From Diaporthe sp. PMI_573 (taxonomy: Eukaryota; Ascomycota; Sordariomycetes; Diaporthales; Diaporthaceae): 64,000 bases of DNA. A model generated the notes under the pieces. It had not been told where the DNA came from, made no database searches, and saw only the letters and a list, made by a program, of their open reading frames with translations. The stretch spans positions 1 through 64,000 of the forward strand of contig JAJTUP010000156.1 in assembly GCA_021399435.1 (NCBI GenBank). Direction: 5' to 3'. This document shows, piece after piece, positions 1-64,000 of this stretch. Numbering within the stretch: the stretch's first letter is position 1; each line of letters begins with the position of its first letter. The translations under genes and the position numbers were made by a program.

Positions 1-2435
1 CTAAAATATATCCCAGCGGACATAAAGCTATCTCCAGGTATACAGGTAGCTGAGCTACACTATGTAAAACCGCAATATAATTAGCCTGTAGAGCAAATAC
101 TAAGTATAGTATTGTATATAGAGCCGGCCTAGATAGCTCTACCACACTAAATACCCCTATCCCCTATAGAAAACTAACTCTATAGAGACTAAAAACAATA
201 GGGTCTTTAAATTATAGAGGGGTTTAAAGAGCTAGCTAGCTAGGAGCCAAGTAAATATAAGATTATATGGTTTAAGACTCTACAGCTGCCTATACCCCTA
301 CCCGATCTTATTTTATTTCAAGACTAGCTACAGTCTATACTTTATAATAGGCTTATATTCCCGGGTTAAATCAAGATAGCTATTATAGATTATATCTTAA
401 TATAAAATAAATAGTATGCCAAACATTTTTTAGTAAGGTGGTTAAGAGAGATATAATATTAAAAGAAATAAGGCTTTAGATAATAAGATTAGAAGACTAA
501 TAATAGTCCTAAAAGCCACTACTGCTAATAAGTATTAATACCTTAACTACTTACCTTTAGGAGGGACCACATTACCGGGGCAATAATAAATCACAGTTCT
601 GTATAATAGCTATATAATAAGCTGTAAATATGGCTAGATTGTATCAGCAAGAAGAACCTTAATATACATATAGACCGTTATTTCTAGGAGCTTGGTCAAT
701 TTGGGTATATTCTACCATTTCAAAGGATAGTTGCCTAGTAACAAAAGTGGGGGAGGGCTGGGTATAGCAATATAATGCTTTCTTAAGTAGAGTATATATA
801 GATGGCCTTTTAGTCAACAAGGTATATTATACAATTTGACGACTAGTCAAGCAACATAATTATATTAAAGTATAGTTAGTCAGGGTATAATTTTCCTAGA
901 TTTTTAGTACTATTACTACTACTAGTTAAAGTAAGCTATAATTACTTACCACCCTTTTAGGTCTCTAGATAAAAGTCGCCATAATACTATAACGAGTAGC
1001 CCTGGTTAGACGGCCAAACAAGAATTAAAGGTAGAAAGCTTAACCTAACCAAATCCTCATAACTGTAAAGTCTTAAGAGTCCTCTATAAGATTTCCTTCC
1101 TTAAAACTCCTTGCCTTCTACGCCGCTACTAAGCCGGTAAACAAAGTATTCAGGGTAGTATATTGTTTATCAGCAAGATCAAATTAGTTAGTTGCTATAA
1201 ATAGAGCCCCTGCTTAATACTATAACTAATAATACTCAAGCTCTTAGGAAAGGCTAAAGAAGTAGGATATTAAAATCTAATTATAACGGCAGCTAGTTAG
1301 TTACACCAGAGCAAAGCACGGCTACGATTAAGCTATTAACTGCGTGCTTTAAAGAAATATACCGCCTCGGCCATGTAAGAGAAGAGCCAGAGCTCTTAGT
1401 TAGCCCATTAAAAACATAGAGATATACGCTACGCGTTTATTTAGAGGTAGGGGATTCTTGTAATAGTAAGGTTTTCCGCCTTGTACCGTGCCCCTTTACT
1501 ATTAGGAAAAAAGTACTTAGAATCCTAATTACCTGTATATAGTACCAAATATTTTAGTAACCTCCTTGACTACTAAATAGTACCGTACCTTTTTTCTTCT
1601 TGCTATTATTACTACTTATTTAGGCAAGTAAATTAAGCTGTTATAAATCTTTATAAAAAGATGTTAGATTTTAATATTTCTTTAAGAATCACAAAATTTC
1701 TATACAGGCACTCTGCTCTAGCTCTTCTACTACTCGGCTTTACCCTACACTAGGCAGAACTCAAGGAGGAACCATAGCTAAAATAGCTGCCTAGGTATAG
1801 CCAACAATTTCTTGCCATAGATCTACCTTACCAATATAGCTTTAACTACTTAGCAAGCTAAATAAGGAAAAAGTATAAATAGACAGCATGTTCCTCCTAA
1901 TTTCTATACTTGTAAACTCCTAACCCCTTATACTCTCAGACTTTTAAACTCCTATAGTTATAAAATACTATTACTACTCTCTCGTCTTTACCTTTTTACC
2001 CTCTATCTTCTACTAAACACAAATTATAAACTATATCTTAGCTACAAACTATATATAACAACTGGTTTTAGGACCAAATACTTATATATATTAAGCAGCT
2101 CTTGTAATAAATACAGCCTATAGTGCTTAATATAAAAGTTTAATCAATAATTAAACAAGAGTACATAACAGCTTTATCCGGGAAACCAAGCACTAATACT
2201 ATAATCTAGTTTAATATATCTAGTTCTATAGGCAGCCTAGGGTATTTAAAATAAGACACTTAGGCATTAATTATTACAGGCATTATCTCTACTACGCTAA
2301 AATATAATTAGAACAGCATTACTCTTATTTCTATCTTTACCCCCTCTGGCCTCAATAAACTCAAATATAATACTATTTAGAAAGACAATATATAAACTAT
2401 ATATAATGCAATAACCTATATTAGCTAATTTGCTA
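1..2435. other. AT-rich RIP-degraded DNA, no gene recognised
   Basis: This stretch has no open frame of useful length and is rich in TA, TAG and TAA on both strands. The wording resembles decayed retroelement DNA, but I could not match any block to a named protein family. I see no tRNA, terminal repeat or other element boundary in it. Confidence 0.6.
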
Positions 2436-2439
2436 CAAG

Positions 2440-3100
2440 GCTTAAGTTAAGTATACCTACTTATATATACTTCAGAAAATGCATAGAGGCATATATATAG
2501 AAATGTATAGAATCCCCTAATGAGACCAAGCATCTAAACAGTATTCTTATTACCGATGGCTTATCTAGCAACAATAATACCTAATCTATAACCCAGACCA
2601 TCGAGTAGGCTATAATGAAGCTTTACTCCAAAGGCTTGGATCTTAAGAAATATATAGGCCTTTTATACATTGTTGTCACTGAGAACTTATATGTTATGGC
2701 TGGCTTCCGAAAGCCAGATAAGCGCGTTATATAGGGTAGTAGGAAGAACTTTAAGTGTAACTTTACCAATACAATCTACCCTTTCTCTATTTAGGCCCTA
2801 GGCAGTACCAAGAATAAGGCCGTTATTTAGATTATTCTGGCCTTAAATAATAGTAAGGCTTGTAACCAGGCCGTTAAATACCTACAAACAGGGACTTTAA
2901 AAGAGATTATAGATATTATAAATGCTTATATTAACAAGAGTTTTACAAATAAAGTCTAAATGTAGACCTTAGCAACCTTCATCACCTCGTTCGCCGCCGT
3001 CTAAGCAGTCTTATACTAGGGTAAGGTTATAAAAAGTTAACAATCTATAAAAATCAAATATATGTTCTTTTACATAAGGCAAAATAAGGTATATGCTATA
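2440..3100 (+). pseudogene. Unrecognised coding remnant with amber stops
   Basis: One forward frame stays protein-like for roughly 200 codons if its stops, nearly all TAG, are read through. Recognisable stretches include ITDGLSSNNN, YSKGLDLKKYIGLLY, GFRKPDKRVI, GSRKNFKCNF and ALNNSKACNQAVKYLQTGT. TAG in place of CAG or TGG is what RIP leaves, so this is probably a dead gene or a transposon-encoded protein. I do not recognise the family and assign no function. The surrounding AT-rich DNA suggests that it belonged to a repeated element. Confidence 0.4.
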
Positions 3101-4027
3101 ATAAATCAAAGTATTAGGAATATTTCATTAAAAATATATTCTTTAATTTTATCATTATATAGCACAAGATATATTCCGGCTTTTCTAAGACAGATATAGC
3201 CAATTTACTTTACTCTCTAGGTTTATAAAAACAAATTAATTCGCTTCTTTATATACTTACATCTTGTTAGCAATAATTTAAGGTTAGTATAGTTTCTTTA
3301 GAGTGTTTCTACAAGTACCTACCAAGTATATATAGCTTCTTAGTTATACAATATTTATATGTTATAGTAAGGGCACCGCGTATATAAGGTAGGCCGAGTA
3401 GACAAAGATAAATTTAACCATAGTTATAGCTAGCTTTAAATAATCCTTATTTTTCCTTGCTGGTTAGAATCTAACGCAATATATATATATAATCTAAGGT
3501 TTAAGAGCCTATACGGCTTGTGCTTATATCTACATCCCTAGCCACTAGCTTAGATGTTACATCTAAACGCAATATATCTGTACCTAGCCTAGTATAAAAA
3601 GGCTAATATAACCTCTTAAGACTTACCTATAAGTACATTAATGCTGCTTCTACAGTTGTACCGAGATCCCTATATTATCCTATAAGTACTCATCTAACAA
3701 CTACTCTTGTATATCCATCAAGCTTGCTAATAATATAGCTAAACAGGCTGCTGTTAAAATTTGACACCTCTAACCCCCCTTGCCACTACTTCTCTAAGCC
3801 GCTACAGTATAGCCTATATAAATATAACTATACAACGCCTCACACTTTAGCACTTGAGCCAGCTTTGCAAGGTATATATTATAGAGGTATTTTGGTATTT
3901 AGATTCTTATAACATATCTTAAATCTACCCTAGCAGCATCCTATAAAAAGAAGGATTATAAAGGAAGATACCAGGGTTGTTTATAAGTATAAAGGCAGCA
4001 GAATAGGACAGTAGGTAGTTTAGACCC
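3101..4027. other. AT-rich degraded DNA without recognised gene
   Basis: This AT-rich DNA lies between the unknown coding remnant and the TBP pseudogene. Every frame is closed by frequent stops. No repeat structure or conserved motif was identified. Confidence 0.5.
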
Positions 4028-4790
4028 TTGCGGAAATCTTGTAAGATAGAAGGTATTAGCTTAAAGGCGTAGTAGATATTATCTCAGACCTTGGCACTAG
4101 TAATAATAATCTTTCCGCTAACAAAGATTAGGAGCACGACCTTGGGCCTAACCATACAATAGATAAGACCAGGAAACAACTTAGGCTTATAGGAGCTAAA
4201 GTTATAATATTGAGAAGCCAGGCCCTTGAGATAAATTAAGAAATAGATATTATAAAAACCAACAATATTCTAGATCTTCAAGTCTATAAATTTCGCCTTA
4301 AAGCCTGTTGCAAGGGTATTAGTTAATACTACTTTTCTTTCTTAATATTTCAAAACAAGGACATAGTACCCTACCCAGCTTCTAGATAATCCGGAAATAC
4401 TTACAGCCAGCAAGCTTGAAATTATCCTCAGACTTAGCACTAGTAGCAACTATCTTTCCGCTGGCAAAAATTAAGGCAGTTGTTTTAGGCTTACAAATCT
4501 ATATGATGACGGCGGCAAATTACTTGGGATCTCATTTTTAAAGTCAGTAATGATCTACAGTATATCGGTTTAAAATACTCTCACCATACTATACATTACA
4601 GGTATAAAGAACAACGGTAGATAGCAATCCAAGTTAATTATCATCACAATGTTTCTTAAGGAATGTAGTATAAGCATTATTAAGATAATACATATAGACA
4701 AGGGAGAAACTTACTAAAGAGTAGAAATTAAGCCGCTACCAGTCTGCTGTATATCAGGAGTAGTAGCAGGAGTAGTTATAGAAAAACAGT
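4028..4790 (-). pseudogene. TATA-binding protein (TBP) pseudogene, RIP-degraded
   Basis: The minus strand encodes both TBP repeats. First half: a Pro/Thr/Gly-rich leader (TTPATTPDIQQTGSG, near 4770-4730), an apparent intron, LRNIV..NLDC (about 4660-4625), then FAAVI and [15 protein letters not shown] (about 4530-4450) and [12 protein letters not shown]. Second half: KFIDLKI-stop-[42 protein letters not shown]-stop-DNIYYAF and ILQDFRK (about 4300-4031). These are hallmark TBP strings in the right order. Stops sit where TBP has Gln (TAG for CAG) or Arg (TGA for CGA), and Glu-to-Lys changes recur, all RIP-type transitions. TBP is the general transcription factor of all three nuclear polymerases and is normally a single essential gene, so this is a dead extra copy; the functional gene must lie elsewhere. 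Confidence 0.88.
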
Positions 4791-5142
4791 ATATTTGCGG
4801 TCTTCTAGCCGTAGAGGCAATTCGGTCTGGCCCAGTTTAATTATCTTCTTATCCCCGTCTTCTTTCCGTGGCAGGACAATAGTATACTAGATAAGGAGGT
4901 CCCAATGTATGGACTCGTCTATATAATAAAGAGATCTAGCATAGCATACTTGTATATAATAACAGAGTGGCAGCAGGATATCTACAACAAGTATAAATGC
5001 AACAAGCTGTAGGCAGAAGATCTCTTATAGTAGCTAATGTCTGATTAAATAAGAGTCTGTTACAAATTACTCCATCTTTAGCGATCTTTTAAATTATATA
5101 TAGCTGGTCGGTGGTGTATTTAACAACTGATTCACAATCTTG
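4791..5142. other. Spacer between TBP pseudogene and MULE
   Basis: This AT-rich spacer has no recognised coding content. It may hold the decayed promoter and 5' leader of the TBP copy, which is transcribed leftwards from about here. Confidence 0.4.
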
Positions 5143-5174
5143 ATGAGAGGGGATATTCGCAGGGCAAGAAACGG
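5143..5174 (+). repeat. MULE left terminal inverted repeat
   Basis: Begins ATGAGAGGGGATATTCGCAG and is the reverse complement of 8627-8658 over 32 bases. Confidence 0.92.
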
Positions 5175-5446
5175 CTATTTCAGGGCAATTTTCGGCTGGT
5201 ACAGGGCAACAGGCACCGCTAGCCAATCAGAACCCCCCATTTAACCTCGCTCAACCACCTACACCCCCACAACCCAGTGCTTCTTATGCCCTCACCTACA
5301 GACCTTACCAAACCTCCTTCACCCACCAAACAACACTCCCTCGCCAACCACCCACAACTTACAATACTAACTAAGTACTTAATGTAATCAATTAATTTGC
5401 CATCGGAAATACATCTTCATCAGTCAAATTCAAGTTTTCTGGTATT

Positions 5447-8400
5447 ATGGCAATATTACTGGTCCCCAACTACACATACCTTGAGGCACAATGGCAGGCA
5501 GACTGTCATGACTGGAATACCCACATTACTACCACAAACAACCAACTTCCAGTACTTTCCCGACCTCCTAACCACCTAAAACTTTTCCACAATGGATACA
5601 ATACCTACAAGAACCTCAAGGCTAAACTAGACAAAGTCACGAAGCAAGCTAGTTATATAACAGCAAAGGGGGATTCTGGCCTCAACTATACCTATCTACA
5701 ATATACCCGCGGCACCAAACGCCCAACTACCACAGCAAATAACTCCTCTACCACAATCAAAGTTGGCTATAACTAGTCAGCGCTTGCTTACCATATAAAG
5801 CAGACTACTGGCAAATGGGTCCTCCAGGTCGATTGTCCAGATTACCAGTCTTACAGTCCTCAAGAAGTCAGGGAAGCCCAGTATAGCTGGGGCAAGCTGA
5901 CAGATCTGTAGCGCGACTTTCTTGCTCAGACTACTAAAGACCCATTAATCGCCAAGCCAAAGAAGCTCACAGAAGCGCTCTAACGAGAGTATCCAGGCGT
6001 TTAGCTAGAGCCAAACACTCTGAAGAACTGGCTGGCAGACTAGCACAGAGAGAAGCAAGGAATCTATACTCCAACTCAAGCAATATTGGATTTGCTTAAA
6101 GAGAAGGGATATTGGTACTGCTTCGCTACCAATAGTAACGATAATGTTACAGCAATCTTCTAGACAATAGACCAATAGATTGACTAGATCCAAGAGAATT
6201 AATTTACACAGTGCTTGTCGTTTAATTGTACCTATGCGACAAACAACAAGCAGATACCGTACTTCTAAGGCACTGCCGTAACCTACACGAAGAAGAATTT
6301 GCCCCTATTTTAAGATGTCATCAATAGTAAGGCGAAACCTAACTTCCGGTAGTTTCTACAGCAAGTTTATAAGCTCCTCCACCATTGCCAAGCAGACAAC
6401 CCAACGGTCTTTATAACTAACTACAATAGCGCTCTGATTTATACCTTTAGATACAAATTCCCCTAGGTACACCACCAACTATATATCTTCTACATTAATA
6501 TAAATGTTACCCTAAATATTAAGAAGAAGTAGCGAAAGCCACCGGGAGAGAAGGATGAAGAAGAGAAGGAAGCCAACGAGACTAAGGGAGGAGAAGACTA
6601 AGCAGAAGACCCGGCAACGGCCTTACTCAATACGCCAGGGAGAAATAAAGCCACGATACCTACAAAGGTCCCTGATCTAAAGGACATCCCCTATATCCGC
6701 CAGGCTCTATTTAATCTTCTGAAGGATTGTGCCTTCAGCAGTGTGTTTCATCGGCAGGGTCGCAGTAAGGTGCCTGAGGCAAATTGGGACAATTGAGAAT
6801 GGTCTGGACAACTTTGTATTAAATTTGAGTAGGCTTCTGTAAGCCCTCCTCACAGTCCCTCCGACATCGTCTTACCCGCAGGCACGCGTAGGTTGGCTCT
6901 AGTGTAAGAATGGCGAGGCCGGAAAATTTGCTTTTCAGACCTACTATCTTTAGGTTATAATAACTAGCCAACCCTAACCCTAACAGTAACCAAACTAAAT
7001 ACAGATAAACTTTAGAAATTAAGCTATCTAATAAACTAGGTTACATACTTTTTGGGTAAGAAATAAGGGAAATGCAGAGATACGAAGTTAGGGTCTTAAA
7101 ATAGCCTAAAAAATTAACTTATGGCTACCAAACTTATCTCCCGGCGTGCACGCCCTATGGGTATATAGAGAAAATCTAGTGCCAAGTTTAGGGTAACTCC
7201 TTGCATGTAGTGCCAGTGTGTGTAGTGCCAAGCACCTTGATGAGCGTTTCTGTTTGACAAATCTGCTAAAGTTTATAGAATACTCAACTAATCGCGAGAT
7301 CTATAATACGGCTTAGTAGTACCTATAAGAGAAGTTTTTAGACCAAGTAGCAATTATTAACTACCTTTAGACTTAGTATGTTAATAAAGGAGAGAAGATT
7401 ATCGCCAAATAGGCTGTGTACAAGACCTGTAAGATCCTCAACTTTAGCGTATATACGACGTCCTCTATAGAGGCTATGTACTAAAAGCTAAAGATTTATC
7501 TTAGCTACAGTATGGGTAATGTTTTCTACCTAATTGAGGCTGCCGATAAGATAATTACGGATAGTTCTTATACCTTATGTCTTGAGGAAGCCCGTCAGAA
7601 GATATCCTTATTAGAGAAGTTCAACGGGCAGAAGTGGCTAGGCAAGCTTCTATACCAGGTCTTGTGGGCTGCCCTTAAGCTTCTCGCAACGATGAGGAAA
7701 CACACAATATGTATGCTTAAGGGGGAAGTCTTACGGGGTAATTGCTTGCCCTTAACTTGCGCCTACCCTATATTTATACAGTTTGGCTTGATCTATACTA
7801 ATTGAATGGCTGACAGAGAGGAAGCTGATTTGCCCCTCAAGAGAGAGGATATTTACAAGTCTTACTAGCTGGATCGTGACCTCTCGATCAGAAACCCTTT
7901 CCTTATAGTCCTCTCGCCAATAAAGTTACTGCAAAGAAGGAAAGACCTCGTAATGTCGCTACATTTAGTAAAGACAAAGAGGGCATTCTCAGAAGCCATG
8001 GGAAGGCCGTAATAAGCAAGAAGACAACCTTAATAACCACTAGTCTAGGTAGTAAAGCAGGTGACAAGACGAGGGCGACAACGGCTTTAGTATAATATAT
8101 TAACTCAGCATTTGAGTAGAATGACAAGACCCTCCAGTCGCTGGACTAGGAGGACACCTATAGCAGGAAAAACCAGCGAGAAGTAGTCTGACGGGACCAG
8201 CAGTTAGCAGAAGGGCTTACAAAGCAAGCAACTCGCCAGCTACCAAAGCAACAGTCTGTAGAGACAGCCTTGCCAGCAGCAATGCCCTTAACCACCAGCC
8301 AGTAGCGAAAAAGCCTCGTATAAGGGCTCGTGAGACTATCAACTAGCTGCTACAGGTAGATCTAACTGTCGAGGACCTTATCGGTAACGACGAGACCTAG

Positions 8401-8560
8401 GAGGAGATTTAGGTGCTTGGGTACAAGGAGGAACGGCCCAGGCGACGAGGAAAGAAGTAGCAAAATACCAAGGCAGAAGTTATAATAGGGGCGAGCAGAA
8501 GCGATAATGGTGGCAAGTGTATAGCAATAGATGTGTAGTTAATGACTGAAGATTAGCATT
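5447..8560 (+). pseudogene. MULE transposase pseudogene
   Basis: The N-terminal part (from 5447) resembles a FAR1-type DNA-binding region: YTYLEAQWQAD, RGTKRPTTT, then GKWVLQVDCPDYQSYSP. The MULE catalytic domain follows at about 6210-6530: LSFNCTYATNNKQIP, a Phe-rich middle, TVFITNYNSAL and FPQVHHQLYIF..NIN. In the family the first two blocks carry catalytic Asp; here both read Asn, the G-to-A change RIP would cause. After the inserted repeat, the C-terminal helical part resumes (7280-7800), including SSIEAMY..LK..L.YSMGNVFYLIEAADK. Stops are mostly TAG. No active transposase is possible. Confidence 0.8.
6761..7260. repeat. ~0.5-kb dispersed repeat, copy A (inside the MULE)
   Basis: This block matches 47031-47511 along nearly its whole length, with mainly C/T and G/A differences. 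Shared landmarks are GTCTGGACAACTTTG-like sequence near the start, CAGCCCTCCTCACAGTCCCT, a CCAACCCTAACCCTAA motif, TAGGGTAACTCCTT, and GAGCGTTTCYGTTTRACAA at the end. It interrupts the transposase gene, so it inserted after the MULE. No coding potential and no clear terminal inverted repeat were seen; it is probably a non-autonomous element. Confidence 0.75.
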
Positions 8561-8626
8561 ATGTATGGTGAACCAGTAGTTAAGATAAAAATTGGTACAC
8601 CAGGGGTACATGTTGCCTTGTACCAT

Positions 8627-8658
8627 CCGTTTCTTGCCCTGCGAATATCCCCTCTCAT
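8627..8658 (-). repeat. MULE right terminal inverted repeat
   Basis: Ends ..CGAATATCCCCTCTCAT and pairs with 5143-5174 over 32 bases. Together the two arms define the transposon ends. Confidence 0.92.
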
Positions 8659-9440
8659 ATACTATACTGTTATAATTTTAATTTACTAAATCTATATAAC
8701 CTAGCATTACGTTTAACATTTGACATAAGTACGTACTTAATATATTGCTATATAGACCAAACCTTAGTATATCGATAGCTCCTTACCAAGCCAGCAGCCT
8801 TATATAGGCTCTAATTAGGAATAATGCTAAGTAATACTTTGCGAAACATTATAAAGAAATACATAAGGCCTTAGTATTGTTCTTAGAAAAAACCACTCTA
8901 CCAGATACTACTTATGTTTAGATAGTTGTCTGGTAAATATAATTAAGACCTTAGACGACCTAATTAAATGCCCGGGGGACTAGTATATCTCAAGACTAGC
9001 CTACGTATAACTAATATTGATACTGGCCGCTCTGAAAGAAAGAGTAAAAAAAGATCTTCAATATAGGCTAGTTGTTGGCAAACTCGGCAAATGTAACAAA
9101 CGCAGCTAACAGAGTAACATACTTGCTATCGATCTCTATCTTAGTGCTATAGGAAAAGTAGATAAGGATAATATACACAGACTCACGCGCCTTGCTAATT
9201 GCTGGGCTGCCCTTGCAGGGAGATATCCACTCTTGTTAGTTATATTTACAGGTACAGCTAAAAAAATAATGTAAGTCTAGTGCTTCCTGTCTTCTTACAC
9301 CAATACTTACATCTCATAGCAATAGCCACATACCAAAAGGTAGACTTAAGTCTCTTGCCAAAGAAATCTCTCTGGTCTATCCTACTAAATTGCTCGTAGC
9401 TACAGAGCGCCTAGTAAAAGACGCAGAGTTAGCTGTTAGA
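8659..9440. other. AT-rich spacer right of the MULE
   Basis: Degraded AT-rich DNA with stops in all frames and no recognised protein motif. Confidence 0.5.
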
Positions 9441-9441
9441 T

Positions 9442-9660
9442 CAGGCCTAGTATATAATTTGTGACAAACTTAGGACCAGTTAATGCAAGTAAAAAAGATA
9501 CTGGCTTAAGGAAGTATAGAACGTTCTAGATGCTAGGTAGCGTTTCTTATTAGCAGTTAACCCTAGAGTTCTGTCAAATTAGGCCCAGTATACAATTTGC
9601 AACAAACGCAAGATATATTAATGCAAGTAAAAAAGATACTAGCTTGACTGGAATATAGAA
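9442..9660 (+). repeat. Two direct ~80-bp repeats, ~138 bp apart
   Basis: Units at about 9442-9523 and 9580-9660 share AGGCCYAGTATAYAATTTG, a TTAATGCAAGTAAAAAAGAT core and GATACTRGCTT..ATATAGAA. Most differences are transitions, which is consistent with an old local duplication that was later RIP-mutated. Function unknown. Confidence 0.65.
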
Positions 9661-10471
9661 TAGTCTGTTGGCTAGTGTATTGGCGAGGCTAGTAGAGCAT
9701 AGTTAAGTTCTAGTCAGGGGATGTATGCGGAGAGTCGGAGAAAGGGATGAGCTGGCAGGCCCAGCACATCCCGCATTTAACTTACCACGCCTTATCTTTA
9801 GCCTAGGGTTGGGAAAATTGGTATCCTAAGACGAAACTCAAGTGACTTCTTAGTCATCACAGGTAGCCGCTTTTACGGTCTCCTCAAGCCCCGGCTCAGC
9901 TTCGGCTCAGTCGCTCATCAGCCCCCCTCAGCCCCCCTCAACTCCACATCAACGCAGTGCTAACCCCTCAGGCTAAGCAGCCCCATACCCTCTTGTTAAT
10001 CCCATTTCTGGGCCCTCAACTCTCAGCCCATTCCCGTCACCCTGCCCAACTTCTAAAAATCATAGCAACACCGAGCGGGAGGAAGCCTTAGGCCTCGGGC
10101 CTCATTTTAGACCCAGGGATCCCAAATTTGGACCCCTTGGACACCAGCCCGAGGACTAGTACAGAATCGAATCCTTCGATGCCTCGGAGAGGTAGACTCT
10201 CCTTGCAATCCTCCTTGCTCCCCTAACCTGATCCTATTGCGTTGGAAAGCCACTTCCACCCTTCTCACGTCTTTGTCATACTCCTCGCCTCATTCGGGCC
10301 CTAGACTTCTATCTAGTATTTAAACTCGAATTCCTCTCAAGATGGCCAATTCTCCCACCCATTCGTTCTCAAACCTCTCCTAGTATCTATCCCTCGAATC
10401 TTTTTACAAGAACATTCACACCCACCACCCCCTTTGTTCCATTATTTCCACCTTTAAATTAACCTCTTCAA
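9661..10471 (+). other. Non-coding upstream region of the DUF3435 gene
   Basis: Composition changes here from AT-rich to balanced at about 9700-9800. The stretch has pyrimidine-rich patches (for example around 10360-10460) typical of fungal promoters and leaders, and leads to the ATG at 10472. No TATA box is certain. If the DUF3435 gene is a Starship captain, the element's 5' end would be expected in or near this stretch; no target-site duplication could be assigned. Confidence 0.45.
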
Positions 10472-13400
10472 ATGGGGAGAGTTAAGAGCGCGGCTGCCGC
10501 CCTCCGGTTAGGCTGCCAGAAAAGCGTTAAAAAAGAAAGCAACATTGTAAATAGTGAGCTAGTCCTGAAGAAACTTCAACCTACAGTAAGGCGGAACTAT
10601 AAAAAGATAATACAACTCTGGGATGAGTATTTCAACAATGACTTTCCTGGCTTGACATATGACAGTTCGCTGACTTTAAGTCGCAAATATCAGAAGCAAC
10701 ACCCAGAGGCATCGCCTTATAAGCTGAAGTCTCTTAAAGACTTCATCAGAAAGTTCGCCTACAGTATTGACGGCGAAGAAGGTGTTGACGTCCCTGGCTC
10801 GGAAACAGTGCGGAAGCAGTAGAACGCTTTCACGGCGGCTTGGCAACGCGAATACCCCGAGCGACCAATACCGCGAGGGATAGCTGCTTCTATAACACAG
10901 GTATGTGTTTGACCTAATGTCCCCTACCAATTGCCTTACAGTGCTAATTATTGCTCTAGTTTATCAATGGACCACTAGCAGAAGAGATGGGAATGCCTAA
11001 GACGAAAAGACCTCGGAGGTTTGCCACGAAGAATGTTATGCTGAACTTTGCAAGGCAGCTATGGGCGGCAGACTGGGTCGAGTTTAAACATCCGGCAACG
11101 CTCGTTGATAACTGGGGCCTTTTGCTCGGAAACGCATATTCTTCCTCCAGAATTGGTGAGTACATTGAGTCCAGCTGTCGTTTAGGCATCGGCCGAGGAC
11201 TCTATTTCAAGGTAAGTTACTATGGTTGGTTGGATGGGGATTAATGCTGATTCGGATCAGGACCTTACATTTGTTGTCTTCATCAACGAGGCTGGGGCGC
11301 CAGAATTCGCCATTTAGCTTACCCGCGACGCCAAAAATATGATGTGCACGCTAGATAAGAGGTAAGAGCCAAGATTGAGGCGCTGAGGCTTGTTCTAATG
11401 CTGCTGACAGACCACAACACGCATTATATGAAGGGACAGCACCTATGCCCCTCTGCTTCAATCCCATGCTACCTTTCCTGGCTCGGCTTCTGGCATATAG
11501 AGCATTCAGGGACTATTATGCCATCGACGGCCTCCTTAAGATCATGCCACCGGAAGGCGAAATGATGGTGATAGAATGGAAGGAAGAACTTCTTGAGACC
11601 CCATTTTTTAGGAGTCAGTCGAACGACGAAATCGAAACTGTAGGTGCCTTTAGCCATCGGCTGCGACTTCTGGGTCTTTGGGCTGGATATGCGACCCCGC
11701 CAAGGAACTATGACATTTGAGTAGAGGGTCTTTACTTAATGAGTTTGTATGCGCTGCCTTTGAGTGTCGTCCTTACTGACTCAAATCTCCCCAACAGATT
11801 AATTTGAATCTGAGGCTACAAGGATGGTGTACGCGGGGCACACCGACCCGAATACGGTTCCAAGACATTATCTGCCTCGCAACGGTGTAGACGGCCAGGC
11901 AGCATACTACAGCCAAGAAAGGCGTGCCTTAGTCCTCGATCTCTTCTGTGGACTGACAATACCCCGAAACCCAAGTTTCTGGCACTGTCTGCCTGCGAAA
12001 AAGCAGTTTGAGTGTGAGAACTGCCTGGATATTATCCACATCAACGAGGCACTCTTTACACGACGGGGCAAAACCGATAGTAAATCATTGGAAGAGCGGA
12101 AAAAGCTGTATGCGGAGAAGCGGAAATTGTTCGCCAGACAACTGAGAGATTGGCAAAAACGCCAACTAGTCAAGCATGATGACCCGCCGGGATACCATAG
12201 GGCAATTTTCGACCGTGTCCGGTTCCTTATGCCCGAAAGAGACCGTCTGGCACGAAATATTTTCGAAGTTAACATACTACGGAGCTCTACGGGCCTCGCC
12301 GTGCTCAATGATGTGTTGGCTCTTTATCAGAAGAGCTCCAACGTGGAGTGCCGCCCAGGATTGGAGCTAGATAAGTGTCAGTGCGGAAAAGGCAACGACT
12401 GGCCCTACGAATGGCGACATGTGTATGAATGCTACAAGGCGGCTGCGTCCAATGTTCATGGCTTTTCGGAGCTTTGTTTTCTGTGTAACGTGTGGTTCCA
12501 TGGAGCCGAGGGCTGGGAACGGCATTGTCGGCACCACTTGGACCACCCAGATGATCTCCCGATCTGGTGTGACCCTCTCACTTATGGCGGGGTTCTCGCT
12601 AGAGCCGGATATTGTCCTTTCTGTCTAGGGGATGAACGATTGCTGGCCCAGGTACGGATGCATCAGTTCAAGATTCGGTGGACCTGGCTCGATCACATCC
12701 AAACTCACATCAGGGCGCTTCAAGATGGGCTCGAGCCTGTAAGCTGTCCGCGTCTGCATCCAAGCTGCCCAGGGGAATTTGAGTCGGTCCTGGAATTGCA
12801 ATTCCATCTCCAAGACGCCTTTAGTGTTAAGCTCAATAAGGATACCGCAGGAACAAAGAAACATGCCCAGCGGCAGGACGATCACTCACTCCCAAAAAGG
12901 AAGAGAGCGCGACGATGCCGCAGCACCCTTAAAGAAGACGATATCGTGGCTTTCTTGCCGACTCAATACGTTTTCTCCAACACCAGTGTGGACAGCATGA
13001 AGGGCGAGCGTCCGACATCGCTAGTGTTACCCTGCATTTCCCAGGAGTCCCCGGCTTCCCTCGCTACAGAATATGAGGATGCATCCCTATCCGGCTACAG
13101 CACCCCTCTATCCTCCGCCCCATCGGAAGAGGTAATCGACCCGGCCATCTTACCAGCGGGAACGGGCGTGGATGACAAGGCCATGGACCGAACGGTTCCA
13201 AACGAATCGTATGAAGCCACGCCGGGCATACTGCATGAGAGTCAAGGTACGTGATCCTCTTACAATCAATATACTACTGGTCCTGACCGACGCTACAGGA
13301 GCTTCCCAAGGCTCATTCTCTGCTGTATCAAGTGTCACAGGGGAAGAGAAGAAGGCAGCCGCCGTAAAACACAAGATTAACCTCATTCAAACAACTGCCG

Positions 13401-13489
13401 ATCAAAGTCTCATTTATGGAAACCTGCAGCAGGAAAGCTGTGACGCAAGGAAATATAACACGTCTCTTTCTCTAGACAAGAAAGAAAAC

Positions 13490-13650
13490 GAGTTTAAAGT
13501 TAAAAGCTTGGTAGCCAAAAGGCGTATTAATAGGCAAGTATGGTACAAAATTAAGTAGAAGGGCTATCCCGAGACTGATAATAGCTGGGTAAGGAAGAAA
13601 GATATTGACATAGAGGCAATAGCTAACTATAAGTCAAGGCATCCCCAAGG
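13490..13650 (+). other. Chromodomain 1 of the DUF3435 fusion
   Basis: Reads EFKVKSLVAKRRINRQV, WYKIK-stop-KGYPETDNSW, VRKKDIDIEAIANY. This is a textbook chromodomain: the aromatic cage positions are Phe (EFKV), Trp (replaced by TAG) and Tyr (KGYP). Such domains bind methylated histone tails, typically H3K9me or H3K27me. Confidence 0.85.
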
Positions 13651-13657
13651 CCAAGGC

Positions 13658-13810
13658 GAATTCAAGTTTGAAAAATTAGTGGCAAAAAAAAAGAGAGATG
13701 GCATTACGCTATATAAGGCTAAGTAGCACAGGCAACCAGATTCTGAAAATATCTGGGTAGACAAGTGGGATATTGGTGCTAAGGTTATTACTATATTTAA
13801 GGTTAATCTT
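13658..13810 (+). other. Chromodomain 2 of the DUF3435 fusion
   Basis: Reads EFKFEKLVAKKKRDGITL, YKAK-stop-HRQPDSENIW, VDKWDIGAKVI. It has the same fold signature as domain 1. The third cage position is Gln (HRQP) rather than aromatic, so binding may have differed even before RIP. Confidence 0.78.
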
Positions 13811-13870
13811 ACCAGAGTAAATTAGTGCTAGGTTTGAAATTTAATCTTATTATATTGCAGGTTAGGAATA

Positions 13871-14239
13871 CTTACCAACCATTCCATAAGGTAACATCTG
13901 GAGATGACAGTGCTGCTGTTAGGCGTTCAGGGAGCATACGCCACAGCAGACAAGGGGGCTAAAGTCCCGCTCCTCCTTGTAGCCCTCTCACTCCCGCGCA
14001 CACCCTACCGGAACGGCCAATATCGGCGCCTTCTTGTATCATATCATACACGATGAGGGGCCAGGCTCAGGAATCTGCCTAGCAGCTCTTGGCTTTTTCG
14101 GGGCCTGAACATCCGAGGAACCTCCTCTCGGAGGGCTCACACATTATAGGGCTAGAGCAAATAAATGAATGGAATTAAAGTGCTGATGTTGCTTAAATGG
14201 AAAATCGTGGTCATGAGTCGTAGTGACGTAACTCCTCAT
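13871..14239. other. Spacer between DUF3435 gene and LINE fragment
   Basis: Balanced composition, no coding frame and no recognised motif. It may include the 3' untranslated region of the DUF3435 gene. Confidence 0.45.
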
Positions 14240-15110
14240 ATACCAATTTAGGGTTGTGGTTAATGCAAGCAAGTTGGGGGGTAAGCACCGGCTATAACGT
14301 GTATACGTCAGAGCTGGAAGCTGTAGCGATGGCGCTAAGATGCATGCCGGATGGACTTCAACATCGAGACCGTTATAACGAGCAGCCGATCAGCATTGGA
14401 AGTGATTACACAACCTCGACAGGAGTCGGGACAATGCACCGTCAAAGAGATCCACAAGCACGCCGAACGACTCCAGAAAAGCGGCAACATCATCAAGATG
14501 CTGTGGGTACCATCCAAAGACAGAGACTTCCCCATGGGCTGCGAAGCAAAGGCGGAAGCTCGAAGAGCCGCACAGGGGAAACACAGACTGAAGAAAGCAG
14601 CATATCAAGCTCGTTCTACGCGGATGAGACTGGCGATCGCACAGCAGCAAGAGCAGAAGACTCTGCCCGATAGAGTCGGAAACTATTCGAAGCGAATCGA
14701 CAAAGCGTTGCCAGGCACACACACACACGCCCCTTGTATGATGGACTGAAGAGACGCGAATCAGACATGCTCTCACAGCTGCGCACGGGAATGGCGAGGG
14801 TCAACAGCTACCTGCACAGGATTGGAGCAGCAGAATCGGACATGTGCGACTGTGGACAAGCAGCAGAGACGATGGAACATTTTCTGTTCCGGTGTATGAA
14901 GTGGGATGCACAGCGGGAAGGGATGCGAAGGATCGGTCAGGCAAAGATGGGAAACCTCTCATTCTTTTTGGGAGGAAAGGCGGCATCGGATGGCCCAAAA
15001 TGGGCGCCTGATCTACGGGCGGTGCGGGCGGCGATTAGGTTCGCCATGGACACGAAGAGACTTGATGCAAACCAGACTGGATAACATACTAACCCAACCA
15101 AATTAGCGGC
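14240..15110 (+). mobile_element. 5'-truncated Tad-like LINE: RNase H and 3' end
   Basis: Only the 3' end of ORF2 remains. An RNase H part (about 14254-14600) shows YTSELEAVAMALRCMP (family Glu), then VITSSRSALEVITQPRQESG (the family Asp is Ser) and MLWVPSKDRDFPMGCEAKAE. The zf-RVT-like tail (about 14734-15084) shows LRTGMARVNSYLHRIG and a CDCG..EHFLFRC cluster. The frame moves from +1 to +2 and back to +1 (near 14345 and 14700), so it is broken by indels. LINEs are commonly 5'-truncated on insertion. It is less AT-shifted than the other repeats here. Confidence 0.8.
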
Positions 15111-15696
15111 CAAACGCGGCGATACTAACACCAAATAGCCTCAAGCTGGCAGACCATGCTTTAGCTGCTGTAGATAGGATGCTGAACACTTGGAGAAACT
15201 GGCCTTCAAGCCGGCCTGTCACACAGAGTCAAGTGAGGTGAGACCGATCAGCGGACGAGGAAGAATGTGGGGCTTCTGGGAGATGCGAACGATAAACTTG
15301 GGGACCGTAAATAGCTTAGCGCACCTGGCCCGTGGAGACGAGAGAAAACGAGAACAAGAAGAAGAACAACCAAACATATCATCAAGAATTGATCTACACT
15401 TATCTGGCTATCCCTAATCTTCACTAAAGACACACCGCGTATCCAACACTTAGGCATAGGGTGTAGATTGACCCAAAAACCCCTCACAGGAAAAGAGGGG
15501 CCGAAGGGCAACAAGGAACATCAACACACATTAATATCATCATCTTTGGGCTCCACTGCTTTAGTCCCTATCATCCTGATCGAATTGGCCGTATCGGATC
15601 CAGCAGTTGGTCGAAAAAAAGTGGGCAACCTCGGCCATGACATAGGATATCAGCCACGACAACCTGGGCCGCCTGAACTCGTCCCGGAGCCGTAGT
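15111..15696. other. Intergenic region 3' of the hydrolase gene
   Basis: No convincing coding frame. The part nearest 15697 is probably the 3' untranslated region and terminator of the minus-strand hydrolase gene. Confidence 0.45.
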
Positions 15697-16638
15697 TCAG
15701 AGTTGGCCAAAGAACGAGGCGAGCTTCTCGACGGCCTGACCCACATATTCAGGCTTGTCGTAGAGCGCGATGTGCGTCGCGCCTTCAACGATGAACAATT
15801 CCTTCGGCCCCTCGGACAGAGCATAGGCTTCGTCGCTGTAGATCTTCGTGTCCGCCTCGCTGCCAGCAATCAGAAGCAGGGGTTGTGTCAAAAGGGTCGG
15901 AATCAGGGGAAAGGTCGAAAAGGCCAGCATCTTGTCCATACTGGTCATCAGGAAGCGACCCTTGGAATTGCGGTGCTGGCCGCGCGGCGTCCTGTAATAG
16001 TCATAGCCCTCTCGAAGCATGGTGGGCGTCTTGTCGTCGATGTCTTCCAGCCTTTCGGGAACGAAAGGAATGTGGATCGGGGCCGCGCCATTGGCTTCCG
16101 CCGTTCTCTGCGCCGCAGCTGCCTCGAGCGACTTGATCTGCTCGGCAGGAGGGATGGGGTTTCCAAAGAACCTTCTGGCCGCTTCGCCCATCGGTGTCGC
16201 GCTGACGCCGGCGACGGCCTTGAACCGGCGTTCGGTCTGGGCCACGGCGAGCGCATACCCGCCACCGGCACACACACCGAAGACACCCATGCGTTCGGTA
16301 TCGACGAAGGACTGAGTGGTCAGAAAATCCGCCGCGCAACGGGCGTCTTCCACCCTCGTCGTCGGATCCTCCAGGAGACGTGGCTCTCCTCCGCTCGCGC
16401 CTTGATAGGAGGAGTCATAGACAAGGACCACAAAACCATGCGTGGCGAGCTGCTGCGCATAAAGGCCGATGGTCTGCTCTTTGACGCCGCCCGCGGGATG
16501 AACCCCCACGAGTGCGGGGTATTTCCGACCTTCCATGAAGTCAGCCGGAAGATGAAGATGCGCGGCGATCCGTACACCTCGGTTTTGAAAGGTGACGTTG
16601 TTGGCCATAATATCTGCCTTTCTAATGCACATCAACAT
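15697..16638 (-). CDS. Alpha/beta hydrolase, dienelactone-hydrolase/YcjY-like
   Basis: An intact, intronless gene of 313 codons from the first ATG; the Met at residue 11 (ATG near 16608, MANNVTFQNRG) is an equally good or better start. It has the alpha/beta-hydrolase layout: HPAGG oxyanion region (47-51), nucleophile elbow GVCAGGG with Cys123 in the G-x-C-x-G position used by the DLH/YcjY-like group, a likely acid Asp263 (AGSEADT) and His289 (ATHIALYD). The protein is predicted soluble, with no signal peptide. Substrate unknown; relatives act on small esters or lactones. The protein wording and lack of introns look bacterial, suggesting possible horizontal transfer, although similar genes occur in fungi. 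DLH-type genes are also reported Starship cargo. Confidence 0.85.
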   Translation of the reverse strand: MLMCIRKADIMANNVTFQNRGVRIAAHLHLPADFMEGRKYPALVGVHPAGGVKEQTIGLYAQQLATHGFVVLVYDSSYQGASGGEPRLLEDPTTRVEDARCAADFLTTQSFVDTERMGVFGVCAGGGYALAVAQTERRFKAVAGVSATPMGEAARRFFGNPIPPAEQIKSLEAAAAQRTAEANGAAPIHIPFVPERLEDIDDKTPTMLREGYDYYRTPRGQHRNSKGRFLMTSMDKMLAFSTFPLIPTLLTQPLLLIAGSEADTKIYSDEAYALSEGPKELFIVEGATHIALYDKPEYVGQAVEKLASFFGQL

Positions 16639-17199
16639 GCAGTAAGTCAGAGCGTGTGAGCTTTGGCTGAAGATTGCAGATGAAAGTTGGTGGAGAGCGA
16701 CTTTGGACGTGGGAAGCGGTGGGTTTAAATAAAATTTGCGGCCGGCCTTTCGAAGGAAGGAAAAGGAGGGAAGGAAACGAGAAAAACAGGTGGGCGGCCG
16801 GTTTGCCTGAGAAGTCAGTGGGTATGTATCTTCGCTCTTTCAGCCCCTGCAAGGTGATGCCGACGGCGGGAAAAGGAGCTGTTAGAATGATACCGGCGTA
16901 TGGTTAAAGTGATGCTAAAATCCGGGACTGTTGGGGTTTTTTGGCTGAGCCCCCCCTTTTTTTTTTCCCGCGTGCCCGTCCTCTAAGAGCCTTTCGTTCC
17001 TCAAGGCATTGGGCTTAAGCTTCAAGCTTATCCCAGAAGTACACCAAATGATTGCCACGCTCAGACGAGCACTGCGGGATTGCCGTCGTAAGATGGACTT
17101 GGCACGATGTTCAATAGGCGATAATGCAGTGTGCTGACCAATCTGCCCGTCATGTCCGGGTCCTAATGTTTGATGGGTACACGAAAATAGTAGGGGCCT
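16639..17199. other. Promoter side of the hydrolase and spacer
   Basis: No coding frame. It contains the upstream region of the minus-strand hydrolase, including an AT-rich patch near 16725-16740 that could act as a TATA-like element about 90-120 bp from the start codons, and a C/T homopolymer patch near 16950-16970. Confidence 0.4.
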
Positions 17200-17303
17200 T
17201 ATATCGAAAAAGGAAAGCCATCCGGTATATCGAAAAGGGAAAGCGATCCGGTATATCGAAAAAGAAAAGCGATCCGGTATATCGAAAAAGGAAAGCGATC
17301 CGG
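17200..17303 (+). repeat. 26-bp minisatellite, four units
   Basis: Units start at 17200, 17226, 17252 and 17278. The consensus is TATATCGAAAARRRAAAGCS followed by ATCCGG; the units differ at only a few positions. A single closely similar unit sits at 23581-23606 in front of the Zn2Cys6 gene. Confidence 0.95.
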
Positions 17304-18024
17304 TGACAGCTCATATCCGTACAACGGAAAGCTTGGACTGTGTGGGTTTGAGTGTCGAAAAGGGGCCACAAGACCCGGACCGGCTCTGACCAATCAGAGC
17401 GGCCGGTTTGACTTAGTCAGCAGAGGGCTGGCTACTACACCAAACCCTTCGGCAGCCACTTTGGCGATAGCTTCCCTTCTCCCTTCGGTAGCAAGAATCG
17501 AACCCGTATACCAGAAATACGGCTTTTGCTCGCCTATTTGCACGTGCAAAGACCCCTTGACCTACGGCATCAGGGCCGTACCAACAGACTGGATTGGGTT
17601 TCTGGTGGCATTAACCATCCCGGCGGGGTTAGCACGCTAAGTCCGCCAGTCTTCACTCAATCTCGTTATGTCCGTATGGTCTCTGGTGGCTTCCCATCCC
17701 CCGCTTCCTGGGCACGCGAGTCCGCAGGTTGAAAATGATAATCAAGACTTCGGGGCGGCTCCCCGACGTTACTTCCTCCAGTTAATCAAATCATTTGAGT
17801 TTGCGCTCGTCTGTGAATGGACCAAAGTTGGTGGGGCTGGGATGGTAGTCTCAGAGGGACTCTGCGGAGTCAAGAGCTATATATATCATGCGTATCTCCA
17901 ATCCTATGAGGACATCGTTTGTGATATCACCAAGTTTCACCTCGCTCCCCATAGTCTCAGCCGGAGTCGCCCGCCATTGATTGTTTTCTTTGAATTTCTT
18001 TGACCTCACCACTTCTTTCCAACC
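17304..18024. other. Region upstream of NmrA-like gene 1
   Basis: No coding gene is supported. On the minus strand, about 17570-17490, there are degenerate tRNA-type A-box (TAGGTCAAGGG) and B-box (GGTTCGATTCT) motifs. The last 60 bp are pyrimidine-rich and lead into the ATG at 18025, as in many fungal promoters. Confidence 0.45.
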
Positions 18025-19061
18025 ATGACAGACCAATATGCCAAGGATCAGCCCGACGGGTTCGTCAACTACATCCGGAAGGTGGCCGTTGTTGGTGTCA
18101 GTGCCCCTATTGCCCATTCATCTTATACAGCGTTGACTTTTCGAAGGCAAGTGGGCGAATCGGCAAAGCCCTGACTGAACACATCCTCAAGACGGGGCAA
18201 CACGAGGTCACAGCCATCACTCGAACTGGAAGTAGTAGTATCTTGCCACTAGGCGTCAGAACTGATGTTGTCGACTACAACGATGAAGCGATGCTTGTTT
18301 CGGCCCTTTCGGGTCAAGATTTTCTCATCATCACTCTTTCCGTGGCCGCTGCTCCAGACGCTCACAGCAGACTTGTTAAGGCAGCTGCTAAGGCAGGTGT
18401 GCCATATGTCATGCCCAATGCTTACGGTCTGAACTTCTACGACAGCGAAAGCATCCGGCGCGATATTCCTGTGACACAGCATGCCTATGACAATATTGTC
18501 GAGGTTAAACAGCTCGGCCTGAAATGCATCGCCCTTATTGTCGGATTCTGGTACGAGTATAGCCTCGCAACTACGGAGAACATGTTTGGATTCGACCTCA
18601 AAAATCGCAAGGTTACCTTGTTTGATAATGGCAAAACGGCTATTCCCACGTCCACATGGGCTCAATGTGGCCGCGCTGTGGCTGCCTTACTGAGCTTGAA
18701 GAAACTCCCAGAGGACGTGAGCGACAAGTCCATAGCTCTTTCTCACTTCCACGACCAACCTGCATTCATCTCCAGCTTCAAAGTCAGCCAACGGGACATA
18801 CTCGACAGTATGGAGAGAGTAACTGGAGCTGTTGATGGTGACTGGCAGATCAAGTACCAACCAGCCAAGGCTCGGTATGAGGAGGGCGTGAGGGAACTGG
18901 GTGAAGGCAACGCAATGGGTTTCTATAAAATCATGTTCTCCAGAGTGTTCTATCCGACTGGCGACGCTGATTTCGAGTCAGATAACAAGCTCCTTGGCCT
19001 GCCGGAGGAGGACTTGGATGAGGCTACTGCTAAAGCTATTGACATGACGAAACAAACTTAG
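18025..19061 (+). CDS. NmrA-like NAD(P)-binding reductase, paralogue 1
   Basis: Two exons, 18025-18096 and 18147-19061, with a 50-bp intron; joining them gives KVAVVGASGRIGKALTEHIL, a classic GxxGxxG dinucleotide-binding start at residues 24-30. About 328 residues, the usual size for the NmrA/isoflavone-reductase group of atypical SDRs. Such proteins are cytosolic and are either NADPH-dependent reductases of aromatic compounds or redox-sensing regulators; the substrate here is unknown. An unspliced reading from 18000 would lose the Rossmann motif, so the spliced start is preferred. The product is closely similar to the gene at 34043-35095, including the SLKKLP and ISSFKVSQRDIL regions. No damage seen. 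Confidence 0.88.
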
Positions 19062-19224
19062 ATTGTGCTGGTAGCAACAAGAAATTAATAGATCTCCACC
19101 TATCATGAACTATATTTATGAAGGCAGGCTGAAGCCGGGTGGTACCCGTAACTGTATAGTTAATTCGGGAGGGCAATGACAATCTAAATTGCTACTTTCA
19201 CGAGGGTGAAGGCAAAAAAGAATA

Positions 19225-19431
19225 TCAGATTAGCTCGTCCCATTTGCCGGTTTGAGTAGATTGTGTTTGATCGCGTGGAACGTCTGCAGGACGTTCCACA
19301 TCCCGGGCGCCCTTGGAGCACTCAAGGCCGAAATGGCGGCTCAGTTGGATGTACTCGAAGCAGTCGACGCAGTCATTGAACGAGGCCGCCACGCTCAAAG
19401 CGCCGGTCACAGAGCCAAAACCTTCGGCCAT
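19225..19431 (-). pseudogene. HeLo-domain N-terminal fragment, reversed
   Basis: The minus strand starts with MAEGFGSVTGALSVAAS then FNDCVDCFEYIQLSRHFG, typical of the N-terminus of HeLo (prion-inhibition/propagation) domains found at the head of fungal NLR proteins. Family resemblance ends after about 35 residues. In a normal gene this piece would precede the NACHT domain on the same strand; here it points the opposite way from the NACHT frame beginning at 19687. A local inversion or a remnant of a second NLR gene could explain it. Confidence 0.65.
19275..19299. repeat. Perfect 10-bp inverted repeat with 5-nt loop
   Basis: GTGGAACGTC and GACGTTCCAC flank TGCAG. It lies where homology of the reversed HeLo fragment runs out, so it may mark the rearrangement joint. 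Confidence 0.8.
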
Positions 19432-19686
19432 GCTGGTCGTGTGAGGCGAATCGATGCTGGTTTTTCTTGTCTCCGACAGGAGCTTTTGGTGCACGCTGCG
19501 CCACGTGAGGAGACGTTACGGCTGACGAAAAAAGCCATCTCAGGGGTTCACCTAAGCGCCATCCGCAGCCAACTCCGAGCCTGCTCCAGCTTGGGCACAA
19601 AAACAATTCTCGCCATCACCAATGCCACAATGGCGTCAGTGAACAGCGACGAGTGCACGGCGTGACCAAAAATCCTCGTCCGGGAT

Positions 19687-21467
19687 GTGATCGCCGATGG
19701 CCAAAGCAGAATTCAGATTGGAAACAACCACACTGAAGTCCACAACTACTACAACGAACAGAGCCGCAATGGATGCCTTTTCGACCTACGATTGACCGAC
19801 CCCCGCGACGACAAGACGCGCATCGAGCAGATAAATGGTAGCCTTCTCAAGGACTCGTACAAGTGGGTTCTAGATCACGAGGACTTTCGGCGATGGCGAA
19901 ACGACAGAGACAGCCGGTTGCTCTGGACCAAAGGCGACGCCGGCAAGGGCAAGACAATGTTGCTGTGCGGGATCATCGACGAACTATCGCAGTCACGGGC
20001 AGAAATAGCCAACGCGAACGAGGGAGATCTGTTCGGTAACGTTGCGGTGAAGATGTCGCGCCGGTTCAAGAAATTATCCCTTTCGCCAACATACCCACGT
20101 CCCGTATCATTTTTCCTCTGTCAAGGGACCGATTCCCGACTTAATAGGGCGGTAGCCGTGTTGCGAGGACTGATGTACGTTTTGCTCTATCAACAACCAT
20201 CGCTCATCTCGCACATCCAAAGCGAATATGACCATGCAGGTCGACGACTCTTCGAAGATATGAACGGATTCTACACCTTGTCCCGGGCTCTGCTTAGCAT
20301 GCTTGGCGATCGTTGCGCCGAGGGTTGCTATATGATTATCGACGCCCTCGACGAATGCGAGCAAGACCTACCACAACTCTTAGACTTTATTGTCCAGAGC
20401 GCATCTGCGTCTGCTTACGTCAAATGGATCGTCTCCAGCCGAAACAGATCCGATATTGAGCAGCTGCTGCATCGCGTTGCTTCAAAAACGAGGCTAAGCC
20501 TTGAGTTGAACGAACACCATGTCACCCAGGATGTCAATACGTACGTCGACTACAAGATCGTGCACCTCATATCGCTGAAAGGTAATAAATCACTGCAAGA
20601 TCAAGTTCGGGATGAGATGCGTCGTAAGGCCGATGGAACCTTCCTCTAGGTGGCTCTCGTCGCACAGGAACTTCAGAAAGTCCAGAGTTGGGACGTCTTA
20701 CTTGTCCTCAAGCAGATGCCGTCGGGCCCTAACGCCACTCTACGAACGAATGATGCGCCACATTCAGCAACTGCAGCCTAAAGATAGCGAGTTCTGCCGC
20801 CTCGTTATTTCGGCGGCAACTGTCGCTTACCGGCCGCTCCGCTTGTGTGAGCTGGGCGCACTATCTGGTTTGCCTCCAAATGTCACCGATGACCTTCGAT
20901 CTGTGGTAGATATGTGTGCCTCGTTTCTCACGATCCGGGATAACCATGTCTATCTCATTCATCAGTCCATCAAAGATTTCCTAAAGGAGTCGATGGCAAT
21001 TTTCCAGCATGGATTTGCCGCCGCACATCATACCATGTTCTTGAAATCGACACAGATCATGTCTGATATGTTGCGACATGATATATACGACTTACACCAT
21101 CTCGGCGCCTTTATCGACGATGTCCGCCAGCCTAAAGCGGACCCATTAGCCCCGGCACGGTACTCGTGTTTCTACTGGGTTGACCACCTTAGAGATGCTA
21201 TATCACATGGAACTTCCAGCCATCGACGACCTCCACGACGACGGTACAGTCTATAAATTCCTCAGCAAGAAGTACCTCTACTGGCTCGAATCGCTGAGTC
21301 CTCTCCGAGGCATGCCTGATGGAGTCTGCAATACTCTCATGAGGAAAATAAACCAAGACAGAATTAGCCTATTACCTAGCCAAATGCCGCTTGAACTCTA
21401 CATACTTAGTCCTACCTCTCGCCAAAGAACGGGCATGCCTTTTCAAATACATTACGCGTCCTTGTGA
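19687..21467 (+). pseudogene. NACHT-domain NLR pseudogene
   Basis: An intact frame from 19687 holds IGNNHTEVHNYYNEQS, Walker A GDAGKGKTML (residues 82-91), Walker B YMIIDALDECE (about 215-225) and FLCQGTD..LRGLMYVLL. This is the NACHT layout of fungal NLRs used in allorecognition and programmed cell death. Breaks: TAG at 20647-20649 where the family has Trp (FL-stop-VALVAQEL, RIP-type), an apparent extra base near 20725-20730 shifting into the frame carrying LTPLYERMMRHIQQL and IHQSIKDFLKES, and another frame change near 21200 before LHDDGTVYKFLSKKYLYWL. No C-terminal repeat domain is seen. The HeLo effector head is not in place upstream on this strand. Confidence 0.82.
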
Positions 21468-21673
21468 ATAAAAATCTTCTTGTGAACCTTCCAGTCAGCC
21501 TTCTGGTGCCCTTTCCCATAGTATCCAACAACTTTACATCGACCACATCTCTTGATTCCTGCCGTATCCGCGTCCTTTCCCACACACGGGACTGATCCAA
21601 ATGCCAAGGAAAGGATTCCAGGCTGTTTTATCATAAAATCCTTTGGATGTTTCATCATCCTGATCCCCCGCAT
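21452..21673 (-). pseudogene. MYND zinc-finger fragment
   Basis: The minus strand reads IKRCGRCKVVGYYGKGHQ then KADWKVHKKI, an MYND finger in which one Cys has become Tyr (VGYYGK) and the last Cys is missing. No other part of a protein is recognisable around it. It overlaps the ragged end of the NLR pseudogene on the other strand, so it is probably a small remnant of a host or repeat-borne gene. Confidence 0.55.
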
Positions 21674-21947
21674 TTTCCACCCTTTCAGAACGTCATTATT
21701 TTTTTATTGTGACGTTGCAGCGCACAGATGGCGTGCCAAATGCGACGCCATGATACCCTACACACCCATTCACCAATTCCAGCCGCACAAAACACCACCA
21801 AAAGGATCTCCCATGCCTTAGCAGGCTCTTGGCCATCAATGCTGTAAAAGCACCTTGTGAAAACCGCCATATCCATCCTCGTTCCTCAAGGCTCTTTTGC
21901 GCAAATCGCGACCGGTTTGCCTCTCCTGTGCAATAACTCGTCTGCTC

Positions 21948-23455
21948 TTATGCAGCCATTGCATAGCACCCTGTCATCGCCCAAACAGTCCAAGAGTCGA
22001 CGTCTGACCTTGTCCTAAGCAGATCCGCGACGTCTTTGGCTACCCGCATATTCCCCTTCTCGGCCATGTAGTCAATTGAACTGCAGATCCACTCCCGCAT
22101 GTGCCTGTCTGTTGAGAGCTGGGCAGAGAGGTAGAGTGGTGCCAGCAGAACCCTGCACTGTAGCTTCTGCATTGGTGAAAAGGGCTCTGTATTCTCCGGC
22201 CTGGCACCTGGAAGGATGAACTGGGGCACCGCGTGGCAAATTTGCCGCGAAATCCGCTTGATGGTTTCGAAAGCACTAGTTTCGGAACCCCGAGGATCGT
22301 CTCTGGTGATTCTGGTCATCTCTAGACGCATTGTCCTCAAAGTGTTCCAAACCTGCGTTGCATAATGGTTCGGATAGACGTCGTACTGTCCATCGAGAAG
22401 CCCTGGCCAACTGCTGATGTTCGCCACGATAGGTACGGGCTTCCAGAACTCCTCCAGTTTTTGCTCCAAGCTTGATAGACTTTGATCAATATCCTTTGCC
22501 TTCTCAAGGGCCTCAGTCCCACCGCCACCTCCGTTGTGATGGACATCGGCTCTCAGGTTCACAATGTCAGATAATATGCCCATGAAGTCCCATTTAGTAT
22601 CCGTATTAAAGGCGTCAAGCTCTCTGCGTAACCACAGTATGGATTCGGGAACGGAGACCTTGGCAGCTCCGCAAGTGATGGTTAGTGTTTTCACCACGTT
22701 CCTGGCAAGTTGACGGGCGATTGGGTTGGAAAAGTTAGCGGTTCCACGCGCTTCGACCAGCGACATTGCTCCTTGGATGTGGCTCATCCATGAAGGCGGT
22801 GTGTGAACTTCGCGGCTTGATAACTTTTCGTATGCGTCAAGCAGCAAGACTGATTGCAGAGTCTCGTCGCTCTCCAGCGCCTTACGGTCTCGTAAAGCTT
22901 TGCCCAGACCCTGAATGGCTGCCACGTACCTCTTATTTGCCAAGCGCATGACTTGCTGGCTCTCGGTTTGGACTGCTGTAAAGGCCAGACCTACTGCGTC
23001 GACACTGCACGCGAGATGTCCATTGGCTGGGGCCTGGGCATACAGGGGCACGAGAGACGTACAGCTGCGCGAAAGCCCAGTGACATACAGTAAGAAGTAG
23101 GTCTCTCGACAGCGTGTACCCATGTTCAAATCTAGGTGGCTTATTGGCATGGACAAAGCAGATGCTGCGGGGGGATTACGCCCCAAGCGGGTCAAGACCT
23201 TGTGCTTGGCTACATGCGTCTCATCGCGGAAGGCCAGGTCTTGAAGACTCCGATATCCGTGGCACGAGATGTTGGCTCTCTGGCACTGACCGCAGCTTTC
23301 AAGCTTCAGGTCGCACTGTAATATCTCCGTCAGCGCACTTCTGGTATGAAGGTGGTCACTGGGATGGTGGGGCCAGAGGGTTAGCCACGTCATACCTGGA
23401 GCTTCCGCTTCCTACATGGGAGACAGTCCTTTGAAGGGCGACCTTTGTTGACCAT
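21948..23455 (-). CDS. Zn2Cys6 fungal transcription factor
   Basis: Two exons on the minus strand, 23455-23396 and 23315-21948, with an 80-bp intron. Splicing creates the full zinc cluster: CLPCRKRKLQ from exon 1 joined to CDLKLESCGQCQRANISC, giving C11, C14, C21, C28, C31 and C38 with the exact C-x2-C-x6-C-x6-C-x2-C-x6-C spacing. The remaining ~430 residues resemble the alpha-helical fungal transcription-factor region. Total 475 residues, nuclear, intact. Starting at the ATG inside the intron (23393) would lose the DNA-binding domain, so the spliced start is preferred. Its position beside a prenyltransferase remnant, reductases and hydrolases suggests a pathway-specific regulator; targets unknown. 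A 26-bp unit matching the 17200 array lies about 125-150 bp upstream. Confidence 0.88.
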
Positions 23456-23580
23456 GGTACTTGGCTGGATTCCTTTCTTGTCGATGTGGCTAGTACCTGG
23501 TAGCGAATAGTATCCAACGAAAGATGCAGGTGGGTGGCCGAAGTGATAAACGGCCCAGATGGAAGGGAAACCACCCTAGG

Positions 23581-23606
23581 TATATCGGAAAGGGAAAGCC
23601 ATCCGG
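23581..23606 (+). promoter_or_regulatory. Single 26-bp unit in the Zn2Cys6 gene promoter
   Basis: TATATCGGAAAGGGAAAGCC followed by ATCCGG, one or two changes from the units at 17200-17303. Position: about 125-150 bp upstream of the regulator's start codon. A regulatory role is inference. Confidence 0.5.
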
Positions 23607-23929
23607 AGCTTGGACCACTCCATTCCTCAGGAAAGTCAAAGCGTTTGTCCCCTGGAATCTTGACTCGACTAGCTTGCGTGGGTCCTCTCCTTAGCGTGGT
23701 TTCCTAGATCAACAACGTCACAGCTCGGGAACGCTAGCCCGATTAGCTTAGTGGGAAAATGCCCATAAATAAATATAAGGTTCAATAGCACACGTGGGAC
23801 TCAATGCACATACGTACTATGTAGCCCATTTTGACTAAATAACCCAGGGCTGGGCAGTTCAAGACGTCAATGTTTAAGTCCGAAACGATACAACGGACTT
23901 CTCCTTCTATCACTTAAGATTGACGCTTC

Positions 23930-24470
23930 TGAATCACCTCTACTAAAGTTTTGCTGATAGCTCTAGCACTTAGAAGATTCTATCTAGTTATAAGATTCCC
24001 AGTCTTACTACTAATAACTACCTTAATGCTAAATAGTTAGTCTGCTATTATTTATTCTTTATTGTAATTTTGCAGCTTATCTTTAAATAAGAAAGACATT
24101 ATATTAGTAAACTAATAGGTATCTTCCTTTATATTAGAAAATCCTATTATTATCTAGTCTTTTATTATATATATTCTATTTAAGAGGTTAATATTGACTG
24201 GAGCTATAGGTCTGTAGTAGACTGCTAAGATAATCTTTTTAAACTTATAGAACTTCTAAATTAATATATATGATATACTATCTATAACATAAGTATTATC
24301 TTTCTATAGTTTCTTATATCTGATTGTATATCTTTAATTAGAGTATAAGAAATATCGAGATTTAAAGAATAAAAAGTATTTTCTAGATATAATCAAGTAA
24401 TATGTTGCCATTAGCATCGGCTATATTAATATACCTTCCTCTATTTAATAGCGCCTGGACCTTATTATTG
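23930..24470. other. AT-rich RIP-degraded island
   Basis: An abrupt AT-rich block inside the balanced region, with stops in every frame. It is probably a decayed repeat insertion between the regulator and the prenyltransferase remnant. No family can be named. Confidence 0.5.
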
Positions 24471-26030
<1,560 letters not shown>

Positions 26031-27769
26031 AGTCTTAGAAATGATAGATAGCTAAAATAAGCTAAAAATAACCGCTGGGGCAAGCTGCCAACTACCCGTT
26101 CGATAACCGACACAGAATGAAAAATGTCCCAACCCTCAGGCACAATTAACATTGATGCCCCACTATGTGATGTTGCATTCGATATCTAAGAAGACCATTA
26201 GACTCGAGCAATTTTGCCTACAGGTCACTCGTGTTAATATAGGTGGCTGTTTCACAGACCTGGATGCCATGAGAGTTGCTCAACCAGCGTACGCGCCTCC
26301 ATCCACACGTGTGCGGCACCGGGTGTCATTTCTGACGTCGTTTGACACATCCGCCACTCTTACATGAAGAATTAACAACGCGACTGTTATTGGCGATATA
26401 CATATGTCTGCGGGTGGGTGAGAGACGCAAGTGGCTTGGGGCATTCTGGGTGTTGCTTTGAAAACTTCAACTCGTGGCTTACCTCAAATTGACTGGCAAA
26501 TGGCCATCCAACTAAACTTGAACACACCACACTTGTATAGTTATTTGCCATTTTTCGTCAACTGCGATACATTCTCGAATATCAGTACCGTCGTGGTAGT
26601 TTCATACCAGCTACTCGACGAACGGGAAAAATCTTCTCTATGGCTATCTGTTCGGCGACATCGTGATGAGTGTGGGGGTTCTGACTTCGCCTCGCCGACT
26701 GGTTGAATAGCTTTTCTATTCCATTCATAATGCTGCATCGCATCTGGCTCGTCACTAAATCCTCCACCTCATTTGGTCCATCGTCATATGTCGCATTTTT
26801 ACGCTCACCCCCAAGCAGGACCAGTCCGCGAGATCAATATCAAATGCAGCCTGTTATATTCACTGCACCTAGCTTTTGTTCTGTGCGATATGTGACCGGC
26901 ATTGTATCAGAGACTCAGCTGAGGCATGGTGTTGATAGAAGGAAGCGTTGTTGCCCAAGCCACTACCCTACACCAGCCTGAGCCCCTCACCTGATAAACC
27001 TGGTCACCCTATATACGCAAGACGCGCATCCCTCTCCCTCTCTTACCATTTTTGTTTCATTCAATTCAAAGCGATCCGGCTGAAGGATCTGCACCCGCGG
27101 CCAACACTTGCCGCGTTTTTCACGCCACAGCTGAGAAGCCAATGGCACGAGAACCGGCTGCGGCCAAAGCCAGTAACCCGCTGACGGGCGGGACGATAAC
27201 CTTTTGGCAGTGTGCCGATGAAATGCTAGATGGCTGGGGCGGATGGAAAGGAGGAAAACGCGCAGGTGGGCACTAGGAGAGCTCAAAGCTGGCTCATAAG
27301 GCTGCGCTAAGGACCCTGGCCTGTCACGTGCGGGACGCCGGACCACAACCACCTACCCTGTAGTATACCAAGCTACCATAGAGCTAGCCTAGCACGTCTC
27401 TTTACTCCTTATGGAGGTCGGCAGGGGGCTCCCTGTGAGACGAAAAATACTAAATAAATAAAGAAATAAATCAGTCCATGGCCTAGAGCCTGGAGAAACA
27501 CGATTTAATCTCAAAATATGGACAACTAGTCTTACTTCGCAACACTATGACAGTTGACAGTTTCTTATCAATGAATGATGAGTAACATATTTTTACTCAA
27601 ATTGCGTCGAATAAATATGACAAGATTTAGATCTCAAAAATCTGTTGCAAGAAGAAATGTGTGAAAAAGTCTCATCTGGTTTTAGTATTAAAGTTCACAA
27701 CATCAATAAAACCAATCCTCAAAATATCACAATTAATTCCATTAACACTCCTTCTAATTCGCTATCTAA
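26031..27769. other. Long intergenic region, no gene supported
   Basis: Balanced to slightly AT-rich DNA with only short unconvincing frames. It holds AAAGCGATCCGG at 27068-27079, identical to part of the 17200 minisatellite unit. The last ~300 bp are AT-rich and probably include the 3' end and terminator of the minus-strand esterase. Confidence 0.45.
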
Positions 27770-28894
27770 TTAGACCTGCTTCGTTGAAACTTGAGCCAGG
27801 AAGTCCCCCGCCTTAATAGCACACAACCTTGCTTCCTCCTCAAAACCAACCCGCTGACCCATCATAATAATGTCATGAGGGGAGTCGTTTGCGATGTACA
27901 AGTCGATCCCTGTACTGGCGTCCCTCATAGTCCTAACAAACTCCATAATATCGTCATAAAACACCTCGTTCTTAGAGACTTGAACCCAGACTGGCGCCTC
28001 GATTTTGAACGGACTCCGGATAGGAGAAATATATGGATTTTCTGCCGAAATACTTCCAAGTTCGGTCAGTGCTTCTGCACCCCAATTGACAAAGGAGCTG
28101 TGGAGATAGTCCGTGACATAATTAGGGTGGTCTTCGATGTTCGCAGCAACGTCAACCCATGGGGACCAAAGCAGGACGGAGTTGGGCCATGGAAGCCGCG
28201 TGTGCGATCCATTTTCGGCAATGTAGCGCAGTAAGGCGATCACCAAGTTTCCACCAGCTGAGTCACCACTGAGAACTATCCTCGAGGAGGGGATGCCCAT
28301 ATAGTTGAGAAGGTACGAGTATGCCGAGATGCAGTCTTGAAGAGCGGCGGGGAATCGTCCGCCAGGGTTGTTCGACAAGCGATATTGAGGCATGAAGACG
28401 TTGGTACATCGCGTGTTCTCTAGGACATTACGAGCGATGAAGCCGCTGTCGGCGTCTCGACCTTCGCACATGATGAAAGCGCCACCGTGGAAGTGCAGGG
28501 CGACAAGCATATCTTCATCTGGTTTTTGCTGATTCTGTCGCACTGAAAATGGAGTCCAGGTTCCTCCAATTTGGACTGGCTTGATGTCGTTGTCATCCGC
28601 AATGCCTATGATTTGGTCACCTTCTGCCGGAGGAATTAAGTCGAACCGATCCCCCTCCGATCCGGGCTCAAGTGAGAGGGGAGCTGATGGGCGTACTGCG
28701 CACAAATGACGGAGAAACCCTTCCTTGACAAAGAGAACCGCGGAAGATTTTGAGAAGGACCATGCTGGATGTGGCCGAAGTCCACGAAACAAACCTGCTG
28801 CCGCGATACGAGAAACCAGTAAAATCGCCTGTACTGGCACAACAAAGATGATGTAGATGAATGTGAACGGCTGCCTTGTCCAGTATCTCGACAT
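27770..28894 (-). CDS. HSL-family alpha/beta hydrolase (esterase/lipase)
   Basis: Intact, intronless, 374 residues. A hydrophobic N-terminal segment (about residues 9-34) suggests a membrane anchor or signal anchor. Catalytic features of the hormone-sensitive-lipase group: HGGAF oxyanion motif (136-140), nucleophile elbow GDSAGGN with Ser212, an acid near Glu310/Asp314 (KNEVFYDD) and His340 (SPHDIIMM). Likely activity is hydrolysis of short-chain or acyl esters, possibly deacetylation of a metabolite; substrate not known. It is transcribed away from the SDR at 29665, leaving a shared upstream region of about 770 bp. Confidence 0.88.
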   Translation of the reverse strand: MSRYWTRQPFTFIYIIFVVPVQAILLVSRIAAAGLFRGLRPHPAWSFSKSSAVLFVKEGFLRHLCAVRPSAPLSLEPGSEGDRFDLIPPAEGDQIIGIADDNDIKPVQIGGTWTPFSVRQNQQKPDEDMLVALHFHGGAFIMCEGRDADSGFIARNVLENTRCTNVFMPQYRLSNNPGGRFPAALQDCISAYSYLLNYMGIPSSRIVLSGDSAGGNLVIALLRYIAENGSHTRLPWPNSVLLWSPWVDVAANIEDHPNYVTDYLHSSFVNWGAEALTELGSISAENPYISPIRSPFKIEAPVWVQVSKNEVFYDDIMEFVRTMRDASTGIDLYIANDSPHDIIMMGQRVGFEEEARLCAIKAGDFLAQVSTKQV

Positions 28895-29664
28895 TTTGTC
28901 ATGATACTCGAAACCTCGAGCGACTGGTTCGTAACGATGGTGTGGCAGTACCTGAAATTGGGGATTGAGAGCTGGGTGATGATGGTAAGGGCTTTTGAGG
29001 TAGCGAAAATCACTTCAATTTATGAAATTCGGCAAAGAAGATCACTTTTAACATCAATGCCTGGTCACTTAAGCCATTCTTCCAGAGATTAGAAATCATC
29101 TCCACAGTGAGAGCTTTCACTCAGTTGTGAGGTTCCATGACAAATCGTGTGCCTGTAATCGCACCTCCGCGGCGCACATTTCGGCATTCTGAACGTCCCG
29201 AAGGCCGAAGTTCTCTCTCCTCATGGAGGACTGGCAGGGCCGATATGAGGAGCATAGCCATGACGCTAAAGTCGTCCGCGGACTAGCAAATATGTTAGGT
29301 ATTAGGCTTGCCAAATTACGGTTCGCCTTACAAACCACCATTTTCCAAACATTGAATGAATCCCGGAACCAGCCGCATTGACCGCTGTTTCATACTACAG
29401 TACTACGTGGACCCTGTGGTCGACTCCATCTTCCCTGCCCTTGTCGTCATGTTGTAAATGGGGCTCTGAGCGTCAACCCCACTTGAAAATGATACGTCAG
29501 GTATGGTCATGAGTCGGGTCAAGCGGTATCTGAAGATGCCTCTAAAAGGTGTACATGTCGCGAAGCTGGGCTAACTTTTATATACAGTGCACATGATGTT
29601 GTCGTTCTCTAAATACAAACTTCTCAATCTCTCCTGACAACGATCGCCTCGTTGCAAAAAAACC
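28895..29664. promoter_or_regulatory. Divergent promoter region, esterase and SDR
   Basis: Non-coding interval between two divergent genes. A TATA-type sequence TTTATATA lies at 29577-29584, about 80 bp before the SDR start codon, followed by a pyrimidine-rich leader (29610-29640). Confidence 0.5.
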
Positions 29665-30411
29665 ATGGCCTCACCAAAAGTCGTCGTTCTCGTCACCGGC
29701 GCCAACCAGGGCATTGGCTACTGCATCGCGCAGCAGCTTGCGAGCTCTGGCAAATACAAAGTCCTTGTCGGAGCGCGCTCCTCGTCAAAGGCTCAGGCCG
29801 CGGTCCAGGCGCTGCAGGCGGAGGGAATTGACGAAACGACCTTGATGCCAATTCCCCTTGACGTGACCGATGACAGTTCCATCGCAGCGGCCGTCCAGAA
29901 GGTGTCGAACCAGGCTGGCCATGTGGACATCTTGATCAACAACGCAGGGCTTGGAACGTCGGCTGCAGCCACCACCCGAGAACAATACCGCGAGATCTTC
30001 GAGGTCAACGTCTTCGGAGTAGCAGCGGTGATAGATGCGTTTTTACCACTGCTAAAGGCGTCACCTTATTCGGATCGCCGCATCGTGAACGTCACATCCG
30101 GCGTCGGGCTGACCACGATGGCGAATGAGGAGGGCTTCGAGTACAACGCCAAATCTTATTACGTTCCTGATTACCGCAGCAGCAAGGCCGCAGTTAACAT
30201 GATAACGGTTGCCCAGTCTGTCAAGTTCGCCGAGTACAATATCGCCGTCGTCGCGGCGGCCCCTGGCATGTGCCGCACTCGATTCACTGGTGGTTACGGC
30301 ATGAAAGATGCAAGCGAGGGTGCCAAGGCTATTGTGCGAGCCGCAACAGAAGGAGACCCCAAAAATCTGACTGGCACTTTCGTTGCTGATGAGCCACATA
30401 CGGGTTGGTAA
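29665..30411 (+). CDS. Short-chain dehydrogenase/reductase (classical SDR)
   Basis: Intact, intronless, 248 residues, the standard classical-SDR length. Cofactor motif TGANQGIG (11-18), an Arg in VGARSSSK (36-43) that favours NADP(H), NNAG (92-95), catalytic Ser145 (VTSG), Tyr170 and Lys174 (DYRSSKAA). It catalyses reversible oxidation or reduction of an alcohol/carbonyl; substrate unknown. Likely cytosolic. The surrounding reductases and prenyltransferase remnant suggest a tailoring enzyme. It has its own TATA-like promoter at 29577-29584. The start ATG has a good context (AAAACCATGG). Confidence 0.92.
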   Translation: MASPKVVVLVTGANQGIGYCIAQQLASSGKYKVLVGARSSSKAQAAVQALQAEGIDETTLMPIPLDVTDDSSIAAAVQKVSNQAGHVDILINNAGLGTSAAATTREQYREIFEVNVFGVAAVIDAFLPLLKASPYSDRRIVNVTSGVGLTTMANEEGFEYNAKSYYVPDYRSSKAAVNMITVAQSVKFAEYNIAVVAAAPGMCRTRFTGGYGMKDASEGAKAIVRAATEGDPKNLTGTFVADEPHTGW

Positions 30412-31484
30412 AGCAGTTATGGAAGTGATTGGGGGGGGGGGTGATGTTAGCATGTGGCACTCAACGTCATAAAGACTCTTTAGAAGGCTCTGGAGATGAT
30501 GCTTGGAACTGAAAAAGCTTGATGAGCACCCCTCCTTACAGTTCTGGACTGAAACTGAGGGAAGTTTGGTGCCCCGTATGTACTCACTCGTTGTCGACCC
30601 GCCCGGTGGAACAGACCTTGGAAAAGGGAGCCGCGGGGGGCTGGTGGCGCAGTAGCCTTCATTCAGCTAGAAGAGCCAGCCACAATCTAAAGCAAAAGTG
30701 GTAACATTTGGCTGCAAAGGCGCCAGAATATGTCACAATGTTAAAGGATGTTTTTCCAACTGCAAAGACGAAGAGATTGATTCGTTTGACAATTTTACCT
30801 GCTTCGGCTAATGGACTCCACCCTCTCCAGGGCTAGCTGAAAGGTTAAACTGGTTACGAGAGTGGTCCGGATGGGTTACCACAAGTAGCTAGTCACATAA
30901 GCCTATTTCAACTTCTCCACAAAGGCATGAAGATGCAAGTCACAAGAGCTATTTCGACCAGTGGACATGATCATCCCATACTCACTACTAGCCTCACAGC
31001 ATCGTGATTGGCATGACGCCACAGTAAGATGTAACATGCAAGTAACAAGCCTTATTGTACTCCTGCATCAGGCGGTGTTAATGAGCACATTGTGCAGGAA
31101 CTTTTGACAACTTCTTAGCTTGGAGGAAAAATGCCAGCAGCATTGTTCTCGGCAACTTCGCTTCCGGACTGTTCAGGGGTCCTCCTGCGTCCAAATACAA
31201 CGTACGTTTCAAGGGAGACGAAAGGGCACAGCAACGCCAGCCGAAGGATGCCTGGAATGAGTAAGTTATCTCTGACAGGAGGTCGGAACACGAGAGGCTA
31301 GGTACCTTTGTTAATACCGAGGCACAGAGATATAAAGCAACCCAGAGGGTGTAGCATTCATGTCCGATACCAATCAAGTAAGTCACCAAGCCATTTTTAA
31401 ACTCACCGCTCATCTGTAAGACGCCCTTTCGCCACCGTAGATTGTCACCTTGCTGACATATGCAGCTGCAACGAGGATACCAAC
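30412..31484. other. Intergenic region between SDR and EthD gene
   Basis: No convincing gene. A G10 run lies just downstream of the SDR (30432-30441). A 111-codon minus-strand frame at 31078-31413 has no recognised motif and is not called. Confidence 0.45.
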
Positions 31485-31816
31485 ATGTCCGCTACCTTGA
31501 CCTTCCTATACCCAAACGATGCCGACGCTACGCACGACCTCGAATACTACAAGAATTTCCATATGCCTCTGATGCAGAAGCACTGACCAAGTATGGCCTC
31601 AAGAGGTGGACTCTTTCTGAGCTGCTGCCGAATGCAGACGGGTCACCACTCCCATACGTATTCTATGGAGTGATTGAGCTGGAAAGCGCCGAGCAATTGC
31701 AAGCTGCATTTTTGGACGCCGCTGGAGACGAGATGGCGAATGATGTGAAGAACTACACTAGTGTCAAGCCTGTTATGCTTGTAGGAAAGATTGTACGCGA
31801 TGTCCAGGTCTGGTAG
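31485..31816 (+). pseudogene. EthD-domain small protein, single-base frameshift
   Basis: From the ATG at 31485 the frame reads LTFLYPNDADATHDLEYY, then KNFHMPLMQKH and hits TGA at about 31584. One frame over it continues LTKYGLKRWTLSELLPN and ends VKPVMLVGKIVRD..W at 31816. The EthD family has HMPL..KHW..YGL in this place, so one base (a G of the Trp codon) has been lost; restoring it would give about 110 residues, the normal family length. EthD-like proteins are small dimeric ferredoxin-like-fold proteins that occur in aromatic polyketide and degradation pathways. The break could be a true mutation or a sequence error; no other damage is seen. Confidence 0.8.
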
Positions 31817-32234
31817 ACAGAGTATGCCGATTAGAATAGGCCTCTCATAGGGCGCTGTCACCTTGAAGGAACAGCGCGATTGGTGAAAAGGGTGGTGTTT
31901 GGGATGTTACCATGCTCCAATAGTGAAAACATCAGTTGTTCGAGTGCCAAAGCGGGGGTGACAAAGGCCTCAAATTGAAAGCTCACGTTGTGTTCTATAC
32001 CTGCGTCACATCAGCTGTCAAAGGATAATGAGGGGCCCGATTATGACCAAAATGGATTAGACAATGGAGCTGGTAGGAAGCTAGCCTTGATTACCAACAC
32101 CAGTACATGAGAGCTGAGTGAAATTCAGAAAGAAGTACACCTTTCCTAGGATAGCTAGATTGCTTGACCATGCTCCTTGCTCCTCACTCTTTCTGCCACG
32201 TCATTCGGTACACACTACTCAGGCGAGAACCAAT
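31817..32234. other. Intergenic region between convergent genes
   Basis: No coding frame. It lies between the 3' ends of the EthD gene (plus) and the Gre2/DFR-like gene (minus), so it should contain both terminators. Confidence 0.45.
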
Positions 32235-33424
32235 TTACTGCTTGATCAAGGACGAAACTGAATCAACCACAGTCTTCTCGTAAGGTGTCCACTGAATTCC
32301 CAAAATCTTCTCAGCCCGCGAGTTGTCGTACCCCCAGGGTTCGAGGTTTGGCTTCTCGGAAAGTCCCCAGTTTTCCTCCTCCGGCAACTTCTCCCGCAGT
32401 TCTGGGAAGTTGTTCCAAACAGTTTGAACCAAATCCGCGTTTTTATAGAAGCCAGCGGTAATTAGGAAGCGCTTGCCAGCTGCCTCTTCCTTCTCCATGG
32501 CGAGGACATGAGCCAGAGCCACGTCACGAACGTCCACCCACAGGGGGAAGCCCGTCGGGGGCAGGCCGGACTTATACTTTCCGGAGAGCACGTCTGCCAG
32601 AAACTGGTTGGAGGTATTCACAGAGTCAAGGGACTTGACATGGTATTTGACCGGGCCATAGATCATTGGAGGGTTGATCGTCGAGAGTGTGAAGTTGGGC
32701 TTCTCGGTATCGATAAAGTCCCAAGCAGCCTTTTCTGCCAGAGCCTTCGAAGCAACGTAGGCAACGTTGGCATTAGCCAGCCCATCCTCGAGCGTCACGG
32801 GGCTCCAATCAGCCTCGGAGTATGTCTTCTTAGTACCACTCATGACGTTGCCCATGTTCAAGATTGCTGCAAACGAGGAGGTAATGACGACACGGGTAAC
32901 TCCGGGATAGGACTCCTTGACTGAACGGAGAACACCCGTAGTACCGAGCACAGCAGGATCAATGAGGTCCTTCTTCACGTCCGTCGTGTTATAATGGAAC
33001 TACAGTAGCCATGTGTTAGTAGACGAGCATTCGCTGCATGTCGGAGCCTTACCGGGCTAGCCACATGGACTACGGCTTCCAGGCCGTGCAGTTCCATCTT
33101 GCTGAACGCTCCAGGTGCGGCGATGTCAGGGACGACAACATAGTCGAGCTTTTCCTGGGAGAAATCCGAGTGGGACGCGCGGATCTGCCGCCCCTTCTCC
33201 TCGGACCTCACAGTAGCCACCACGGAGTGGCCTCGACGCAGAAGTGTGTTAAGGACATGTCCACCGAGGAAGCCGGTAGCGCCTATACCAATACAATTAG
33301 TGTCATGCGGTTCAGAAGAAACATTCGGTTAGGCAACCCTCCCCCAACATTGACGTTGTGGAAGAAAACAACCCAATTCCACAAGGTCAAGCTGGAAGTA
33401 CCTACCTGTGAGTAGGGTTTTCAT
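32235..33424 (-). CDS. NAD(P)-dependent reductase, extended SDR (Gre2/DFR-like)
   Basis: Three exons on the minus strand: 33424-33406 (19 nt), 33282-33053 and 32999-32235. All junctions are GT..AG and keep the frame, giving about 337 residues. Splicing the tiny first exon creates MKTLLTGATGFLGGHVL, the extended-SDR cofactor motif. Other motifs: VVHVASP at the end of exon 2, catalytic Ser in VVITSSFAA (about 124-125) and Tyr164/Lys168 (AYVASK). Relatives are dihydroflavonol-4-reductase-like, methylglyoxal/Gre2-type and ketoreductases, acting in the cytosol on aldehydes or ketones. No damage seen. A TATA-type box lies at 33533-33538. It diverges from NmrA-like gene 2. Confidence 0.9.
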
Positions 33425-33532
33425 GATGAAAGAGGTTGTTTGCTAAAGTTCACAAATGAATGGAGATCGAAGATCTTGTACAAACAATGTTCATCTGAGA
33501 GTGGTGTGGGATCTGTAACTATCAGTCTTCAC

Positions 33533-33538
33533 TTTATA
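33533..33538 (-). promoter_or_regulatory. TATA box of the Gre2/DFR-like gene
   Basis: TATAAA on the minus strand within TCTATAAAGT, about 110 bp upstream of the start codon at 33424. Confidence 0.55.
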
Positions 33539-34042
33539 GACGCGCCAGGGTTGCCGGATACTGAGACCTCCATCATCAAGGATCAAGTTACTCTCGCACC
33601 GTAGAAGTCGAGATTTGAGGTCCGCCACGTCACTTGGATGACTGGCCTACGAGTCAAGCCATCTTGCAGTACCACCCTAGTCCCAGCTACGCCCGAACTA
33701 AATTAGCTGCAACCTGACCCAAAAGTGTGATTATTCGGGCCGAACTTAATGTGGCCCTTATGCATTTCAATCGGGTGTAATGCTAACTCCGTCGCCCAGT
33801 CCGGCGAGCATGTATGTGTACGCTTGGAACCTATGTCACGTATGTCACTAAGCCCGACGTTTGGGACTTCCAGAGATATGTTAGACATTGACTTTTAAGC
33901 TAAAATACCTGGTCTTCTTCCTCACTGAAGTAATAGATACCATTCTTTAACATCAACATTCCGTTGCATCCATTCTACCTTGCTTAACACCGTATAGGTC
34001 CCATTCATTGACATCACTTTCCAAACGTCAGCCCATTTACAT
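33539..34042. promoter_or_regulatory. Divergent upstream region, Gre2/DFR-like and NmrA-like 2
   Basis: Non-coding spacer between two divergent reductase genes. Apart from the TATA box of the left gene, no clear element is visible; a pyrimidine-rich leader precedes 34043. Confidence 0.45.
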
Positions 34043-35095
34043 ATGATGGCTCGCCAGACTGCAAACCAGCAACCCGAGGGGTTTTCCAACCGCATCCGGA
34101 CAGTTGCGGTTGTTGGGGTGAGCCCTCCTAATTTCTCTACCTTTTACCGATAATCAAGCTGAACTACATAGGCCAGTGGCAGCACGGGTAAATTCTTCAC
34201 CCAGCACCTACTGCAGACAGGGAAGCATACCGTGACAGCCCTGTCGCGTGCTGGTACCAACAGCGTCTACCCGGATGGTACTAAGGTAGTACAGGTGGAC
34301 TACAATGACGAGGACTCTCTTGTTTCGGCCTTGCATGGTCAGGACTTCCTTGTGATTACCTTGGCCATCACTGCCCCAGAGGAGGTAAATGGGAAACTGA
34401 TCAAGGCGGCTGTCACAGCGGGGGTTCCGTATGTCATGCCTAATGCCCACAGCATCAACTTCTGGGACAGCGAGAGCCTTCGGAATGACCTTCCTGTAGG
34501 GGCCATGGTCTTGAATAGGATCCAAGAAGTCAAGGATGCTGGTCTCAAGTGTATCTCTCTCATGATTGGGTTCTGGTACGAGCATAGTTTGGCAATGGGG
34601 GAGGGCGGGTTTGGCATCGATATTGACAAGCGAACGGTTGTACTGTTCGATGATGGAAAAAAAGCCGTCAACATGTCGACATGGCCGCAGTGTGGCCGCG
34701 CTCTAGCGGCACTGGCGAGCCTGAAGAAGCTTCCTGACGATGAAAGCGACGAGTCCGTCACTCTTGCTCACTTCCAGGACCGCCCAGCGTTCGTTTCCAG
34801 CTTCAAGGTCAGTCAGAACGAAATCCTGGAAAGCATTAAGAGGGTTACGGGAACCACGGACGCGGACTGGAGCGTCTCGCATCAGCAATCTGCTGAGCGA
34901 TTCTCCGAGGGCGGCAAGGAACTTCAGGAGGGCAGCCCAGGAGGCTTACCCAAGCAAATGTACGCCAGGGTTTTCTACCCAAGCGGCGATGCCGACTATG
35001 AGCCTGACAATCAGCTCTTGGGGTTGCGAAATGACGATCTGGATGAGGCTACGAAGGCAGGCATTGAGTTGGCCAAGGCGGGGTATTCCTACTGA
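34043..35095 (+). CDS. NmrA-like NAD(P)-binding reductase, paralogue 2
   Basis: Two exons, 34043-34117 and 34172-35095, with a 54-bp intron (GTGAGC..CATAG). Joining gives TVAVVGASGSTGKFFTQHLL, with the cofactor motif GASGSTG at residues 25-31, at the same intron position as in the paralogue at 18025. About 332 residues. Shared blocks include SLKKLPDDESDES, HFQDRPAFVSSFKVSQ and RVFYPSGDAD. The family comprises NADPH-dependent reductases of the isoflavone-reductase type and NmrA-like redox sensors; substrate unknown. Intact, GC-balanced, and divergent from the Gre2/DFR-like gene, which suggests co-regulation. Confidence 0.9.
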
Positions 35096-35612
35096 TTTGA
35101 AATCTCTCAGCAAGATAGCTGAGCATAATTTTCAATTACAACCAGACCACGGTCCAGTCACATTTCCTAGAGGAGAAGGTAGTTAAGTCCATTCAAGCCT
35201 ATGCAAGCCTGTCTGGCCGCCGAAACAGAGCCCGTGCAGAACAGCAACACAACCGCGAACTATCCATCTTCTCATGTACGGCAGTAACTCGTTTCATGCT
35301 GACAGCATCGAACATTGGTTCCTTCACCGATAATCCAATGAAAACAGCTAGTCTGAGCCTGTTTGTCCTACCAGACCGACTCAGGTGCACAGCCGCGGCC
35401 TTGGACTGTCGTGTCTCGCATAGCCGTTGCTCTTCGAGGGTGAATAGCTATAACCATGCTAGAGACGTATAAGTGAACTATTACACTATACATAATTAAA
35501 ATACTTCGAACACCCGTCAAGTTGCCAAGGCAAGGGACTTAACGGCTGAATATCCAGCCCGAAGGGTAAATACCGAATACCTGCTATTAAACTCTCCTTC
35601 TGCCAAAGACGA
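35096..35612. other. Intergenic region before the pogo-like element
   Basis: No coding frame supported. It includes the 3' flank of NmrA-like gene 2 and ends at the TA target site of the transposon. Confidence 0.45.
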
Positions 35613-35614
35613 TA

Positions 35615-37469
35615 AGTCAAGTGGCCCCCTTTCCGCCACCCCCTGATTCCGCCCATTCCAGACGCGCGCACGCGTCAGGCACCCTCCCTTCCTTCGACCA
35701 CTATTTCTTTCCACCAGATTTTTCTCTTCCCTTCAAACTTCTCATGCCTTATCATCATCACCAAATGAAGCAATACACCGAAGAAAACGTGCTGGCGGCA
35801 CTTGAAGCCGTCGTAAACGACGCTAGTAGGCAAGAGGCCTCCTTACATTGGGGCATTCCGATGAGCACACTTCAAGGTCGCCTCGCCGGCGCCCAAAGCC
35901 AAACGAAGGCAGCAGAACCACAGATGAGGCTATCACCGTTTTAGGAAAGCAAGTTGCTTGAATTTGCCCTTACCCAGGCGTTACTAGGGCTGCCTATAAC
36001 CCATTTTAAACTAAGGGTCTTCGCTGCTCGGATAACTATATCTCAGACTCAGCCACCACTACTCGGTCGAAGCTGGTTAGTTGCTTTTCTTGTGAGAAAC
36101 CCAGAGATTTAAAGCTGCAGAAGCCGAGGGATGCACTCAAGCCGTGCCAATGGGGCAAAGACGACGATAATCAGAGACTGGTTTGCTATCTTTTGCCTCC
36201 CAGCTATTGCCAGAATCAAGCCAGAAAATCGCTATAATGCCGACAAAGCAGGTATCGCCGAGGGCAAAGGGAAGAACAGCATCATGCTCGGCCTAGCTAG
36301 AAGGAAGGTTGTGCTTTGAAAAGGCAATAGGTTATGTGTGTAGACCTCCTTTATCAAGTGTATCTCCGCCACAGGCAAAGCATGCCTTCCACTTGTGATC
36401 TTTAAGGGAAAAACGGTCTAACAGCAGTGGTTTAAATCGCTCGAAGGGCTTCAAGACTGGGAGTTTACAGCTATACTAAATAGCTAAACAGACAATGCCG
36501 TCGCCCTTGAATGGCTAGAGAAGGTCTTCATCCTTTAAACGAAGCTAAATGACCCAAAAGAGTGGCATTTATTGGTTCTGGATGGGCATAAAAGCCACAC
36601 TATACTCGACTTTATGTGGATATGCTTCTCAAATAAGATATATTATGTTTACTTGCCGCCATACACATTGCACATATTGCAACCTCTTGATATAGGGGTC
36701 TTCTCCAGTCTAAAGGAAGCCTATCGGAAGGAAGCCGGTCTAATTAACCTCTATACCAACAATACTCTTAACAGAAAGCATTTATTTCTACACTGCTATT
36801 AGAAGGCAAGATTAGCTAGTTTAGAAGAAAGCCATATACTTAGTGGCTGGCGAGGAACCGGTCTATAGCCTATTAATGTGGCAAAACCACTAATAAGCTG
36901 CCTCCTCGTCGAAAACACCAACACGACGATATCTACAACTAATTTAAGTGCCGCCATAAGAATCAGAAGGTCCCATTTAGCCAGTCAAGACTCTATTATA
37001 GCGAGAAACTATACATTAGCGACCCCATTAGTGTCCCGAGAGGTTTGGGCTGCTCTAAAGGATTTCGACCCTCAGAAATACTCAACTACAACTCAGCAAA
37101 TTCTCTTCAGGAAGGTCAGCAAAGCATACGACGAGAAAGACTGGCAATTGGGGAATGCCCTCAGAGAAAACCAGAAGCTGAAGAGTCAATTGGAAGCTAC
37201 AAGGCCGACGAAGAGAAGGAAGGTCGAAACGAGCCCCAACTTGAGGTTTGTGACTATTCGGGCAATTTGGAGGGCGCAAATCGAGGCCGGGGCAATTGAA
37301 GCTAAGTCAGCAGACGAAGAAGGGTCTGAAAACACCATAGAAGAGGAAGATTGTATCGTGGTAGGCGGGTCGTCGTTGTCAGACGACGACGAAGCCGAAG
37401 GGTAGTTGTGGTGGGCGTGGCGATTTGGTGGGCGGAAGGGGGGGCTGGCGGAAAGGGGGCCACTTGACT
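35615..37469 (+). mobile_element. Pogo/Fot1-like (Tc1/mariner) transposon with TA duplication
   Basis: 1855 bp. Inverted repeats at 35615-35655 and 37429-37469 are identical over the outer 24 bp (outer end AGTCAAGTGGCCCCC) and imperfect beyond. TA is duplicated on both sides (35613-35614, 37470-37471), as expected for this superfamily. The size and the single internal transposase gene fit a full-length Fot1-like element. The ends are well preserved, while the gene carries stops. Confidence 0.95.
35744..37405 (+). pseudogene. Pogo/Fot1-like transposase pseudogene
   Basis: Domain order: an N-terminal HTH (EENVLAALEAVVNDASRQEA, GIPMSTLQGRLAG), remnants of the CENP-B-type second HTH, then a DDE_1 catalytic domain with RYNADKAGI (first Asp), VLDGHKSHTILDF (second Asp) and LPPYTLHILQPLDIGVFS (third Asp), and a C-terminal tail with TRPTKRRKVE and an acidic end. 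In-frame TAG, TAA and TGA codons interrupt it at many points (first at 35942-35944). Most fit C-to-T change, so the element was RIP-mutated as a unit. It cannot make an active enzyme. Confidence 0.88.
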
Positions 37470-37471
37470 TA

Positions 37472-38546
37472 CAGAGCTATCAACGTCTACGATTTATCCG
37501 ACTGCTCCATGGCCCATAGTCCAGGGCGGAGTACCCCCACCCACTCTGTTCTAGACATGCAAGTCTGAGCCACATATAGAAGACATAGTTATTCGAACAC
37601 TAACATCGGTCTGATCCTGAACTGTCATTTGCAATGGGACGCCTTCATATAGAACACCTCGCATAAAGGAAAGAGTTAACCTGTTCGTTTAGCCCTAGAT
37701 TTGTGCTTTCGAGCTAAGACCCAAAGAATATATGGTTACTCTAGCTCCTCCCAGGGACAGACCGTCATCTCGACCCGCCACTGCAACCCCCATTATACCG
37801 ACCATATGACTACCAAACCGTGGCGATCGCTTTGGAACGCACGGTAGTACCTTCAACTCCCCTATGTTCTCTAGCTCCTCCCAGGGACAGGCCATCGTCT
37901 CGCCCGGCCACAGCTCGCTAACTTGCCTGCGAGCTTCATTCCAGTCTTCAGGATCCCCTTCAGAACTAGTTTACGGTTAGCAACCATCAACAGAGCTAGT
38001 CATTAGTGGAACCGTACCTAATTCTAATAGCATCAGGAACAAGTTGGTAAGCTCTTAAAAGAATTGCGCACACCACCAAGTCATATGGTTTCCGGCCAGT
38101 CTTGCATAAACCGTCTCCGCGGGAAATGGAAAAAGTCTCATGGCCACTACAGTTGTTTTCGATATTAGCGCACATTGTTTCATCATATAGAGGCTCTCAA
38201 AGGATAATTACCTATCGCCAACACCATTGAGCCAAATGCCTTGCTTCTCGTCGAGCTTTCGCATTGGACACCTGCTGCCTTTATAATTTTGTGACTGTCC
38301 TCGACTAAATTCGGCAAGATGTTTCGCCAGGAGGCAGGGTCAACTATGTGCCAGCTATGTGTATACCTATAGAGGAAATTAGCGGTGACTAAAAACAGGG
38401 GCTTGGGTTAACTTGGCTTACCCCATGCTTAGTTGGGTCAAATGTTTGCTTTGGTGAGAGATGCAAATGTCTTTGTCAAGTCGCTAGCGATACGAAGAGA
38501 AAAGGTCTTTATAATGGCATTAGCGGCCCCCGAAGAGACTCCTGCC
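37472..38546. other. Intergenic region with a duplicated 44-bp motif
   Basis: No gene supported. Direct repeats at 37739-37782 and 37869-37912 share CTCTAGCTCCTCCCAGGGAC and continue with a handful of substitutions through TCTCG..GCCAC, 130 bp apart. Function unknown. Confidence 0.5.
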
Positions 38547-39073
38547 AAGAGAAGGAGGCAGCCGCCGTAAATCCCAAGATCGACCTTATTCAAACATCAA
38601 CCAATCAAAGTCTCATTTATGGAAACCTGCAGCAGGAAAGCTGTAATGCAAGGAAATATAATACGTCTCTTTCTCTAGACAAGGAAGAAAACGAGTTTAA
38701 AGTTAAGAGCCTAGTAGCCAAGGGGCATATTAATAGACAAATATAGTATAAGGTTAAGTAAAAAGGCTATGTAGAGGCTAATAACAGCTAGGTAAGAATA
38801 AAAGATATCGGCACTAGGGCTATAGCTAACTATAAGTTAAGGCAACCCTAAGGCTAAGGCGAGTTTAAGTTTAAAAAATTAGTGGCAAAGAGAGAGGAAG
38901 ATGGCATCATGCTATATGAGGTCAAGTGGCACGGCCAACTAGAGTCTGAAAACATCTGGGTAGACAAGTAGGATATTGGGGCTAAGGTTATTGCTACATT
39001 TGAGATTGACCTTTCTAGAGAGAATTAGTGCTAGATTTGGAATTTAATCTTATTATCTTATAGGCTAGGACTC
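38547..39073 (+). pseudogene. Double-chromodomain block, copy 2, RIP-degraded
   Basis: Homologous to 13345-13870 in the same orientation. The same frame reads AAAVNPKIDLIQTS, LIYGNLQQESCNARKYNTSL, EFKVKSLVAKGHINRQI and then, after stops, EFKFKKLVAKREEDGIMLY, EVKWHGQLESENIWV. It carries more TAG and TAA codons than copy 1, but the Trp of the second chromodomain is still TGG here (VKWHGQ), confirming that the TAG in copy 1 is a mutation. No DUF3435 part is recognisable upstream, so this is a detached tail. It either comes from a second captain-like gene or moved as a separate block. Confidence 0.8.
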
Positions 39074-39133
39074 AGCTATTATCTACGTTATGCAGCGTAT
39101 TACATATTGAAAGTAGCAACAGCTGTGTTGATA

Positions 39134-40513
39134 TTAGGTTGTCTGCTCTAGATACTTAGCTGCTAGGCTATCTACTCCAGTTTTGTTAGAAGACGTCACT
39201 GCCTCGAAGCAGCCTATGAGACGAAAGAAACTAAATTTATGAGCAAGGTAATACAACGCCAATGCAGGAATTACTTTATAGGCAATATAATAAGTGGTGG
39301 GCATGGAGAGAACTGACATTGTCTTCAACAGGTACACCATTGCTAGGAAGGGGTAGGAGCCGAAAATTGTAAGTTGAAAGTACAGGTATTCTTCTGAAAG
39401 CTGGGATTGTTGCGTCAGGTACCTCTCTCCTAGAGCAGCAGCTTGCACTAGGAAACAGTAGGCGGCTTCCATTTTGCCTGTAACACCTCCTACCATCGGT
39501 CAACGTACTTTGAGGTCTAGCTTTAAGTATGCATATCCTATTTGCGAGTACGCGAAAATATTGATTACTTACTATAGCGGCTCACGCGGCGTTTACTACG
39601 GGAAATACTGTACATATAGACCCTTAGGTAAAAATAGACATCAATCAAGGCTCCTACCTTTGTGATATCTCGATTTACGAAAGCGCCCGGCATTCCCATG
39701 CATAACCTCCCATAAAGATCTGTGCTACGGCTTCTGTTCTTCCGATTTCTGGGCCTGTCAAAATGCTGTCGTGTCCCTCGAACTTTCCATCGATTGTATT
39801 CCAGGGTGGTTCAGTTAAATCAATTAGATCAAGATGATCAAACTTGTGTGCAGCTGCCTTTGATTCATCCCACTCTGGTGGAATTGTCGTATATTTAGAC
39901 ATTAGCTCGTCGATTGCCTCTCTGTCGTTGTACAGTGAGATAGCGGCATAACTCTACTCGCTGAATAACATCTTAGGCGCCTACATAGATAGCCTTCCTA
40001 TATCTGTTGTCAACCTCAGACGTAGAGCTCCGATATAGCCTGGTCGACTAGATCAGTAGACAATAAATGTGCCTTGAGCCAATCGTTTAGCAAGTCTAGC
40101 TTTTTGTCGATAGATAAGGCTGTAGGGCTAAATATTAAGTCGAGAATTTTGGCAGAATCTGCGTCCAATCGTGCAGAGCTACTTGCTTCACCCTTGGTTG
40201 CGACAAATTTGTCGAAATTCAAGATGCTGTAGTTATAGACATCATAAAGGTGGTAGAGACCCCTCTCCTGGCTGTCACATAGGAAGTCGCATCTCTCACA
40301 ATACCACTGCCACCCGTGATATTCGTCAATATGCCGGATAGCGTCGGCATCCCGGTTCCAGTACTCCAGCCGGTGGTGAGGTTTAAGGTCTTTTTGTTTC
40401 TGGCAGAGGAGATAAAATGAAAGACTTCTGGGCTTGATAGAACGTGCGGTTTCAGACTAAAGAGTTGCCTTGGGTTTCCAGCAGGGGCTGGTCTTGGTGG
40501 TACACAGAGACAT
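39134..40513 (-). pseudogene. Unrecognised multi-exon gene with RIP-type stops
   Basis: The minus strand has a protein-like frame from an ATG at 40513: MSLCTTKTSPCWKPKATL, stop (TAG), SETARSIKPRSL, then HHRLEYWNRDADAIRHIDEY, a WYCERCDFLCD Cys cluster and KKLDLLNDWLKAHLL. A short intron may join ISELY (about 40013) to the frame ending ECRALS (about 39680), which holds YNDREAIDELMSKYTTIPPE, LIDLTEPPWN and TEAVAQIFMGGYAWE. A last exon candidate (39134-39480) is hydrophobic (LAMVYLLKTMSVL, IPALALYYLAHKF). I do not recognise the family. At least two stops fit Gln-to-stop RIP changes. Exon joints are tentative. Confidence 0.45.
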
Positions 40514-40963
40514 TCGCCTCAAGTATCAGAATCAGAATCGGACGGCGCACAGTTACCCGGCGAAAGTGACTGCGTGTAATTTCACTTCCAGTGAAATTGT
40601 GCTGCTACGCTTTCGAGATTATCCTGGTTGCATACAATATAAATAGCTTGCGAATGCAGGTACACCTATTGTAGATCGAGATATGCTCAGGCACCGCTCA
40701 AAATGAGTGGGTGGCTCTCGCCATTCGAAGTGACTTCTCGCCTCACACATGTGTTGTCCATTTCACATTTGAATGGCAATCCAAGAGAATCTATCTACAC
40801 CGTGAATTAAGCCTAATTCTCCCAACCTACGGCGGTGACAACTCCCATTTCACTTTGGGCACCTTTTAATCTCTGTCACTAGGGGTTGCCTCCACAGTAA
40901 TTATGTTCGGCTTTACGATTCAAACACAACCATCTTTTCTTTCCTCATCAACCCATCCCAGCA
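40514..40963. other. Intergenic region with hairpins, likely divergent promoters
   Basis: Balanced composition. A perfect inverted repeat AATTTCACT..AGTGAAATT with a TCC loop sits at 40578-40598. A pyrimidine-rich leader (40930-40960) precedes the ATG at 40964. Confidence 0.45.
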
Positions 40964-41607
40964 ATGTCTGACCAGACCAATAACCACACGACCAACATGG
41001 GGAACTGCCTACCTGTGAGCCGGGACGCTAACCGCGACGGCTATGTCGAAGCTCTAGTAGAGCTTCGACACTCTCGGAAGCCATGAACACTCAACTCATC
41101 CAATACCCGATTGATGACACCATACCAGTCAGGGCTTGGATTAAGAAGTCTGGGTGCAAGTATGACTTCAAGCCCCTCCGGCCCGAAGATGAGCGCAAGG
41201 CACTCGAAGTTCTCAACCGTTACCTTCCGGCCTGGAACTAGATTGAAATCCCCCAGCTAACGCCGATCATCCCTGAGACAACCCCCGACTCAAGGGTTAA
41301 ACTGTTCCCCGAGTCCTACTTCCTCCTTCTACCTCGATGCTGGAACTGCAGAGCGCGACGAGAGGCATGTAAGCCCTATGGCCCGGCGTAGAAAACCACT
41401 TGAACCTAGTGCTTGGGAAAGAAGCAAGTCAAGAGCGTGGGAACCTTAAACTGGATTTAGATAGAGGCTGACGAGGAGGAGGATGTAAAAATGGAGGAAT
41501 TGGAGGATAATCTACTTGTTTTCGTTGTCCCGGACCTCTTGGTAATTCATGCTGACGGGGAGACGAGGCGTCTGAAGGATCCGAACCTATATACCAGCGA
41601 GGAATAG
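40964..41607 (+). pseudogene. Unrecognised small gene with a zinc-cluster-like motif
   Basis: A first possible exon starts at 40964 (MSDQTNNHTTNMGNCL) and ends at a GTGAGC donor near 41016. From the ATG at 41083 a second frame reads YPIDDTIPVRAWIKKSG, DFKPLRPEDERKALEVLN and, after a TAG at 41239, LFPESYFLLLPRCWNCRARR followed by EACKPYGPA, then several stops and an acidic tail ending at 41607. The Cys run C-x2-C-x6-C resembles half of a Zn2Cys6 cluster, but the second half is not visible. The stops are mainly TAG. Function not known. Confidence 0.4.
41045..41069. repeat. Perfect 11-bp inverted repeat with 3-nt loop
   Basis: GTCGAAGCTCT and AGAGCTTCGAC flank AGT. It could fold as a stable hairpin in the leader or intron of the small gene. 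Confidence 0.8.
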
Positions 41608-42602
41608 GGAGGGAAAGGCGGTTACTTTTTTAGACCTATATTGCAGCTGTTAGGTTGCTTAGCTACAATTTAGAGAGGACTCGTCTAGCAAAATGAAATA
41701 TAAAATTGCAACTATTAAACTTTTTGATGTTGAAAATGTGACTCGATTTATTACAAGATGGAAGAGGGCGTGTGCGATAAATGCATTTAAAAGAAGCCCT
41801 CCTAGGCAACTGTCACGGGGACCAGTACAAATGAGCCGGCAGCGTATAAATAACTCGATCCCGCCATGATTGTTATAAGTTATAGAATAATGAAATGCTA
41901 TGTGCGCTCCTGTGACCGGATAAGAGTCTTCTGCTAGCTGAATAATAAAAGAGTCTGGATTTAAATAAACAATACCAGAGGGATTCTAACGCCGTGTATA
42001 ATATATTGAATGAAATTCTATTGCAATTAAGTATACAGTAGATAAAGTATAGTAGTATTAATAACAATTATAATAAGAAGAGTACTGATTTCTTAGGTTA
42101 AATAGATAATTATCCACGATAGCACTGTTTCATCTCACGCCTAGTTGTTTCTCTCTAGGCTTTAGCCTAACTATTAGAATCCCTAAAACTCTTAGTATAA
42201 TACTAGTCGCTTTTCTGTCCATAATTGTAACTAAGAACTCGTCCAAGCTAACTCTGCCATATATAGAGCTGTCTATAGTAAACTAAAAGTCGCAAATAGG
42301 CGATAATAGCCCCAGCCTAAATTTTTTAGTTAGAGTTTAGTAAAACGTTCTCTAAGAACTAATAGTTCTATTTAAACTCTTATTCTTTAGACTAGAATAA
42401 TATAATTAAGTAGTAATGTTAGCGTCTTTAATCTTAGTGAGAGGCGATAATATATTTTGCCTACTAAAAAACCATTTCTTTATAAATAGACTAGGATTAG
42501 TATTATTCTATAGTAGTATAATACTTAAGCTAATAGCCTTATTTGAGAAGAACTTTATATATATCTTAGCTACCTTATCTCTAGTTATAGCTAGTATAGC
42601 TA
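41608..42602. other. Start of the right AT-rich RIP-degraded block
   Basis: Composition falls sharply in GC from about 41630. Frames are closed by TAG, TAA and TGA everywhere; the 70-codon frame at 42416 has no family resemblance and is not called. Confidence 0.55.
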
Positions 42603-44148
42603 TGTTAGGGCCTCTATGTGAGGCATAATGGTTACTGTAGTTAGAAGGAGAGAGGTCTAATATTAGGGCTAGGTATATTGTAAGACTAATTTTTACTCCT
42701 TTTATTAGTAAAACGCTAAGGCTACATTTCTTTATAGGGTATAGGCTACCTATATTATCTACTAAGACGAGAGTAGAGTATTATAATTATACCTCTCTTA
42801 AGAAGGTATATCCTTAGGCCTAGTACTATAGTAACCTCTAAATAAATTACCCGGGAGCTATTATAGTTAATTTACTTATACTTTAGCGTATATAGTCTAC
42901 CTAGCTGGCTTTATCTTATCACTATTTAAACCTTTAACTTCTTAATCCTTCTGTTAACTATTACTATTAATGTTTATTTATATATAGTTTCCTTATTATT
43001 TAGTTGCTTCTTATTAGTCTAATTAATTACTAATATTACTACTATTATATCTTATCTTAGCTTTAAGAATAACTATAAAAAGCACTCTTATTACTTTTTC
43101 TATTTAGTTAGTTATAATTTAATAAGTAGTTAGTCTAGCTTTAATATAGAGAATACTATAATACTAACCTTATTTTAGCTATACGAGCAACTGTCTAGCT
43201 TTTAAGGCCTAAGTTATAGTTTATAATTAGTCTCCCTTAGTAACAATTTACTCTCTAATTTTAGTAACTATTAGTCTTTACTTTTTTTTCTTCCCCTCTT
43301 TTATACTTCTAGTTATTTAAGTTTATTAGGCTTAAATATCTTTAATAAAACTATTCTAACTTAACAGTAGTTAGGGCCTTGTCAGGGCCTCTACGCTAGG
43401 CACAGTGGTCACCGCGGATAAAAGGGGAGAAGTCTAATATTAGGGCTAGATATATTACAAGACTAATTCTTGCCCCTTTCCTTTATAAATTATCAAGGGT
43501 TCCGTCCCTTTATAACGTATAGGCCACCTACGTTACCTACTAAGATCAAGGCAGGGCACTACAATTGTACCTTCATCGAGAAGGCATGTCTCTAGGCCTG
43601 GCGCTGCCGTAACCCCTAAGTAAATCACTCAGGAGCCGTCGTAGCTAATTTACCTGTACTTTGGCATATACAGTCTACCCGGCCGGCTTTATCTTGCCGC
43701 TATTTAGACCTTTAATCTTTCTACCCTTCTGTTAACCTTTATTATTAATGTCTATTTATATATAGTTTCCTTATTGTTTAATTATTTCTCGTTAGTCCTA
43801 TTAGCTAATATTACTACTATTATACCTTGTCTCAGCTCTAAGGACAACTATAAGGAGCGCTCTTATTATTCTTTCCGTTTAGCTAGTTATAATTTAACAA
43901 GCAGTTGATCTAGCTTTAAGATAGAAGATATTATAATACTAACCTTATTCTAGCTATAAGAGTAATTACCTAGCTCTTAGGACCTAAGGTATAGTTTATA
44001 GTGGGTCTTTCTTAGTAGCAATTTACTTTTTAATCTAGGTAGCTATTAGTCTTTATACTCTCCTCTTTCTTGTACTTTTAGTTACCTAAATTTGTTGGGC
44101 TTAAATATTTTTAATAAAACTATCTTAACTTAGCAGTAATTAGGGCCT
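42603..44148 (+). repeat. Tandem duplication of a ~775-bp unit
   Basis: Unit 1 is 42603-43379 and unit 2 is 43380-44148. Each begins TGTYAGGGCCTCTA and ends TTAGGGCCT. The units match throughout; unit 2 is visibly GC-richer (for example GGCCACCTACGTTACCTACT against GGCTACCTATATTATCTACT), so most differences are transitions. This may be a pair of adjacent LTRs or a tandem non-coding repeat; no coding content. Confidence 0.8.
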
Positions 44149-44721
44149 ATAGGTTTAATCTCTATACTTATTAGTAGTAATTGCGTTATTAATACTAACC
44201 TTTTTGTTACTACTTTTAGTGCTATAGTAGCCTCTTTTTTTCTTCCCTCTCTTATATATTCCGACCTTATTATAAGCACGGCTAACTATTATTACAAGTT
44301 ATATAAGGGCACTTTCTTAGGCTCTCCTAAGACTATATAATCTTATTAAGTAGCCAAAGAAGTAGCTGTCTGCTTGCTGGGTAATATTAAGCAATACAGG
44401 CTTTCGTATATACCTTAAATATCTAAGGAAACTACTATCTCTCTTTCAGACTATATATAAAGCTATAGCTCTAGCAATAGTTACATCTATTCTATGCCCC
44501 CTTTTTAGCAGCTTATTGTAAGCCTAGCGGCGGGATATCTAGATATTATGTATAATCTATCTAATAGGGAGAAACGCTATACTATTTAGTTAACTATAAT
44601 TAATTCTTATATATCCTGTAATCTTTATTTACAAGGCTTTTTATATTAATATAAAAATATAGTCTCTTTATTTAGTAAGGCCGTTTTTTATATAACCTTT
44701 AATATTAGCTACTTTTGCTAT
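44149..44721. other. AT-rich degraded spacer
   Basis: Between the tandem repeat and the LTR-gag units; all frames closed, nothing recognised. Confidence 0.45.
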
Positions 44722-47700
44722 TGTGGAACGGGTGATAGCAATAGCAATAGTGATAACTGAAGGAGTCGGTTTAAAGCGGACCGTTGCAGCTGGCCACTTC
44801 TGGCTGGCTGGCTGCGGATGGCTGCTTAGTTATCCCAGGCAGCCACTTAGTAGCCACGCTTGAACCGACTACTGGCCTATGTATATTGTAGATTAGTCAG
44901 CCTTCTGGCTATACCCTACTTGGGCGCTTTACTACCTATAAAGGGGTTAGCTAGAAGCAACAGACTAGATAGACCTACTAAATTAAAGCTATTAAGTAGC
45001 TACTTCGGTAACCCCTTTAAGTAATTACTTATTTACGTGCCTAACTAATACTGATTAGTAATTGCTTGGTAATTCTTAATAGAAAGGAAGGAAGAGATAA
45101 ATTACTGTCGCTATTATTATAGTTTTTAAGCCATTTTAAGTAACGACATCTATGCTAAGATTATTACCAGATTAGTATATTAACGTTTGACGTGCTTTCT
45201 ACTAACTGGTAACGATTAGCCCTTAGATTACTAATCTTTATTTTAATACTTGCTGGTTTGCCTATTAGATATAAAAGGAGAAGAAGAAGCCTAAAGGTAT
45301 GCTTTATTGTATAAGAAAACACCGTTAAGAATATTATAAATATTTATCACGACAATTATATTAACGAAAGCCCTTAAAAGTACTGTTTTAAGGCTATACT
45401 GCCTATTTAAACCCTTAAGAATGTTATAATTATTTCTTATAACAACCTACTTGAAATACTATTATTTATACCGCCAAGAATCTGACTAAGTAAACATGTA
45501 AATCGACAAAAGCCTTTAGAAACGCTTTTTTTAAGGCTAAAAGAATCCTTTTACTGACTATTCGACTGATTACCCTATCCTTCTAAACGTTGCCGTGGTA
45601 TGTACGGCAACTATAACTGTAAGGGGGGCTAGTTAAGAAAATTTAAACGGTTACTACCTAAATACTATACAAGCTATTTACTTGGTCTTACAAACAGTAT
45701 ATCTTTTTGGAGCCCTGCACTACCTGTAAGGCAACTACCTTTAGAGCCCCGCACTATTTATATGGTAATCTATTGGTGCCCTATAAATCGACCATCGCTA
45801 AACGGTTTACTATATTTAACTATTGCTAAATAGTTATAGGTAAGTCTTTAGAGTGCTTTCTTATATTAAAGAGCGTACTATAACGTATTTTTACGTTATT
45901 TTTCTATTACTTTTAATTAAAACTATTGCTATTTATATCTTTTAAATTACTACTTGCTCTTTCTTTTTCTTACTATTATTATCTACGTCTAAATTATTAC
46001 AACTACTCTTCTTTATAATAATTTTATACTCTTTCTTGTACCTTGCTTTTGGTTTGCTTTCTTATACGTAAATAGTAAAGGTTACTACTATATATATTTT
46101 ATTTGCGGTTTTTATGCTTTATTCCTGCTGTCTATATATTTTGTTTTCTTTTCTATTCTTTTATTTTTACTGTTTTTTAATGTCAAGAATAAAAAAAGAG
46201 GAAAACTTTACATATAAGGCTGCGTGATAATATTTCTATTTGCTAAAAACTACTACCTACGGGTAAATAGTATATTTGTGCCGGTTAAAAGTTGCAGCTA
46301 GAAGAGTTTTAATATCCTTTATGGTAACTACATTATTAGTTTTTAATTATAATGGCAGAAGAAGATATACCGGTTGTTGCTACTAACTTTTTTGTTAAGA
46401 GCCTAGCGGCAAGTAAACATTAAAGAATAACTATTAAGGAGGAAATAAAGGCAGACAGTATTATAAGCCGATACTACTTAGTTATAAAAGCTAACTAGGG
46501 AAAGGTTGATTTATTGCTAATAGAGATACTGGTTAATACTAATAAGGTTAACAAAAAATAGGCCTCTATATATATCTTTAAGGTAATAGAGAGAATATAT
46601 TAAATATAATTTGTTAACAATAGCTTCCTACTTAATATCTAGTACTACTTTAAAGGCTAAACTCTTAAAATAGTTAATAAGGCTACTTTTGGTTAAAAAA
46701 GAAAACTTTAAAATCTTGCTTATTAATAGAAAATCTACCTTAGCCTATAGAAAAGGCAAATTAAACTATAAATTAATGCCTTTCTTGACTATAAAGAATA
46801 TCCTGCCTAGCTAACCAAAAAGCTTCTAGTATATACCATTTATCCTTAGTTATATTTTTACAGTATCTTAATAAAAGCCAGAAAAACTAAGGCTTAGACT
46901 TATAATAGCCTAATTTAACTTCTAGATCTTATACCAAATTCTATAATAGAGATTACCGATAATAATAAAGTTATTATAAAGACTAAAAAGAAAAATATTA
47001 TTTTAAAGGTTAGTAGATTGAATAGGTCATGTAGCAGTAGGATGCCTAGAGGCTTCTTTAGAATCTTGAGAATAGTTTAGACAACTTTGCATTGAATTTA
47101 AGTAGGCTTCTGTCAGCCCTCCTCACAGTCCCTCCAACATTGTCTCAACTTTAGATATGCTGCGGTTGGCTCTGGTGTAGAAATAAAGGGGCCGGAAAAT
47201 TTGGCCCTTAGACCCACCATCTTTGGCTTTAAACAGCCAGCCAACCCTAACCCTAATAATAACCAAACTAAATATAAATAAGGTTTAGAAATTAGGCTAT
47301 CTAATAAACTAAGTTACATACTTTTTAGGTAAGAAATAAGGGTAATGCAGAGGTATAAAGTTAGGGTCTTACAATAGCCTAAAAAATCGACTTACGGCCA
47401 CCAAACTCATCTTTCGGCACGCACGCCCTATAGGCACTTAGAGAAAATCCAGTGCCAAGTCTAGGGTAACTCCTTACGTACAGCGCCCATACGAGCGTTT
47501 CCGTTTAACAATTATCTCTTAACTACTATTATAACTACTAAGTTATATACCTTAGCCAGTAAGATCTATACCTTAACTAAATTAAATAACTAGCACTATA
47601 TTAAAGTTATAGTAAAATACCGTATAGGCTTTATAATAAGTCTAATAGCTATTAGTAAAATTTTTATTAATCTAGTAATAGTTACAAGAAATATTATAGC

Positions 47701-48116
47701 TATAAGATTAGTAAGATACTATTTAGCCGCCAGACTGGCAAGCTAATACCTAATAATATAAGTAGCCTAATTAGATATTTTCCAGTACATTATACCTTAC
47801 CGCAACCCTGAAACTATCCTTTATATTTCCGAATCTAAAAGATCTATACTATATACTCTTTTTAAAATACCGAGAATATATAGATTTTAAACCCGACAAG
47901 ATTACTTTCTTTTTTAAGGCCTAAGACTAAAGGCTAAAATAAACCAAAGATACCTATAATCTTCTTAATAATAAGATCTACATTATATTCTCTCTTGCCC
48001 GGTCTTATAATAATATATAATTCTTCCCTTACTTTTTACTAATTATGCCTAGCTATACTAGATTATCTATATTGGTCTAAATATAAAATTTTTAGAAGCT
48101 TATAAAAGACTTAAAT
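44722..48116 (+). mobile_element. Degenerate LTR plus gag unit A
   Basis: Begins TGTGGAACGGGTGATAGC, a good LTR start. An LTR-like segment of about 510 bp (44722-45230) matches 48117-48625. Downstream, a gag-like frame from about 46352 reads MAEEDIPVVATNFF, EEIKADSIISRYYLVIKA and ASIYIFKVIERIY with TAG stops. Unit A matches unit B over its whole length except for the ~0.5-kb repeat at 47031-47511. It ends where unit B begins, so the two are in tandem. Confidence 0.7.
47031..47511. repeat. ~0.5-kb dispersed repeat, copy B (inside unit A)
   Basis: Matches 6761-7260. The flanks are like TTATTT on the left and TTATCT on the right, while the uninterrupted unit B reads TTATTTCTTAAC at the same point (near 50350), which suggests a short target-site duplication blurred by mutation. 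It lacks visible terminal inverted repeats and coding potential. Confidence 0.75.
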
Positions 48117-51100
48117 TGTGGAATGGGTGATAGCAATAGCGATAGCGATAGCCGAAGGTGTTGGTCTAAAGCAGACTGCTGTAGCTGGCCACTTCTAGCT
48201 GGCTGGCTGCAGATGGCTGCTTAGTTATCTCAGGCAGCTACTGGCAGCAAGGACGCTTAGACCGACTACTGGCCCTGCATACCTTAAATTAGTCAGCCTT
48301 CTAGCTACACCCTACTTAGGCGCTTTGCCGCCTACAAAGGGGTCAGCCAGAAGTAATATACACGATAAACCTACCGAATTAAAGCTATTAAGTAGCTACT
48401 TTGGTAACTCCTTCGAGTAATTACTCGTTTATATGCCCAACTAATACTGATCAGTAATTGCTTGGCAATCCTTGATAGAAAGGAAGAAAGAGACAGATTA
48501 CTGTCGCTATTACTATAGTTTTTGAGCTATTTTGAGTAATGATATCTGTGCTAAGATTATTACCAGGCTAGTATACTAATGTTTGATGTGCTCCTTACTA
48601 ACTGGCGACGATTAGCCTTTAGATAACCTAATTTTTCCCGGTAAAGGAAGGATTTGGGACTTATTAGTATGCTTTATTGTATAAGAAAATACCGTTAAGA
48701 TTATCACAAATATTTACCACGACGATTATATCGACAAAAGCCCTTGAAAGCACTATTTTAAGGCCATACTGCTTATTTGCATTGCTAAGAACCTGACTAA
48801 GTAAATGTGTAAATTGACAAAAGCCCTTAGAAACACTTTTTTTAAGGCCAAAAGAACCCTCTACTAACTACTTAACCAATTGCTTTACCCCTTATAAATA
48901 TTGCCGTGGTATGTATGGTAACTATAACTATAAGGAGGGCTAGTTAAGAAAATTTAAACAGTTACTACCCAAATGCTATATAAACTATTTACTTGGTCTT
49001 ACAAACGGTATATTCCTTTAGAGCCCCGTACTGCCTGTATAGCAACTTATTGGTGCCCTATACTTAAACATTGTAAACGGTTATCTATAAATCAACTATT
49101 GCCAAACGGTCTACTATACTTAACTATTGCCGAATAGTTGTAGGCAAGTCTTTAGAGTACTTTCCTACGTTAAAGAGCGTGCTATAATGTGTTTTTGTAT
49201 TGTTTTTCCGTCACTTTTAATTAAAACTATTGCTATTTGTACCCTTTAAACCACTACTTGCCCTTTTCCATTATTACTTGCTCTTTCTCTCTCTCTTACT
49301 ATTGTTACTTACGCCTAAATTATTACAACTACCTTTCTCTACGACATTTTTATACCCTTTCGCGACTTCCCTTTAGTCTGCTTTCTTATATGCAAATAGC
49401 GAAGGTTGCTACTACATATATCTTATTTACAATCTCTGTGCTTTATCCCTACTGTCTATGTGTTTTGTTTTCTCTCCTACCCCTTTGTTTTTATTGTTTT
49501 TTAATATCAAAAACAAGAAAAGAGGAAAACTCTATATATAAAACTATATAGTAATACTTTTGTTTGCTGAAGACTACTACCTATAGGTAAATGGTATACT
49601 TGTGCCGGTTAGAAGCTGCAGCCAGAAGAGTTTATAATAGCCTCTATAATAACTATATTAGCAGTTTTCGATCATAATGGCAGAAGAGAATATATTAGTT
49701 ATCGCTACTAACTCTTCTTTTAAGAGCCTAGCGGTAAGTAAACGCTGAGGAATAACTATTGAAGAGGAAATAAAGATAGATAGTATTGTAAGCCGGTACT
49801 ACTTGGTTACAAAAGCCGACTGGGAAAAGATTAATCTATTGTTAATAGAGATACCAGTTAATATTAAGAAGGTCGATAAGAAATAAGCCTCTATATATAT
49901 TTTTAAGGTAATAGAGAGGATATATTAAATATAATATGTCGACAATAGCTTCCTGCTTAATGCCTAGTTTTACTTTAAAGAGTAGACTGCTGAGATAGTT
50001 GGCAAGGCTACCATTGGCTAGAAGAAAAAACTTTAAAACCTTGCTTGTTAGTAAGGTATCTATCTTGGTCTATAGGGAAGATAAATTAGACTATAAATTG
50101 ATGCCTTCTTAACCTATAAGAAATATTCTGCCTAGCCAATTAAAGAGCTTTTGGTATATGTTATTTATCCTTAGTTATACTTCTATGGCGCCTCTATAAG
50201 AGCCAGAAAGACTAAGGCTTAGACTTATAATAGCCTAATTTAATTTCTAGATTTTGTGCTAGATTCTGTGCCAGATTCCGTGCCGGATTCTGTAGTAGAG
50301 ATTGCCGACAATAATAAAGTTGTTATAAAAACCAAAAAAGAGAGCGTTATTTCTTAACTATTACTACTACTATAGTATATATCTTAGCAGGCAAAAGCTA
50401 TATCTTAACTAGGTTAGGTAACTAGCACTATATTAGAGTTACGGTAGAATATTATATAGGCTTTACGATAAGTCTAATAGCTGCTGGTAAAGCTTTTATT
50501 AAATTAGTAATGGTTATAAGAAATACTATGGCTATAAGACTAGTAAGATGTTGTTTAGCCGCTAGACTGGCGAGCTAATATCTAGCGATATAAGCAGCCT
50601 AATTAGACGTTTCCTGGTGTGCTATACCTTGCTGGAACTCTAAGACTGTCCTTTATGCTATTAGATCTGGAAGATCTATACTGTATATTCTCTCTAAAAT
50701 ACTAAGGGTATGTCGATTTTAAACCTAATAAGATTATGTCTTTTTCTAAGGCCTGGGATTAAAGACTAAAATAGACCGAAGATGCCTATAATCTTTTTAA
50801 TAATAAAGTCTGCATTATATTCTTTATTGCCCGGTCTTATAATATTATTTTACTGTAATTTTATATAATTCTTTCCTTAATTCTTACTAATTATACTAAG
50901 CTGTACTAGATTATCTATACTGGCTTAAATATAGAATTCTTAGAAGCCTATAGAAGACTTAAATAATACTTTAATATTAATACTAATTACTAATAGTATT
51001 ACAATAATTAGATAATAGTAATGTTTAAAACCTTTTGCTAAGATAAAGATAATATTAATAAGAGTTTTTGTAATATTTTGGCACTATTTCTTAACAAATT

Positions 51101-53390
51101 ACAGCTATACTAGTAAGTACTTGGCCTTAAGTACTAAGGCGACAAGATGCTTTATATAATAGTATTATATGCTTGCTCCGGAGTGCCTAAATTTAAACAT
51201 ATACTCTTTATGCTGCAAGTATTATATAAATATTTTTTTTAAAATCTGTAATTATTACTTAAGCTAAGCATTAACTGTATAATATCTTAATGATTCCTTT
51301 AGAAAGATAAGGTTAGTATAGACAACGAGATATACTATTTTAATTGTCGGTATATAAATAATTGGCAATAAGGTTGCAGATTAGGCTTTTAAGTATAATT
51401 TGGCTATGACGGCTTCTATAGTAATAATTACTGCTGTGGTAATAACTGCTGTTATAGTAATAGCTGCCGCTATAGTAATAATTGACGTTATGGCTATTAT
51501 TAAAAATGCTGCTTTATATATAATAAAGAAGGATGTTGGTCTTTAAACTATATCTTTGAGAAATATTGGAAGGCATATAAGTAGTATTTCTCGATCTGTA
51601 AAATCGAGGGGTATTTAATATCTAATGTTGAGTTTGCTTCTTTTCTTGTTAACTTTAAAGGACTTAACATTGCTTTAAAAGATACTTATAATAAGTATAA
51701 AGATAATCTAAATAGTTATGAGAAAGCTTAATAGCTTCTTGCCGATACTTTATTTCTATACTTGCTTGGCCTTAATAATGCTAATAAAACTAATAATACT
51801 ATTGTCCTAGCAAGTTAATTTATGCTAAAAGGGAGATATTCTTATAATAAATTTTAAGGTATTATTCCTGATATTAGCACTATATAATTCTTAACTGCTG
51901 GCTATAAATAATACTTAGCCTTAAATCAAGAAAACCCCTCTATTATTATAGATACCGGCTATACCGGCAAGGCTGTTATTAAGTTTAAAAAAGAATCTTG
52001 TCTTATTTTAATTGATACAATAACTGTAAAGACGACTATAGGGCCTATTACCTTCTATATTATAGAAGCTCTGACCTTATTTCTAATATATATCTAAGAT
52101 ATAGATAAGCTGGGAGTCTACTTTTATAATACTATCGACAAATTGGTATTGTTATAAAAGCTAGGCTTAGATGTAACTATTTTAATAACCTAGAAGTAGG
52201 GTTATCTATGGTTTTTTCTAAAAAGTTACAAGGTAGGTATATTTTTTATAGAAAATAAACTTTAACGACTTTATTGATAATTTAGTTACCTAGTAGCTAA
52301 CTACCTATATTATCTGCTTAAAGATGCTGGTTATAATCCTAACCTTACTGTACTTAAGGTTATTAGCAAGTTTTATTATTACTATTAGCTAAAGAGCGCT
52401 GCCCTAAGAAGGTTTAAGTTTAACCTAAAAGATAACTATAACTTTAACTATAAGATTATTATTAATATTATATACTTTAACAGTAAGCTGGTACTATATA
52501 TTGTAAACTCTGGAATGTTTTTTTAAGCTAGAAAGTTTCTAGCATTAATGTCTATAAAGAATAGCTAGAAAGCCCTTTAAATGGTCTAGATAGATATATA
52601 TCTAGGCCTTTCTAACTATCTTACTTATAATGCTAGTACCAACTTTACTTTAGCTAAATTTTAAAATAAGGTAAAGATTATAGGAATTATATATAAATAG
52701 GTTTTAATAGAAGCCTACTAGTCTATAGGTAAGATTAAACGCTATTATAGATTATTTTAATGAGCGTTTAAGATTTTCTATATAGAATTAAGAGGGATTT
52801 TTTTAGAGGATGCTATTTTTTAAATGGTAATAAAAGCCATAAATAATACTGCTGGTCTAAACAGATTAGTATTTACTTTACTTATCTTTAGCGCTTTTCT
52901 ATAAATAAATATAGATTTGCCGCTTATACTATTAATACTTAAGTATATTAAGGTAGTTGTTAAGGCAATATAAGATCTCTAAAAGCACTATACTAAAAAG
53001 TAGATTGCTGGAGCTCTTAGTACCTAGAATAGCCTAGATACTACCGGTATACTAAATATACTACTATAGTTAGAGATACTTATATGGTAAGAAAAAAACG
53101 GTTAGTAGGGTCTATATAAGCTAATAGTAGTTAATAGGTACAATATAACTCTTGACCTGCTAAATAAACCTATAAAGTTTAGGTTAACTATTGTCTAAGA
53201 ATACTTTTGGAACAATAAGAACCTCTTACCCGAGTTCTCGTCGGGCAATAGACTAGATACTAGTTTATTACCTACTTTAAATAATGGTAGGCCCAGAATA
53301 GATTTAGTATTTATTCCGGAAACCGGCCGGCCTAAAGTAGGCCTATTATTTGCTTTAGACTATATTAGTGTCCTGGCCTTGCTATCAGAG
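48117..53390 (+). mobile_element. Copia-type LTR retrotransposon 1, truncated, RIP-degraded
   Basis: LTR-like start TGTGGAATGGGTGATAGC (48117-48625), then gag (from about 49677, MAEENILVIATNSS), a gag C-terminal/linker part near 51540-51900, a protease-like stretch (DTGYTGKAVIKFKKES, about 51950) and an integrase core (YKIIINIIYF, IDIYLGLSNYLTYNAS, IKAINNTAGLN, about 52450-52870). Domain order gag-protease-integrase is that of Ty1/Copia. The reverse transcriptase and 3' LTR are missing; homology ends before the satellite at 53396. Stops are mostly TAG. Confidence 0.75.
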
Positions 53391-53395
53391 TTGTG

Positions 53396-53640
53396 AGTAT
53401 ACAGCTAGTATACAGGTATACAAGGTATATAGGTATACAGGTATACAGGTATACAAGGTATACAGGTATACAGGTATACAAGACCACTAGGTATACAGGT
53501 ATACAAAGTATACAGTATATTTGTATACTTGTATACCTAGGTATACAAGTATACAGGTATATAAAGTATATAGTATACTTATATATCTATATACCTGGAT
53601 ATATAAGTATATAGGTATATAAATATATATATAACTATTA
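53396..53640 (+). repeat. GTATACAG-type short satellite
   Basis: Imperfect tandem copies of an 8-10 bp unit (GTATACAGGTATACAAG and variants), self-complementary at GTATAC, grading into more AT-rich variants (TATATAGG). It directly follows the truncated Copia element. Confidence 0.88.
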
Positions 53641-53772
53641 TAATATTAAATTAATACTTTAATATATTAATATATTATATATTAAATTATTAATAGTTTA
53701 ATAAACTAATAAAATAAACTAATAAATTAATAGTTTTGTAAATAAATAGACTAATAAACGAATAGACTAGTA

Positions 53773-53853
53773 AACTAATAGACTAATAGACTAATAGACT
53801 AATAGACTAATAGACTAATAGACTAATAGACTAATAGACTAATAGACTAATAG
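53773..53853 (+). repeat. 8-bp microsatellite, ACTAATAG units
   Basis: About ten almost perfect tandem copies of ACTAATAG, flanked by decayed copies from about 53700. Confidence 0.9.
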
Positions 53854-54095
53854 TTTTGTCTATAAATATAGTAGCCTTTCTATTATTTTTTTCTCTTCTT
53901 CTCTTTTTTCTTTCTTTTATCTATATCGACTAAGATCCTAAATAGCTATCTTAACTATTAACCGACTTACTTATCGACTATTACTATATTTTAAACTTAA
54001 AACCTTTAAAAAAAACAGTTGTTTCTTTAATATAAAAAAGTCTTAAAAAATAACAAGTTATCTCTTTATTATATATATATATAAATCTTAAAAAA

Positions 54096-56465
54096 ATGGC
54101 TTTTTTTACTTCTTCGGCTGCTGGACCTTCTAATTATCGAATTCGACCTGCCCAGGAATCTGACCCTGAAGACGATAGTTATATTAGTAGTGACGCTAAT
54201 AGCGTTATATCTACTAATAATTATTTTAAAACGCCAGCTAAAAAAGACGAATTTAAAAACGAAAGAGGAAATAAATCAACTTTTACTTTCAAACCACCTA
54301 ATGCTTATATAATTACAAATAAATTATTTTCTTATAAACTATTAGATATTAATTATTCTACCCCTCAAAAAGTAGTATTTTATTATACTATGCCGGGTTG
54401 TAAAGCTAAATATATCTATAATGCTGTTAGGGCTCAAATTAGCTCTAATGGTACAACTTACTATAAAGAAAAACATATACAAATAGCTTATTGTCCTGAA
54501 GTTAAAGATAAATTAATTAAAAGTAAGTTATTCATTAAATATAACTATATTAATTAATAATATTAATAATAAAATTAGGATTAGACTATAACGAAACTAT
54601 ACACTATGATTTAGATTTAAAATCTCAACAAAGTACTCAATTATCTATTACTGAGTCTTTTACTGAAAATAGAAAAAAAAAGAGGGTTATCTCAGAACTT
54701 AAGTATTGATAATAAATTATATTTAGAAAAGATTATTAATTTTCTATCTTCTAATAATTTATCTTTTCATATTTTATCTTCTTTATTCTTTAATAAATTA
54801 ACAGAATATTTAAACAAGTAAGTATTATATTATATATATTCTATTAATTTATTAATAACATTAATATATAGAAATACACCTAAGTTATACTATCGAAAAT
54901 TAAGGGCTTTTTTACGAGTTTCTTATAATAATACTATACAAGATCTTAAAAAGATTATTAAAAAACAAATTAAAAATAATAAAGGAATATCTATACAGCT
55001 AGATATATAGACTTCAATTAATTCCTATAAATATTTAGGTGTTATAATAAATTATATTAATAAAGACTATAAGCCAGATTACCGACTAATAGATAAGAAA
55101 TATATATTAACTATTAATTAAATTTTATTATTATACTAATAATATAAATATAGGTTTTAAAATTTTAGACAAAGCCTATAGTAGAGATTATATATTTAAA
55201 ATATTTAAAAATAATATAGCTATTCTTTAGAATTACCATTAAATACTATTAATAGATATATTTTATAATTATCTATTTCTATTTAATTAATATATATTAA
55301 TTTTAAATTATAATATTACTCGAGATAACGGCTCAAATAATAACACATTTATCAATAACTTTAAACTTAAATATTTTCTCAAATTTAATAATAAATTTCA
55401 AAACAATATACGCTATATAGCTCATATATTTAATATAGCCGCTAGAGCTATTATTCATTCTTTTAATAAAAATACTATTAATAGTAAAGATCTACAAGAA
55501 ATTAAATTATCTAATATTTTTACTCAAACCAGAGAAAAATAGAAATCTATTTCTAAATCAGAAAAAGATAAGACTTTAAATAAACTACTAGGTATTTAAA
55601 AAAAATAGAGTTTTTAAATTACATATTTACTAATAAAGAATAGGGTTACCTAATAAAATTCGACAAGTTGCTATAATAATTAAACGAAATCGACAGATTA
55701 AAAAACGTTGGCTTGAAATTCTTCAAGAATGTAAATTAAACGGTAAAATCGATAATAAAGATAATAGAACATTAATTCCACTAGATATTTATTTATACTT
55801 TATTTACTTTAAGGTTTTAATAATAAAACTAATTTTATTTAATATTAAATGTTAATACTCATTGGAATTCTTTATATAAAATGTTAAATATGGCTATAAT
55901 GTTTCAATATCCTATAAATCAGCTTATTCAAAACTTTAACCACGGTCTATTAAAATAAATAGCTATTCCTAAAAAGAAATAGACACAATTAACTAATTTA
56001 AGAGATATTCTATATCTTTTTTACAAACCTACTATATTTTTTCAAGGGTTAACCTACCCTACTTTAAGTTTAACATTAAACTAGGTTAATAATATATACG
56101 AAAAACTATTAGACTTTAAACAACTATATATAGATAAGTTAAATTTAGGAGAAGAAGATAGTATAAGTAAAAGTTATATTTATATATTTATTTAATATTT
56201 TATACTAATATCTTTAGGTTCTTTTACATCTATATTCACAGTCTTTTATAGACGCTATTAATACAGGATTAAATAAATTAAATACTTACTTTCCTTCTAA
56301 TTTAAAATAAACAAATTTAGATATTAAAAATTATAAAACAACTTTATTTACTACACTATTAGATCCACAACAAAATATAGTAGCCTTAGAAGATTTAAAT
56401 CTTTCTTTTAGTAATATTAATTATATTAAAGAGCTTCTATTTACTAAATTAAAGAAGTAAGTTCT
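54096..56465 (+). pseudogene. hAT-family transposase, degenerate, with AT-rich introns
   Basis: Exon 1 (54096-54522) includes a BED-like zinc-binding region with YTMPGCKAKYIYNAV. A GTAAGT..AG intron follows (about 54523-54581). Later parts show GISIQLDI-stop-TSINSYKYLGV (the DxWTS motif with Trp as TAG, about 54980-55045), ITRDNGSNNNTFINNF-like sequence at 55315-55350, IRYIAHIFNIAARAI (about 55410-55455), WNSLYKMLNMAIMFQ (about 55863-55905) and FTTLLDPQ (about 56350-56375), the normal hAT order. An indel in an A-run near 54670 and many TAG/TAA codons kill it. It stops about 70 bp before the Copia LTR at 56533. Terminal inverted repeats were not identified. Confidence 0.8.
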
Positions 56466-56532
56466 TACTTTACTTAAAGTACTTTTATTAATATAAAATA
56501 CTAATAATCTATAGGGTTTATAATAAAGTTAA

Positions 56533-57000
56533 TGTTGGAATAGTACTAAGGCTGATCATACATAGCCATCTTAGCTAGGGATAATAACTAATCCAGTAAG
56601 GGAGTGTATACAGACCTAAGAGGTCTGCGTACAAGCTTCCCCGCTTGTTTCATAGTTTAGATAGACATTAACGAATTTAGAACCAATTACACAGACACGT
56701 ATATACGTACATTATGCCATATGGCAAAGGCCATTCAACACTAATCAGTGATTACTTGGTACGATCACAGATTAGTAAGAGTAAAGAGACGAGTACCGGT
56801 ACAACTCCATGGTTGTAGCTATAGAATGCTAGACGGGACGCAGAGGTAACTGGAATCGCACGCTCGTGCTAAGAGCCTAGAGGCTATCTCGACCTCCCCG
56901 CTAGTCAGGAAGGGAGAGAACACCCCTAGAAGACGAAATCTTCTCGAAATCGTATAAATCAAGACTACTATACTAAACACTAGACAGAACGTATCTATAG
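56533..57000 (+). repeat. Copia 2 left LTR (end approximate)
   Basis: Starts TGTTGGAATAG; the first ~60 bp match the sequence at 63937-64000. The right boundary is a guess from the position of downstream gag. Confidence 0.6.
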
Positions 57001-57162
57001 CCAAGACCTTGTACGACTAGGAAGAAGCTGTGTGCGCTACTGTACAACGAAGAAGACATCGCACGAACAAGCCAACAGAACACTGCACAAGATATCATCC
57101 TCCAACACACCAGAACCATCAGCTTCAGCCACAGCGGGAGGCTCAAGTAGCCGAAATCAAGT

Positions 57163-60100
57163 GATGTATGAAGAGATGAGCACGGGAAGTATAATATAGA
57201 TGAATGTATAGCGAAGTATAATAAATCCAAGATACTAGGACCTAGATATCAACCTAGATGCCCCACCAAACATAATCCAGCTTACTATATACTTCGTACA
57301 GGTTATGATAGATATTATTCATCTAGACCTAAGCAAAGCCAACATACTAGGGTCTCTAGTTAACAACTTTAAAGGGTAGACTGCCTCCTAATTTAACAAA
57401 GTAGAACATACATTTAGGAAAGTACTCCTGAATATCATCAAGGCAAGAAGAATCCTAACATCAAGGGGTCCCTATACTAGTCGGATTCTATAACTTATTA
57501 AAGCTAAGAAGGCAGCAGAAGACTACCCACTACAAGCACTAGAGCTAGCCCATATACGACAGATAATCAAACCACCACCCTGAATATAATTACATGAGAC
57601 ATCACGAAATTTTCAAGTACCTACCATCAAAGCACAAGCTATGTAACAAACACCCCCAGAAACAAGATACATGCAAGAGGTGGGTAATTTTCCACAACAA
57701 TATAATACAGCGCTTACAATACATTTAGTCTATATAGATAATATACCGTATGACCTACCTCCAACTCAAATCATCCACAACGGGCTAATAGACCCTTAAC
57801 AAGTATCTACCTTCTAAAAGGGGTGGAGAAAAGACAGGAACTACACTAGCAAGCCCTATAATCTACTATACGACAAGGTATGGATCTTTATTAGTTATTA
57901 TAGACAACTACAAATTACTAAAGATCAATACCATGCAGTTTTTCTAGACATCCTCTCTAGTCGTATAGAAGACTTCTATATATACTACATTAGGCTAGAC
58001 AAGAGGTAGGACAAAGTATATAACCTCATAGATATATACTTTAACATAACAATAAACCATAGCTAGTACTGGGCAGACTGGACAACCTTGTCATTCGTGC
58101 AAGTAAGGAAAGAAAACCTAGACAAGACCTTACTAGAGGTTTTGGAAACCCTCTTAGACAAGCTACAGCTCATATAAAGAGCCCTAGGAGAGGGATATCA
58201 GGGTAAGATAGCACTCCGCACAATAGTAGTCAGAGCATGCTACGCGGTACTAGAGTTAAAACTAGCTATAATGAACTAGAAGCCTACATACAAGGCCCTA
58301 TTTACAGACCTTCGTGCAGCTCTATAAGTAGCTATGGAAAGAGACTCTATCCAACAATTCATATCGTATAAAGAAGCGGGAATCAACTTTGTAGATAGGA
58401 GGTACAGCTTAAACTTCAAGGACTGCTAGAGGACTTCATATAATCACCAATCTTTACCACAAACCCCTTTTCAGCCAAACAACCACCATTCCTCAGTACG
58501 AATTTCCTTCAGACCAAGACAAAAACAACCCTTCAAACCATACCGTACAACAGCCAAGGTAATAAAATACTTTATATACAAGAAGGAAGGATGCTAGTCT
58601 ATAAACTATATAGATAAGGAAAGGATAGATATACAAAGACAATACCTCTAGATATGCAAAGACTTCAAGTAAGAACCTATCCTAGAAGAGGAGAAGTTTG
58701 CTACCTACTTGCTTGAGTATAAAGGGGAGGATCTACTACACGAAGTAGAAGACTCACTATTTAATCTGTAGGACATAGATAATAAGGCTATCCCCTAACA
58801 AAATCTAGTAGATTTTACATTCAACCACCACACAACTAGGGAGGATATCTACACAGCCCCAAAAGTAACTAAAGCAAGTTACTTCGTACTACATAACCTA
58901 TATAATACAAAGTATCAGGGAGAGCTCTAGGATACAGGGGCTACTAAGTTCTCTATAATAGGGATGCTACAAGTATTAGCCTATATCCGTAAGAACCCAG
59001 GTACGAAGATTAGATAGGGTGCAGATATAGCTAAAGTCAAATTTAGTAATAGTAATACTATCTCAGCAGTTAGTACGATTAAGGTCGTAAACTAGCTAGG
59101 AAGTATTATATACCATATCCTAGACACATCAACCCCCTTTCTATTTTCCCTATATAACGCAGACAAGCTGAAAGCATACTTCAATAACCTATCAGATGTT
59201 ATCATACAAGGAGATACGACAATTCCAGTAGTTAGGAAATGGGGACATACATTCTTTAACACAAGCCGTATAGAGGCTAGAGTATTCCTCACAGAGCCAC
59301 AGCTTAGGAGACTCCACAGACGATTTGGGCACCCTCGTATGGACAGACTATACAAGTTATTGAGGAATACAGGGCACGATGATGTTGAAGAGGTAATTCT
59401 GGAGAAGATTCAGAAGTTCTACCACTTCTACCAACTACACAATCCATCACCAAGGAGATTCAAGTTCTCAATCAAAGACAAAAGCCACTTTAACTACAAA
59501 GTAGTTATTAACGTCATACACCTAGGTAAAAGGAATACACTTCATGTAATCAACTCAGACACAAGCTTCCAAGCAGCCACATTTCTCAGCTCTCTTTCTA
59601 CACGAGATACCTAGAATACACTCTATAAGTACTAGATCTACACGTACATTAGTCCACCAGACTACATTATATATGATCTGGGAACCAACTTTGCTTTAGA
59701 AGAATTCCAGAACAATGTAAAGATCATGGGAATTACGTGCGAAGAAATGCCCGTAGAAGCACACTAGGCTTTAGGCAAGGTTGAACACTTACACAGCCCC
59801 CTAAGAAGAGTTTTTAAGATTCTAAAGGCTGAGATTAGCTACTATATAGACGATAAAACACTTCTATAAATAGCTGTGAAGGCACTGAACGATACTGTAG
59901 GACTAAATAGCATTATACTAACACTCCTAGTTTTTGGAGCATACCCACGGATATTACAGGATTCGCTACCCTTACTAGATATTACACGATGAGCACTAGT
60001 AGTTCAGAAAGTAATGAAGATACTATGCATGATCCGAGCCGAGGTGGAAGTCAACTATATGATCAACACTAGAAATAGCCCGGACCTCTAATCTACCCTA

Positions 60101-62090
60101 TCTCTACTAATTCAGAGCGATATCCTAATCTGGAGAGAAAATAAGGGGTAGAAAGGACTGTATAAAGTTGACAGTATCGAGGGATATACAATTATAGTGG
60201 GTATGATAAATGGACCAATTCAAATATAGGTAACATATGTCAAGCTATATTACTATATGGTAGGAGCCATACCTTAAGACGAATTAGATACCCCTCAGCT
60301 TATTATATAAGAATAATCCTAACCAAGGAAAAGGGGACGACTAAGGAAGGCTACTATACAAGCTATTCAACTAAGGAGAAGAGGACGCCCCTGCAAGGCT
60401 GCTATACAACTAACATTTATTATATACATACAGTGGTCGCTGAGTATTTTCCTCACCTAGAAGGAGAAAGACTTGTATGATTTGGTAGTCAAACTATGCC
60501 AAGATAATATCATCACTACTCCTAGAAGGCCATTTGAGGAGTCAGACATACTAGAAATAGATGCTCTAGCTAGTAAAGATGTCTTTTAATTCATTTAATA
60601 CGATACAAACCAACATAATGGACTTCAGATCTTCAAGACAAGGATGGTATAAGAGGTAAAGAACAGGTTAACAAAGCCTATAGAGAAATCTAGGCTTGTT
60701 ATATAAGGGTATAGAGACTTAGAGAAGGAGGTAATCCTAACCCAAGCTCTTACCATCTAAAGGATGAGCCAGAGACTCATCCTCGCACTAGGACCAACTC
60801 TCGTACTATACTTTTACTACCAAGGAGAATTAAGGGATATTATACAAGCCTATACCTAATCACGCAACCCCTTTACTTATACTATTCTAGCAGAGCTACT
60901 AGTTAAGCTACGCGATTAGTACCTACCAGGAACTATACTCCTGATTTAGAAGCCATTATATAGACTAGTAGAGTCAGGTCTATACTAGTACAAGATATAT
61001 CATTTACACTATACTAAAGTTTTAAGGATAAAGGTCTTGACATACAATCTATGCTTATTATTTACTATAAATAGACCGCACGACTTTAGAATTACCAAGA
61101 TGTAGATAGACAATACCTTTAGCTTTACAACTACCTAATTCTCTAGGAAAGAAGAAGAGGAACTACATAACAAAAAGTTCCGTATAAAGGATAAGCAAAT
61201 CCTAGGACCGAAATAACCAATTAAGTTTAATGGAGGGAAGATTAAGTTTGATAGGGACAACATTACCTTCATACAGAAGGGCCAAGTAGCAAACCTAGTC
61301 CTAATCAACCCAGAGGCTAAAGATATACCCCAACAGTATGTCGCCCAGCGTGCAAGGGGTGCCTATGTTATATCAATCTACTAACTAGAAGCTGTATACG
61401 ACCTATTATTAGCAGCCCAGATTAAAGACCCAGAGAAGAAGGACATAAAGGTACTTAATATACAAATCAAGTAGCAGATAGAAAACCCTGAGAGAGGGAT
61501 TACATTTATTCCACTTAACCTAGAGCACACGAAGCTCTATGTTTTCACAAACAGATCCTTTACAAACAATACAAACCTTACCTCCTAGCTAGGATTCATT
61601 ATTATACTAGCAATGGAGGCTGGCCATACGAGAGAGGATTTTGACATCTATGGAAACATCGTGCACTAGAGCTCTATAAAGTATAAGCGGGTAACTAGAA
61701 GCGTACTAGTAAGTGAGCTATATAGGATAATGACTGGGTTTAATAGTGGCATAGCACTTAGTATGACACTAAACCAGGTAATGAACTGTCTAGAAATGCC
61801 AAGAATTCCAGTCATTATCTATATAGATTCAAGATTATTATACAACTATCTAGTTAGGCTGGGCACGATAGATGAGAAGAGACTAATGATTAACATCATG
61901 TTACTAAGGGAAGTATATGAAAAGAAAGAAATTTCTAAAGTATGGTAGATTAATAGAAAGGATAACCTAGCTGATGCTTATATGAAGAAGGTACTAAATA
62001 AAGTATTGGAAAAGCTGATCTCAACAAATACGTTAAAGATTAGGGTAGAGGCATATATAGAATACCTTAGCTAGAAGGAATAAGGGAAGA
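57163..62090 (+). pseudogene. Copia polyprotein pseudogene (gag-protease-IN-RT-RNase H)
   Basis: Gag from about 57163 (VNNFKG, FNKVEHTFRKVLLNIIKAR). A zinc-knuckle remnant near 58570-58620 (YFIYKKEGC-stop-SINYIDKER) has lost Cys and His to Tyr. Protease DTGATKFSIIGML near 58935. Integrase: RRFGHPRMDRLYKLL, FNYKVVINVIHLG, VKALNDTVGLN (59310-59920). Two AT-hook-like motifs (RKRGRLRK, RRRGRPCK) near 60325-60395. Reverse transcriptase 60630-61170 (LVIQGYRD, LYRLVESGLYQYKIY); its catalytic pair reads MQIDN, Asp to Asn. RNase H about 61540-62060 (VFTNRSFTNN with Asp to Asn, IYIDSRLLYNYLVRLGT, DNLADAYMKK). Stops are mostly TAG for CAG. Confidence 0.85.
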
Positions 62091-62098
62091 GGTGCTTG

Positions 62099-62155
62099 AC
62101 TAGAGGGTATGAGGATAAGAAGAAATTAACTAGAGGGTATGAGGACAAGAAGAAA
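62099..62155 (+). repeat. Two tandem ~30-bp units
   Basis: ACTAGAGGGTATGAGGAYAA followed by GAAGAAA, present twice (62099-62128 and 62129-62155), directly after the end of the polyprotein. Confidence 0.85.
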
Positions 62156-62460
62156 AAGCTATAGGATAGCTATACGAAAACTTAAGGACTGAAGGGAGAT
62201 AGGCCCAGGATGTATGGTAGACAGGCCCAGGATAGCTACAGGATAGTATAAGGACATACAAAGAACATAGCTAGGATAGGCTCAAGACAGACCTAGGATA
62301 CACGAAGGATATAGCTAGGATACTTTAAGACATATAAAAGACATAGCCAGGATACTTTAAGATATATAAGGACATGACCAGGATACCTCAGGACATGGTT
62401 AGGACCCCTTAGGACAGAACCAGGATACCTCAGGCCACACAATAGACCTTAAAGACTATA
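62156..62460 (+). repeat. Degenerate minisatellite in the Copia 2 tail
   Basis: Repeated variants of CAGGATAC..(T/C)AGGACATA, roughly 20-25 bp apart, such as GACCAGGATACCTCAGGACA. Unit length varies and no frame is open. Confidence 0.6.
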
Positions 62461-62639
62461 CCTAGGACCTAAGAGGATTATATAAGGCTAGCCATAAGAT
62501 TTAGTAACTATATGATAGGAAACTTTTTATAATTACTAGGGAGTATTTATATAAAGAAAAAGTGGTAAGAGGAGAATTAAATTTTAGTCATAGTATATAG
62601 GAAAATCATTATATAAACCTAAGACCCAGGATATACCTA

Positions 62640-62985
62640 CTCGACTATATGTCCAAAGGTGTATGGATTAATTAGGGAACCCTCATCCTCCTGCTTAATC
62701 TCCTGCTTGATGCCCTCTAAGGTTACCAGGCCACAAGAGGGTCCCAGGCTACCATCATCTAGACCGTTTCCACCACCATGGCTACCACGACCTCCACGAC
62801 CTCCTCTACAAGCACGGGCTCCACGCAGCTAGTAGTTCTCATGATAAGGGCACTAGCAACCCTACGACTACTAGACACAACCTACACAAGTACCCCCCTG
62901 AAATCCAGGTAGCTGAAAACACCCCTCAAACCAGCATGTATTAGGCAAACCATGCGAGCATTTGGTACATCAATCGCTATCCTAA
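62640..62985 (-). pseudogene. Antisense Cys-rich/RGG ORF remnant
   Basis: The minus strand carries a protein-like frame: CTKCSHGLPNTCWFEGCFQL, PGFQGGTCVGCV, then stops, CPYHENY, LRGARACRGGRGGRGSHGG and a tail with GIKQEIKQEDEGSLIN. Features are many Cys/His (possible zinc binding), an RGG box typical of RNA binding, and two IKQE motifs of the SUMO-site type. Stops are TAG and TGA. I do not recognise the protein. It lies antisense to Copia 2, between polyprotein and 3' LTR, so it is either an extra antisense gene of this element or part of another insertion. Confidence 0.45.
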
Positions 62986-63176
62986 CCACGCGACTAAATT
63001 AAGATCACGTAATAGTAGCTCAGACAACAAATAATGTAGGCAATGATATCAACCAGCTACATATTAATATCACACAGCATTTAAATATCGTACAAGGGGA
63101 GTATAGTAATCACACACTCAGCATCCTTTAAAAATGTTAAAGCAAGAATAACAGTAGGAAAAGGGTTATACAGACA

Positions 63177-63481
63177 TTAATAACAAGGGAGGCCAGGAAA
63201 GTACAATTCAGAAAGTGACCGGTCGGGAGGGTCACAATCCGACAGCTTGCAGTCAGACCAGGAACATACGTTAAAGTATCGAAGAGAGGCACGAGAGGAG
63301 ACTAGGCAGGGCCTGCCTGTGGAGCAGGGACAGGTACTACAACGGCGGACACAGGCACAGGCGAAGCGTACAGAGAGAGAGGCGACCCGCAAGGGCCGTG
63401 TGGAGAACCACGACCAGACATTGTGCGAAGAAGTTTGATGATGAAGGTAAGTTTTGAAGATGTTTGGATCGCACGACATAC

Positions 63482-63521
<40 letters not shown>

Positions 63522-63936
63522 TGTCGTGCGATGGAGAAGAAGAAGAGGGAAGGTTGAAGCAGAGGGCGAAAGGCGTGAGGTTTTTATGCCAGCACCAGAA
63601 GGGCGTTGTGCACAGACCACCTCACCTGACAAGGACGAGATCACTCGTACGGGTGAGTTACTGACAGCAGCCCCTTCCTGCGACTTCTGGTTTGTACGGT
63701 GAAAAGGCTAGTGGGAAGGCAGGCAAGGAAGGGCTGAAAGTGAGGTTGAGAAGTTGGTGCGAAAAGCGTTTGGTGTGGACCACCAGTGGTGGTTCACTTA
63801 CACCACACGAAGGGCAGCCCAACCTGCCTGGCAGTGTGATTTTCTTTTGTTATGGAGAAAAAAAAAGCGTACGAGCAATTCAACTTGCTCTGCCAGGCCA
63901 AAAAGAGTGTGCGATCAGAAAACAAAAGACCCCCAG
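63177..63936. other. GC-balanced segment before the right LTR
   Basis: Less degraded than its surroundings. A plus-strand frame (about 63220-63437) reads LKYRREAREETRQGLPVEQG and is rich in Arg/Glu/Gln; no family recognised. A (GT)n(GA)n microsatellite lies at 63485-63521. Inverted GCCTGGCAG/CTGCCAGGC arms flank 63830-63890. No other gene supported. Confidence 0.45.
63485..63521 (+). repeat. (GT)n(GA)n microsatellite
   Basis: About nine GT followed by about nine GA dinucleotides without interruption. Confidence 0.95.
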
Positions 63937-64000
63937 TGTTGGAATAGCACTGAGGCTGATCGCACATAGCCATCTTGGCTAGGGATGATGACTAATCCAG
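63937..64000 (+). repeat. Start of Copia 2 right LTR, cut by window edge
   Basis: TGTTGGAATAGCACTGAGGC onward matches 56533 to the last base of the window. It is less AT-shifted than the left copy. Confidence 0.8.

What the first reader, a model, noticed from the sequence alone, without database searches (positions are those of the whole stretch)
10472..13825. DUF3435 (captain-type) recombinase spliced in frame to two chromodomains
Seen: six exons join in frame, and the last one (13299-13825) adds two chromodomains after the DUF3435 core and its zinc-cluster tail. Known: DUF3435 tyrosine recombinases mobilise Starship elements, and chromodomains on chromovirus integrases steer insertion to heterochromatin. 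Inference: this recombinase could have targeted, or been tethered to, methylated-histone chromatin. I know of no described captain with this tail.
Basis: partly seen in the sequence, partly recalled or inferred. Interest (0 to 1): 0.88.

Follow-up and report, generated by a model that had tools for sequence, protein, structure and literature searches.

The report
Recombinase fused to a heterochromatin reader
This stretch of a fungal genome holds a broken copy of a gene, conserved in other fungi, that fuses a predicted DNA-moving enzyme of the Cre (tyrosine recombinase) type to two chromodomains resembling those of heterochromatin protein HP1; the tail is predicted to bind methylated histones and would steer where the enzyme, and likely the mobile element it moves, inserts.

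The parts
10472..10900 (+). exon 1: N-terminal helical part of the recombinase; premature TAG at 10820
   Evidence: frame and GT-AG border; aligns to the start of P0001/P0002
10960..11211 (+). exon 2: holds catalytic box I (SSSRIGEYIE, Arg)
11261..11361 (+). exon 3: beta-hairpin region with the conserved Lys; premature TAG at 11315
11798..13246 (+). exon 5: premature TAA at 11800, then open: box III and the nucleophile Tyr (GHTDPNTVPRHY), C-terminal DUF3435 part, C2H2-like finger region, start of linker
   Evidence: 483-aa open frame from 11803
13247..13298 (+). intron 5, GT...AG, 52 nt; two homologous gene models (P0031, P0032) end just past the same place (ESQGT...), as if reading into it
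13299..13825 (+). exon 6: linker end and two chromodomains (13493-13639 and about 13658-13810); premature TAG at 13556 and 13724, final stop 13823
   Evidence: Chromo 1.2e-7, 2 stretches; PF00385 at 13493-13639
38547..39070 (+). second, solitary copy of most of the chromodomain exon (matches 13344-13867, 84%), with six stops in frame

Best explanation
The window holds a broken copy of a conserved fungal gene that joins a predicted Cre-fold DUF3435 tyrosine recombinase to a tail of two HP1-like chromodomains, and the tail likely tethers the enzyme to methylated-histone chromatin and would thereby bias where its element inserts. Shown here: the in-frame join; homologues with the same order of parts; a Cre-like model of one homologue's recombinase part and the R-K-H-R-Y set in its family; a first chromodomain conserved far above its linker, with a complete aromatic cage in all 11 sequences checked. 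Inferred: that intact members recombine DNA; that the first chromodomain reads H3K9 methylation (the HP1 mark) rather than another one; that the second (cage F-W-Q) serves in pairing or stabilising rather than reading; and that this guides insertion into silent regions where a new copy does the host little harm. The copy in this genome is dead.
Confidence: 0.6

Rival explanations
1. The fusion is real and functional, but the chromodomain tail does not choose target sites: it holds the recombinase at its own silenced copies (self-regulation), or the gene has been taken over by the host as a chromatin factor.
For: Many DUF3435 genes are reported as solo genes outside detectable elements (PMC12134995, passages); no element borders were found here; the gene is single-copy in this genome apart from its last exon.
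Against: The catalytic set is kept in nearly all relatives with a letter there, which a pure chromatin factor would not need; this copy decayed with a C-to-T bias as repeats do in RIP fungi.
Confidence: 0.22
2. The chromodomain exon is a separate mobile or repeated unit that gene finders join to whatever gene lies upstream.
For: A solitary copy lies at 38547-39070. In P0011 (F. langsethiae) a patatin-like phospholipase model is joined to the same exon, aligned to P0002 residues 839-988 (Pfam).
Against: Nine recombinases in two named genera and one unnamed source carry it after the same kind of linker, 185-237 aa from the finger region in the 7 where this was measured; CD1 is conserved far above the linker; P0001 spells the same exon 5/6 join. 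A chance neighbour would not recur so.
Confidence: 0.07
3. It is a Starship captain proper, and the region from about 10 kb rightwards is the remains of one Starship, with the second chromodomain copy marking its far end as in Sanctuary.
For: Order in Sanctuary: captain at the 5' edge, chromodomain gene last (PMC12506042, passages). Here the recombinase reads rightwards, a NACHT ORF of NLR type lies at 19666-20646, and the chromodomain copy at 38547 precedes AT-rich sequence from about 42 kb.
Against: No borders were found; box II has His where Sanctuary and HhpA have Tyr; copy 2 is a piece of the recombinase's own last exon, not a separate gene; most of the ORFs scanned between are enzymes.
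Confidence: 0.15

Closest known systems
Starship captains (DUF3435/PF11917 tyrosine recombinases, e.g. HhpA, Sanctuary captain)
   Same: PF11917 homology, Cre-like fold, C-terminal DNA-binding region, Pezizomycotina
   Different: His, not Tyr, in box II; a conserved double-chromodomain tail; no element borders shown
Separate chromodomain gene at the far edge of the Starships Sanctuary (ROU50) and Frontier
   Same: chromodomain coupled to a DUF3435 element; authors suggest heterochromatin or site targeting (PMC12506042, PMC11857905, passages)
   Different: there a separate protein at the other end of the element; here one polypeptide with the recombinase
Chromovirus (Ty3/gypsy) integrases with C-terminal chromodomain
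   Same: DNA-inserting enzyme with a C-terminal chromodomain; targeting of heterochromatin shown there (Gao et al. 2008, recalled and seen only as a citation)
   Different: DDE integrase of a retroelement versus a tyrosine recombinase; one chromodomain versus two (recalled)
Cryptons
   Same: tyrosine-recombinase DNA elements, also in fungi (recalled)
   Different: no chromodomain tail known to me (recalled; not compared here)

Membership tests
Tyrosine recombinase | Cre/lambda-Int-like catalytic fold | tested here: met
Tyrosine recombinase | R-K-H-R-(H/W)-Y catalytic residues | tested here: met
   rows with a letter: R 26/27, K 26/26, H 28/29, R 29/31, third-box H 22/31 (Q in 8, P in 1), Y 32/32; the window copy itself has lost box II
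DUF3435 (PF11917) | score above Pfam's cut-off (25.8 bits) | tested here: inconclusive
   window 23.7 bits; of 10 homologues 7 above and 3 (P0001, P0005, P0008, incomplete models) below
Starship captain | first gene at the 5' edge of a large element with direct repeats or TIRs and an empty site | tested here: inconclusive
   gene single-copy in this genome; self-comparison and genome searches showed no borders; no other strain held, so the empty site could not be sought
Starship captain | Tyr in place of the box II His (Sanctuary Y424, HhpA Y381); not known to define all captains | tested here: not met
   His in 28 of 29 rows against residues given in PMC12506042 (section read)
HP1-like chromodomain (methyl-lysine reader) | three-aromatic cage | tested here: met
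   CD1 F/Y-W-Y in 11 of 11; CD2 F-W-Q in 8 of 11 (P0010 has no CD2, P0011 is cut short, P0012 did not fit), so CD2 does not meet it
HP1-like chromodomain (methyl-lysine reader) | binding to H3K9me peptide | not testable with these tools
   needs a binding assay

The most novel reading that the evidence does not exclude
DUF3435 recombinases have repeatedly (window clade, Phaeomoniella, the C191 gene) built a histone-methylation reader into the recombinase itself, making self-guided cut-and-paste enzymes that read the chromatin state and send their elements into heterochromatin: the tyrosine-recombinase answer to chromovirus integrases.
Probability: 0.4. Interest if true: 0.87.

Novelty: new variant of a known kind. 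Interest (0 to 1): 0.74.

Why it matters
How Starship-type elements choose their landing sites is not settled; an enzyme with a built-in, conserved, predicted histone reader turns the speculation made for Sanctuary's separate chromodomain gene into a direct, single-protein test. If true it would be convergence with chromoviruses on quite different chemistry, and a natural model for recombinases aimed at chromatin states.

Tried and rejected
Rejected: chance neighbour. The first structure job (P0002 full length, 11 sequences) gave pLDDT 41.3 and was not used. One regular expression for a captain-type box II over eight own-genome DUF3435 loci gave only noise; reading six of them by eye showed a YNLRY-type and a GRRG-type motif but was not scored. 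Neighbourhood of DUF3435 and Chromo hits over the assembly: 39 DUF3435 loci (53 hits) and 148 Chromo hits (150 of 311 candidates scored, so a lower bound); two loci have a same-strand Chromo within 3 kb downstream, C191 and C156, against 0.10 expected under uniform placement (the window's own gene is not among the 53 hits; clustering of transposons makes uniform placement too lenient). C156 was set aside: its DUF3435 hit is under the cut-off and I saw no frame linking the two. Standalone two-chromodomain genes of this genome were followed into their flanks: a 2.8-5.5 kb block, 98.7-99.7% identical between four copies, no captain recognised among ORFs listed for two of six joined stretches. 5' flank: 7000-8666 is repeated, 8667-10471 gave no match elsewhere. 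Rows missing from VIA-align are not used as evidence.

Literature: (10 of 10 used; one search asked for captain domain architecture, the other nine for the fusion or its targeting). Nothing in the listings, or in the passages I read of six papers (PMC12506042, also its section 11; PMC11857905; PMC10799480; PMC12289983; PMC12134995; PMC9426589), describes both domains in one protein; the other listed papers were seen only as listings, and no supplements were looked at. One search was too loose (1,439 papers, 20 listed, none with DUF3435). Only open-licence PMC papers are held; two key Starship papers could not be read.

Full report
WHERE. The window is part of contig C64 of an 83.7-Mb assembly. 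A protein found by homology, P0033 (F5883DRAFT_668197, Diaporthe sp. PMI_573), comes from a contig of 66,201 bases, the length of C64, and 438 of its 438 residues are found in the window's frames in runs of 8 or more; so the window is, by inference, from Diaporthe sp. PMI_573. That annotated model dodges the stops, changes frame near its end and leaves out the chromodomain exon.

THE GENE. With exons 10472-10900, 10960-11211, 11261-11361, 11411-11742, 11798-13246 and 13299-13825 all five introns are GT-AG and 49-59 nt, and the frame runs for 1,029 codons to a final stop at 13823, broken by six premature stops. Decay is biased as in RIP: of 127 residue differences from P0001 over 801 aligned codons, 66 fit C-to-T/G-to-A change in the window and 21 the opposite direction, as do 5 of the 5 stops in the aligned part; against P0026 24 and 4 of 36, and 1 of 1 stop. 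The chromodomain exon, present twice in the window, is the most AT-rich part of the gene (GC 0.378, copy two 0.384; TpA/ApT 1.27 and 1.37; first kilobase of exon 5 0.523 and 0.64), and 67 of the 82 differences between the copies are transitions. That would fit RIP on the duplicated part, but exon 1 has a like TpA/ApT (1.29) and the second index, (CpA+TpG)/(ApC+GpT), stays at 1.15 and 1.10, above the range usually called RIP (threshold recalled), so the mutation is moderate.

THE FUSION IS CONSERVED. The joined protein found 11 relatives: nine are recombinases with a Chromo domain (P0001-P0008, P0010), one (P0009, Rhinocladiella) lacks it, one (P0011) is a patatin model joined to the same last exon. 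The tail alone found 10: eight of those nine (not P0010), P0011 and P0012. A search with the recombinase core only, not selecting for the tail, found 43, of which 9 have PF00385; only the 7,993 candidates sharing most words were scored, and P0010, though part of that query, was not listed, for which I have no explanation. In a tree of 40 rows on the core after box III, the window's gene and nine tailed homologues (P0001-P0008, P0012) fall into one clade of 13 rows (91/93, not starred); its other three rows are a fragment (P0026) and two models that seem to read into intron 5 (P0031, P0032). P0010 (one chromodomain) lies outside, on a long and so unsure branch. With all rows labelled the tail needs 5 changes (shuffled mean 9.8; 0 of 500 as low); with eleven rows of uncertain C-terminus left out, 2, i.e. 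two gains or a gain and losses. Left out of the tree: P0011, P0027, P0033, P0040, P0042-P0045; P0022 and P0024 went in uncut.

THE TAIL. CD1 matches HP1 chromodomains best among solved structures (6asz E 3.2e-5), CD2 matches CBX3, itself of the HP1 family (3tzd, 1.6e-5). CD1 has the cage F-W-Y (Y-W-Y in P0010) in 11 of 11 sequences, P0011 included; CD2 reads F-W-Q in 8 of 11 (the pattern asked for the first two aromatics, the third was free; the HP1 cage positions are recalled). Over nine tailed proteins (P0009 and P0010 left out) mean pairwise identity is 0.87 in the catalytic part, 0.81 in CD1, 0.62 in CD2, 0.74 in the finger region and 0.49/0.38 in the two linker parts (18 to 36 pairs each). 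That pattern fits selection on CD1; dN/dS was not computed.

A SECOND CASE. In the same assembly the DUF3435 gene at C191:202810-203944 (minus strand, matches of 66.6 and 55.9 bits) runs on in the same frame, through four stops, into a chromodomain with a fifth stop inside at 201373-201540 (Chromo 36.7 bits on the read-through tail). The window's exon-5 protein does not match it at E 0.001, so it is a distant relative, which suggests a repeated gain.

MECHANISM. Step 1, recombination by the YR part: inferred from fold and residues. Step 2, CD1 reads methylated histone, most likely H3K9me: inferred from cage and HP1 likeness. Step 3, the tail brings enzyme and element DNA to heterochromatin, so insertions avoid genes: inferred, by analogy with chromovirus integrases and with the suggestion, called purely speculative by its authors, made for Sanctuary's separate chromodomain gene (passage). 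A switch by retention of intron 5, giving a tail-less enzyme, is my speculation.

VERDICT. A real, conserved and, as far as the nine searches reach, undescribed domain fusion; the copy given is dead; function is testable but untested.

Noticed in passing
38547-39070: Solitary copy of most of the chromodomain exon, 84% identical to 13344-13867, six in-frame stops; the match starts 45 bases inside the exon.
   Followed up: partly
P0011 (F. langsethiae, outside the window): A patatin-like phospholipase model is joined to the same chromodomain exon (matches P0002 839-988): exon reuse or a chimeric gene model.
   Followed up: partly
L029 (C191:199500-206500), 1874-2041 minus strand: Distant DUF3435 gene running in frame, through stops, into a chromodomain.
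   Followed up: partly
L017-L025 and L036-L041: Open 281-343-aa two-chromodomain frames; one group of four in blocks 98.7-99.7% identical, another group of four at about 99% in the fetched loci: seemingly a recently active, unidentified repeat.
   Followed up: partly
35613-37473: Pogo-type (DDE_1) DNA transposon with inverted ends of about 44 bases; five further copies over the same length at 87-93% in the genome.
   Followed up: partly
19666-20646: NACHT (NPHP3_N) ORF of NLR type; NLRs are reported among Starship accessory genes (PMC12506042, passage).
   Followed up: no
39303-39598 and 42131-42500: Both stretches match C135 (about 709.0-709.8 kb and 695.2-695.6 kb, minus strand) at 87-91%: perhaps traces of a shared larger segment.
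   Followed up: no
P0009 and P0039 C-termini: Tail-less relatives carry a VVDLT stretch, or one like it, that resembles a SUMO-interacting motif (recalled pattern).
   Followed up: no
42600-51000: RIP-like AT-rich block (42600-44000: TpA/ApT 1.86, second index 0.39) with internal duplications of 77-79% identity.
   Followed up: no
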